DNA from: Bolinopsis microptera
Taxonomy: Eukaryota > Ctenophora > Tentaculata > Lobata > Bolinopsidae
Direction: 5' to 3'
DNA: 60,000 nucleotides
NCBI RefSeq assembly: GCF_026151205.1
Contig: NC_087079.1
Location: 1,950,028 to 2,010,027 of the forward strand
Part shown: one piece after another, positions 1 to 60,000 of the stretch
Numbering within the stretch: position 1 is the first letter of the stretch
How the letters are laid out: each line of letters begins with the position of its first letter
The notes under the pieces: model-generated
Seen by the model: the letters and a program-made list of their open reading frames with translations, nothing else
The model's database searches: none
What the model was told of the DNA's origin: nothing
Position numbers and translations under genes: made by a program

Positions 1-640
1 TGTTACTTGAAGAGATCGTTAATCGAGATAAGGATTTCAAATATAGGACGGTCAAACGAAGCAGGGCTGTTGCTTTACAATTAGAAAATTTATTCATAGC
101 GGGAATCGCACTGTAAAATTTACAGATCGTCACATTCAGATCATGTGCCTTAGTTAACCACTTGTATGTTTTTAGGTTATATTTCCACAACCGTGCGTTA
201 ACCGTGCCTTAGGCGACCACTATGGTTGCTTTTGGGCAGTTTGTGCCTTAACCGTGCCTTAACTGTGCGTTAACCGTGCCTTAAGTGACCGTGTCTCAAC
301 CGTGCCTTATGTAACCCTTGTTCCCTAGCCGTGCCTTAACCGTGCCTTAGTTAACCACTTGTATGTTTATATGTTATATTTCCCCAACCGTGCGTTAACC
401 GTGCGTTAACCGTGCCTTAAGCGACCATAATGGTTGCTTTTGGGCAGTTTGTGCCTTAACCGTGCCTTAACCGTGCGTTAACCGTGCGTTAACCGTGCCT
501 TAAGAACCGTGCCTTATGTAACCCTTGTGCCTTAACCGTGCCTCAACCGTGCCTTAACCGTGCCTTAACTGTGCCTTAACCGTGCGTTAACCGTGCCTTA
601 ACCGTGTTATGCCACACTACTGAATTGCCGATACATTCGT
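1..640 (+). repeat. Dispersed element with 11-bp tandem units, copy 1
   Basis: A unique-looking leader (about 1-170) is followed by a tandem array of an 11-bp unit, accgtgcctta, with the variant accgtgcgtta, running to about 610. The reverse complement of the same element, with a shorter array, is at 10906-11254. The two copies match at both ends (base 1 to base 11254; the edge near ttatgccacactactgaat to 10906-10930) and the flanks differ, so this is a dispersed element and not a local duplication. No coding capacity is seen. The left end may lie outside the window. Confidence 0.8.
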
Positions 641-3000
641 TAGTTGTAAAATTCAACAAACAGTGCTGTCGTTGATCGTCTACTCGTAGTTTCTGGATAT
701 TATTTTTTTTTATTTTATTTTTTTATATTATGGATATTATGTTAAAGTGTTAACGATATTATTTGATCATTAGCAACCGAGGATAACTTATTGTAGAAGT
801 TGTTCTGTTTATCGAATGTTGTTAAACTTGATTGCATTGAAAAGTCTATTAGTTTATGTGTCATCAGCAACGATATATTTTGTTGCCTGTTATGCTTGTA
901 CTTTCAGTGTTGTATAATATAAGAATATAAGAGCCTCTCTTGGTCAGTAATTCTCTTGGTAATTGAATTTCGTGTCTCTGATTAGAGGTTCATAAATTAT
1001 ACTTGTGAAGCTGTGAGACTATCAGACTGACATGAATTGCAGCGAAATTAGTGACAGGAACTGGATAGGTTCCTTAGTCGTAAAATTCAATATTTCCATT
1101 ATCACCAATGCTCAAGAACCGGATCATCAATGCGGTCAACACAGATCATACACAAGTTTGTTTGTTTCCGTTATACTCACATTGAATTGCAACCGGCTCC
1201 TTCTTAACTTCTTTTCTTTGTAAGTTATTATAAGTTTATAATAAGTTGGATCTTATGAAGTTATGATAAAATGGTTTTGTTCAATGTTGCCGAAGTATGT
1301 TCTTATGTTGCTCTTAAACTCCGCTGTAAATTAATTTTAATTGTCTCCTATACTATATATGTGTTCATAACGCTTTTGTACGCGCGCAATTAAGCTCAGT
1401 GAGTTAGTGTAGTTAATGTTATACTGGCGTAGGTATAACATATTACCGCTGCCCTTCTTGGACAGTTGTACCGGATGTGGTGGGTTTATGAGTTATTCCA
1501 CCCGCTCTCTCAGACTCAAGTCTCAGTAATTCATGGTCTGGTCACATATTTCCTGTTGCAATGCTTAAACACTCACCTACCTTCGTGTTGTACTGAAAGA
1601 AACCTTTTATTTATAATACTTCAAAGCCTTTGCAATTGACTGTATGAGTAATAAGACCACGTACGTATTGACGATTGTGCAATGTGCATCGGAAGGGGAG
1701 ACAAATTTTAAGAACCTATTCGGCCATTTTGCGGCACCTTGCATTGTTCTTTAACTCTCAGTTCATTATCAATGAACTTCATCGACCCAAGGTTCTTAGC
1801 ACGACCCCCTTCAGGCGTGGGTTTCAGGTTTCTACCGCATTAAACTTCTACACTCGATATTGAGACATGATCTAATTATTTCCAATACTCACCTATTCTT
1901 TATTACGCGGGCATGAATGTTTCTACTCGCCCTTTTTTAAACAGTTTGTTATGAAAAGTTACGCGGTTTATTTGCACGTGCATTTAGTTGATAACACGTG
2001 CAATATGGAAGACACTAGACAGGAACCATCCTGTTGAGTGTTGGCCCATTAAAGTACAGTTCTCTCACCAGTACGAATAGTGAAAGTAAGAAAATATCAA
2101 AATGACGGATCGATGTTGGTTGGAAAGTTTTGTGAGGTCTGATTGTTATAACAATCGACCGCGCGGAGTCAATTTTTGTTGCACTAATTGAAATAAAAGG
2201 TGATGTAACGCTGACAGCTACAGCATTAGAAACTTGAGCTAACATATTTGTCGGAAATATGGACTTAGAATGAAACGGAAGAAATAACATCTAGGTCGCA
2301 CGTCCTAACAAGCGCGTTTGTATGTTTTGCATTCTTAACTAAGGAAGGCGAGCACGAATTTATGTTTTCATTTAGACAGCTCAGCAATACCATCAATATA
2401 CTAGGAATATTAGGTAAGTCGTTTGCTCCGAAATTTTGACTAAAGAAGCTGCATAATATTGAGAGTATTGTTTCACGGGTATCACCTTGCTGTAATTTTA
2501 TAATATTAATGCCTTCGTGACCCCGACTTCTTACTTTCTTAGTATACCATTCCTGGTTTAACAATGAGAATTACACCATGTTGAGTTTACATCCAACTTG
2601 TTTGTGGTCCTTAAGTCCCTCTGCAGCGCAGTGAATTTGAGTTTGCCGCCAAAAATTTGCAATCTACTCGTTTTAAATATTTATTTTTAGGACATTGTGC
2701 AGCACAATTTGTGCCAAGTGCATTTTGTATCATACTGCTCTACCTTACGAAACACTGGCCCTGCTCTTATCATCAATAGTAAGCTTATCTGTTATACTCT
2801 TGAGAGTTTTTTAGTACCTGGTTGTCTTATCCTGTATCTGAAGTATTTAAGTCCTAAATATAAGATTCGAATCTGTCTTGACATAATTGCCCCTAAAGAT
2901 GTTGAGTTTTGTTAAAAAGTTGATATTTGTTTATCTATGCCAAAACTAGCATTATACTATAACCTTTCAAACTTCAAAGTCCTCATATCATCTCAGAGAA
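641..3000. other. No gene recognised
   Basis: AT-rich sequence. The short open frames here show no motif, no splice-consistent continuation and no family resemblance. Part of it must hold the promoter and 5' UTR of the receptor starting at 3001, but I see no clear TATA box or other signal that I would defend. Confidence 0.5.
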
Positions 3001-5175
3001 ATGTCCACTGTCGGATCTACAGCTACCACCTTAACATCCGTTACAACCTCTTTTATCACGGTGGGCCCGAAAGATCTCGTCTTTAACCCTTTTAAAGACT
3101 ATGAACAAGATCCAGGTGATGACATTTCAGGTGAAGCTAGCACGACAGTCACAGAGTTCGTCAGTTCTTACTCAGCAAAAGTAGAAATCCTTGACCTATT
3201 GGTCAACCCCAGCTGGAGCAATAGTTCTGCAGCAGACAAAAGCGAGGTATTCACTGACAAGAATTCCGAAGGAGGTTTCACATACGAGGGATTCAAGATA
3301 ACGAGGGCAGTTAGTGTGCCCTGTCTCTTCCTCATGTTGGTGTCATCCATCCTCCTTGTGTACATCATCCTAAAACACCTCAGAGGAATCCTCTATCTCT
3401 ACATCTCCGTTCTCTTCTATGCTTTTACTCAGGTTTGTACAATTATTATGACTATGGTGAAGTTTCAATTTTTTGCAAATTTTTGACATCCTACTTGCCG
3501 GAGTACAGAGTAGATAGCCTCATTAGAGACTTACTGAAACTAAAAAATGAATCATCACATTCACCGCTGACCACAGACTATGTCACTGACTCTTACTGAC
3601 TATGTCACTGACTCCTACTGACTGTGTCACTGACTGTGTCACTGACTATGTCACTGACTATGTCACTGACTCCTACTGACTGTGTCACTGACTGTGTCAC
3701 TGACTGTGTCACTGACTATGTCACTGACTCCTACTGACTGTGTCACTGACTGTGTCACTGACTATGTCACTGACTATGTCACTGACTGTGTCACTGACTG
3801 TGTCACTGACTGTGTCACTGACTATGTCACTGACTATGTCACTGACTATGTCACTGACTCCTACTGACTGTGTCACTGACTATGTCACTGACTGTGTCAG
3901 TGACTGTGTCACTGACTGTGTCACTGACTCCTACTGACTGTGTCACTGACTGTGTCACTGACTATGTCACTGACTATGTCACTGACTATGTCACTGACTA
4001 TGTCACTGACTATGTCACTGACTCCTACTGACTGTGTCACTGACTGTGTCACTGACTATGTCACTGACTCCTACTGACTATGTCACTGACTCCTACTGAC
4101 TATGTCACTGACTATGTCACTGACTATGTCACAGACTATGCCACTGACTATGTCACTGACTATGTCACTGACTATGTCACTGACTGTGTCACTGACTATG
4201 TCACTGACTATGTCACTGACTGTGTCACTGACTGTGTCACTGACTATGTCACTGACTCCTACTGACTATGTCACTGACTGTGTCACTGACTGTGTCACAG
4301 ATTATGTCACTGACTCCTACTGATTGTGTCACTGACTCCCCCTCCCTCTCCAGGTGCTGCTAGTCCTAGTGATGGTTGTCTCATGGTCTTTACGTGACGT
4401 GCCCCAGACCCCCTTCTCCTGCCAGTACTTCGTCACAATCCAGAGTGTGAGTCTCGTGCTCCCTGTCTACGGACTCCTCTTCATCACAGTCGTCAGAACC
4501 ATCTTCCTCAGACGCCCCTTCGACAACGATCTCCTTCTTGAAGCACGGTTCCAGCTTACCGGACTTTGCATTAGTTTGTGTGTATGCGGGGTTGTGTTCT
4601 CGCTTCCTCACCTTGGTGTCTGCGAGATTGACCTCATAAAGCCAGCAGGAGGTACATCCTACTGTGGTTACAGATGGGAGGGTGTGGAGTGTAGAGCGTT
4701 CAAAACTTCAGCACTGATTGTAGGGTACATCCTCCCCGTCCTGTTAGTCCTGGTGCTCTACGCTGTGATCTACAGCACAGTTCTCGTGCTCCGTACCAGG
4801 ACCAGGAAGATGACCCAATCAGTGGGACTGATGAGTGAGTCTTCTGAGAAACAGACGGTCTCCAGAAGCAAGAGCCTGGAATGGGTTGAGAAGATCAGAA
4901 CTTCAATGCCCTGGTGCATTATCATCATATTATTCTTATACATCGTGTCCACTGTTCCCTGGATACCCATGGAACTTTATACTCACAAAGTGACTGCTAT
5001 TTTAGGAAATCGGAATTATTCCACCCTGTTATTTGACATTCTGTATTCAGTGCTGTTGTTGGGATCCGGCTTGTCACCTCTAACCTACTTGGTTACTTCC
5101 AATACACTACGTGGATTGTTTCTCGTAGAGTACAGAAAGCTCAGAGGTTATTCTTGTTGTGAGAGTAATGTTTAA
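3001..5175 (+). CDS. Rhodopsin-like 7TM receptor (orphan GPCR), two exons
   Basis: Predicted plasma-membrane G-protein-coupled receptor of 417 residues. Exon 1 is 3001-3432 (144 codons, donor CAG|GTTTGT); exon 2 is 4354-5175 (acceptor ctctccag|GTG), and the intron is phase 0. The first 100 residues are Ser/Thr- and acid-rich with an N-S-S glycosylation site near residue 74 and no evident signal peptide. TM1 lies at about 104-124 and TM2 spans the splice junction; five more hydrophobic segments follow. TM3 ends in VVRTIFLRRPF, so the DRY arginine is kept but the Asp and Tyr are not. TM6 carries TVPWIP and TM7 SPLTYL in place of NPxxY. A long basic/Ser-rich loop joins TM5 and TM6. The receptor is not close to the three related receptors further along, and no ligand can be inferred. 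An AATAAA lies about 280 nt after the stop. The fold is secure; class A membership is likely. Confidence 0.82.
3573..4335 (+). repeat. 12/10-bp minisatellite filling the receptor intron
   Basis: Units of actgactatgtc and actgactgtgtc (12 bp) are interspersed with a 10-bp unit, actgactcct. The array takes up about 760 of the 921 intron bases and stops a few bases before the polypyrimidine tract of the acceptor. It gives small Val-Thr-Asp repeat open frames in several frames, which are by-products and not genes. Confidence 0.93.
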
Positions 5176-5880
5176 GCCCTATAAACTTATAAACATATGA
5201 TGAAACTGACTGTGATAGTTTTGATAACATCAGATGCGAATATCTTCGGGTTATGAACCGCAGACTTATAAACGGTACTTTTAATGTTCATTTTTTACAG
5301 AATTGCTTCTTTAATAACAGGCAAAATTCATGTTCTATTAACAGTTTTTAAATCATGATTTACATTTTGTAAAAATTCGCATGCAAACCAAACACAAAGA
5401 TCAAATTCCTGCTTCAAAGAATGTCCAGCTTACATTAAAAATACCAATATCTTAATAAACTCACTAAGTCCAGCATTTTTCTCAAAACAAAGCCTGAATA
5501 ATTAAGCCCATGAGCTAAACGAGCACTTATAAGGCTGCCTGGGTCGGGGAGCGTGGTGTAAGCTCTTGTGGACTATGGTGTTGGGTGATATCTGTCCTCT
5601 GAGGAGCCTGCAGACCCCCCAGGTGTCCAACTGGTGCCACTCGTCTTTTAGGTGGACCAAATATGTGCATCTGATTGATAATTTAGAATAGAACTTGAAG
5701 TTTGGAATAGGTGCGCCTTTAATTTGGGCAAGAAATGAAATTCATGGGACCATCTCGGAAGAAATTCGTAACAAAGGTTTCTCGTTAGGAATGTGTTGTC
5801 CAATGTCTCAGGAAATGTATTAGGGCGTTTTATATTCAGCCAATTGGATTTTTTACGATACCATATTCTTAAAGGAAGAA
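5176..5880. other. Intergenic: 3' ends of convergent genes and a MITE fragment
   Basis: Lies between the receptor stop and the last recognised minus-strand exon. About 5715-5815 resembles the left part of the MITE at 54788-54969 (shared ttcatgggaccatct and attcgtaacaaaggtttctc). On the minus strand 5525-5660 is open in two frames after a possible acceptor (cctaaaag) and could hold a further 3' exon of the modular gene, but the better-looking frame does not match the preceding phase, so I do not call it. Confidence 0.4.
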
Positions 5881-5881
5881 A

Positions 5882-7839
5882 CTAAACTTGCAAAAATTGG
5901 ATTAAAAAACATCTTAGATAATTTATGACTAACCCGTCTTTGGGACAAATCCTTACATCTTGAGGATCAACAGTGTAGTTCCTGCCACCAATCTTACACT
6001 TGTAGATCCAGATGTCATTCTCCCTGTTCCCACTTCTCGGAGGTTTGAAAGCTTGGATACTTCCTATGTACTCCAACTTCTTCGTAACTGCAAAGGAAAG
6101 ATGATATAAAGTGATATGTTATTCATTGTTAAGTGTTAATGCGAAATTAAAAACCAGTTAAGGTTGGAAATTGAGGATGGGGAAATAGCTACCACTTAGT
6201 AAAATATGATCATGTTTACCTGCGCTCCTGGGCACGTCCACCCACAAGTCTTCCTCAATATTAACAGACAGCACACTGCAGTTAGGAGTAGACTTGACAT
6301 GACAGGGTAGGACCCGGTACACACACCCCTCATACTCCACATCGTACACTACTCTCGTCTTCCCCTGTTCCTCCTTCCGTGTCTTTCTTACTGTCTTCAC
6401 ACTTTCTATGTTTTCCTTTATGAAGTTTTTAGTGGTGGAGGGTTTGGAGCTCCAGAGGCTGCCAGGTTTTTGTTGTCCTCGCTTGATCGGAGACCGGGTT
6501 AAGATTCTGTGACCAACTTTCGAGGGTTTTGTCTTCCGTACATTTAGGCTGGGTTTGTGTCGCTTTATGTAAGGAGAAATTGAAGAGAGAATCCTGTTGT
6601 TGTACTTCTTTCCCTCCTCCTTATCCAAAGAAGCAAAATGGATCCCGTAATTAGCCTCATTGTAAAGCCTCCTCAGTAGGTTGATACTCTCCCTATGTGA
6701 CCGGTCTGGAACTTCACTCTCCTCTTCCTCCTCTTCCACAAGTGTAACCTCTTCATCTGTCTCAGAATCTGAGGGATCTGACACCATATAGGGCGACAAA
6801 GAGGCCTCACTTAGCTCTGTGTCCATCCTTTCTTTCTCTTCTCTGAGGATCATTAATTATTTGATATGTCAGCTGTTGTTTGATGACCATTATTTGAGGA
6901 TCGATCCTCGAAACTAATCGATCCTCGAAACTAAAAATAAGTATCATCAGTGCATGTTATTTGAAAAGTAATACAATAAAAACATACCCCTGAATCTTAT
7001 CGCCATATTCGTTTGCTCTTGACTTGCTGAATCTGAGGTAGCAGTCCTTGTCCAAAGTAACAGGGCCTTGGTGCAGGTTTGATTTTGACATCCACTTTCT
7101 GGGGGCCTTTTGATTTGCGAGCTTTGATGAGTCCCTTGATGCTATGTGCGCGCTGTGTTCGGTGTTTGTCTGTAATAATCAGGGAAACTTGTAGAGTTGT
7201 AGAAGTGTAGAGAGAGCAATATTTTTACTCGGTTTACTGAATTTGTGACTATGTGGATTATTAATTAGAAACTAAACTAAATGCACATATTATTATTATA
7301 TTATTACTATATTAACACACTGAATGCTCACATACCTGTGACAGGTAACTGCTCATCCTGCTTCTGGACAGACCCCTGAGGATCACTTGAAGTAACGGAT
7401 TCACGGTTTCCAAGTTCACATCCTTTTTGTCCAGTAGCTCTCTGAGGGGAAATCAGTCATAGTGATACACATCCGCAAAAATCGTAAAAGATATAGAACT
7501 TAAAATTTGTAGACTTGTTCAAATGCTTCAATGGCCTTCAAATCAGCATGAAAAAATAACAAATTGGCCAATGAATAAGAATTTTAGTGACAAAAATTTG
7601 GACCCCCGCAAGTGGTGTCAAAAACGCGAATTAAATAGGTAATAATTATTTTAGTCTCTTGAGTCTTGAAACCACTTTAGGGTTAAGTTAGACGGGTGAA
7701 ACTCACGTCATGACCGTGATGAGATCTAGAGTCTCCTGCTCTATCTTGGCCTTGTGCTGCTGGCTCGCTAGCGGCATCTCCTCCGTCACTTGATCGGGGG
7801 TCTCTTGGGGTACCAAAACTGGGGCCGCTTCCTTCAGTC
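5882..7839 (-). CDS. Modular beta-repeat protein, 3' group of exons (5 exons)
   Basis: Five minus-strand exons join without a frame break: 7839-7707 (enters in phase 1, leaves in phase 2), 7441-7336 (to phase 0), 7169-6988 (to phase 2), 6842-6220 (to phase 1) and 6087 to a stop at 5882; a GGTTAGT donor near 5938 could continue it. All introns are GT-AG. The product begins with a Leu/Glu-rich helical stretch, then a basic segment, then DTELSEA and a run of acidic residues, a Lys/Arg-rich linker, and finally copies of a short motif: VEYEGCVYRVLPCHVK, VNIEEDLWVDVPRSAV and YKCKIGGRNYTVDPQDVRI. The same motif recurs in the exons at 12314-16165, and DTELSE has a counterpart there. I do not recognise the family. 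It may be the 3' end of that gene, but the phases (2 leaving 12314, 1 entering 7839) need a missing exon, so two related tandem genes are also possible. Confidence 0.7.
7561..7700 (+). repeat. Dispersed short repeat in intron, copy 1
   Basis: Shares aatgaataagaa, ttggacccccgcaagtggtg and ccactttagggtta...gacggg with 50914-51031 (same orientation); a partial reversed copy is at about 41716-41750. It ends a few bases from the splice donor at 7706. No coding potential; probably a MITE- or SINE-like family. Confidence 0.65.
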
Positions 7840-7862
7840 CTGGGATAGAGGTCAGTTAAAAG

Positions 7863-7959
7863 ACTTTATTTGGACAGACATTAATTGGACGCTGTAGGCC
7901 CTAGCGTTCAATGAACGCTAGGGCCTACAGCGTCCAATTAATGTCTGTTCAAATAAAGT
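7863..7959. repeat. Near-perfect 48-bp palindrome (fold-back)
   Basis: Arms 7863-7910 and 7912-7959 are reverse complements with one mismatch around a single central base. The following 150 bp repeats related pieces (gttcattttaatgt, cgttcaaataaagtccga), so the whole of 7863-8115 looks like a fold-back MITE inserted upstream of the exon at 7839. Confidence 0.85.
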
Positions 7960-8865
7960 GAACGCCGTTCATTTTAATGTTCGTTCAAATAAAGTCCGAC
8001 AAGGTGGTTAAATTAAATATATTAAATGAATGCCGTTGAGCGTTCATTTTAATGTCCGTTCAAAAGTATGTCCGTTCAAAAAATCTTCGGTCAAATAACG
8101 TCCGATAAGGTAAGTTAGATTGAACAGTAGCTCAGTTCTGGTGTCGGAACAAATTGACAGTGACACTTGACAGCCTGACTGTGTTGACTTGAGCTAGACT
8201 AAACGTATGATACGTATTGTAATGAAAGCTACTCTACAAAGACAAACTCTTGTCGAGTAAGAGTTCGTTTTCCTGAAGAATGTGTCCATTTTAGGAGTCT
8301 AACGGATCTCCCTAATTTAAATAATCTCCCTGATTTAAATAATCTCCCTGATTTGAATAATGCCAAATTAATTTTAATTTTAAACATATTATTGCTACTT
8401 AATTTTAGGGGACCTGTACTGTACTGGCAACTTAACACTCATTTTAATGCAGTAACTCAATTTTCAGTGAAGTACGTGATTATGAATAAATAGGTATATC
8501 CCTAAATTGATTTTCTACCTCAAAGGATCATCGAAATAGGGTCAATAATATGCAAATAAATATCACAATTATCAACGACCTGTGCGTGGTGTCAGATGTG
8601 GTGGATCTATATTCTATTCATTCGTCGTATGTAGATGACTCACAAACCTGATATTCATGATATGGAATACTAAAATATACGGGTTGGTATGTTCCTGCGA
8701 TTGTATTGGATAATTATGATCCTCTCACATATAAACGGGTCTAAACAGCTCGAAGATTCGTCATTTAATAGTTCTGGGTCCGAGTGCTATCATTTTCTCC
8801 TGACTTCACTATAACGAGACTCAGGGAGACACACAGGGTCCCTCCCTAGCTCCATTATCTCCTTT
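7960..8865. other. Non-coding, with a 19-bp triplet repeat
   Basis: Contains the tail of the fold-back element and three tandem copies of a 19-bp unit (ctccctgatttaaataat) at about 8307-8360. No exon with plausible splice signals was found, although a bridging exon of the minus-strand gene would have to lie between 7839 and 12314. Confidence 0.5.
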
Positions 8866-8950
8866 AGCACGTGCACGTGCACAATATATGTCCGCGTGCA
8901 CGTGCACACTGTATGTCCGCGTGCACGTGCACACTGTATGTCCGCGTGCT
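8866..8950 (+). promoter_or_regulatory. Cluster of four CACGTG E-boxes upstream of ornithine decarboxylase
   Basis: CACGTG occurs at 8868-8873, 8874-8879, 8899-8904 and 8924-8929, within a tandem unit of about 27 bp that also holds GCGTG and ctgtatgtccg. The cluster is 300-370 bp upstream of the decarboxylase ATG. CACGTG is the MYC/MAX-type E-box, and vertebrate ODC1 is a classical MYC target through paired CACGTG sites. That this cluster works the same way is inference; it may simply be a small minisatellite. Confidence 0.5.
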
Positions 8951-9241
8951 CTCACTTTGAAGCGTGCTCTCGCTCTGAAGCTTCTTTATTTTCCAACTCT
9001 GCGAGGCACTTGCTTCAGTTGCCAGTAACCACGTAACGTTAAATTACCAGCAGCTAATGGCTTCTCCTGCTACCAGACACCTAGTTACCTCATGTAGAAC
9101 TATTCGCAATCCTACACCTGGCTGGAACCCCCCTTTGTGACGTGTGATCCGATTACGAAAACTATTTAACCACTACTCCATTCCAGAGTTCAGTTTGCAA
9201 TCTGGTGCTGCAGCTATTTTACAGACTGTTTCGATCACACG

Positions 9242-10580
9242 ATGTCGCAACAACTTCTACTTGTCACTAAAGTTGCAAGTGTGGATAGTTATGTTCGGAA
9301 GACTTTGCAAAACCGGGATGAGTTTGAGGACGATCCTTTCACGGTTGTTAATTTGTCAGACATTCAAGAGAGATTTGAAGAGTGGAAGAAGGAGTTCCCC
9401 GAGGTTGAGCCTTTCTTCGCAGTAAAGGCACAACACAATGCCAACACTTTGAAACTCTTAGCAGATAATGGTTGTGGTTTTGATGTTGCATCTCTAGGTG
9501 AGTTGGAGAGTGTTGTAGAAGCAGGGGTTCCGGCGGAGAGAATCCTCTATGCACAACCCTACAAACAGCTTTCTCATCTTCTCTACGCCATGGAACGGGA
9601 CATTATATCAGTTTGTGACTCAGTCGACGAGATTGAAAAGATTGGTGAATTATCCGCACGAATGAACCTCAATCCGAGAATCCTGATAAGGATTTTGCCA
9701 GATGATAAAGAGAGTGACTCTCAAGCCAGTCTCTCCACCAAGTTTGGAGCTCCCCTCCGTATACTGGACGACCTCATGAAAGCAGCTACAAACCACAAAG
9801 TAACTGTAGTGGGGATAAGTTTCCATGTTGGAAGCCACTGTCACTCTGCTGAACCGTACCTCAATACTCTCCGTCTCTCCAGAGTGTGGTGGGATAGGGT
9901 GGTGGGAGAGCACGGGGCACAGCTTCAGGTGCTGGATATAGGTGGGGGATACCCGGGGGAGGGTGGCCCTGACTTTAAGATAATGACTGGACAGATCAAC
10001 AGTGGGATAGAGGAGCACTATGGTGATATCAGGAGAGATATCCGGATCATAGCTGAACCTGGCCGGTACATGGTTACGAGTTCGTTGAGTGTTGTAACGA
10101 ATGTGATAGCAGAGAAGGGTAACACATGTGGAGTCTTGGGGTATGTACTGAATACAGGGGGTTTATGGTGGGCTGAGCTACTCAGCGTGGGATAGAAGGG
10201 CTGCTAGAGGCTCTAAACCGTACCGAGTAAGGTTAAATCTTACTAACGGGTCGTGTCATTCTCGTGATCATAGCAGAGGAGAAGACGAGCTGGATAGTGC
10301 AGTTCAGATTAACGGAGCAGAAGATGTTACACCCGAGAGCGATCAGGAGAAGGAACCTGCTAGGATGGTGTTCTGGGGGCCGACTTGTGATAGCTCTGAT
10401 AGACTTATTGATGGGTATCATGTGCCCGGTATTAAAAGAGGTGATTGGATAGTGTTTCCGGACTTGGGTGCATACTGCAGCAATATAATGACTACCTTCA
10501 ACGGATTTGCTCACCCTAAGATGCACTTTGTGCACACAGATATGCATGGAGAAAAGATTGAACAATTCTTTCATCGTTAA
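9242..10580 (+). CDS. ODC1: Ornithine decarboxylase, intronless, one 1-nt frameshift
   Basis: Pyridoxal-phosphate group IV decarboxylase (ornithine to putrescine, first step of polyamine synthesis, cytosolic). About 445 codons if read through one shift, close to the usual 450-460. Visible landmarks: PFFAVKAQ with the PLP lysine at about residue 62, FHVGSH, the phosphate loop GGGYPGEGG, EPGRYM and, near the C terminus, WGPTCDSSDR with the catalytic Cys-Asp. Both PLP Lys and Cys are kept, which favours an enzyme over an antizyme inhibitor. The first frame runs from 9242 and would stop at 10195. Homology moves to the +1 frame at 10161, after a run of five G (10157-10161), and continues without a stop to 10580. 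Removing one G would restore the frame, so this is a sequencing or assembly error, a null allele or a young pseudogene. It has no introns and lies opposite the minus-strand modular gene. A TATA-like ctatttaa lies near 9165. Confidence 0.9.
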
Positions 10581-10595
10581 TTAATTTTTGGAAAG

Positions 10596-10601
10596 AATAA
10601 A
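10596..10601 (+). terminator. AATAAA poly(A) signal of ornithine decarboxylase
   Basis: AATAAA sits about 16 nt after the stop codon. The downstream sequence is conserved in the decayed second copy (shared ttgtgatctattaaaa), so the duplicated segment included the 3' flank. Confidence 0.6.
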
Positions 10602-10905
10602 CATTACATCTACTTTATTAAACGTAACTTTTAATTCGCTACTAATTGTGTAGGTTATTGTGATCTATTAAAAACAATTTATTTGCTTCTCTGAATCGAG
10701 CAAGTGATGAAAAGAGCATACTTTGTGGCTACGAATTCGTAGCCAACGAGAGCATTTTGGTCTAAATCTATAAACCCACGTGTTTCCTATTTATAGAAAT
10801 CGCTTATATATAGGCAAAAAAACTTATACGATTATGTCACAAATCACACTTCAGTTAGATCATTTTCCGATACGAGATTGGGGACGGGTTCTACAAACAA
10901 ACAAA

Positions 10906-11254
10906 GGCAACTCAGTAGTGTGGCATAACACGGTTAACGCACGGTTAAGGCACGGTTAAGGCACAGTTAAGGCACGGTTAAGGCACGGTTAAGGCACGGT
11001 TAAGGCACAAGGGTTACATAAGGCACGGTTCTTAAGGCACGGTTAACGCACGGTTAACGCACGGTTGGGGAAATATAACCTATAAACATACAAGTGGTTA
11101 ACTAAGGCACATGATCTGAATGTGACGATCTGTAAATTTTACAGTGCGATTCCCGCTATGAATAAATTTTCTAATTGTAAAGCAACAGCCCTGCTTCGTT
11201 TGACCGTCCTATATTTGAAATCCTTATCTCGATTAATGATCTCTTCAGGTAACA
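10906..11254 (-). repeat. Dispersed element with 11-bp tandem units, copy 2 (inverted)
   Basis: Reverse complement of 1-640, with a shorter array of the same 11-bp unit and an almost identical leader at 11086-11254. It separates the decarboxylase from its decayed copy. The small open frame starting at 11122 is inside the element and is not a gene. Confidence 0.85.
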
Positions 11255-11519
11255 AAGCTCTTCAAATTAAGTTAACATCTCCTAGAGCTCACACCTGTTT
11301 ATTTGAGCGAGGTGATCTACACAACCTACTTCGCAGTCATGTATCAGATCACATCACCCCAACCTTGCTGCGTGCTGACACACCCGCACATTATCAATAC
11401 ATCAAACTTTTGACTCGTGATCAGCTGACAATGGAATCTATCCCGAATAAACAAGCTCTGTCCTATAAGATTTGTATATAAAGCAGTACTTCAACCAACT
11501 CTCCACATTTTGATTGTTA

Positions 11520-12250
11520 CTACCTTGAAAAACAAACACTTTACTCACTGGATAAGATTGGAACCACACTCTGCTGCCGACCCCCATACTCTACTGTCCT
11601 CACGTGTGGCGATAGTGGGGCACGGGCCACACTTCAGTGCAAGGACTATAGTGGACTACCCCATGCCCTGACCTTAAAACTGTACAGATCAACTGCGAAG
11701 AGAGAAATTGGGATATCAAGAATACCCATCAACGAACCTGCATACTGGTAGAGTTCGTAGTGTTGACGATGTGCTGCATGAAGGTAACAATGTGCTTGGT
11801 ATCTAATACGGGTTAGTAGCGCTGACTACTCCTATAGCGGCTGCTAAGGTATCTAACCGCAAGTTGAATTCTACTAAACTCTCATTCTCCAAGAGAGAAG
11901 CTGCAAGGCAGATAGTGCAAGTTCAGATTAAGTATACAAAGATGTTAACAGAACGATAGAAAGAATTTAATGAGTAGTGTTCTGCCGATTGTGATAGTTG
12001 ATAGATTTATTGATGTATTGTGTATAAAATATATTTGAATGTTTCCGATCAACTGCAGAAATAAGATAGCTATCAACCGTTGTCACCTAATTGCACTTGT
12101 CCCTACCGTGATATGCTTGAGTTAACAACTTCATGTTATTATTTTTGAAGTATAACATTACCCAACTTGCGTTTAAACCGTAACTTAACTTCCTACAATT
12201 GTTGTTTGCATTGTGATCTATTAAAACATGTTAACCTCGTGACTGTGAAA
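11520..12250 (+). pseudogene. Decayed 3' half of an ornithine decarboxylase copy
   Basis: Aligns by eye, with many small indels, to about 9795-10710 of the decarboxylase and its 3' flank. Anchors in order are ggataag, cactctgctg, gcacggg, cctgac.ttaa, gaacctg, ggctgctaaggtatctaa, gcagatagtgca, gttcagatta, gtgttctg..gattgtgatag, gatctattaaaa. Several stops and frameshifts remove all coding capacity. The 5' half (PLP lysine region) was not found. Because 3'-flanking sequence is shared too, a tandem genomic duplication fits better than a retrocopy. It diverged long before the single frameshift in the intact-looking gene. Confidence 0.8.
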
Positions 12251-12313
12251 CGATGATATAATTATTCAACTAATGTTCTAAAGTGTTAACAGTCTAAAGA
12301 ATATTATCCACAC

Positions 12314-15300
12314 CTGGTTGCTGGAAAGGGTTCCTCCGCTCCTCTCAGCGGTCTTATTGAAGCTGGTGAGACTCGGATACTCCGTCCGTCAAGTCGTACA
12401 ATAAAGGTCCCTGGTTGCCGCTTGCTGGGGGAGATCTCCGTTGCTTTAACCACGTTCCACTGTTTGTTGATGAAGACCTGCAGAGTACATATTCAGTAGT
12501 ATTATGAGGATATTTCACATTATTCAGTATAGTATTAGATACCTAGGAGTAGGTGATCAATAGTGTTAGTAGGTAGTGTTAGTAGGTAGTACCCCTTATA
12601 TGAGAATGCTATACTACTGAGTACCTACTAGGTACTCAGTAGTATAGCATTCTCATATAAGGGATAAAGTCTGATATGCAGGTTATCACTAACCAGTTAT
12701 CCATGATTTTAATTATGATTACCAAGCCCAGCCTTTCTTAGACTTTCTAATTAAACATGTACTGCTCAGTCGGTGCTCAATCAGCCAGCCCTTGACAAAT
12801 TATCACAGCAATTTTGTAACGAATCGTAATTTTGCATCTTAAATTTCTAATTTCACACCTCGTATGCGTTCGTCTCCAGAGAGTTTTCGTTGTCACATTT
12901 CGTTAGGGCTGTTCTCTCAACACTGATACTTTGTCCTCCGAACTTTATTGAACAGAAGGTGTCATCCAGGGCAGATATCTTGCGACCAGGAACCGTGTAC
13001 CATTCTCCGTCAATATTTACTTTGTACTTACCTGTGAATATTTGTTTAGCTTCTGCTAATTTAGATTGTTTTGGTGTGTCTGAAGCTACTTTAATGATCA
13101 AAGTATATTAAACTGACGCACCTATCACCAATCACATATCACCAATCACCTATCACCAATCACCTATCACCATTGAAGTTCTGTCACAATTAAAGTTTAA
13201 TAATATACGTGCGTCAGTTCCAAATTACGTGATGGCTCTACATCTTTCAATCAAAGCACGAACACAGTGGCTCTACATTCAAGCATTCACTGGTGCACTG
13301 GTTCCTTAGCGACTCTGAATTTTGTACGTGATATTACTGTATATAATCCAACTAAATAACTAACATATTACCTTCTAAAGTTGGTAGTTGCTCATCTAAA
13401 ACGGGTTCTTTAACATCTTTCTCTTTCTCTTTCTCTTTCTCTTTCTTTTTCTGAAGTAACAAGGGTTCCTCGCCCTTGTCCCCTGTTTTGCAAAACCCCA
13501 CAGTTGTCTGGAACTGATTAGGCTGAAATTGTCCGAAACCTCCTCCGTAAAACTGTTGTGCTTGAAATCCGCAGCTGTTCAGACTAGTTTGCTGGTTGTA
13601 GTTAGAGTTGTTATACCATCCCTGTATGTTTTGAGTCTTGAGGAATTCTTGCAGCCGTTTTTCTCTCATTACGAGCGCCTGTTGATCTTTGGCTAGTCTT
13701 TCTTGAGCTCGCAAGTATTCCTCCATTAATCTTGTCTGTTCTGCAATAGCCTTAGCTTCCTCAGCCTTTCCCTTCTCTTGTTGCATTTGCATTGCTATTT
13801 CCTTTTCTTGCTGCATTTTCCTTGCTATTTCCTTTTCTTGCTGCATTTGCATTGCTATTTCCTTTTCTTGCTGCATTTGCATTGCTATTTCCTTTTCTTG
13901 CTGCATCTTCCTCGCTATTTCCTTTTCTTGCTGCATTTGCCTTGCTAATGCTATTTCCTTTTCTTGCTGCATTTTCCTTGCTTTTTCCTTTGCCTGGTGC
14001 ATCTGCCTGGCTTTATCCTTTTCTTGCTGTAATTCTTGTTGAACCCGTTTTCTCTCTGTTACTTCTTCCTTCTTCCTTCTACCTTCCTCTGCCAGTTTCT
14101 TTTGCTCTGCCTCCTTTTTAACCCTTATATCATCCTGGTATCTCTGGAAATTATCGCGATTCCTCTGATCCTCCTCAGCTCTCATCTGAGAGCTGTATTG
14201 GGACTTGGAATGGTTGCTGCCATGGTTGTTGCCATGGTTGTTGCCATGGTGGTTGCCGTGATAGCTGATGGGGATGTTCACCGCGGTTTTTTGTTTAGTG
14301 GTGTTGGTATAAGGCTGAGGCAGCTGTGGTGGTCTGGTCTGGAGTTGGGGATGTTGTTGTTGATATGTCGCCTGATGTTGTTGAGCATATCTCTGAAATG
14401 TAGATGTTTGAACTTTTAACAGGGTACATTAACCGGATCAGGCAATGTGGTTGACATTGTGTATAATTTGATAGACATTTCACCGTAAACTAAATGTTCA
14501 TTGTTTTGCACGCAGTGTGATTAATTGACTGTTTCTCCAGTTTTCGGAAAGTTTACCACATTATGACTATTAATCATGGTGCTCTATATAGCAATCGTGC
14601 AAAAGGGCACATTTAAGACAAGCACATATCCATAAGACGGATAGAATCAGTTGGTTTGAAATGACACCTGGTTTGGTTGAAGTGGTAAGTCTGCCACATT
14701 CTGTATCATTCCCCGCCCATCCCCTTCTGAAATCGTCCTGTCGTCATCGTCATCTGTAGCTTCCTTTTGCATCTCCGTCGGCTTTCCGTTCTTCATTTTG
14801 ACTTTGAATTTGTCTATTCCTGCTGCTCTCAACCCTTCGCTTAGTTCTGTATCTGGAAATTAGGATGTGAAACACTCGAAGAATTTTAAATTGTTCAGCT
14901 GTCTTAGGAACTTAAACACAACATAAAAACACTACAAACACATGAGGTAATTTTTGTTTCCTGCTTTCACATTGTTGGAAGAATTATAAAAAGTATAGAA
15001 ACTTCCAGAACACCAATCTGAACAGCTTATCTCACTTATAGTTTTAGTCTCCTCCTCACTATCATTGAAAGCAGCGTTAAGGGCCGTCATGCTAGGATAC
15101 CCTCTACTGTATTGTAGCACGATGTTGTTGGTTTCAACTCGGTACTTCCTCCCTTGGTGCGAGAAGAACAGGTTACTTTCGTCCTGCATGTCTGCTTGTT
15201 CCAGATCCACCATCGTCCACTTACCGTCTATTATGCAGCCTGGTGTGGTGGTTTTTACAGATGATAAAGTTGTTTGATCTATATATTGGGAAAAGATTAG

Positions 15301-16165
15301 ACTTGGGCGTTGTTTTTAACTTTAGAACTATTATTTGATAATGATCTATTATTATAAGGTGATAAGTATTGTGTTGATTTGTTCATAACCTGATAAAACT
15401 AACTGTGAGGATGTTATAGAATCTGCGGCCTTACAAAGTTTATCATAGAAAGTACTCTATAGTCTATAATACTGCACCTTGATATAAATCCAGATTCTAC
15501 CCTAGCTTCTCACAAATCCCCTTCCCTAAACCACCTTCCCAACAGTAGATCACTAACCGATGTAGTCCATGGTACAAACAGCTGGAAGAATGTCAGTTAT
15601 CTGATTACCATTGAGGAAGTTCACTGCTGTTAGGTTTGAGTCTGTAGAAACTTCTCCTGAGGACACGTGCGATACCGGGCCATGTCCTGGAGTTCAGGAG
15701 CAAATATTAAATTATGCTTAATTGAAATCCTTTAAATGTTAATTATAAACTCCTCCGGGTTACTGACTTACTGATAAGAGACGGGGTAGAAATTAAGTGG
15801 TGGCGTTATTTTGATCCATTCCGCTGTTTTCCCTGTTGTTTTTCCATACTGTTCCCAAATAACGAGAATTAAAGGTAAATTTTAAAGCAAATTACTCATT
15901 ACTTCCTCCAGTATCCGGAGGAATTTATAGCTCAAAACACATCACACTTAAGGCTTTATTAAAATAACCCCTCGCGCGCCGAGGGATAAGTTGAAATATA
16001 ATCCCTGTGCGTGCCGGGGTTAAATGTTTGAGTGAGTGATATCACCGGGTCATGCAACATTCTCCACAGAAACTGTAAGTAAGTGCAATATACCCTACCT
16101 TGCTGATTGTAATGCGGGTTGTGGTGTGTAGTGGGGTGTCCTGGAGGTCTGTACCCTGCGCTCAT
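12314..16165 (-). CDS. Modular beta-repeat / coiled-coil protein, 5' group of exons (7 exons)
   Basis: Seven exons join in phase: 16165-16099 (ATG start, Pro/His/Gln-rich), 15686-15558, 15278 to an uncertain donor, 14852-14668, 14392-13372, 13031-12859 and 12477-12314. Boundary phases are 1, 1, 1, 0, 1, 0 and 2, and each acceptor is an AG. The third exon has a strong GTAAGT donor at about 15192 and weaker ones near 15063 and 15045, all phase 1. The 1021-nt exon encodes a Gln-rich lead, HGNNHGNN repeats, then roughly 200 residues of highly charged helix built from a 10-residue MQQEKEIA-type repeat (coiled coil), and a Lys-Glu microsatellite. The following exons carry paired motifs of the form hxhxGxWxxV....I: VNIDGEWYTVPGRKIS with IKFGGQSISVERTAL, and VFINKQWNVVKATEIS with VRLDGRSIRVSPASIRP; the third exon has IIDGKWTMVDLEQADM. 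These look like small beta barrels of two half-repeats. Family and function are unknown. Confidence 0.68.
12592..12663. repeat. Perfect long palindrome
   Basis: Arms beginning cccttatatgagaatgctat meet at ggtacctactaggtacc-like sequence in the centre and are reverse complements across about 34 bp each. It lies in the intron between the exons at 12859 and 12477 and follows a short gtgttagtaggta repeat. It resembles a small fold-back MITE. Confidence 0.85.
13119..13172. repeat. Short tandem repeat (caccaatcacctat)
   Basis: About four copies of a 14-bp unit in the intron between the coiled-coil exon and the exon at 13031. Confidence 0.7.
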
Positions 16166-16169
16166 TATA

Positions 16170-16250
16170 CAGCTGTCTTAGAAACCTAGACACAACATAC
16201 AAACACTGCAAACGTATGAGGTAATTTCTGTTTCCTGCTTGCATATTGCA
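16170..16250 (-). repeat. Duplicated 80-bp block (partner at 14897-14975)
   Basis: The sequence just upstream of the first exon (agctgtcttagaaacctaga ... atgaggtaatttctgtttcctgct) is repeated, with scattered changes, at 14897-14975, just upstream of the exon at 14852. Both copies are in the same orientation. This points to an internal tandem duplication within the modular gene. Confidence 0.75.
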
Positions 16251-17759
16251 CTCTTTCGTGATTAAGGGGCTCTGTGATGGGGCCGCATTCGGCAGAGGAC
16301 AAGACTTCTTGTTAAAATGATGTCATAGTTTGAAGATCCATAGTTTAAAGATTCATAGTTTGAAGATCCATCGGTGTCGATCTTTTCATGACAAATTCTG
16401 TGGGGGTAAATTAGTATGTTATGGTGACCATACTCCCAAATGCACAAAGAATACGCATAAACGCGAGCCCCTCAAGATGTTATGTTACATGCTCTTCATA
16501 TGAAGACTGTTAGTGCAGCTGAGTTATAATAGTTCTGTGAGAGCGAACGTAGACAGCTTAAATTAGTTCTGAATTAGAAACAAACCGCTGATTCGGTGAT
16601 AATGGCTCATTATGATGGGAAAATAAACAGATCAGTTCCGCTATGCTTCAGTTAGTTCAGTTAGTGTCAGTTGTCAGAAAAGATAAGAATATACCATGAA
16701 CTGACTCCGTCCATGGTATGTTCTTATCCTTCCTCGTGCGATGTAGCAGAGACTATCATTTTGTATATCTTACCCGTTATTTCGAGTTCTTGCCGGAATA
16801 TCTCAACAGGAAAAGCTAGGTACCACATGCACATATACTTTAGATAGCACGTGCATAATTCATCTAGCATTGCTCCCAAGAAAAATATCATCGTACAATC
16901 ATCCAAGTCCTTAACCACTTTCACCTTAAGAAGTTGAGTCTAAAACAAAAACGAGCAAATGATAAATTCCTCGTGCAAATTTCTGCTAATTATTCGACTT
17001 AAATATCGAACAATTATCTGTTTAATACATTTATAAGTTTATGAGAGTACTTGAAACAAAATTTGGGAGCAAAGCACGCGAAGGCTTATATCCGTGTTAG
17101 CCTATTTTTGTATATAATTCTCGTGGGAAGACCAATGTTTTTACTTTTTTAGTTTCAGTGTTTTACTTTTTAGTAGTGTCCCGGAGGTGTTCATAAGAGA
17201 GTACTCTCCGTTTGCTGAAAAACTCAACACAATATTAAACTTTTAACATATCATCACCATTATTTCGTTTGATATGTATATTATTACAGGTTGTTGAAAA
17301 TTATTTAGCAGGTATTTTTAAGGACACAAGTTTAAGTTGTTAGGATATGTGGTTTAAATAAGTTTTTCGCGTACTCAGACTGTACGATGACGTGGAGCAT
17401 CGTCTGCACCTTTTTATAATTAAATTCATGCTCAATAGTTCTGCTTCCACTCTCAAAAGGGTGTTAAAACCAACTTCCTCTAGTTTCACTATAGACTCGT
17501 TAAAGTAACGCCATAGTTCTAAAATTAGTGAATCATCATGGTTATGGTCGCGGAACTAACCTCACGTATTTAACAGAGGTCCCTGCCGCACAGATGGTTC
17601 ATTTAAAGGAATACAGGAATTGGTTTTGAGAGGTAGAGGTTTTTGAACGGTAGCTTGAGTACCTTTTACGAACTATGTGATGCTTCGAAACTAGCTCATA
17701 ATTTAATAGGACAGTGATTGGTTCCGCCCTCGTGTCCTTGTCCAATGTCCAAATGAGTA

Positions 17760-17875
17760 TCATGCGATTTGCCCTCGTATCCTCCTTTTTAGGAAAGTAC
17801 CGCCCTTGTAGTTGTCTCCTCCGCCCTCGTGTCCTCCGCTTTTGTGTCTACCACCCTTGTGTCTACCCGGTTCCT
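17760..17875 (+). repeat. Dispersed gccctcgtgtcctcc repeat, copy 1
   Basis: Homologous over about 115 bp to 42686-42810 (shared atcatg.gatt.gccctcgt, ttttaggaaa, cgccctcgtgtcctccgct, tctacc). Inside each copy the phrase cgccctcgtgtcct recurs in degenerate tandem form. Confidence 0.7.
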
Positions 17876-17973
17876 CCCATCAACCGCCTTCTTTTGTAAA
17901 GCCTATTTTGTTATGTGTCTTTCCTTACAATATCCACGGTGAAGTCACCGACTATACTGGCATGATAATTATC

Positions 17974-18040
17974 AACTGGGGACCCCAGGATATCATGTTC
18001 ATAAAGATTCGGCGGAATGACAGGCTGAGCGCTGCCCAGT
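17974..18040 (+). repeat. CCTGGGGACCCCAGG dispersed element, copy 1
   Basis: Begins actggggaccccagg, then atgttcataaa, then gcggaatgacaggctgagcg and ctgccc. Two more copies are at 40928-41010 (+) and 59661-59730 (-). All start with the palindromic 15-mer and end in gcg.cgccc, so the boundaries are defined by comparison. The family is unassigned. Confidence 0.75.
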
Positions 18041-18195
18041 AAGATAATGATAGACTTGCTATTGAATTTAATAAGCTTAATAATATGATAAAATGATTCT
18101 CGCTTGTAGTTGTACATTCACCTTACTTTCTAGTTGTCTCTCGAAACTCACTTCTTTTCGTTGCCAAAGTTCGAAACGATCATTGTTTCTTAATG

Positions 18196-18405
18196 AATCA
18201 GACGAAACAAGTGGTCCAAAGTTTATAATAAATGCTTACCCTCTCAGACATTATAATGTTGTGAATATTTGAACATTGTTCATCAATCTCAGTCCTTCTA
18301 CGTCATCATACCCTATGATGGTTTAGAAGGTTTTGTTGTCCGTCCACTGGCTAGAAATTAATTATGATAGATTCAGATATTGATAATGCACCAACCGAGA
18401 CTAAC
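18196..18405 (+). repeat. Direct repeat flanking receptor A, upstream copy
   Basis: Matches 20824-21070 downstream of the same receptor: shared acaagtgg, taataaatgcttacc, ctcagacatta, tcagtccttctacgtcat and tgttgtccgtccactggcta. The copies are clearly diverged. As the upstream copy sits in the receptor's 5' flank, the downstream copy may be what is left of a tandem duplicate of the gene region. Confidence 0.65.
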
Positions 18406-18611
18406 TAAAAAGTTTTCACTCGAGAAGCGTGCACTCCGGCGGTGAACTCCAGCCGGAGGCTGCCGCGCTTCGCACGCGAAAAGGGGTTGCATAACGTGTG
18501 TCAAGAAAATCCGGTGTTATTGTTTTTCGAATCTTAGTTATTTTTGGCTCTTCCGAGCCATCTGTTTGTTCTACAAATTTATGAAACTCTCTCTTAAAAA
18601 GGTTTGTAAAT

Positions 18612-20231
18612 ATGGAGAGTGGTGACTACACAACTGAATTTATATTCACAACAACCGCTTTCGGTGCTGATCTTTATCCTCTGGATCGTTACGAAACTAT
18701 CTTTCTGATATCTTATGAGCTTCTCTGCACAGCGATGACAATCTTTTTCAATTCCTACCTGATTTTCATCATATACTTTAAGGTAATACCTTTTAATGTT
18801 AACGTTTATTATGACTTCTTGTAGTGACTCAACAGTTCGATCAATTATCGATACATTCTTTATGACGGTTATTTAAAAATTTCAGGTTAAGTTCGAGGGT
18901 CATCCACAATCTATCCCTATATTCACTGCCGCTGTTCTGGGTCTGTTTCACGGATTTGGCTGCAATCTGATGATGACGATATCTCTGATACATGGTGACT
19001 GGGTCGGTCCCATGGACTGGTGTGGGGCTGCAGCCAACATTCACAAGTACATCGTCTACAGCATCATCTACTGCCAAGTTGTAGTTTCCGTCGAGGTGAG
19101 CTGCAATCGAAATCTTTATTTGTAAACCTTCAGACTAATATACACTAATATTTACACTAATATTTAAATGATAATTTAAACAATTTAATGTATTGATTTA
19201 ATCTATTAATTGCTGCCTAACCAGTTTTGTCTGTAGACTGATTTGAATTCAAATATTCCTGTATGCGTTACTGCAATGCCTAACTACTGTCTACTATTAA
19301 TTGCTCCACTTAACTATCCTGAGACATAAGTTTAAAGTAAATTAGCAAGAATTTTCCTTTTAAGGAAGTGGTTTTGGAAAGTTATATTTGTCCCATTCAG
19401 GCTTCCTACATGATCAGTCACCCTCTCGGCTACATAAGAGACAGCACTGAAGCTAAGATGGGAATCTCTGCTGCGACATTCTCAGCTGTCTTCATTACCC
19501 TTCCTGTAACTGTGGCTCAGTTCTTCTTCTTGTTCCCAAGCAATATCAAGACAGTCTATAGTGCTGTACACATTGTAGCATTGATAGAAAACAACAGATA
19601 CTTTTACTATGATGAGTTTATCAAAGTCTGTTACCGATACTTCTTCCCTGATACGATAGACTACAAGCTAATCGTTTACTTCATCAACACTGTTAACGCA
19701 CTAGCAGCATTCCTCATCGGTCTATCTTTCTCTATCATCGCGTTCGTCATCGTCGAGAGCCGATCTCTCAAAAATGACAGCGACAACCTAAAAAGTCCAA
19801 GTTTTTACAAGAAGAGGATAGCCCGGGAGAAGAAGCGGAAGAGGCAGAACTTTAAAATCGCTAGAATGTCCATATTTTCAACATCCTGCGTTATTCTACC
19901 TTGGCTACCAAGCTTAGTAATTAGTATTGTTTTAGAGTCTGTTGGCTACGATTCTATAGTCGGGTCTCTAGGAATAGATTGGGCAACAAACTTATTAAGA
20001 TGGAACCAGTTCCTCTACTACCTAGTGACCTGGTTGTTTCCGCTGATGGTGATAGTAACGAATCCTTCAGTCGCTCGAGCTAATAGATCGGTGTTATTTG
20101 GTAGTTTGCCAGCTTCATATCAACCACCATCAACCTCAATGCCGTCCAGAACCTGTAACCCTGTCCCCAGACCTTTAACAATAACCACACCAGCCCGTAA
20201 GGTGTCAGTATCAGCGTCATTGAAGTGTTGA
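18612..20231 (+). CDS. 7TM receptor A of a three-member family (3 exons)
   Basis: Predicted plasma-membrane GPCR of 403 residues. Exons: 18612-18782 (57 codons, donor AAG|GTAATA), 18886-19095 (70 codons, GAG|GTGAGC) and 19401-20231 (acceptor cattcag|GCT), both introns phase 0. Exon 1 holds a short N terminus and TM1 (with N in FFNSYLIF). Exon 2 holds TM2, extracellular loop 1 with GDWVGPMDWCGAAA (likely the TM3 disulfide Cys) and most of TM3. Exon 3 holds the end of TM3, TM4, loop 2 with CYRYFF, TM5, a Lys/Arg-rich loop, TM6 (ILPWLPSLV) and TM7 ending LFPLMVIVTNP. The DRYxxxxHPL site reads E|ASYMISHPLGY: the Glu is the last residue of exon 2 and the usual Arg is Ala. The C tail is Ser/Thr/Pro-rich. 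Rhodopsin-like by layout; ligand unknown. Confidence 0.85.
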
Positions 20232-23200
20232 GTAGTTGTCAATGTGTCCTAAAAAGTATATGTAAACTTGTACAAAAATAATTGTAGGGATCATTCTCTT
20301 GCACTTTAGAAATTGGAGCTTTTCTGAACACCCTCCCCACATGGCTTACGTAATGTGTGCAAGGTTCCTTGCATCATTAAAATGTTTCACAATCTTAGTT
20401 CATCCTTAACCATTCAACCTCTATCACTAGTCACTAATTTTAATCCAATATCTGAAATCAGCGCAATATATGCTTATATGCTACTTCTATTTCGTTTACC
20501 ATGAAGTCAAAGGTCAAGAAAACAGTTGTCTCATATGATATTAATAGAACATTAATCATCGAGGGTTTTGGTGTCCCTTTAAAGCTTTAAGTTTAAGTAC
20601 CGAGGAAGTGTCTGCACCAGATTATTGCACTACTTAACCCTCTCCCCAGTCCCCTCTCCCAGAGTTGCTTCTGTGTTTGCTGATTCATGACCATTATGTT
20701 GGAGACTGGATGCAATAATTCTTAAGAAGTAATTTCACATTAAAAATGCTGACAAAGCTAAGTCTAACTTTGTACCGCCACATGATAGACACTGACACAG
20801 CTGCTATTAATTATTACAAAAACAATCAGACAAAACAAGTGGCTTATATGTTCAGATGTTAATAAACGCTTACCTATAATACTCCTATAGTTTTCTCAGA
20901 CATTATTATTATGTTCAGATATTCAGTCCCTCTACGTCATTACACCCTGTGAAATTAAAGGTGCACCTTGACAATAACCTTGGATGTTGGACCACTGAGT
21001 TAGGTTTGTGTTGTCCGTTCACTGGCTACAGATTAATTGTTGTATGTTCGGATATAGAACCAATCCACAACTCTGTTAGCTTCTTACCGCTGGAAATGAT
21101 TGGATGGGCTCGATTTATGCAGCTCAATAAAATGGGCTAAAGTTTTATTTTGATTTTGCTAAGGTGCCAAGTTCGCAAGAATATCTTGATGAAGTATTTC
21201 ATTTTAGAAATGGCATACTTTAGCTTTCTGTATTATTGTACTTCATTTCTATTTAGACAAAAATGTATCTTTTTTTTCTTCTTTTAAAATAATTAAAAAA
21301 ATAAAACCATAATTTCATTTTCATGAACGAGGATTAGATAAACTAACATAATACCAAATTTATAAAGATCTGCTCAAAGTTAGAAAGTATATTATTCAAT
21401 AAAAATCTGTCAACAAACCCTGTGAGCTTGAGAGCGTCTTAGAAAGTAGATTTAGTCCCATGAATTTGTCAGAGATAATGTCAGTTTTACACATATCAAC
21501 TTGAGCTTGGGATAATTCAAATTGTATGTTGAGCAGCTTGTTGGATAAGGAGAGCAGAACTGGAATTGTATCATGTGATTGAGAGGTCATGGAGTGAGGG
21601 ATGTTAAATTAAGCTTAATTTTTGTGATTCTTTCTTTTGTGTATCTGTCAGCCAATCTGATTTCCCGAAAAATGCACTAAACCTTTCAAGCATTTCTCAT
21701 TACTTCATTAGTAGTTCGTTAAACATTTTACGCAATTGTGAACAATTTTGATCAATAAATGGTTTCAAAATTTTTGAAAATTTACTAATTATTTAATCAA
21801 TTCATTAGTTTATAATCTTATTGAAAAGTTATTAAAAAAAACTTGTTCACCTTTATTTCTAATTACACTGGTTCAATCTAGAACCTTTTACGACATTTCA
21901 GAAGTTGACTTATTTGCGTAGTATTAAACTTAGACCTGCAATTTCACGTGTACTTTGAGAACTGGTCGGGCATTGAAGGTTTTGGTTAGAGTAACTTACA
22001 ATATTAGATGTATGGCTATTGGTCATTGTCCAAGGCCAGCGGTTGCGTTATATCATTATGCTAGTAAGTACAATCAGTATGGTAATGCAACAGTACCCTA
22101 TAGTCATACAAGTATGTATGATATCGTGCAATAAAAACAGTGTACTCAAATGTGTTTTGTTAATTGTTCGTCCTGACTCCTGATAGTGACCCTAAATTGC
22201 AAGGTCACACTCACATGGCGCTTGACTAGGATCATTTAAAATACAATTTGATATTTTGAAAACCAAGTAACCACTTCGAGAGCTGGAGCCTGAGACCGCT
22301 AATGAGTTGAGATTGCTTGGAGGGATTTTCACGCGAATGAATTGAGAACACTGGGATAGAGCATTTTAAATCGACTGTAGAGGTTAAAGTATCCTGACAA
22401 TAAAATAGATCAAAGATGTGTTAGTCAGTTGAACGTTAAATTATGCAAAAACCATTTAACTAGTTACTAGCTAAATTTTATAAATTAAGTTTCTTTAGGG
22501 AGACAAAGTAAGGAAGCTTGGTGAACCATTTTAAATCTACCGTAAAATTTAAAGTATCCTGAAATTGTTTTAAAATTCAGATACTCACCAGAACCACTCA
22601 ACCACTCTCTTAACCGCATTTTAGTTAACGGGTTTTTCGACATTAAATCATTATTTTCTAATAGAAGCGTAACTTCCATGATCTGGAACATTTCTGATTT
22701 ACCTGAATTCCTTCTGGTGACACATTCTGCTGCTAAATACACTAAATATCTAACTACACACTTTGGGTCGTTCGATAGACAGCTGGGTTGTAATTTGAAG
22801 TAATGGGGCTGTCTTATGAACAGACAATATGAGAGCTAGAAATAAACCTCATTTGACCACTTTAATGTCGTGAAACCGCCATATAATCTTAGTGACATGA
22901 ATTTGGTGAGTTTTTAAAACGTCCCACGACTCTCTAAGAGCTAAGTTGTTGCCATGGTGTTGTTGCCATGATGTGATGATGTCGAGGTTAAGTACCCGTC
23001 GCTGAAGCTGTTGATGAAATTTGATTGTACTTGTAGCAGCTTAATATGATATTTTCAATTTTCATCTTTATTTTTCTGAAGCATTTTAGATTGCTGCCTA
23101 GATGCCTGTGCACAACAGCCTTTTCTGAAATGGCTGATCCCTCTTATTTTTGCTCATCACGTGCCAACGACAAGATACAGACCTGAAACGAGGTAACTAT

Positions 23201-23511
23201 GGCAACGAGGTAAAGCTTTGATTCAAGAATAAAGATTGGAAACATAAGAGAAAGAAACAGCTCGGCTGCTGGTTGACTTCCTTTTTAATCCATTGTAACA
23301 TTTTCCAACGCTCAATTTTAAGACAATAGAGTACCAATACCATTATCGTATTGTTCATAATGATGCCTCAGCATCATCCTCTGCCAGTCTGCCAAGTCGT
23401 CATGTCGTCAAGTCGAGCAAGCTACGATTGCTTCTCCAAGCTCCCATTTGGTAACATAACCTTTAATATAATTTGATTAATTTGTCTCAAATTCATTAAT
23501 TAGAGTAACGT
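20232..23511. other. Intergenic, no gene recognised
   Basis: Contains the downstream copy of the receptor-A direct repeat (20824-21070). Two loosely similar stretches (about 22345-22410 and 22515-22570, sharing aaagtatcctga) suggest an old local duplication. Small open frames here lack recognisable features. Confidence 0.5.
20824..21070 (+). repeat. Direct repeat flanking receptor A, downstream copy
   Basis: Partner of 18196-18405. It lies about 600 bp after the receptor stop. No receptor coding sequence follows it before 27243, so any tandem gene copy has been lost. Confidence 0.65.
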
Positions 23512-23721
23512 GTGATGACATCTTCCTTTCTGTCACGCTTACAAAAGCTTCGTCTGTACAATCATATGTTACTCAGTCTTATTTTAGTAATCTACAGTGG
23601 CACAGTTTTAAGCTCTGGTAATGCAGCTTCAGGAGTAGGAAAGTCAAAAGTTAGAGAGGGGGTTAAAGATGTTGTCACTTTGATACTTTCCTCCCTCAAT
23701 GCCACAAGGAATTTTGTCCAG
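23512..23721 (+). CDS. Possible first exon of a small secreted protein
   Basis: An open frame from ATG 23512 (or the downstream ATG near residue 19) gives a basic lead followed by a hydrophobic stretch, MLLSLILVIYSGTVLSSG, which reads as a signal peptide with small residues at a plausible cleavage site. A Lys-rich stretch and an Asn-Ala-Thr glycosylation site follow. A CAG|GTTATT donor at 23721 would end the exon in phase 0; unspliced, the frame runs to 23790. No partner exon was identified and no family is recognised. This is a weak call based on the signal-like segment alone. Confidence 0.25.
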
Positions 23722-24479
23722 GTTATTCGATCGCTGCTCACGAACAACGCGGATTACTTTTTTATAAGCTGTACTTTTAGTTTTAGATGATAACCGCATT
23801 GTGGTATTGTTTGTATTTTTAGTCCTTTTTCGTTGTCAGTTTCAGAATGGAAGTCACCAAATAATGGCATCATTAAACCGTTCACTAAACGGTTCGTTAC
23901 GAAATTCTATTTCTGGGAAATCGTGGTTATGATATTTGAAACGATTTCACCAGTTACCTATTTATTAGCAAAATCTGTAGACTAGCAGGAAATTTACACA
24001 TAAATTCGAATATTTTACTAAATTCTTTTATAGTTGAAAGTGCATTTACTTAACCTGCAAATTCTCTGGAAGGTTATAATTAGACCAGTACAATGGTGTC
24101 AGATTCTGCCTTCGTAAGCCTGACCCATTTTCGAGTCTGGTACAAATGAAAAATTGTGGTAATTGTGGGTCCTCTGTTAAAGTTGCAAGCTATGACACCT
24201 CCTTTGATGCAGTTACCGTTTAAATGCAGTATCCTTTCCTAAAGCATTTATGCTTAAACTAGACAATGAACGTATTTTAGGTAAGTATAAGGTTAAATGC
24301 AGCTTTGAAATATTAAATTTCGTAGGCAATTAGCCTTAAAAGCCTAAAGCTGGTGTCTCAACGTGTCGTCTGCAACGTTAAATTAGTACCTGGTAAACAT
24401 ATAATTCTATAAGCATATAAAGGCTTTATTATTTACTCTCATTATACGTTTCCTTGTATTTGGATAATCCATATTTATG

Positions 24480-24962
24480 TTTTTTATTATTTTGCGCATG
24501 CCAAATGCTACATGCTACATGAAGAGGTCTCCTCCTAGTCGTTGGAGTGGCCTGCATCTCACACATCTCTTCTACGGCGTAACATGTTCCTCCATTCCAC
24601 TCACTTTAGAGCCAACTGTTTTACTGCATCTCTGCTGATGTTATCGACACCTGTAAATTCAGCCGCATCCTCGAGTACACAGGCCATCCAACATGTTCCT
24701 CCATTCCACTCGCTTTAGAGCCAACTGTTTTACTGCATCTCTGCTGATTTTTATTATTTTGCGCATGCCAAATGCTACATGCTGCATGAAGAGGTCTCCT
24801 CCTAGTAGTTGGAGTGGCCTGCATCACACACATCTCTTCTACGGCGTAACATGTTCCTCCATTCCACTCGCTTTAGAGCCAACTGTTTTACTGCATCTCT
24901 GCTGATGTTATCGACACCTGTAAATAAAAATTCAGCCGCATCCTCGAGTTCACAGGCCATCC
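24480..24962 (-). repeat. Tandemly repeated LINE 3'-end fragments
   Basis: A block of about 240 bp (ttattattttgcgcatgcc ... acaggccatcc) occurs twice, with a third copy of its middle part at about 24687-24748. Read on the minus strand the block encodes LALKRVEWRNMLRRRRDVCD, ending in AGHSN. This is the kind of Trp-Arg, Asp-Ala-Gly-His tail found at the C terminus of RTE- or CR1-like LINE proteins, and it resembles DDRVAWRNKF of the LINE at 38.6 kb. Assignment to a LINE is inference from that short tail. Confidence 0.5.
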
Positions 24963-25887
24963 AGCCAAATATTCAGTTTTATTCATAGTTGAGAATAACG
25001 CACTCCGCGAACTTTAAAAATGAATTATCGAACTCTTACCGAACTTATTAACCGCATTTAAATTCACCAGCAGTTTGCCTTTATTCACCTGTTTTGTGTT
25101 ATAAGTTATTTGTCTCAAACTACCCAACTATGGCTTTATTACACTTATACGAGAACGCAAAAAATTACAAATAAATTGCATTCATATCCAGAATAAGTTT
25201 GTCTTTGCTCGATGCTGATCTAAAACCATTGGAAATTTGTGAGATATTATTATTATGAAAGCGATGATGCAAAGCTGGCATAAATCACAAAGCATGATTA
25301 TCAAATTTTCTGAAAGTAGAGTTGCGAATCAAATCCCATCAAATTAAAACGATATATTTCAATTACCATTATAAAGTCTTGTACCTACTTTTTTGGGCGT
25401 TCCTATGAAATTATAGTAATCGCAATCATAGAGGTGGTTATTGATACAATTATTATATGAGTAATATCTTCATCTCTTGAATATACCTGTCAAGTAGTCA
25501 AGTAGCTAGTATCTTGTAATAAATAAGCTACTGATCGCAAGTCTTAATATGGTCTTGATTTTGTTATGCTCAGTTTCTTATAATCTGATATACTGGTTAC
25601 GGTTATCTAAACTTCTGTACAGATAAGGAGCAATAAGCTATGTTTTGCGTAATAAAGCTGGTTGCTCCTTCATAAAGTAATTTACAGATGTTTAAAACGG
25701 TACCAATGTTTCGTGAACACCCTGTATTTGCTGATATGTCGGTTCTGTATCTGCGGAAATGTTTCATTTCGTTTCTGGTGCTTTAAATCAAAGACAATTG
25801 TTATAATTTGTGTGTAAGTCTGCTCTATATATCAGACGGCCTTAAAATAATTTTAATAGAATCATAATTTAATTCAAATTTATTGAT
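24963..25887. other. AT-rich intergenic, nothing recognised
   Basis: No coding frame, repeat or palindrome that I can support. Confidence 0.5.
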
Positions 25888-25891
25888 ACAT

Positions 25892-27007
25892 AGGGTAAAG
25901 CACATAATTTTGTCATTTTTTGGCAATTTTCCGACTGCCTGATATAAACCATGGGTTTTAACCTCGTCTGAAATTCCGATTTAGATGAAACCTCCACCAT
26001 GTTATAGTAGACAGTCTAGGCAAGTTCTAACACAAAAATGATCGAAATTGCTGGGGTTGAAGATGTTCAAAAAAATTATTTTGAAAAAATGACAAAATTA
26101 GGTGACTTTACTTAATTTTGTCACCCCGAACCTAATTTTGTCACTTGAAGATTGTGCAAAAAGTAACCGTTTCTCGGTATTTTAGACTACCTGGATGCAT
26201 CATTCGAGCGCTTTTTTACCAACATTGACCTCAAAAATCCCAAAGATATGATGTTTTCATAGTTTTGTAGCTTGATGAAAAGATGACACTTTTTGGGTAT
26301 CTAATCTTAGAAAATAGCCCCAAATGCCCCTGAAACCACTGGCATCTTGAAAAACGATTGGTTCTAGGCCTAGGTTGAAATTTTCATGTCTGTATTTTGT
26401 TAGTCATTTTAGATTGAAAAAATCAGATTATCCACCTAATATTTCTCGGCGAAAATATGCTATTATAAGTGTTATAAGTGCCTTATACATATCCTATGGG
26501 CAAAAAAACTTCAGAATAGTTGTATAAGGCCATTTTCAACACAATCTGTGATTTACAAGAAATTTGAGAAAGGTCGATTTTTTTGACAAAATTAGGTACT
26601 TTTGGCAAAATCGAACCTAATTTTGTCACCCTCTGTAACTTAAACAATAATTGCGCTAGAGACTTGAAAATTTGTACGTATACTTCTGCTGTAGAAGATA
26701 TTTGAAATATGCAATGGCATGAAGCTAGCTCAATTACTTTTGAAATAGCAATAAATCAAAATTTTGAAAATTCCTTAAGAAAACCTTAAGGATCTTATTT
26801 ATTTTTCGGGTTAACAGTTTCGCCTTCATTTTTGACACAGATGCAAAAGAGCTAGAAACTTAAACTTTGTACGAGCAGTTTCAGCAAAGTCTAAGCTTTC
26901 TTTATATACACAATCCTTTTCTTTCAAGCTGAAATTCCGAGCCGAGGCAGTTTTTCAGAGCAAAATGACAAAATTAGGTACCCTGACAAAATTATGTGCC
27001 TTACCCT
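25892..27007. mobile_element. Non-autonomous DNA transposon with 27-bp terminal inverted repeats
   Basis: The left end, agggtaaagcacataatttt, continues gtca. The right end is its reverse complement with one change (tgacaaaattatgtgccttaccct). Both ends are flanked by a 4-bp direct repeat, acat, at 25888-25891 and 27008-27011, as expected for a target-site duplication. The 1.1-kb interior has no open frame of interest but repeats the phrases acaaaattaggt and aattttgtcacc many times on both strands, so the terminal motif is reiterated inside. No transposase; it must have been moved in trans. The superfamily is not assigned. Confidence 0.85.
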
Positions 27008-27242
27008 ACATGTCTATTCTATGTTTTAGGTTCGTCACTTATGGGTGAAGTCATCAACAGCCGTTTTGTATCCCTCCGGCCTCCTGGCTCAGGAGTGGCC
27101 TTGCAGAACTAGTAACAATTCGTATGAGCTTTGGGAGTTTATGAGTTTTAATGTTATACTCATTTTATTTACCGACTTGCAAATTATACCATTGTTGCTC
27201 CCATGATTATTGCGCAACCCCCACTAAATTCATGACTAGCTA

Positions 27243-28895
27243 ATGGAAATCTCCCCAAGCATGGATGCCAAAAACTCAACTACATACCTATTTTCAACGA
27301 CCGAAACTCCAGTTTCACCTGGTACTTACATCCTAGAAAGTATGTATCTACTGAATCGATACGAAACAATCTTCCTGACAACCTATGAGATCCTCTGTAC
27401 AGTGATGACGATTTTCTTTAATTATTACCTCCTGTTCCTCATCATCTGCAAGGTAAAATTAGATAATTTATATACAGTAAATAAAATAGTCAGTTGCTGA
27501 ACAGATTAATTTCATAGTTTCTATCGTTGATTTTGGTCAGTTATTTGATTCAGTCCCAACAATTGCCAAAAATGTTGGGGTTAATTTCTCGTCATTCATC
27601 CAAGGGTGAACTGTGAAATGTGAATGATGTACGATAATTCAGGTGAAAGTTGATAACCATCCACAATCAATCCCAATGTTCACTGCCGCTGTTCTGGGTC
27701 TGTTTCACGGATTTGGCTGCAATCTGATGATGACGATATCTCTGATACACGGTGACTGGGTCGGTCCCATGGACTGGTGTGGGGCTGCAGCCAACATTCA
27801 CAAGTACATCGTCTACAGCATCATCTACTGCCAAGTCGTGGTCTCCCTCGAGGTACCAAGATTTTAAATGGTGCCTGACTAATCATTCTTAACAAGATGA
27901 AATGAAATCTCGTAATTTTACGCGATAATAATTCAATATTTGACGTTTGTCACCCTAGATGTTTCAAGTTCCATCCCTCTAACACACATTGATTTTCCCA
28001 GGTGGCGTACATGATAAGTCACCCTCTCGGCTACCTAAGAGACAGTACCGGTGCTCTGATAGCGATGTCTGTTGCCACCTTTACAGCTGTCTTCATAACC
28101 CTACCTGTTACGGTGGCCCAGTTCTTCTTCTTGTTCCCGGACAACATCCAGGAGATGTGGCCCCAGGAGTACGGGAGCTTGATTGTAGCCAAGGACTACA
28201 AGTATTATTACTATGATCAGTTCCTCACGCTGTGCTACCGGTACTTCTTTCCGGGGACGCTTGATTACAGGATTATAGTTTATTTCATCAACACTGTGAA
28301 CGCTGTCGCTGTACTTCTTATAGCCGTCTCCTTCATTGTAATATCTTTTGAGATTATCAAAAGCAGAAATGAGGAAAGAATAACTGTGCAAAGCCCCGAA
28401 GAAAGAAAGAAACGGAACAGACGCCAGAACTTTAAGATTGCCCGAATATCCGTTCTCTCCACCTTCTGTGTAACGTTACCATGGCTACCTAGTTTGGTGA
28501 TCAGCATTATCACGGATTCTCTGGGTTACCAATTTCTCATTGAAACTGTTGGACATGATTCAGCTACGAAGTTACTAAGATGGAATCAGTTCCTCTACTA
28601 TTTAGTCTCCTGGTTATTCCCCCTGATGGTAATCATGACAGACCCTGCTCTTAGCCGAGCGAGCAATAGTTATATCACTGTCAAGGTTACGGATGCTATA
28701 CAATTCAGTAGATTCAATAGTAAGGCTGACTTGCCGAATATTGTTCTGAGTCCGCTAACAGCGCGCTCATTCGTGCAAACCCCGGAATATAGGGTGAACA
28801 TGGTCGCTTTAGGAGCCAAAAAATACAACTTGACTTCATCGCCAGCGGTTTCCAACATTGATACAAATAGTGTGAAAAGCTTTGGTACAGATTAA
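27243..28895 (+). CDS. 7TM receptor B of a three-member family (3 exons)
   Basis: Predicted GPCR of 437 residues, with the same gene structure as receptor A. Exons: 27243-27452 (70 codons, AAG|GTAAAA), 27643-27852 (70 codons, acceptor aattcag, donor GAG|GTACCA) and 28002-28895, phase 0 throughout. A second in-frame ATG at 27261 could also be the start. An Asn-Ser-Thr glycosylation site precedes TM1. Loop 1 reads GDWVGPMDWCGAAA as in receptor A. The DRY position reads E|VAYMISHPLGY, again without Arg. Loop 2 has CYRYFF, TM6 LPWLPSLV and TM7 LFPLMVIMTDP. The C-terminal tail is longer than in A and rich in Ser/Thr. Within exon 2, 27679-27836 differs from receptor A at one base in 158, although exons 1 and 3 are well diverged. 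Confidence 0.86.
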
Positions 28896-30383
28896 AAGAC
28901 GGATTGTTTCTTGAGGAGTAGCACGTGTGATCTTTAAATTTACACGTTTTTATCAACAACTGTTATGTCTATTATAAATTATAGTGTTTCCATGGCGTAT
29001 GCTGTATTGCTGTTATTCGTTTTCTTATAACAAATTAATAATACTTCAATTCATCAGGTATTTTTGTTTCTCCCGAATTCAATCGCAATAGTTAAAATCC
29101 ATGCTGAAGGAAAATCGAATAATCGTTGTTCCATTAGATTATTTCGACGTTTTTACCCATGCAATTATCTGATTATCATGGAAAAATGTTTTAATTGCAA
29201 ACGAACGGCAAATTATGAATGAAATTATATTACATTGATTCGTGTATCGATATACCGATACACCTGCCAACACCTCTACAATATTGAGAGGTTATGTAGG
29301 GAAAGTAGTAGAAAATACTCGTTCAAAGTTACGAAGGGAAATTAATTCCTCTTCATAATGTTCGAACTCGAATATGTACAGTTTAGTTAGAGTCTGACCG
29401 TCACTGCCCTTCTTGTTATTGGCGCGATACTTGGTTGTAGATCAATGCAGTACTGCACTCTGCAAGCTCTCGTAACTATGGTAACTCGGCAAGCTGTCAA
29501 TCAAAATGGTTGTCTCTACTCTTGGCAAAATCGTTTGCAAAGCTGCTGGGTTTGACATCGACTACTATGGTAACTATGTGTCTGTTGAAGGCACCAAAAT
29601 AGTATATGAAATAGAATTTGGCATATATTTCCTACTGAGTGATCTTCATGAAAGTCAACATGTCATTTCCTCGCCTAAGCACGCTATTAATTGGAATCAC
29701 CACTGTCGAGTTTCAGGAGTATACTCTGGTTGCAACAAGAAGTGATGCCATTTGCTGATTGTACAAACCTATCATGCTTCTCGTTGTAACTTTATGATTG
29801 CATTACCTTGTAAGCTCATGCTTCACTACGACAGTTCATATTCATCATCGTTTCTGCCCCTGGATTGAATGACTTGCATTCTAGATAGTTTCATTAATAT
29901 GCGACGTTAATCTTTTTGGTGCCTGCTTGCTATTTGTCCGTTAGAAGATTGGATCGTGCAATTGGATATAAATTTCAAGGTCAGGTATGTTTTTATATGA
30001 AGAATGAATGGCCTCAACTCAATCCAATTGTGGTGTTTTTTTGGCAAGGGAAGGGGACGGACATATTAGGTGAAACCATAACCTTGTTCCGGTTTAAAAC
30101 GCTGACTTGCTTCGAATTGCTGGAACCAAAAGCTGGTCCCCAAACAAACATTGCCATAAACCCAGATTTACCGTGACTGTTTACCTCCACCCAAAGTCTG
30201 CTGTAAATCAGGGTTTTACGGTTTATTATTACTTTTTTAGCATGTCTTACCCCTCCAACATCGGGTAAGTATAGTTTAAGTATCAATCAGCCAGGAAGCT
30301 CCTAATTACCTAACTAAGTCAGCGACATTAGTTATAACCATTAGTACTAGACAAATTTATGGTAATGAACTGCCATTCTTTGA

Positions 30384-30487
30384 CATTTGACAAGGTTAAT
30401 GGTTATTTACTCCGTTGACCGCTACTAGTTGGCTATGACAATTGACAAGGTTAATGGTGATTTACTCTGTCGACCGCTACTAGTTGG
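30384..30487. repeat. Two tandem copies of a 52-bp unit
   Basis: ttgacaaggttaatggt.attt followed by actc.gt.gaccgctactag occurs twice in direct succession with four or so differences. Confidence 0.85.
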
Positions 30488-32959
30488 TTTATGCCTGGCT
30501 AAGCCGGTCACCCATTGAGTATTGACATTCTTGTAATGATCAACATTTGGTATACGTATAGACTATAGATTAAAGTCGCATCGGCCTATTGCTTTTTATA
30601 TACAAATTGTCGTGAATACTAACATAAGTGCAGATAAGTGCACCACTATCGTCAAAGTCATTATTAGTCATTGTTATTGAATACTGATCTTATACCGTAT
30701 TATACCTTTGCTAACATTTTTGTCGCGGACCAAATTTGTCGGATTTCGAGATACTTAGCATATTTTGCCATATTTCGCCATGTAGTAAATTTTTCTAAGT
30801 TTCTATTAGAGACTTGAGTATAGGTGCAAAGTTATTAAGTTACTGCAATTTATAAAAATGAACTTCGTCTGCTCTAACATTATTTATATTGTTAAGCTTA
30901 AATCTCTCGAATTAGAGTAAGGTATTAAAGTTATGACAATAGAATTACTTGACTTTAGGAAACTTAATATGAGTAGATTACATATCTGAATAATATTAAG
31001 TGCTCGACATTGGTTTCTTTTCATGAAAAATCTCTAAGTTTGAATTGAGTTACTCCACATTTCTAAAGCTATAGTTTCTAAAATTAAGTTTCTAAAATTA
31101 AAGTCACTCACTACGTTGGTTAAATTACCCTGATGTCAACCTTTTCTATTATTGAACTCATTAGTCAAAGCTAATTTTAGACAAGAAAATGCATGGAAAT
31201 AAATATGTCAGATTGTAGTATAGTAGTAGTATAGTAGTAGTAAATGCATGGAGATAAATCCTTCATATCGTAGTACATGACCAAACATGGTCCATATCAG
31301 TTTATTTAATTCTATCTGAGAGTTTGTTCGTTTCAAGTGCTTATAAAATTGTTGATTACTGATCAACACAGTGAGCCGATGAATTTGAGAATATTTCATT
31401 ATAGATTATAGATAATAATAATATGAATAAGAATACTAATAACAATATTAATAAGAATATTATTCAAAATATTAATAAAATAAAATCAATACAAATATTA
31501 ATAATAATTAATATTGTGAATTGATCAATCTGATGTTAACTTTACTACTTCCCAACACATTAGTCAAATTAAGCTTTAGGGACGGAAATATATACATACA
31601 TTCAGCCACATTAGCTATACAACCATGGTAATTTGTCGCCGGACCCCTGACGATGATTTTATAAATCCCTCTAAGGATCGTCGCTAAAGCCCATATTCTT
31701 ACAGCATTTTATTTCGATTTTGACATTCGTGTAATTTAATATCCTTTATTGATAAAAATATTTTACCTACCTACTATACCCATTCTCAATTCCTACCACT
31801 TCTAACCATCTTATACTTTTTTGAAAAAAAAATTGATGGAAAAAATAACTTAATGGACTGCACATCTGTTTGGTTATAATGTCATAATATAATAATTAAC
31901 CATCTGTCTATTCTTAATAACAGTTGTATAGTTAATACAATATACTAATAATACAATGAAATAGTCCAGGCGTCCAGCTGCTCTGCTCAGTTGCTCATAT
32001 AGTCTGGTGCAATGAGACATGAATTATGATTAGTCCCAAATACATCATCGTCAATGTAACACAATCACAATGGAAATTATTGTTATATATAAACATATAT
32101 ATATATGTTTTATGTTGAATTATGTTGTATTAAGTCATCATGTAACGACGATTTTTAAAATTATCCTCCGTCATGAGGACGAGGATTATAGCGGTGGGGT
32201 TATACTGAAACATCGTGCGGTTTATCGAATACTAGTTTGTTTCTAGTATCTACTAATGGTTTATTAGTCATAACTCATAACTATTATTTAAATCTATAGC
32301 TTTATAGTAACAATAACCTTATGATTTAAACTTATAAAAATAATTTGTGCTGTACTCGTCTGCTTTAGTACTCTTCTAAGCAGAGTATATTAAGAAACAT
32401 TCAACCATCGACTTGGCGACAATTACCGAATGATTATAGATGTAATAGCCAACCCTGCCCTGCATGTTGGTCTTGAACATACGATGAATCAGCACAATCA
32501 TGTATTTATTAGAACTAATAATGATAAAACAACATATTATGATTGTGTATGACTATTATTATGAATTTCTCAAATAACTCATCGAGTAAGCTCGATTTAA
32601 CATTAAAACGCAACATCGCTTAATACATTTGGAACTATTAATGTGGAATGTTTATGTGTTTACTCGCACAATTACATTAGTTTTATTACGTATATCATCA
32701 TTGAAACTGTGCTATTCTGGTATGCTGTCTAACTCATTGTCATGTTGTCCAACTATTAGTTTACACGTTTATTTTATTAATCGTTTAGACTTTAGTTCAT
32801 TGATATCGTTTATTAATCGTTTAGTTCATTAATATGCCTAGAAAGTTGCTGTATCATATTATCACGTTGAGTAAGTTTCTCCAGTTCAAGTATTGACAGC
32901 TTATCAATGATGTTGATCTGAAGCGTGAGCAGTAGATCAGGCTCGCTTTCCCTCTAATC

Positions 32960-33062
32960 AGTGTAGCAACACTACCAAATAAGGATACGTTACCGTAGCA
33001 ACACTACCAAATAAGGATATTTTACCGTAGCAACACTACCATATAAGGATATTTAACCGTAA
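32960..33062. repeat. Three tandem 32-bp units, flanked by a direct repeat
   Basis: gtagcaacactaccaaataa followed by ggatatttaacc is present three times. The array is bracketed by two copies of gctcgctttccctctaatca at about 32941 and 33082. Confidence 0.85.
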
Positions 33063-34245
33063 AGATATGATCTCTTAATCGTGCTCGCTTTCCCTCTAAT
33101 CAGTGGATCTTTAGAAAACATTTGACACCTTGTTATTTTCTAATCGCAGCAGCTCTCTCGGGATTAATCTAACTGCTGATACAACTGTTAATGCTTCTAA
33201 TAGAACTGTAGTGCTTCATACTAATATCGTTAACACGTGACTCCCTAGCAGCTAATATCGAGGATATTAAACTATTAAACTATATCCACGTTTTGTTTAT
33301 TGTATCAACGTTTCTTATCATAGCAAGCTGTCCGCAACGAACTGATAACTTACAAAGCTATAACACTGCTTATACCGCGTTAAAACAGTAATCCCGTGTT
33401 ACTGATATCTATAATTATATAGCCCCCACTTTTAAAACTGTTAACAAATTGCACGTCATCCAGAAGTGCATGTTTAGTGTCTTCAATACTGTGCTGCTGA
33501 TATAGTGCGTGTTTTACAGTCCGTTCCGTATGGCTTCACAGGTGTTCGAAGTCTCGTTCTTACTTCAGGCACGCGTCTATAGGCTGTAGAAGGACAAGGT
33601 GTTGACTGAAAATATTTGCAACCAACTTAGACAGTTGACATAATCCCCGCGCTGTTTCTTCTTTCTTTTCGACGTTTGTTCGTTTATTCGTTATAGGTAC
33701 GCTGTTTATTGGACAAGCTTCAGAGGTGCTGAAGAGTAAATATATTTGTTACGATGCAACGAAAAACTTTCATTTAGTATTAAACACGTGCTAAAAAGGT
33801 TTTGTTACGCTTTGGGAGACTGTGGTTGAACCTCTCAAAAATCATGGCTGCATAAAATCCGCCGACCTGGCAGTTGGTACTTTTTAAAACTTCTTAAACA
33901 TTTCACCATAATTTCACAATATAATAATAATTTTCATTATTTTATCTAAATTATATTAATAAAAGGACCCCCTGGATGCCCTATTTTTGATATCTAAGAT
34001 TTCCCACAGCATTCGATCGCGTAGACCAGTTAGAATTCGAACATGTGGTTAGAAGTGCACGCTTACAATTTTAAAGCATGCGGGCTATATTGCATTGATA
34101 CTTCTATCTTTACTCTGAACACAATTTCTTTCCTACATCTTTAGGATGGTTGAGAATTATACAATGGAATTTAAATGATTTTGTTTACCACGGGAGTACG
34201 GGTTTTACAGAGAAACCTTCCAAACACCAGCGGTGCGTTTTAGTC

Positions 34246-34370
34246 TCATGTCAAGATTTCACCATATTAGGTAGAAATACGTTACTACCGGATATTACAT
34301 TACGGTCTCATGTCAAGATTTCACCATATTAGGTAGAAATACGTTACTACCGGATATTATATTACGGTCT
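34246..34370. repeat. Two tandem copies of a 62-bp unit
   Basis: tctcatgtcaagatttcacc ... ggatattacattacgg appears twice back to back, almost identical. Confidence 0.88.
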
Positions 34371-35154
34371 AAAATTAAATACCCAATTTTCCGATATATT
34401 CCAACTTCCGCTCGTAATCAATCAGCCTTTCTGGATCGGTAGGTTTAATTCAATGGCAGTATATTTGCACATTAATTTATTTAATTTAATCAATTATTTG
34501 TTGGTTATTTGATTCTATGTGGGGCGATATATATTTATAAGTTGGTCATCAATTTTAATTGCTCATTAATCTTAGTTGCCCATTAATATTTAATATTTAT
34601 ATTAGTTGGTCATTAAATGCGAATATTTGCATGTTGATTAAGGTTCTATTGATAGTTGATACTAACATCCACGAGTTTTTATTGTTTATGTCAATGATTT
34701 GATAGTTGGGGACGAAGTGAGATATTACTATGTTTATGTCAAGGAATATAAAAGAGATTTCTGATGGGTTTGGAATAAACAGTTAATAGAATTACGCACA
34801 GCTACTATCAATTAATATAGAATCAGCTACTATCAATTAATATAGAATCAACCTGGCTTATGTCTAAGGTGACGAATGTCGATCTAGATTCTAGGTTGCA
34901 TTCCTCCAATAACATCGTCTATGCTTCTATGACAACCCTTTGTACTTCGTATTCTCAAAATTATTTCTTTAGTCAGATTGTGAAATATATAATTTAAGAA
35001 TTTTACATAAAGTAATTGACATTGACTTGAATTCGGTATGAATTTGTCAAGAATGTGACAAAATAATCTCTCCCAGCGATCGTCTTGAAATAAGAGTGAC
35101 TTTTCTTTGATTAATCAGTTAAATGTGTATTTTTATAAGAGAGTTAAAACCGGC

Positions 35155-36345
35155 AATTTTAACAATGGGTCAGGGCTGAACCCTACCCATTAGTACAGGG
35201 AAATCCGTCTGAAAAAATCGATCTGCTGACACACGAAGCTTTCAGAGGATTTTTGACGTTTTTGAGTCCCATTAGGTGCCCTTTATGGCTGACCAACTTT
35301 TCCAAACTTTTCCACGTGGCTTAAGGCCACTTTTTGCCACTTTACCACTTTTTACCACCTTTCTTGTTTGTCGAATATCTTTAGTTGTGAACATCGTAAA
35401 AGGTTGCGAATCAATCGAGTGTGTTCATATTATCAGGAAGAAAAACTTTTGTTCTAACAATTTTTACGTCAGATAATAAGTTAATTGGATAATTATCAAT
35501 TAACCAATTAGCAAAATTCTAAAAATTTTTTATTGGCTAAAAATGGTCGGAATAGCTTAAAACACGGAGAAAAGTAGTTTTTAGAAAAAATTTGAAAATT
35601 TTTCACTTACATTTTTTTTTCGAGACTTCGAAAAATTTCGAAAATTCAAAATATTTTTTTCCGCCAAAAGTGATCAAATTGCATGAAACGCGGAGAAAAA
35701 TGATTTTCAAAAAAAACTTAGTCAATTTTTCGTTTCAAGAATACTTAAATCACCAATATTTGTAGTTGGAGTTTAGTAAATCTCGGCAGATTTTAGTAAT
35801 AATCAGGAATTACTAACTCTAAGTGGAAAGGTCTGAAACTGAAAAACGTTAAGTTTAACCATACGATCGCGATATAAGAGTTTCATAACTAATTACAATA
35901 CAGCCTTATCGATTTTCACAGAAACTGCACCAATGGCACAGTCAAGATCGAAACGATAGCCTGCTGTACTGTCATTTTATTGATTTCAATGATGAATCAG
36001 TGGCGTTAAGATAATCACATTTGTAATAAATAAAACCTCTCTGTACCGTCAATTGTGCTAATCTAAACCGGCCTACCTGTATTACCAGACCTCTTCTTTT
36101 CCTCAACAATCAAACCGAGTTGTTCATATCGCATTTGGTGGGTGATGTAAACTAAGTAGTAATACATATCGAGCTATATTCAATCACAATACGACACAGT
36201 ACGTGTATATTATATGGCTCTTAATGAGGTTTATGAAACGCTTTATACCGTGAGAAACCCGGTATAGAGAGGTTTTACAGTTTATCACGAAAACGTCTAC
36301 TTGGTCTCATGGCCCATTTACAGTTCGAAGAAGGGCAAGAACAGA
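35155..36345 (+). repeat. Left arm of a 3-kb inverted repeat
   Basis: Reverse complement of about 37000-38175. Matches are near-continuous from caattttaacaatg (35155) to ctacttggtctcatgg (36315), with lower similarity to about 36345. Differences include a ~22-bp insertion at 35169-35190 and scattered substitutions and short indels (for example near 35990 and 36215), so the arms are independently evolving copies. The identical 66-residue open frame in each arm has no coding features. Confidence 0.92.
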
Positions 36346-36999
36346 TCAGGGAAACTGAGGAACAGCCAGGTCCAGGAAGCAAGTGTAAATACACCTTCCA
36401 ACATCTACTGTAACTGTTTTGTATTGTACTGCATACCGCTTCATTTGCGGGATACCTCAAATCACCCCCATATGTCAGGGTCGGCTAAAAGTAAAATCAA
36501 CAAGGGTAACATACGGGAAAGGGTAAGATTTAGATACGAGTACAGTGTCGGGCAAGGGGTAGTAAAGAACCGGTAATAATTAATTCAGTGAAATGTTCCA
36601 CGAGAGTCAGGATATTTTGGAAATTGCTAATAGAGACAGATCCTGATCAGGAAGGATTGTTAATGTTATTGAGGATGTTGATTTGAAATCCGGACGTCGT
36701 GAAGTAAAAATACAGGTTCTTCCCGCAGGATATTCGGGGCCCATGATGATCAGCTCGGGATTAATGTGGGACAGATCGAAGACTGACAACTGAACCCAAT
36801 TGAACCTAGTTCCCACTAACCAATCAGCTTAATTGGTTAGGGTTAGGGTTAGGGTTAGGGTTAGGGTTAGGGTTAGGGTTAGGGTTAGGGTTAGGGTTAG
36901 GGTTAGGGTTAGGGTTAGGGTTAGAGTTAGGGTTAATCTAAATGTCTAAATTGGGTTCAGTTGTCCGGTAGCCCGCTCTTGCGAGTTGACATTCTAAGC
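36346..36999. other. Loop of the inverted repeat, carrying the TTAGGG array
   Basis: Unique sequence between the arms. It contains the TTAGGG array, which is itself bracketed by the inverted 17-mer gacaactgaacccaatt (about 36783-36799) and its complement (about 36946-36962). No gene. Confidence 0.7.
36837..36934 (+). repeat. Interstitial telomere-type array (TTAGGG)n
   Basis: About sixteen units in one orientation, perfect except for one TTAGAG near the right end. TTAGGG is the telomere repeat of most metazoans. The array has one direction only, which argues against a head-to-head telomere fusion. Confidence 0.97.
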
Positions 37000-38175
37000 T
37001 TTTTGGTCTTTTCTTGCCTTCTTTGAGCTGTCAAAGAGCCATGAGACCAAGTAGACATTTTCGTGATAAACTGTAAAACCTCTCTATACCGGGTTTCTCA
37101 CGGTATAAAGCGTTTCATATACCTCATTAAGGGCCATAATATAATATACACGTACTGTGTCGTATTGTGATTGAATATAGCTCGATATGTATTACTACTT
37201 AGTTTACATCACCCACCAAATGCGATATGAACAACTCGGTTTGATTGTTGAGGAAAAGAAGAGGTCTGGTAATACAGGTAGGCCGGTTTAGATTAGCACA
37301 ATTGACGGTACAGAGAGGTTTTATTTATTACAAATGTGATTATCTTAACGCCACTGATTCAGCATTGAAATCAATAAAATGACAGTACAGCAGGCTATCG
37401 TTTCGATCTTGACTGTGCCATTGGTGCAGTTTCTGTGAAAATCGATAAGGCTGTATTGTAATTAGTTATGAAACTCTTATATCGCGATCGTATGGTTAAA
37501 CTTAACGTTTTTCAGTTTCAGACCTTTCCACTTAGAGTTAGTAATTCCTGATTATTACTAAAATCTGCCGAGATTTACTAAACTCCAACTACAAATATTG
37601 GTGATTTAAGTATTCTTGAAACGAAAAATTGACTAAGTTTTTTTTGAAAATCATTTTTCTCCGCGTTTCATGCAATTTGATCACTTTTGGCGGAAAAAAA
37701 TATTTTGAATTTTCGAAATTTTTCGAAGTCTCGAAAAAAAAATGTAAGTGAAAAATTTTCAAATTTTTTCTAAAAACTACTTTTCTCCGTGTTTTAAGCT
37801 ATTCCGACCATTTTTAGCCAATAAAAAATTTTTAGAATTTTGCTAATTGGTTAATTGATAATTATCCAATTAACTTATTATCTGACGTAAAAATTGTTAG
37901 AACAAAAGTTTTTCTTCCTGATAATATGAACACACTCGATTGATTCGCAACCTTTTACGATGTTCACAACTAAAGATATTCGACAAACAAGAAAGGTGGT
38001 AAAAAGTGGTAAAGTGGCAAAAAGTGGCCTTAAGCCACGTGGAAAAGTTTGGAAAAGTTGGTCAGCCATAAAGGGCACCTAATGGGACTCAAAAACGTCA
38101 AAAATCCTCTGAAAGCTTCGTGTGTCAGCAGATCGATTTTTTCAGACGGATTTCCCTGTACTACATTGTTAAAAT
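37000..38175 (-). repeat. Right arm of a 3-kb inverted repeat
   Basis: Partner of 35155-36345. Outer similarity ends within cattgttaaaat (about 38164-38175). Confidence 0.92.
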
Positions 38176-38240
38176 CAACTTTGTTTTTCAAACTCTGCCT
38201 CTTTTGTTTGCATTATATATTTTCCGTGCCGTATTTTGCA

Positions 38241-38355
38241 GTATTGATCATTTATTCTTGTATTATCAAGTCGGGAGTGTTAGGGCTCCTGTTGACCGAA
38301 TAATCCCGTTTATATAAGATCTTATGCTGGTATGATAATCATCGCGTGCACGATT
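38241..38355 (+). repeat. 115-bp inverted repeat, left copy (partner 41924-42049)
   Basis: gtattgatcatttattcttg ... tgttagggctcc ... ataagatcttatgctggtat ... cgtgcacgatt is found in reverse complement at 41924-42049. The pair brackets the LINE region. Confidence 0.85.
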
Positions 38356-38404
38356 TTCTAATCGTACTTGTCGAAGTTGCTTCAGTTTATGCTTTCAGAA
38401 TTAT

Positions 38405-38560
38405 TCTATTCTATATATTAGTAGCATAAGTTAATAGTATTATGAGGAGTTATTACATTAGCAGTAAAGCTTTGCAATATATCAGTAGCATAAATTAATA
38501 GTATTATAAGGAGTTATAACTTAGTATTTGCAATATATTAGTAGCATAAATTGTAGTACT
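38405..38560 (+). repeat. ~70-bp tandem units split by a LINE
   Basis: atatattagtagcataaatt ... agtattatgaggagttat recurs about every 70 bp. The third unit breaks off at 38560 and resumes at 40720/40732 (atgaggagttatagc) on the far side of the LINE. Confidence 0.85.
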
Positions 38561-40719
38561 TATTATTAAGAAACTGTTTACACCATTAAAATATTCAAAA
38601 CCCCTAAAAGAAATCAAGTCATCCTAAAATGGTGATCAGTACAGATCAGGACAGCTAGAGTTAAAATTTGTTTCTCCAAGCAACTCTATCATCAGCTAAT
38701 ATCTTAAGCTTATTAAGATCATTCAAAGAGTTAAGTTTCAAACCTCTACGGGTCGAATCATTCACAATAATCTTGAACAAATTCTTACGATGCGCACCGA
38801 CGCGCCCTTTACAGTTTGTTGTGACAGCAAACTTTAACGCTAATGCAGCGGGGGAGACATCAGCACTACGCAAGATATGACCTAGGAGCTTCCACCTTGC
38901 TTTAGGGACACGATCTGATAGCTTTACTGAGTTACATCTTAGGTATAAGTTTGCATTAGATATTGTTCCATGAGGCCAATAAATGTTCAGTAATGATCTA
39001 AGGTGTTTTCTATGGCAAATGTCTAGTTTTTCTAGTGACTTTGCAGTAGGACACCAACTACTGCAATTGTACATGATGATTGATACAATTTGGGCTTCGT
39101 ATACTGCTATCTTTCTGGTAACGGAGATATTCTGCTGAGACCAGATCTTGGTGAACTTATAGAAGGCATTGTTCCCAGCAATGCATCTTCATTTCCACGT
39201 AACATGGTATCATCACGACCAGGGATTGTTTCTCCAACAGGAGCGAGGAAAACATGGGTAAATTCTGTTTTCTCTGTGTTAATGAACAGGTTAAACTCCT
39301 TGAAGACTTCCTTGGCTATTGGTAGGATAGCTTCTAAGGATTCTTTTTCCACGTTCATGAAGTTACAATCATCTGAATACGCTGACTCCAGTGGCATACC
39401 TTCTTTTGAAACAGGGGGATTGGGTATGTGTGGGGGAGATTCTGCTAGTCGATGGCGTAGTTCTATAAGAGCTCCTGCAAGGACAAGAGTGAAAAGCTTG
39501 CCGGAGAGACTGTCACCTTGAAAGGATCCAAGAAGACTCTCGAATACAGCAGATAGTTCTCCTTCCACTCTGACCTTGAGCATGGTGTTGGTTAAGAGGA
39601 GTTTTACTAGCCTGAGGTCGTCGTCTGTGCATCCAGCTTTGACAAGAAGGTCAAGTATTGTCTGGCGTTTGATTGTGTCAAATGCTCGAGACATATCTAT
39701 GCCCATCTTGTGATACTGGAAGTGTTTACGCGTGACAACCGATATCAACATCCGCTCAGCCCACACTAGATCACCACAACTCCTACCATGTTTGTACCCC
39801 GCCTGCGTGCTACCAGTGAAAGCATCAACTTTGTCTTCGATTCTCTTCAGTACAATCATGGATAATATCTTACGAGCACCATTTGATAGACATAGAGGTC
39901 GTAGACTAGTGACAGGACCGGCTGGTTTGCGAGGTTTCGGCAAGGGGGTGATGATGGCTTCACCTTTAACATCAGGAAATGAATTGGTCTCCAATGCGTT
40001 ATTGATGATCTCGGCATATTTTGACCAGAATTTTGTACCAGCATTTTTCAACCACTCGTTGTAGACTTTATCTGGACCAGTGGCTTTGTTGTTCTTGAGA
40101 GATTGGGCGGCTTTTTTTACTTCATCACATGTGATGGGTATGTCTAGGCAGCGTCCATCCCCTATAAATGCTTGAAGTGGTTCATCCTCACACGTGAACT
40201 GCTTTTCGTAGTAGTCTCTGATCACTTGAGCTTTACCAGCATCTGTGGCAACAAAGTTACCTTCTTCATTGTGGACACTGATAGTAGATTTGGGCTTAGT
40301 GTCAGCTAGAGTACGCACAGCTTCAAACATCTGCCTTGTGTCATCTGTTGACATGATGGTTCGAGCGATGTCATCGGCACGTGTGTCAGCAAGGTTCTTG
40401 AGATGCTTACGGATGTCTTTCTGTAACCTGTTGATCCTTGTACGGACTTGAGTTCTGTCGGCAGCTTGGTTGTTACAGTTAAGTGCAGCTTGCAGGGTTT
40501 GTCTCTCTTTTACAAGGGCTTCAACAGTAGAGTCACTACTGAAGTTACGGTTTCTGGAGCGTGGTAGGGTCCCGATTACTTCATCAGCAGTTGTTTTGAG
40601 GACATCCATCAGGTTAGTGAGATCATCATTAGGGTTTGATGTTACCTGAGAGTTGTTGACTTTCTGTTCGACTGAAAGTTGGTATTTGACTTTGGTGGGA
40701 AGGTCAGTGGTGAGCAGGG
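38561..40719 (-). mobile_element. 5'-truncated LINE (non-LTR retrotransposon) insertion
   Basis: The insertion is bounded by a perfect 12-bp direct repeat, aattgtagtact, at 38549-38560 and 40720-40731. On the minus strand its 3' end terminates in cttaataata with no long poly(A), and its 5' end starts inside the reverse-transcriptase reading frame, so no endonuclease region is present. Removing it rejoins the interrupted 70-bp tandem unit. The clade is not certain; the tail and C terminus resemble RTE/CR1-type LINEs. Confidence 0.93.
38661..40719 (-). pseudogene. LINE reverse transcriptase, 5'-truncated and frameshifted
   Basis: Open reading from the truncation point (about 40719) through 39107 covers the reverse-transcriptase domain. 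Motifs: IDMSRAFDT (motif A with catalytic Asp), SFQGDSLSGKLF (motif B) and YSDDCNF (motif C, YSDD in place of YADD), preceded by KNNKATGPDKV and LPKPRKPAG. Homology leaves this frame by a 1-nt shift at about 39165-39175 and continues in the other frame through MYNCSSW, RWKLLGHILR and the end DDRVAWRNKF at 38661. The missing N-terminal endonuclease and the frameshift make it inactive. The protein would act in target-primed reverse transcription. Confidence 0.92.
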
Positions 40720-40927
40720 AATTGTAGTACTATGAGGAGTTATAGCATTTGTACTGGAAACATATGAGTAATTTATACGACAGGTTATTGATTGCTGCAG
40801 CCTGTTTGTTTAACGTTGTTTTTGTATGATTCGGTCTCTCGTTGTGAATTTAGCATTCCACAACTATGAGGCTACTGCACTGAATCAATAGTCTACCAAT
40901 AAGGTGACACAGCATGTTCTGACCTTA

Positions 40928-41010
40928 CCTGGGGACCCCAGGCTATAATGTTCATAAACATATTTTATTGAAGAAGATGCGGCGGAATGACAGGCTGAGC
41001 GCCGCCCAGT
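40928..41010 (+). repeat. CCTGGGGACCCCAGG dispersed element, copy 2
   Basis: cctggggaccccagg, ataatgttcataaac, gcggaatgacaggctgagcg, ccgcccagt: the longest of the three copies (about 83 bp). Confidence 0.78.
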
Positions 41011-41923
41011 GAGTACCAACCTTGACAGTACAGTCTCAACAATATGTTTACTTATTGCCCAACAAAGATTAGGCAAGATTATGTTGTTAGTGCTTACGTC
41101 CCTTAAGTGCTGAAGACACATGGACAGCCAAATAATAATGGGATCAGATTTTGTATGCCCACTCAAATTAAATAGGCTTCTTGAATCCTGCGAGGTTGAA
41201 GGTACGGAACGCATTCTACTAAACCCTAGACTAGATAAAAAATTCCATGAACAGAAGGCTTTACATCTATGAGTATAAGTTATGACGAGCGATTACGTTA
41301 CATAATCTGAATTAATTAAACTGGTGGAAGGATTAATGGTCATGTCGCATACTTGGTATTTCCTGATTGCAAGCCTGACTTCGTCCCTGCAACTTTATGC
41401 ATGAGGAATTATTATGTCTCTCGCCATTAGCAAGCATTTTTAACATTAATTCAATATCGGAACATACAGGAATCTGACAGTAGACAAATACCCATAATTA
41501 TGTCTGTACCTACCATGATTGTATCGGTCATCAAAGGCGAATCTAGACTCGATAATGCTTGACGTTTCTTCCCTAACGTCTATTGCCTAACGTCTCTTGC
41601 CTGTCTGTCGGTTGGTCAATAATATTGATGTATATAACTGTTGAAGATCATATTAATTTCGCTGGATCGATTATGTTGTATTGTTGCCCCTTAGTCTAGT
41701 GTTAATAGAAAATAGCAGGAACCCGTCTAACTCTAAAGTGGTGTCAAGAGAGTCAACGGTATTTGTTTAATAGAAATGATAACGTTGTCTAGTTTTGTCA
41801 TTTGGTATTTGGATACTGTTGCATATTTTGACAATCCGTTTTGATAGGTCACAAAGATGACTTCAAAAGGCTGTGGTTTGGACAATCACGTCGTTTTAAC
41901 CGAGGGCGAGAGCTTGGATTTGA

Positions 41924-42049
41924 AATCGTGCACGATTATTGCATGATTATCATACCAGCATAAGATCTTATACAAACGGGATTATTCGGTCAACGGGAGC
42001 CCTAACACTCCCGATAATACAAGAGTACAAGAATAAATGATCAATACTG
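41924..42049 (-). repeat. 115-bp inverted repeat, right copy
   Basis: Reverse complement of 38241-38355 with small indels. Confidence 0.85.
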
Positions 42050-42137
42050 GGACTATGAACAACACATTCCTGTAAAGAAACCGTTGTTCGGATTTGATCT
42101 TGTGAATTAGTTTTTTTGTGATCTATTTAGTACTTTA

Positions 42138-43035
42138 GGTAGGGCGAGAATAGAAATTCGTGGGACCATCTGTGAATAAATTCGTAACAAAGATTTTTCT
42201 ACAGGAATGTGTTGTCCATATTCCCACGAACCACAAAAAAAAACCGTCCAGCTGAAATGTTTGGGCAAAATTTTTCAGAGCAATTTTTCTCCAGGCACCC
42301 ATATACGCCCCAACCCTTTTTTTTGATGTTCGCAACAGTCTGGTCGAGGTAAAACTTAGCTCGAAGAATTGGATCTACTCACTTGTAATTTTGAATCAAA
42401 ACATCAGCAGCAAATTTTGGGTTTGGTAACGTGCTTTGACAAATCAAACACTGCCTAGATGTTCATGTGACAAACTTGGCCTTCAAAATATCACAGTCGC
42501 TGACGCTACGGTTACCGGCCGGGTTTAGATCAGGGGTAGTACGTACCAAAACGGGTATTTACTTTGGGTAGACGAATTTCACTGAGGTGTGTTCACTCAA
42601 TTTCAAACCATCAATCCTTTCAGTTAAAACGACCATCATTTAGGACGGTTTTTGTTCCGCCTATACTAAAATGAATCATGCGATGAATCAATGAATCATG
42701 TGATTCGCCCTCGTGTCCACCCTTTTAGGAAAATAACGCACTTGTGTTGTACGCCCTCGTGTCCTCCGCTCTTGCGTCTACCGCCCTTGTTTCCTACGCC
42801 CTAGTGTCCTATACCCGATCTCACAGACCTTCGGGAGCCGAGTAACCACTTATAGGGGTGGCGCGTATGGGTGCCTGGAGATAAATTGCTCTACAAGTTT
42901 TTGCCCCAAGATTTCAGCTGGATGGTTTTTTTGTGGTTACTGATGGGACTATAGACAACACATTCCCGTAGAGAAAGCTTTGTTAATGTTACGAATTTAT
43001 TCACTGGGTTTATTACTCTTTCCCTAACTACTTCA
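42138..43035. mobile_element. Composite of two inverted MITE copies
   Basis: 42138-42320 (tagggcgagaatagaaattc ... gtaacaaagatttttctaca) and 42850-43035 (ending attcactgggtttattactc, tttccctaacta) are inverted relative to each other. They share the sequence of the compact 182-bp MITE at 54788-54969. The gccctcgtgtcctcc repeat sits between them. This may be one long element with extended inverted ends, or two insertions. Confidence 0.7.
42686..42810 (+). repeat. Dispersed gccctcgtgtcctcc repeat, copy 2
   Basis: Partner of 17760-17875. Confidence 0.7.
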
Positions 43036-43286
43036 GTAGCATGATTCAGAAAGCTAGTTTTTTTTTCGCGTGTGTATTTTGCATTTTGCCTGTGCTTTTA
43101 TTTCTGGGAAATTCAATTTTGGACGTTCACGTCATAAGAAATAAATACGAACATTGAGTAGGTGGCAAGTGAATCATAACGTAGGGTAAAAAATCGTGTC
43201 TGTTCTGTTGCCTTTGATTGATATCAGGTATTCGAGATGTATCAAGATCATTTCATCTCGAGGGTTGCCTTGTGTTAGTGCGCAAC

Positions 43287-43565
43287 CTACCCGTTGTTAT
43301 CGGGGTTAAGTAAGACGTGAGGACTGAGCTTCAGTACAGATTGACCATTATATATCTGATGAAATAATAATAGGTCTGTATATTCAAATTTCAGCTCCGT
43401 TGGCAACATGTCTAGCTCTCTTAGCCTAGCTAAATACTCAATGTCATTATACTTATAGTGATGATCCTGTTCGCCAAGGATCCACTTGACAGCTCTGTGC
43501 TGGATGCTTTCAACTTTGTTAAGTAAGACAACACTTGTTGGCCTCATGACAAAACTGCAATTTCA
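43287..43565 (-). pseudogene. LINE reverse-transcriptase C-terminal fragment
   Basis: The minus strand encodes LLNKVESIQHRAVKWILGEQ, then Y.ARLRELDMLPTELKFEYTDL and LLFHQIYNG. This matches the typical C-terminal region of jockey/CR1-type LINE polymerases (lead Lys-Val-Gln-Arg-Arg-Ala, later LNLLPLxxRRxxxDLxFFYKxLNG). The rest of the element is absent, so it is a remnant. It is a different lineage from the LINE at 38.6 kb. Confidence 0.65.
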
Positions 43566-44212
43566 AATCTTATAGTCGCTGCAGCCCATGATGTTACGCC
43601 GCATTTTGGTGCACATCCGTATCCAGAAGAGCTCAGTCACATTACAAGGGAATTGTTAAAATTTCAACTAACCGATACTACGAGCACAAAGTAAGGGTTC
43701 AAGAGTTCAAGGTCTTCATTAGCTTACGCGCTCAGCAACTGTCGCTAGGCAACATTCTGATTTCTCATGTCTAACGCTGTCCAGATCTAGAAGGGCCATT
43801 GCCTGAAAGCCTCAGAGAGCAATTTATGTTTATTGCTCCCCAATTTATGTTTATTGCTCCTCAATTAATTCACCAACACGGCAATTGTCATTGTAATGTG
43901 CACTGGTAAGGTGACTTCTGAAAGGAGGATATTCTTGATCTGCCAGCAGGGTCTGACATGAGATAGAGCATTGGAGCCCTCTGACTATGGAGATTAGATT
44001 GAGATGAAGATTGAGGAATGAGGGGGTCTTACCTTATAACGGCCTGCATAACTCCGGGATCATTACTACAAATGCCCCCTAATGTGGTGCACCCTATTAT
44101 ATCTCCCCTGTCAACTGTCTTGGCAAGTGCTCCAGTGACGTCTTAATGAGCACTAGGCATAATGTAGAGATCTACATTCTTATTATTCCTCTTGTGTCAT
44201 TAAAACGTGTCA

Positions 44213-44640
44213 CTTGTCCAACTGTCATTCAGCTGCTCCTGCTCATCTCTCCTGCTCATCAGAGTCAACTTGTCCAACTGTTAAGCTGCTCCTGCTCATC
44301 TCTCCTGCTCATCACAGTCAACTTGTCCAACTGTTAAGCTGCTCCTGCTCATCTCTCCTGCTCATCTCTCCTGCTCATCACTTGTCCAACTGTTAAGCTG
44401 CTCCTGCTCATCTCTCCTGCTCATCACAGTCAACTTGTCCAACTGTTAAGCTGCTCCTGCTCATCTCTCCTGCTCATCACAGTCAACTTGTCCAACTGTT
44501 CTGGTTCAGCTGCTCCTGCTCATCTCTCCTGCTCATCACTTGTCCAACTGTTAAACTGCTCCTGCTCATCTCTCCTGCTCATCACTTGTCCAACTGTTAA
44601 GCTGCTCCTGCTCATCTCTCCTGCTCATCACAGTCGACTT
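44213..44640 (+). repeat. Minisatellite of ~41- and ~53-bp units
   Basis: Repeats of cttgtccaactgttaagctg, ctcctgctcatctctcctgc and tcatcacagtcaa. Some units lack the cacagtcaa part, giving alternating lengths. Open frames through it are by-products. Confidence 0.9.
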
Positions 44641-44908
44641 ATTAATGCTTTCTTGCTCCGATCTTTCCTTCTTACCACCAGGATCTGGACTAGGACTCTG
44701 ATTCCATTAAATAGGTCAGTAAGCTTTCCTTTTCACCACAAACTTTGATCTGGACTGTGGTTCCATTTAATAGCTTTCCTTTATACCACAAGGATATTCA
44801 GATCATGATCGGTTGACCACAACTGTATATCTTGGTCGTTCGTTGCCATGGCATTTGTTCAGCACAATATGTTTTTACGTAAGGATGTGCTGGAGTAATT
44901 GTCCTTCT

Positions 44909-45020
44909 ATGAGTTTCACAATACCATACTTATTCCTTATTGCTCCTTCCTCGCTCCTATTTATTGAGTTTTACAATACCATCCTTATTCCTTATTGCTC
45001 CTTCCTCGCTCCTATTTATT
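44909..45020 (+). repeat. Two tandem copies of a ~56-bp unit
   Basis: ttcacaataccatacttatt, ccttattgctccttcctcgc, tcctatttattg twice in succession. Confidence 0.85.
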
Positions 45021-45282
45021 GGTGAAGAGGCGCATTATTCTGCTGTCATCAGAATGAGAATGGTACCTATAATACTGTGCTCCAGGAGCTTACATTTGAT
45101 ATGTACTCACTGCAAACGTACAGTCTATACTGGGTTGGAGCCAGGGCTTAACATTTACGATTTAACTAGGCCATTCCATCCGAATGATATGCATATCATT
45201 ATCAATCATAAAATGTCTGTGTTTTGGCTCGCTACTATGCTTCTGCTACGAAACTTGACGTTTTTAAACCTCTGTGTCCGGT

Positions 45283-45303
45283 CCCCCCCCCCCCCCCCCC
45301 CCC
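45283..45303 (+). repeat. Poly-C tract, 21 bases
   Basis: An uninterrupted run of 21 C. On the minus strand it is a G-run able to form G-quadruplex structures in principle; the exact length is prone to sequencing error. Confidence 0.95.
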
Positions 45304-46974
45304 TGTGATATTATTTTACAACCGACAGATTGGCAGCACATGACAAGTTATTTATCAGTTTACTTCGCCGCCAAGTTATCAAGTTGACAGATGCATATGA
45401 GAATTGATAAATCATTCCATCAACTTGACCAAATTTGGATTTATGTGATAGGACACAGTTATAGGAAGTCAAGTAGCTGTGGTTAAACCTCTTTAAATTA
45501 AGTAGGTTCAATTATAATTTACGTTCGCGTTTTCGGATTTCGAATCATTATATCAAGCAACTGCTCGTCAATGTTGGTCTTATGATACGAGTATAGTTTT
45601 ATATGTTAGTTCTTTGAAATCGGCGTAAGGTACCTACATAATATTGTGTACATGATCACCAATCTTTACTGGTTTATCTTGGGGCGACTGCGGCTGAATA
45701 CCATCATTACTTAATGAATTCATTCGATTTCGTATCAAAACATCAGCTGAAGCTGATCATAAAAATTACAATATTGAATACTCTCCCTCAGATATGCTAA
45801 TCACCTACTCTGCAACAAGCGCCAGTCATCCTTCTCTTATAATTGTAAAAACGTTCACGAGGGTAATTCTAGAATTATTATAGATCTTGAACTGTCAGGA
45901 AACTAGGCGTTAGACATTATAGCCTTGTACTCTTGTAAGGTATTAGTTTAACTCAATTACAGTCGTGTAATGGAACGTTTATATTATGTCGTTATATACC
46001 ACGCTGTTGTATTATAATCCAACCTGAGAGTTAAAACTGAAAATTTGCCTGTTTTTCCGACAAATCATAATAGAAAAATCGTTTTCGTTACATTATAATC
46101 GATCTTTCAAGAGCCAGTGTCTTTTTACTTGATGTGAAAATATGATGTTTAAAACAATGTTTTAAAATAATATTGACTAATAATCGCTGAGTTGAAATGT
46201 AATCGGTTCTGATCAATTTTGATTTTTTAACCGTTTATCGCAGTTTCCATCAGATCATTTGCTATGTTCCACCCTCTCTAGTTATGCAAAACGTCTGAAG
46301 TTGGTCTCATGTTGACGGTTATCTGAAAAAACTTACTATTTCATCATTGTCACGGGCTAATTACTGTAAATGTTATTGCATCACCGTACGTCGTCAAACA
46401 TAATCCGATTTTGGCTCATGACTGGGACTATATTGCTGGGACTAGGTATATTGCTGTCACTGATCCTATACATTGCTATAGTCAGTACGATTTTAGGGAT
46501 TGTTCACATGTTACGTTACAAAATTGCCATTTAATACCCCTTTTCATAAGCCACTTTATAGCTACATATAATAGTGTATAAATCAAAATAACGTAAGCTT
46601 TTCATTTTTCAAAACCCCTTCCCCTCAAAACCCCCTCCCTACATTACGTAATATGTGACTGATCTCAAAGAAGTACTTGTTAGTATGTGTGCTCCCGGAA
46701 TGTTGACCGGAATGTCCCGGAATGCTGACTCGTCTACCCAGTCCACTCTCCCTGCACTAACAAAGAAACAGTCCCATGTTTCGAAATGTTGCTATTTCAT
46801 CATTCTGATCGCTGGCTGTTGTAGTAGCTTCATATAGTCAAATATGCAGAGTGTGTAAAATTCTCCCGGTACACGCACAGCTACACGTAACTTTGATCCT
46901 CCCGGATGTAATATGATTAAACAGTTTTAATGAGACTATCCTCTCTCATTGAGACTCTCTGTTGCTATAGTTAC

Positions 46975-48590
46975 AGACTGCTCAACATCAGAAAGATACT
47001 CCACCTCTCTCTCCTCATCAGAAAGATACTCCAACTCTCTCATTGCTCAACATCAGAAAGATACTCCAACTCTCTCATTGCTCAACATCAGAAAGATACT
47101 CCACCTCTCTCTCCTCATCAGAAAGATACTCCAACTCTCTCATTGCTCAACATCAGAAAGATACTCCAACTCTCTCATTGCTCAACATCAGAAAGATACT
47201 CCACCTCTCTCTGCTCCTCTCTGCTCCTCTCTCATTGCTCAACATCAGAAAGATACTCCAACTCTCTCATTGCTCAACATCAGAAAGATACTCCAACTCT
47301 CTCATTGCTCAACATCAGAAAGATACTCCACCTCTCTCTGCTCCTCTCTGCTCCTCTCTCATTGCTCAACATCAGAAAGATACTCCAACTCTCTCATTGC
47401 TCAACATCAGAAAGATACTCCAACTCTCTCATTGCTCAACATCAGAAAGATACTCCACCTCTCTCTGCTCCTCTCTGCTCCTCTCTCATTGCTCAACATC
47501 AGAACGATACTCCAACTCTCTCATTGCTCAACATCAGAAAGATACTCCAACTCTCTCATTGCTCAACATCAGAAAGATACTCCACCTCTCTCTGCTCCTC
47601 TCTGCTCCTCTCTCATTGCTCAACATCAGAAAGATACTCCAACTCTCTCATTGCTCAACATCAGAAAGATACTCCACCTCTCTCTGCTCCTCTCTGCTCC
47701 TCTCTCATTGCTCAACATCAGAAAGATACTCCAACTCTCTCATTGCTCAACATCAGAAAGATACTCCAACTCTCTCATTGCTCAACATCAGAAAGATACT
47801 CCACCTCGCTTCAAGCTCAACATCAGAAAGATACTCCACCTCTCTCATTGCTCAACATCAGAAAGATACTCCACCTCTCTCTGCTCCTCTCTCATTGCTC
47901 AACATCAGAAAGATACTCCACCTCTCTCATTGCTCAACATCAGAAAGATACTCCACCTCTCTCATTGCTCAACATCAGAAAGATACTCCACCTCTCTCAT
48001 TGCTCAACATCAGAAAGATACTCCACCTCTCTCTGCTCCTCTCTGCTCCTCTCTCATTGCTCAACATCAGAAAGATACTCCACCTCTCTCATTGCTCAAC
48101 ATCAGAAAGATACTCCACCTCTCTCATTGCTCAACATCAGAAAGATACTCCACCTCTCTCATTGCTCAACATCAGAAAGATACTCCACCTCTCTCATTGC
48201 TCAACATCAGAAAGATACTCCACCTCTCTCATTGCTCAACATCAGAAAGATACTCCACCTCTCTCATTGCTCAACATCAGAAAGATACTCCACCTCTCTC
48301 ATTGCTCAACATCAGAAAGATACTCCACCTCTCTCATTGCTCAACATCAGAAAGATACTCCACCTCTCTCATTGCTCAACATCAGAAAGATACTCCACCT
48401 CTCTCATTGCTCAACATCAGAAAGATACTCCACCTCTCTCATTGCTCAACATCAGAAAGATACTCCACCTCTCTCATTGCTCAACATCAGAAAGATACTC
48501 CACCTCTCTCATTGCTCAACATCAGAAAGATACTCCACCTCTCTCATTGCTCAACATCAGAAAGATACTCCAACTCGCTTCAAGCTCATT
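46975..48590 (+). repeat. 35-bp minisatellite with higher-order structure, open in three frames
   Basis: Unit: attgctcaacatcagaaaga, tactccacctctctc. About 44 units. To roughly 47800, units ending ccaactctctc and ccacctctctc alternate and every third or so is followed by a 22-bp insert, tgctcctctctgctcctctctc, giving a higher-order period. After 47900 the units are nearly uniform. As 35 is not a multiple of three and the unit lacks stops in every forward frame, all three frames stay open for more than 500 codons and encode the same 35-residue repeat. No homology, splice or codon evidence supports translation. The flanks share gttgctatagttacagactg at about 46961 and 48737. Confidence 0.95.
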
Positions 48591-50247
48591 GTTTTATAAC
48601 GTCACCGTGTAGACTGTGGTATGTAGTCCACATTCCTACAAACTTGCTATGTTAAGACGTACACGATCTGTAATTTCTACGTAAACACAGCTGAGTTTCC
48701 CAATACTAAATATTACAGATAGGTACTGCTGTCTGGTTGCTATAGTTACAGACTGCTCTCTGGTTGCTACAGTTACAGACTCCTTATAGCCCCTCATCGC
48801 GGTCCTGTGCGTTCAGTGGTCTTGTATTGTACTAATACGACTTCAGTTAAACTACTCTTTTTGTTAATCCTGAGCTGATAATTTTCATGTGGCCAACGTT
48901 TGAGTGTGATTAAATTGTTGTGAGGAAACTTTGGAATTTTTCTTTAATCCACTTATTTGATGACAGTCACTTTTCTCCGTTATTACTATACTATTATAGA
49001 CTTGCGCAATACAGTTACACAGCTTATACCAACTCAAATTCTGAACTCGAGTCCACCGTTTAGTATGCACTCTAGCTAACCCCCATTTATGATAAGATGA
49101 TATAACTATCAATATCATATTGGTTTTTATTGCCCATCTTGCTATATTCAGAATCATACCCTCATATCAATATTATATTCTTGAGATAAAGGCTGATTTC
49201 TCTATATTTTATAGATCTTGAAAACTTGCCGCATCGTCAGCTGCAGTCTGTTGAAACCCTCACCTATAGAGCGGCTATAATTGTCGATATAACAGATCGG
49301 TATTACTATATATCGATCTATTTCTAACCTCTCATCATGCTGCGATCAGACAGACTAGATGAATAAGAACAGCTGTGGTGTAAATATGGAAGTTGTTATA
49401 GGACGTGTCGTACGTGTCATGTTGCTAGCTATCTCGTACCATGATGTTAAGTTTTTACGAGCTAGCTATTTTATATTTCCATTTTTACGGCTGGTTACAT
49501 GTAGTGTCACTACCTGGTGTCACTTTAATACTGGTGTTTCGGACACAGTAGCCCGGTAGGTTTCGCAATGCTGAAGGGCATCATCCTTTCAATTTTTAAC
49601 ATTTCCCGTGGTACTGGCAAATAGATATTATAGTATTTAACTTTAAGAGTATAATGGTAAGAGCACTTCATAGCTGCCTGCCTGCCTACCTACCTAGGTC
49701 GATCCAGATGAATAAGTCTGGAACGAGTTTCGTGACAGCGCTTCTCTCCAGTTATCTCTGTCAAACATAAACAAACGTTTAACTTATCAGGTTCCAATCT
49801 AGTATAGTCTTCTTGTCATAGCCAAGTGACTACAAGTATACAATACATAGCTATATATATATAGTTAAACTCAGTTTTCTGCTCTAAAGTGAGTTTACCT
49901 GATAGATTAGGTGGCTGAGGGCTCGAATATCTCCCGTACTAGACATTGTAGACATGTCTGGTGGTGATGAGGCTAATATCAATATTGAGTAGGTACATGA
50001 TACCGAATCTGGTGGTTCATGGTAAAATCGACCGTTGAGTAACCGGTCACCGCACATAGCGTAGTTGGCCTGTATACACGGTAAAACCGACATTTACAAC
50101 TTGTTTTACGTTTTTCTGCTCGATCTGAATAACGCACAGTTCTCGAGTAGTATGTTGAACTGATATTATTATTGGAATCGATTCCAAGGTTGTCCAGGAA
50201 TTAGGACTAGTTAATCTTACTATATATAACGCGAGACGATAGTCGCT

Positions 50248-50316
50248 ATATATTTCGAACAATTGAAACAATCAAATTAGCAGGCAATTTGATTATTTCA
50301 ATTGTTCGAAATATAT
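50248..50316. repeat. 31-bp palindrome arms with 7-nt loop
   Basis: Arms 50248-50278 and 50286-50316 are reverse complements with one mismatch, loop agcaggc. A stable hairpin; probably a MITE remnant. Confidence 0.88.
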
Positions 50317-50546
50317 TGCTCCTGCTTCACAATCACATGTTTGACTCCTTTACCACACCCACACGGACACATCTCAACCATCTTCACATTTCACATTGTT
50401 TTTCTGTAAGGGTTTGCGTGCTTTTCTATCTCTTTATTAGCTATTAGCTTGAACGGTATGCATTCGCCTTTAGAACGAAATCATGATTTTCTTTTGATTT
50501 AAACACCCTAATGGTAACGGATTTTCTACTTCATGGATTTCGGACT

Positions 50547-50766
50547 TTGAATTTTTTAGTAACGCTGATCTGACATTATTTCACTGTAACATAGATTTTT
50601 TTGTAAACCTACATAAATATACATATATATATATCTGCTACCATTTTACTGCAAAAAAACTTTGAATTTTTTAGCAACGCTGATCTGACATTATTTCACT
50701 GTAACATAGATTTTTTTGTAAACCTACATAAATATATATATATATATATCTGCTACCATTTTACTG
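50547..50766 (+). repeat. Two tandem copies with period 114 bp
   Basis: tttgaattttttagtaacgc ... tatatatctgctaccatttt is repeated at +114 with few differences; each copy contains a (ta)n tract. Confidence 0.9.
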
Positions 50767-50913
50767 GTACCACGACTTCAACTTCAACAACCACGAACAC
50801 GACTTCAACTTCAACAACCACGAACACGACTTTCCGCGAAACCCGTGAAAGATATACTTTTGAAACTTTTTCGGCTGGGTTGAATGCTTTCGACCAGTAT
50901 TAAAAAATTAAAA

Positions 50914-51031
50914 AATTAACCAAGGAATAAGAACTTTTGGTCACGAAATTTAGACCCCCAAGTGGTGTCAAAATCGCTTAATAATTGAATAAATATTGGT
51001 GTCTCTTGACACTACTTTAGGGTTAGACGGG
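50914..51031 (+). repeat. Dispersed short repeat, copy 2
   Basis: Same family as 7561-7700: aaggaataagaac, agacccccaagtggtgtcaa, actactttagggttagacgg. Confidence 0.65.
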
Positions 51032-54000
51032 TTCGAGGTTCCTGCTAGTCGATTGTCTGAATAAGTATAACGCCGAGTTATCGATTAACATATTGAACTG
51101 ATTCTATAAGTTTGTTTACCATTTAAAGATTGTCCAGGAAGGTCTGAAGACTCAAGTGCTGTAGGTTAGAAAATGAAGCTAAATGATTCTATAAAATATA
51201 TCCTGGCCTTGTCTGTTAGTTAATGGTACTAACTAACAGCCAATACTTTAATAAAGCTGAACAGTTCTGCTTGGAGTGAGCGTTACCAATACCAATTAGT
51301 ATTACTACCAACTGTTTACTATAAAATGCGTTTCATTTAATTCATCAGAGAGTTGCTCCATTCGTTTGTATTTTACTGCATTAGTTGTCAGGTTGAATGA
51401 AGAGCGTGGAGTATGGTTTGGTATTGTTAACAAACGTTGCAGCAAAATGCAGGATCACAATTTTCCTCTGAGTGGGATGTTGGGAGATACTGCAACCATT
51501 GACTCATTGGCCACTATCATCACAGTGGTCCGTGATAAATCTCGTTCTCGAATAGCTCTGAAATTACATAGAAGAACAGTAAGGTCATATACTTATATAA
51601 GGTTGAGAGTTGGTGAAAAAAGCAGAGTCACACCTAGGTATAGTAGGTTTAGGTATCTGGACGTATATAGTGTATCATTATACTTTTCATTTATCTGAGG
51701 TGTAGCGTTGCCAGATCTCAGATCTTCATTAACTTACAGAGTTTTATATTAACAGAAAAAGCGATCTGACAGGCCAATATAACTAGTGTTAACACGGGGT
51801 GGTAAGTCCCCATTCATTGCACTTGCAGCCCGCTAGTTTCACTTGTCTCACGTTGCGATCTCAACTATTTTCCAATAAGCAGGAGCCGCTTCGCGCGTGT
51901 CATGTCATGCAAATTGCAACGTCTGGTGAAGTTTCACTGCCTCTTAACCTTTTAATATTATATACAGTGATATAATGTGTGCAGATCAGTAATAGCATAG
52001 ACCACATGATCACGTGCTAGTGCTTAACTTTATTAGCTATTATAGAAAATAAAGCTAATTTTATAAATATCAATTCTCCTAGACTGAATTTAGCTATATA
52101 TAATTTGATAACACGGTAATGAGGCGATTACCAGAGATATGATAAGACTAAGAACCGGAAAACAGCTGCAATTTCGATATAATCTGCAGTGATTTAGTAA
52201 CTTTAGCTTATTCAACGAAATCTTTAAACGTTTTTAAACATTTCTTCTTTTACAGAACTTGAGTATAAAAGTGATTTATAGCTTATCTTCATGTTGCGTT
52301 CAATTTAATCAAAAGATCAAAGTAAAACTGCAATTTGCTTATTAACAGACCCTATTGTTGTACTATTTTTATTTTTGTTTCAGAATTTTTGTTATAGAAT
52401 GAGGTAATTATCTGTTCACAGATCACCCTCTAAAACCTACAAGGAAATATTTCCTGTAGATTCTCGGTATACATAATTACATAAAGCAATATTTGACAGA
52501 GCATCTTGTGAAGTGAGCTATGTGCCTAGCCTTTTATGGCGAACTCGGTGAATGTCCTTGCTGTACGGCAGTGTTAAACAAGGAACTGAAACCGAGGGGT
52601 TCCGTTCAGGCCCTTCACACTTTGTTTCTGTCTGGTTCTAATATACCGTTACAAAAATGACTTTAATATATATATAATAAAGTTATTATATATAATAACT
52701 GCTGATTACAGTTAGCACTTTCTCATAATTGACATTCCTTCTAAATGTTATATTTTCTATTTTGCTTCATCAAAACTGCAAGTTGAAGGGTTGGTAAAGT
52801 CGTACCGAGAAAACATGAAGCAATCAATCACCTTAGCAATGCAATTAGTGATAGTTACTAATAATCATTCGACACTGAACTCGCGCGTGGGAGAGACAAT
52901 GAATTTTCCCATCTTTGCAAAGTGGCAACGCTAGCGCTCTAGTGATTGGGTACGGGACAATGACAAATCACTCATCTCATTACTTCAAATCAGCAAGAAT
53001 TTCCTGAAAGTTATCTATCTTCTGCTAATTTGACCAATTTTCTTGCTTTGATCATTCGAAGTCTAATAGTCCTTTGTCCACCGATACTTGGTATGTGTTT
53101 CTATCGGAGTATGGAGAAACACATTGAAACGTTTATTTTGTATCTGGACAATACAATTACAATGGATGTGTTAATATAATCAAGTTGTTCGGCAAGCCTT
53201 ACTACCTATGTAGTATTATGTTACAACATGTATATACAGGGTAGACCGTCTACCTATATAACCAAGCTCTCCTTTGATTTTTCTTGTGCTTGACATTGGA
53301 GCATCGGTATTTCGTCAAACGATCTGTGTGAAATGATTTGGTTATGGGTAACTTTCAGAATTCCTGTCGTTTTTATTCATTTTCATTGAGCTAAGACATT
53401 AAAACTAGGAGGGACCCACAATAAGACCCGACGATAACCGATTTGTCAGTTAACGTCATAACTTTGAAAGGTTAAATGTCTACTTATACCATCCGTTGCA
53501 TCAACAGACGTTTATTCCAAAAACACCTGAGAACAATTTATTTGCAGTTGGTGAGGAATACTTTGAGGGAAGTCTAGAATCATTCCTCTCCCTCAAACGG
53601 CATTTACGAGCAGAGATTTTGCTTTAAATTTTGAATATTCACTATTTAGATTTTACAGCTTGATTTAAAAAACATTGACCCTTATTTTCTACTTTGTATT
53701 CTCCAAATTCATTCCAATTAATTCGCACCAACCGTGCAAGAATGTAAAAAGGATTCCCATGGGACAGATCCTCATCAATTTAGCCCCATTGAAACGACCC
53801 GCTAATTATTTGTCACAATCTATTACTCAAATTACCTCACTCGCCAAAACAAATGAAACATTAGCTCGTTCCTTTCACAAGGTCCCTCCAAGTTCAAAAT
53901 GCAATTTACAGCCCTCGTCACGTTGATAATGTGAGGAATCATACAGGTGAAACGTATCTTATCATATCCGCCTCAGGAATGTGAGTTTTGTCCATGGCAG

Positions 54001-54599
54001 GATAGGGAGCGACCTCGTATCAGGAAGACAATTCCTCTTCAGGTTGTCTTCAGGATAATCCAGTATAAAAGTTATTGGGTTCAAGCGATTCTAAAATTGT
54101 GCGCTGTCTCAATAACTTCAATATTGATAGCGAACGTGTAGCTTAAATTGCGATGATTGCTGATCAGCCGTGTTGGTTGATATTCTTACTTTTATTAAGT
54201 TTATATTATTATCTAATATTCATCTTTTGTTTTGCAACTCGTCTTTCCCAAGTTGAACAAATTCTTTTACAGATTCACCTTTCTTTGAAAAACTACAACT
54301 CACCCTTGTAATAAAATTGTGAGGTTGCGTTTACATGAATCACATGGAAGATTGGCGTCGAAAATTCTTACGTTATTTACACTATTTAGTTATAGAATTA
54401 TTAGAATTATCCAGTATTCTTATATCTTTTGTCCTGTTTATGTATCCCATACAGCTTCACGAAGAGATAAGCAATCTGTAGAACTTATTCTCTCTTCTCC
54501 ATACCAATCAATACTTACGTCTCAGAAAACTTAGATATTCAGCTTAGATTAGCATTAATACTGAAATATGTGCTTAGTCGCAAATAGTTGAAGTTAAAC

Positions 54600-55390
54600 T
54601 TAAAGTTGGCTAATTGTTCAATTGTTATGCTGACCACTATAATTTGGATAATCAAAGAGGGATATTAATTCATATTAGAGTATTAGGCATATCGGCACCG
54701 ATGTTTGCAACGAATCTTTAGTTACTGCACCTGTACACTCTTATCAGATTTTCTCTTATTAGATTTTATTCCCGTTCATTCTGCTGTTAGTTAGGGCGAG
54801 AATAGAAATTCATGGGACCATCTGTGAATAAATTCGTAACAAAGGTTTCTCTACAGGAATGTGTTGTCCATAGTCCCAGGAACCACAAAAAACCCGTCCT
54901 GCTGAAATTCCTGTAGAAAAACCTTTGTTACGAATTTATTCACAGGGTTTGTTACTCTTTCCCTAGCTATGTGTGGAATTTAAATTCAAAAGCAAAACAA
55001 CGATCCCTGTAACTAATGCATTCTGTTCGTGTTATATATCTTCAGGTAGGATCATAACTAAGACGTATAGTTACTACTTAATCTCCAAGGGTTTGCGCGA
55101 AGATTAAAGCTGGCTTATCTTGTTGAATGTTGATCTGGCAGCTATAGTCAAAGTGGGATATTAGTTCATATTAGGCAATTGGTACTTGGTACTGATGTTG
55201 GTACTGATATATCCATCACTTTGTGATGAACATGTTGTTGCTATGAACCTTTAGTTGCATTTGTACAACTCTAGTTGTGAAAGGATCCTTCGCGATAATT
55301 CTGCTGTGTGGAATTGAAAGTGAAAAGCAAAACAACAATCAACATATTATAACTAGTGTATTCTCTTCGTGCATGGCACTGTTGTCTCGT
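54600..55390 (+). repeat. Old ~350-bp segmental duplication, one copy carrying a MITE
   Basis: 54630-54787 plus 54970-55045 align with 55128-55380. Shared anchors are gggatattaattcatatta, ccgatgtt, gaacctttagtt, attctgctg, tgtggaatt and aaaagcaaaacaac. The MITE at 54788-54969 interrupts the first copy, and the second copy keeps the empty site. Confidence 0.75.
54788..54969. mobile_element. 182-bp MITE with 3-bp target duplication
   Basis: Ends tagttagggcgag and ctttccctagcta are inverted copies with small differences. Subterminal attcgtaacaaaggtttctc and its complement give a long hairpin. It is flanked by tgt on both sides (54785-54787, 54970-54972). The empty site attctgctgtgtggaatt survives at about 55300. 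Related copies lie at 5715-5815, 42138-42320 and 42850-43035. Confidence 0.85.
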
Positions 55391-57654
55391 AGGTATGTAA
55401 CATGACAAATCATGAGCCAATCTCTTACGTCATCATCACTAATTTATAATACGTGGAAACTAGAACTCCTAGTTTGGTAGATCCTTGTCCTGGTTATTAT
55501 TACCAATTTGTTGCTGGACGTTGTCCACTTTCTGTATTGAATCTTCTGGAGCGCCCCTGCTGCAGAGGTGACTGTTTAATTTTATAATGAGGTAAACGAT
55601 GATCGGTGAGATGCCTATGTGTTTTGATGCGTCATTGTTCGATAAATCACCATATTTTACATAACATAAACCACCATATTTTACGTAAAGTGAACGACCA
55701 TATTTTACTTACTTTACAAGTTTACATACCGTTATCAACGGTCACAGTCCTATCCATGACTTGTGTATATTCCTGAGAACTTAATAACTATAAAAGCAAC
55801 GTCTATAAGGTGATAATATTATCCGCTTTATGGTTTGTACTACTGCGTCCGTCCATGACGATGGATTTGACATTGACTCGTACATATCTTATTAGTTATG
55901 ATATTACTTTTGTATATTTGTTGCATGATTTAGGACGTCATGGCAGCATGCCCGCTGCAATATAACAAAGAATACAATAGGTACCTTTTCAATTCCATCA
56001 CGCCTTGCAATCACAACCATTGTACCACAGTATTCGAATCAGATTGCAATTTCGTTTATTATTCGGTCACCTGATTCGGACAAAAGTCGCTGTCGGACAA
56101 AAGTCGTGTTAGTGTTACCACGTGTCATCGGAAGCGCATTCTGAATTCTTGATCTTTGCGACTACAACTGTGTTACTGTGTTATCTCTATCCTTGCACTG
56201 AGCCCGCACGGAGAGTCACTTAATGTAGTGGAAGTGTCCTAACCCACTTTGGGTGTCTGCTCAACCCGTGTGTTTCTGCAAGTCTACACCGTTCTTATTT
56301 TCTAATTGAATTACAGGGAGAGGGACAATAAACGCTTATCTTCGCGCCTATTGTAAGTAAACCCATGCGCTTGTATAATGGTATAATAGTTTGCTCAGAA
56401 TATTTTGCTCAGAATATATAATTGTAATTACGTTATTATGCAATTATAAACTTTACACACGTTAAGACCAAGGCTGTACGTTGAAACATGTTATTTTTCA
56501 GATATTGACGTATCGGGTGATACCCAAGTTTATCCGATCATCTGATTGTGAATCATTTAATTATCTTGTTGCAATGTGCCCGTTTACTGTGAGGTTGAGG
56601 TATTTTCACGACGCAAATACCTTAGTAATAGGATTGTGGTCAAATGGACCGAGTACCAAAGGTTTGGTCACCAGCATAAGTTTACAGTCCGCTTATTGAT
56701 TTGTAATTATTTGATGACTAACGAAAGGCAGATGCAATTTACCTATTTAAATTTTGAGGTCATTTGTTTGTTATCACAGCACCGGCTTGGTACTATATTT
56801 ACTCTTCTCCTTCTCTAGACAGTACACATTCTCCGGTTAGGAGCACATTCCTTCACAACATTCATTACTTCTGCTTTTTGTTCACGTATACCTCGGAAAA
56901 CTTTAACATTGTTGACTAGCTGGAAATAATCAGACGGGCTACTTCAAATAAGTTAATTATGTAATTAAAGAGCCGTTTTTACCGTTTATGCTATATACTA
57001 TATATTTGTTTCGCCACTGCTAAATTGATTTAAGTCTATGCTTCTATGATTATATATCGTAATTCAGAAATGTAACGTCAAGTTATATCGTATAATATAT
57101 TTGTTGCGTTATAGAAGCTATAGAAGCTATATAGAATGCTAAACAAGATTTTATACTCTTGGAACAGATTTCTGAGTAAACCTACGGCCCCTGCAGGTCA
57201 GCTTGATGTAAAGTTTTAAAATAAAGGCTGTCAACCCTTTTCATCGTCAAGATGTCTTATTTTCGTTACTGTTACAAGTACCTTTTCAAATTTCAAAGCA
57301 AGTTTTTTAGTTTCAAGACACCACCGATAGCTATTTGATCCCATAAAATGTTATTGACTCTTGCTTTATTATATCGTAAAGATGTCGCATTTTTGTTACT
57401 TGATAGAACCTTTTAAAATTTAAAAGCTGGCATCGTAGCTTCAAGAAGCCACCAATCGTTATTTTAATCCCAAATTCCTTTAATACAAGGTTTTCAGCTC
57501 AGGCTTTATCGCTATTATTTGAACTGGTCTACATATTTTAATCGTCTATTCGTTATTTGGCTCAAATTTTTTCAAACATTAAGCTATTAAAGTAAATCTT
57601 TTCCACTAAGATAATTAAAACATTGATAGCGCCTAATCACCTGGGTACAGCACT

Positions 57655-59158
57655 ATGGTAGGAGGAAACAGCACAGCTGCACCGAGCAGTTCAACCACTT
57701 TCCTATTCAGCACTTCAGAGAGAGCCTCCACCCACGACTACAGTCTAGATGTGTACGAGAGAACCTTCCTTATCATCTTCGAGCTGATTTGCACTGTCCT
57801 CACCATCCTCCTCAATGGATATCTCATCTTCACCATCGTCTTCAAGGTAATCCTGATTACACTGACAGTTTCGTTTACTTTTTAAACTGTAGATAAATTA
57901 TTGCATTTTAAAATGAAATAATTTGAACAAAAGCCTAAGAACACCCTGTGATATACTTATTTTATTCCAGTTGAAAATCAGCAAGAACTGTGTATTTATT
58001 CCTATGCTTACTGCCGCTGCATTGGGTCTGTTTCACGGATTTGGCTGCAATCTTATGATGACAATATCTCTGATACACGGTGACTGGGTCGGTTCTATCA
58101 ACTGGTGTGGAGCTGCAGCCAACATTCACAAGTACATCATCTACAGCATCATCTACATCCAAGTTTTCGTCTCCCTCGAGGTACTTAAATGTCAATCTGT
58201 AAATTAATAATTTAAGGATAGTTTTTTTTGAAATACATTAGCATTAAAACAGAACTACCCAGTCAAAGTTTTCCCTTACAAAACGTTGTTTTGATTGATT
58301 GGTTTCCGGAGAAGTATTTACTTTAAATAAAATAATAAAAACAACAAATTTCAGGCAGCATACCTAATCAGCCACCCTCACGGCTACTCAAGATTCAGCC
58401 GCAAAGCAAAGATTTCTGCAACCCTCGCTACAGTCATTGCTGTTTTCCTCAACTTCCCTATCACAATTTGCCAGTTCTTTTTTCTCAAGCCTAGCAATAT
58501 TGTTGAATTTAGTGATAATTATAAGTATACCTATGATGAATTAAAGAAAATTAATCGTTATTTTTACTTCGATGCAGACCTGATCATCTGTTACCGTTTT
58601 TTCTTCCCGAAGACCCTAGATTACCATGTGATAGTGTACTTCATCCACACTTGCAACCTACTAGCAGTGGCACTGACCATACTCTCATACGGGGTCATCA
58701 TCCGGACTGTACTGAAACTGAGGGGCAATCAAAAGACACCCTCCTCCAAATCACTGGACCACCAGCATCAGCGACGATCGGAGAGGCAAGTAAAGCAGAA
58801 CAAGAGGATAGCCCTGATGTCCCTGCTCACAACCACGTGTGTGTTGACCCCCTGGTTACTGAGTATGGTGGTTAGCTTGCTTCTTGACATTATAGATTAC
58901 CAAGACTGGGTAGAGACTTTGGGGATTGATGGAGCCACAACTCTGCTGCGGGCTAACCAGTATCTGTACTACATTGTGACGTGGATATTTCCTATCATGA
59001 CCATCATGGCTAATTCAGCTCTGTCAAGGGCTGCTAAGGAAATGTTGACCAATTTAACGACCTTTGACTTTGAACTACCCTCCATGGCAAATATGAGTGT
59101 CGCTAGGTTTAATGTCAAGCAGCAAGGCCATGAGTCCCCGAATAGTGTTCATTTGTAA
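57655..59158 (+). CDS. 7TM receptor C of a three-member family (3 exons)
   Basis: Predicted GPCR of 401 residues. Exons: 57655-57846 (64 codons, AAG|GTAATC), 57971-58180 (70 codons, acceptor tattccag, donor GAG|GTACTT) and 58355-59158 (acceptor atttcag|GCA), phase 0 at both junctions. The N terminus has an Asn-Ser-Thr site and is Ser/Thr-rich. Loop 1 is GDWVGSINWCGAAA. The DRY site reads E|AAYLISHPHGY, so Arg is absent and the following Leu is His. Loop 2 is longer than in A and B and contains CYRFFF. The third intracellular loop is rich in His, Gln, Arg and Lys. TM6 has LTPWLLSMV (the second Pro is Leu) and TM7 WIFPIMTIMANS, a weakened NPxxY. It is the most divergent of the three and lies 29 kb from receptor B. 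An AATAAA is present at 59308-59313. Confidence 0.85.
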
Positions 59159-59307
59159 TCGAAATTGCTGTCTAAATTTCTTATTGTTCCTGGGGTGTGC
59201 GATTCGTTGCCATGGTTGAATTGTGCTTTAATCAAGTACGGTCAACAATCTTAAACATTGTGGACCTCGGCGATATTTTTTAACGTATTAGTATTATTCT
59301 GTTCATT

Positions 59308-59313
59308 AATAAA
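59308..59313 (+). terminator. AATAAA poly(A) signal candidate of receptor C
   Basis: First AATAAA after the stop, 150 nt downstream; a second at about 59459 is also possible. Confidence 0.45.
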
Positions 59314-59660
59314 TCCAAAATAATCTATTATTTTCGTCTTTTTTACTAGCTGTTTGTCTGTTTGAATATTATTTATCAGATTGAGATTCAGTTTTCATTG
59401 TTGCTCCTATCATTATTTTAACACTAAATTTTAATCTTGCGCAATTGTCAGTGATTTATAAATAAACCTTTTCTTTTGATAAACGAGTATTTTTGGTGTC
59501 CTTTAACAGTATAACATAACAACTAAAATTCGAAGCAAAAGATCAACCTGCAAATTATTATCTTAAAATGAGGAGAGACTTCCTCATCATCTTCTCATCT
59601 CTTGTCAAGCAAAATCTTTAGATACAAAATTTCATAAATCGCATTCCATATATTCTCACA

Positions 59661-59730
59661 GGGCGGCGCTCAGTCAGTCATTCTGCCATATTTCCATGTG
59701 TTTATGATCACTAAGCCTGGGGTCCCCAGG
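59661..59730 (-). repeat. CCTGGGGACCCCAGG dispersed element, copy 3
   Basis: Reverse orientation: gggcggcgctcagtcagtca, ttctgccata, tttatgatcac, cctggggtccccagg. Its internal sequence differs from the other copies but both ends agree. Confidence 0.78.
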
Positions 59731-60000
59731 TAACAATATTCCCACCGGAGTCCTAAATAGCCCGAAGGGATCTAACCCAGTCTCTGTTCGCCCTAGCATC
59801 GGGGCCCGCTAGTATTCTGTGATCTTGCAGCACTGGTACCCCTGGAGTGGTTGCCAGCATGGCCCTAGGATCTCTGGGGCAGAAATGGAGTTATTATCTG
59901 TTAACCGTAAAATTGGTTAATGAGCTAGTGGATTGATGAATGGTAAACCATTAAAATAAATATTGATATAATGATGGCAGATACTATTAACAACTAAATC

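Follow-up and report, generated by a model that had tools for sequence, protein, structure and literature searches.

How do two neighbouring genes whose silent sites are close to saturation over most of their length come to share part of one exon almost base for base? The question is raised by two of three similar genes, here called receptors A, B and C, in a 60,000-nucleotide stretch of the genome of the ctenophore Bolinopsis microptera (the window), which has a GC content of 0.384 and lies within an 18.5-Mb contig of a 264.65-Mb genome.

Receptors A, B and C and their family

The three genes have the same build, with three exons each and introns that are all in phase 0 and bounded by GT and AG. 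In what follows, pS is the Nei-Gojobori silent divergence, calculated per exon, and the exon 2 core is the 53 codons at 18922-19080 of receptor A, which extend one base beyond the 158-bp tract shared with B and thereby add a second difference. The exons and the two copies of the tract are:

18612-18782, forward strand: receptor A exon 1, open frame with a GT donor; by eye, the N-terminus and first hydrophobic stretch
18886-19095, forward strand: receptor A exon 2, 210 nt, phase 0, bounded by AG and GT; by eye, approximately TM2, loop and TM3
18922-19079, forward strand: putative conversion tract in A, 157 of 158 bases as in B, with the mismatch at 18993 (permutation tests)
19401-20231, forward strand: receptor A exon 3, almost saturated at silent sites relative to B
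27243-27452, forward strand: receptor B exon 1 (gene model)
27643-27852, forward strand: receptor B exon 2 (gene model)
27679-27836, forward strand: putative conversion tract in B, partner of 18922-19079 (alignment; permutation tests)
28002-28895, forward strand: receptor B exon 3 (gene model; pS)
57655-57846, forward strand: receptor C exon 1 (gene model)
57971-58180, forward strand: receptor C exon 2, whose core shares 90% identity with each of A and B (pS 0.23); probably involved in an exchange of older date
58355-59158, forward strand: receptor C exon 3, almost saturated at silent sites relative to both A and B

From exon 2 to exon 2, A and B are about 9 kb apart; C lies about 30 kb from B and about 39 kb from A, with a gap of 28.8 kb between the end of gene B and the start of gene C. 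The window also holds a number of other elements. A 1025-nt inverted repeat (35191-36215 and 37139-38163), with arms 100% complementary and 923 nt between them, looks like a young, high-copy fold-back element: a 510-nt query from its arm gave 1398 candidate places in the genome, and the 40 that were scored were 98-100% identical, often in opposed pairs. A 500-aa open reading frame on the reverse strand (39107-40609) contains a reverse transcriptase domain (RVT_1, E 7.7e-19) and is probably part of a retroelement. A long array with a 35-base spacing occupies 46930-48655, where the three forward frames are each open for more than 500 codons. Finally, 1-629 and 10906-11254 carry several inverted repeat arms, 98-99% complementary and about 10 kb apart, and between them is an open reading frame (9242-10195) that matches Orn_Arg_deC_N.

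Searching the genome with the DNA of the core recovered A, B, C, a fourth gene, D, on contig C4, and one further place, on contig C94. Whole-genome protein searches, one using exon 2 at E <= 0.1 and the other exon 3 of A at E <= 0.01, returned an identical set of five genes, namely A to D and receptor E on contig C2, and our comparison took in all family genes found, within the sensitivity of that search. D and E are on contigs other than that of A, B and C, and are thus unlinked to them. The C94 place (L005) is 84% identical to D (L004), with 250 gaps in 2105 alignment columns; we treated it as a copy of D with many errors, which may represent an unpolished alternative haplotype, and for this reason left it out of all codon counts.

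Judging from sequence, the five genes appear GPCR-like. At E <= 1, a profile of A-E gave weak matches to six PDB sequences, the best with an E of 0.086, and all six are class A GPCRs. Neither A nor C, the two of the five that were scanned, gave a Pfam match, 7tm_1 included, at E <= 0.1. The structure predicted for exon 3 of A only (with B and C) has long helices and a mean pLDDT of 51.5, too poor for a fold search. By eye, exon 2 codes roughly for TM2-TM3. Besides the genes found by exon 2 and by exon 3 of A, the window contains a further rhodopsin-like receptor, a forward-strand open reading frame at 4354-5175 that matches 7tm_1 (E 1.6e-9) and did not come up in the searches with either of the two exons.

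The A-B tract in exon 2

Exon 2 of A and B contains two exact runs, of 71 and 86 bases, on either side of a single mismatch at exon position 108 (18993 in A, 27750 in B), and the 158-bp tract so formed leaves 36 bases of the exon before it and 16 after it. For A-B, pS reaches 0.739 in exon 1, 0.753 in exon 3 and 0.667 in the 17 codons of the two exon 2 edges taken together; the core, at 0.058 (2.0 of 34.7 silent sites), is free of amino acid differences. The same pattern is seen at four-fold sites, of which 1/23 differ in the core against 36/59 in exon 3, and among degenerate codons for the same amino acid, which are identical in 14/29 cases in exon 1, 52/60 in exon 2 and 62/140 in exon 3 (exon 2 against exon 3, Fisher P = 1.1e-8). 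A preliminary description of the locus had reported segments that differ at one position, set among exons 1 and 3 and an exon 2 start that are diverged at synonymous sites as well; silent divergence by exon, the check it proposed, bears this out: it is close to saturation in both outer exons and close to zero in the core. Silent identity between A and B is also higher over the opening 51 codons of exon 3 than over the rest of that exon (24/37 against 38/103, P = 0.004), but an equivalent rise occurs in A-D (P = 0.010) and B-D (P = 0.012), so it is not specific to A and B; it is absent in A-C (P = 0.076) and B-C (P = 1.0).

The near-identity very probably reflects a short and recent interlocus gene conversion between A and B, which are themselves old tandem paralogues. 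On this account some 158 bp of exon 2 would recently have been copied non-reciprocally, one gene from the other. GENECONV-type permutation tests with other family members, the second check suggested in the preliminary description, were run with custom scripts and not with the GENECONV program, and they place the A-B tract in exon 2: shuffling over ordered silent codons gave 0/20000 for the run test and 0/20000 for the segment test, both uncorrected for the six pairs of A-D. The strict version of the run test, which takes only the 89 codons with silent polymorphism among A-D, yields an A-B run of 13 with a global P of 145/50000, and a sum-of-squares version over all pairs yields 129/50000. When codons are shuffled within exon 2 alone, the segment test returns 23/50000, which indicates that the tract edges are sharp; the longest-run test within exon 2 alone is not significant (4150/50000). 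If the core rate of A-D is taken as baseline, a core as similar as that of A and B (at most 2 differences of 35) has a probability of 6.3e-10, and the A-C core one of 1.1e-4. This baseline assumes that the A-D split is about as old as that of A and B, and exon 3 (A-D against A-B: pS 0.763 against 0.753, dN 0.435 against 0.377) suggests that A-B may be somewhat the younger.

Could the protein account for the pattern? Exon 2 does encode the most conserved protein segment, ranking first among the exons in 10/10 pairs of A-E, so constraint on the protein combined with codon bias might be expected to keep it similar. However, core pS is 0.058 for A-B and 0.551 for A-D while exon 3 is similarly saturated in the two pairs (0.753 and 0.763), and the comparison of A with E disfavours this explanation too; we give it a negligible probability. 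This agrees with the earlier view that protein constraint alone should not freeze third positions.

That the near-identity is limited to one exon might instead suggest that exon 2 was recently duplicated or shuffled as a unit, with exchange through the introns. Against this, the tract starts and stops within the exon, and its edges are as diverged as stated above. Furthermore, the flanking introns are unalignable (no A-B alignment at E <= 1e-3) and of different lengths, 103 and 305 nt in A against 190 and 149 nt in B, and blastn alignments of A with B reach at most 4 bases into any intron. Exon shuffling is thus very improbable. We think it similarly far-fetched that misassembly or polishing wrote one exon 2 over the other. 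The assembly does contain an error-rich contig, that of the D copy on C94, but both copies of the tract have unique flanks on either side, intact reading frames and one retained difference, and 158 bp would be far below the length of long reads, if such reads were used.

GC content at third positions (GC3) is 0.62 and 0.66 in the cores of A and B, 0.55 in that of C, 0.47 in that of D and 0.51 in that of E, and 0.48 and 0.53 in exon 3 of A and B, a pattern that would fit GC-biased conversion.

Receptors C, D and E in exon 2

The preliminary description had also noted that C is unusually close in this segment, at a distance of 29 kb; this distance corresponds to the gap between genes B and C, and the closeness is confirmed by a core pS of 0.23 to A and to B. 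Identical degenerate codons for the same amino acid are frequent in exon 2 relative to exon 3 in A-C (40/48 against 47/103) and B-C (42/49 against 46/113), and also in A-D (32/52 against 54/122; Fisher P 0.047), B-D (30/51 against 43/115; 0.012) and C-D (29/45 against 42/100; 0.019). The A-D core pS of 0.551 (19/34.5) likewise compares with 0.763 in exon 3 (P 0.0035). None of the four pairs that include E has a clear excess, with 10-13 of 32-33 identical in exon 2 against 24-28 of 69-76 in exon 3; A-E, at 12/33 against 24/74, is at background. Silent identity in exon 2 thus falls from A-B through C and D to E, an order that matches that of distance and linkage.

Is C a participant in conversion? 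The looser run and segment tests gave 63 and 73 of 20000 for A-C and 62 and 0 of 20000 for B-C, and none of the three D pairs was significant in them (20000 shuffles). In the strict test neither A-C (pairwise 6489/50000) nor B-C (11643/50000) is significant, and A-B alone survives. Among amino-acid-invariant codons of exon 2, C is closer than D to A or B by 11 to 3 with either as reference (P 0.057), compared with 15 to 11 and 17 to 13 in exon 3, a difference that is suggestive only. We consider it somewhat more probable than otherwise that C shared in an older exchange of the exon 2 segment. Of the recurrent ectopic conversion proposed earlier, then, the A-B event is supported (0/20000; strict 145/50000), and recurrence is so in part, the evidence from C being suggestive and its strict test not significant.

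For D there are two readings: either it too shared in an older exchange, or silent change in exon 2 is mildly slower. Its somewhat low exon 2 silent divergence means that the effect is in part shared by a gene that is not linked, and A-B conversion does not explain the small excess of silent identity with D. E, which has no excess, is a more distant relative and may be too old to tell. Silent identity equal to that of A and B was nonetheless not found in the unlinked paralogues, D having a pS of 0.55 with a mild excess and E being at background. As D is only partly similar and E has no silent excess, a family-wide silent constraint does not explain A and B.

These comparisons also bear on the overlapping nucleotide-level function offered in the preliminary description, under which an antisense gene, RNA structure, or splicing or enhancer code would freeze the silent sites of exon 2. 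Consistent with such a function, 25/43 amino-acid-invariant degenerate codons in exon 2 are the same across A-D, against 14/72 in exon 3, and the mild excess extends to the unlinked D. It does not extend to E, however, and core pS is 0.06 in A-B but 0.55 in A-D. Moreover, no antisense frame is stop-free across all of A-E, exon 2 of A, the sole exon folded, folds no better than its shuffles (z 1.47 and -0.23 on the two strands), and the window has no Rfam match at the gathering threshold. With no support from these three sources, we regard this explanation as unlikely.

Two tree-based approaches were less informative. Branch lengths of the core and of exons 1 and 3 are non-proportional (P 2.4e-5; for whole exon 2 only 0.012), and remain so without A (0.00051) or without B (0.0016), so the test does not single out the A-B event and points to something beyond this pair. 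We weigh this test lightly, because its control, exon 1 against exon 3, gave 0.026, and subsets with one of the pair gave 0.0042 (A-D-E alone) and 0.038 (B-D-E). When 15 topologies of A-E were compared, exon 2 and the other two exons did not disagree significantly, and topologies are for that reason not used as evidence; the best trees join A and B as sisters for exons 1 and 3 (protein and DNA) and for the core, but not for whole exon 2.

Mechanism, known systems and consequences

Conversion between A and B could have come about by repair of a break with the neighbouring gene as template. Nucleotide identity across the six pairs of A-D is 0.805-0.987 in the core; exon 3 has 0.497-0.600 and exon 1 has 0.435-0.626, and A and B are near 60% identical in these two exons. 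The A-D core identity of 0.830 serves as a proxy for the state before conversion. Protein constraint would keep nucleotide identity in the exon 2 core from falling below 80% in all A-D pairs, strand pairing and extension would be possible only there, and every conversion would ease the next. The core would then be the only recombination-competent segment, which would be why one exon, and only part of one, is affected. According to a review (PMC3924818), conversion occurs mainly above 80% identity but is also possible below it, its rate may fall with distance, and most estimates of mean tract length are from 50 to several hundred bp. The length, spacing and identity of the A-B tract are consistent with these statements. 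In a wider version of the same process, conversion would have used exon 2 repeatedly and homogenised A, B and C and, between chromosomes, D at different times, which would leave the TM2-TM3 core in concerted evolution and the rest of each receptor to diverge on its own; this is a tentative proposal that we consider rather doubtful.

Interlocus gene conversion is a known process, and A-B is a clean example of it, not a surprising one. The tandem opsins LWSa and LWSb of medaka, for which a conversion tract and at least two events were inferred, are likewise neighbouring GPCR paralogues with a near-identical tract that starts within exon 2 and is preceded by a more diverged part; in that study (PMC6389941), their tract takes in introns as well as exons, from the 3' half of exon 2 as far as exon 6, and the O. 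latipes genes differ by only seven coding substitutions. In A and B, by contrast, about 158 bp inside one exon are involved, and silent sites elsewhere are near saturation. Clustered protocadherins (PMC4978886) resemble A and B in that low dS is confined to part of the protein while other domains diverge, but they comprise tens of clustered genes, whereas here two or three genes and a short exon are concerned. In another ctenophore, Mnemiopsis, tandem paralogous photoprotein genes have GENECONV evidence for concerted evolution, from the same kind of test; they belong to another family with highly conserved sequence, and dS is below 1 in the pairs shown (PMC3570280). Among the matches listed for ctenophores with gene conversion and for ctenophores with GPCRs, no title names this receptor family, although a prior description is still possible.

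The A-B pair is a sharp case of conversion limited to what would be the sole recombination-competent segment of otherwise near-saturated paralogues. One practical consequence is that trees or dates drawn from exon 2 of these receptors would mislead. If exon 2 does correspond approximately to TM2-TM3, these would be receptors with a common core and a diverged N-terminus and TM4-7. And if C and D did take part, this small and partly dispersed set of receptor genes would be a case of concerted evolution that recurs in a single exon.
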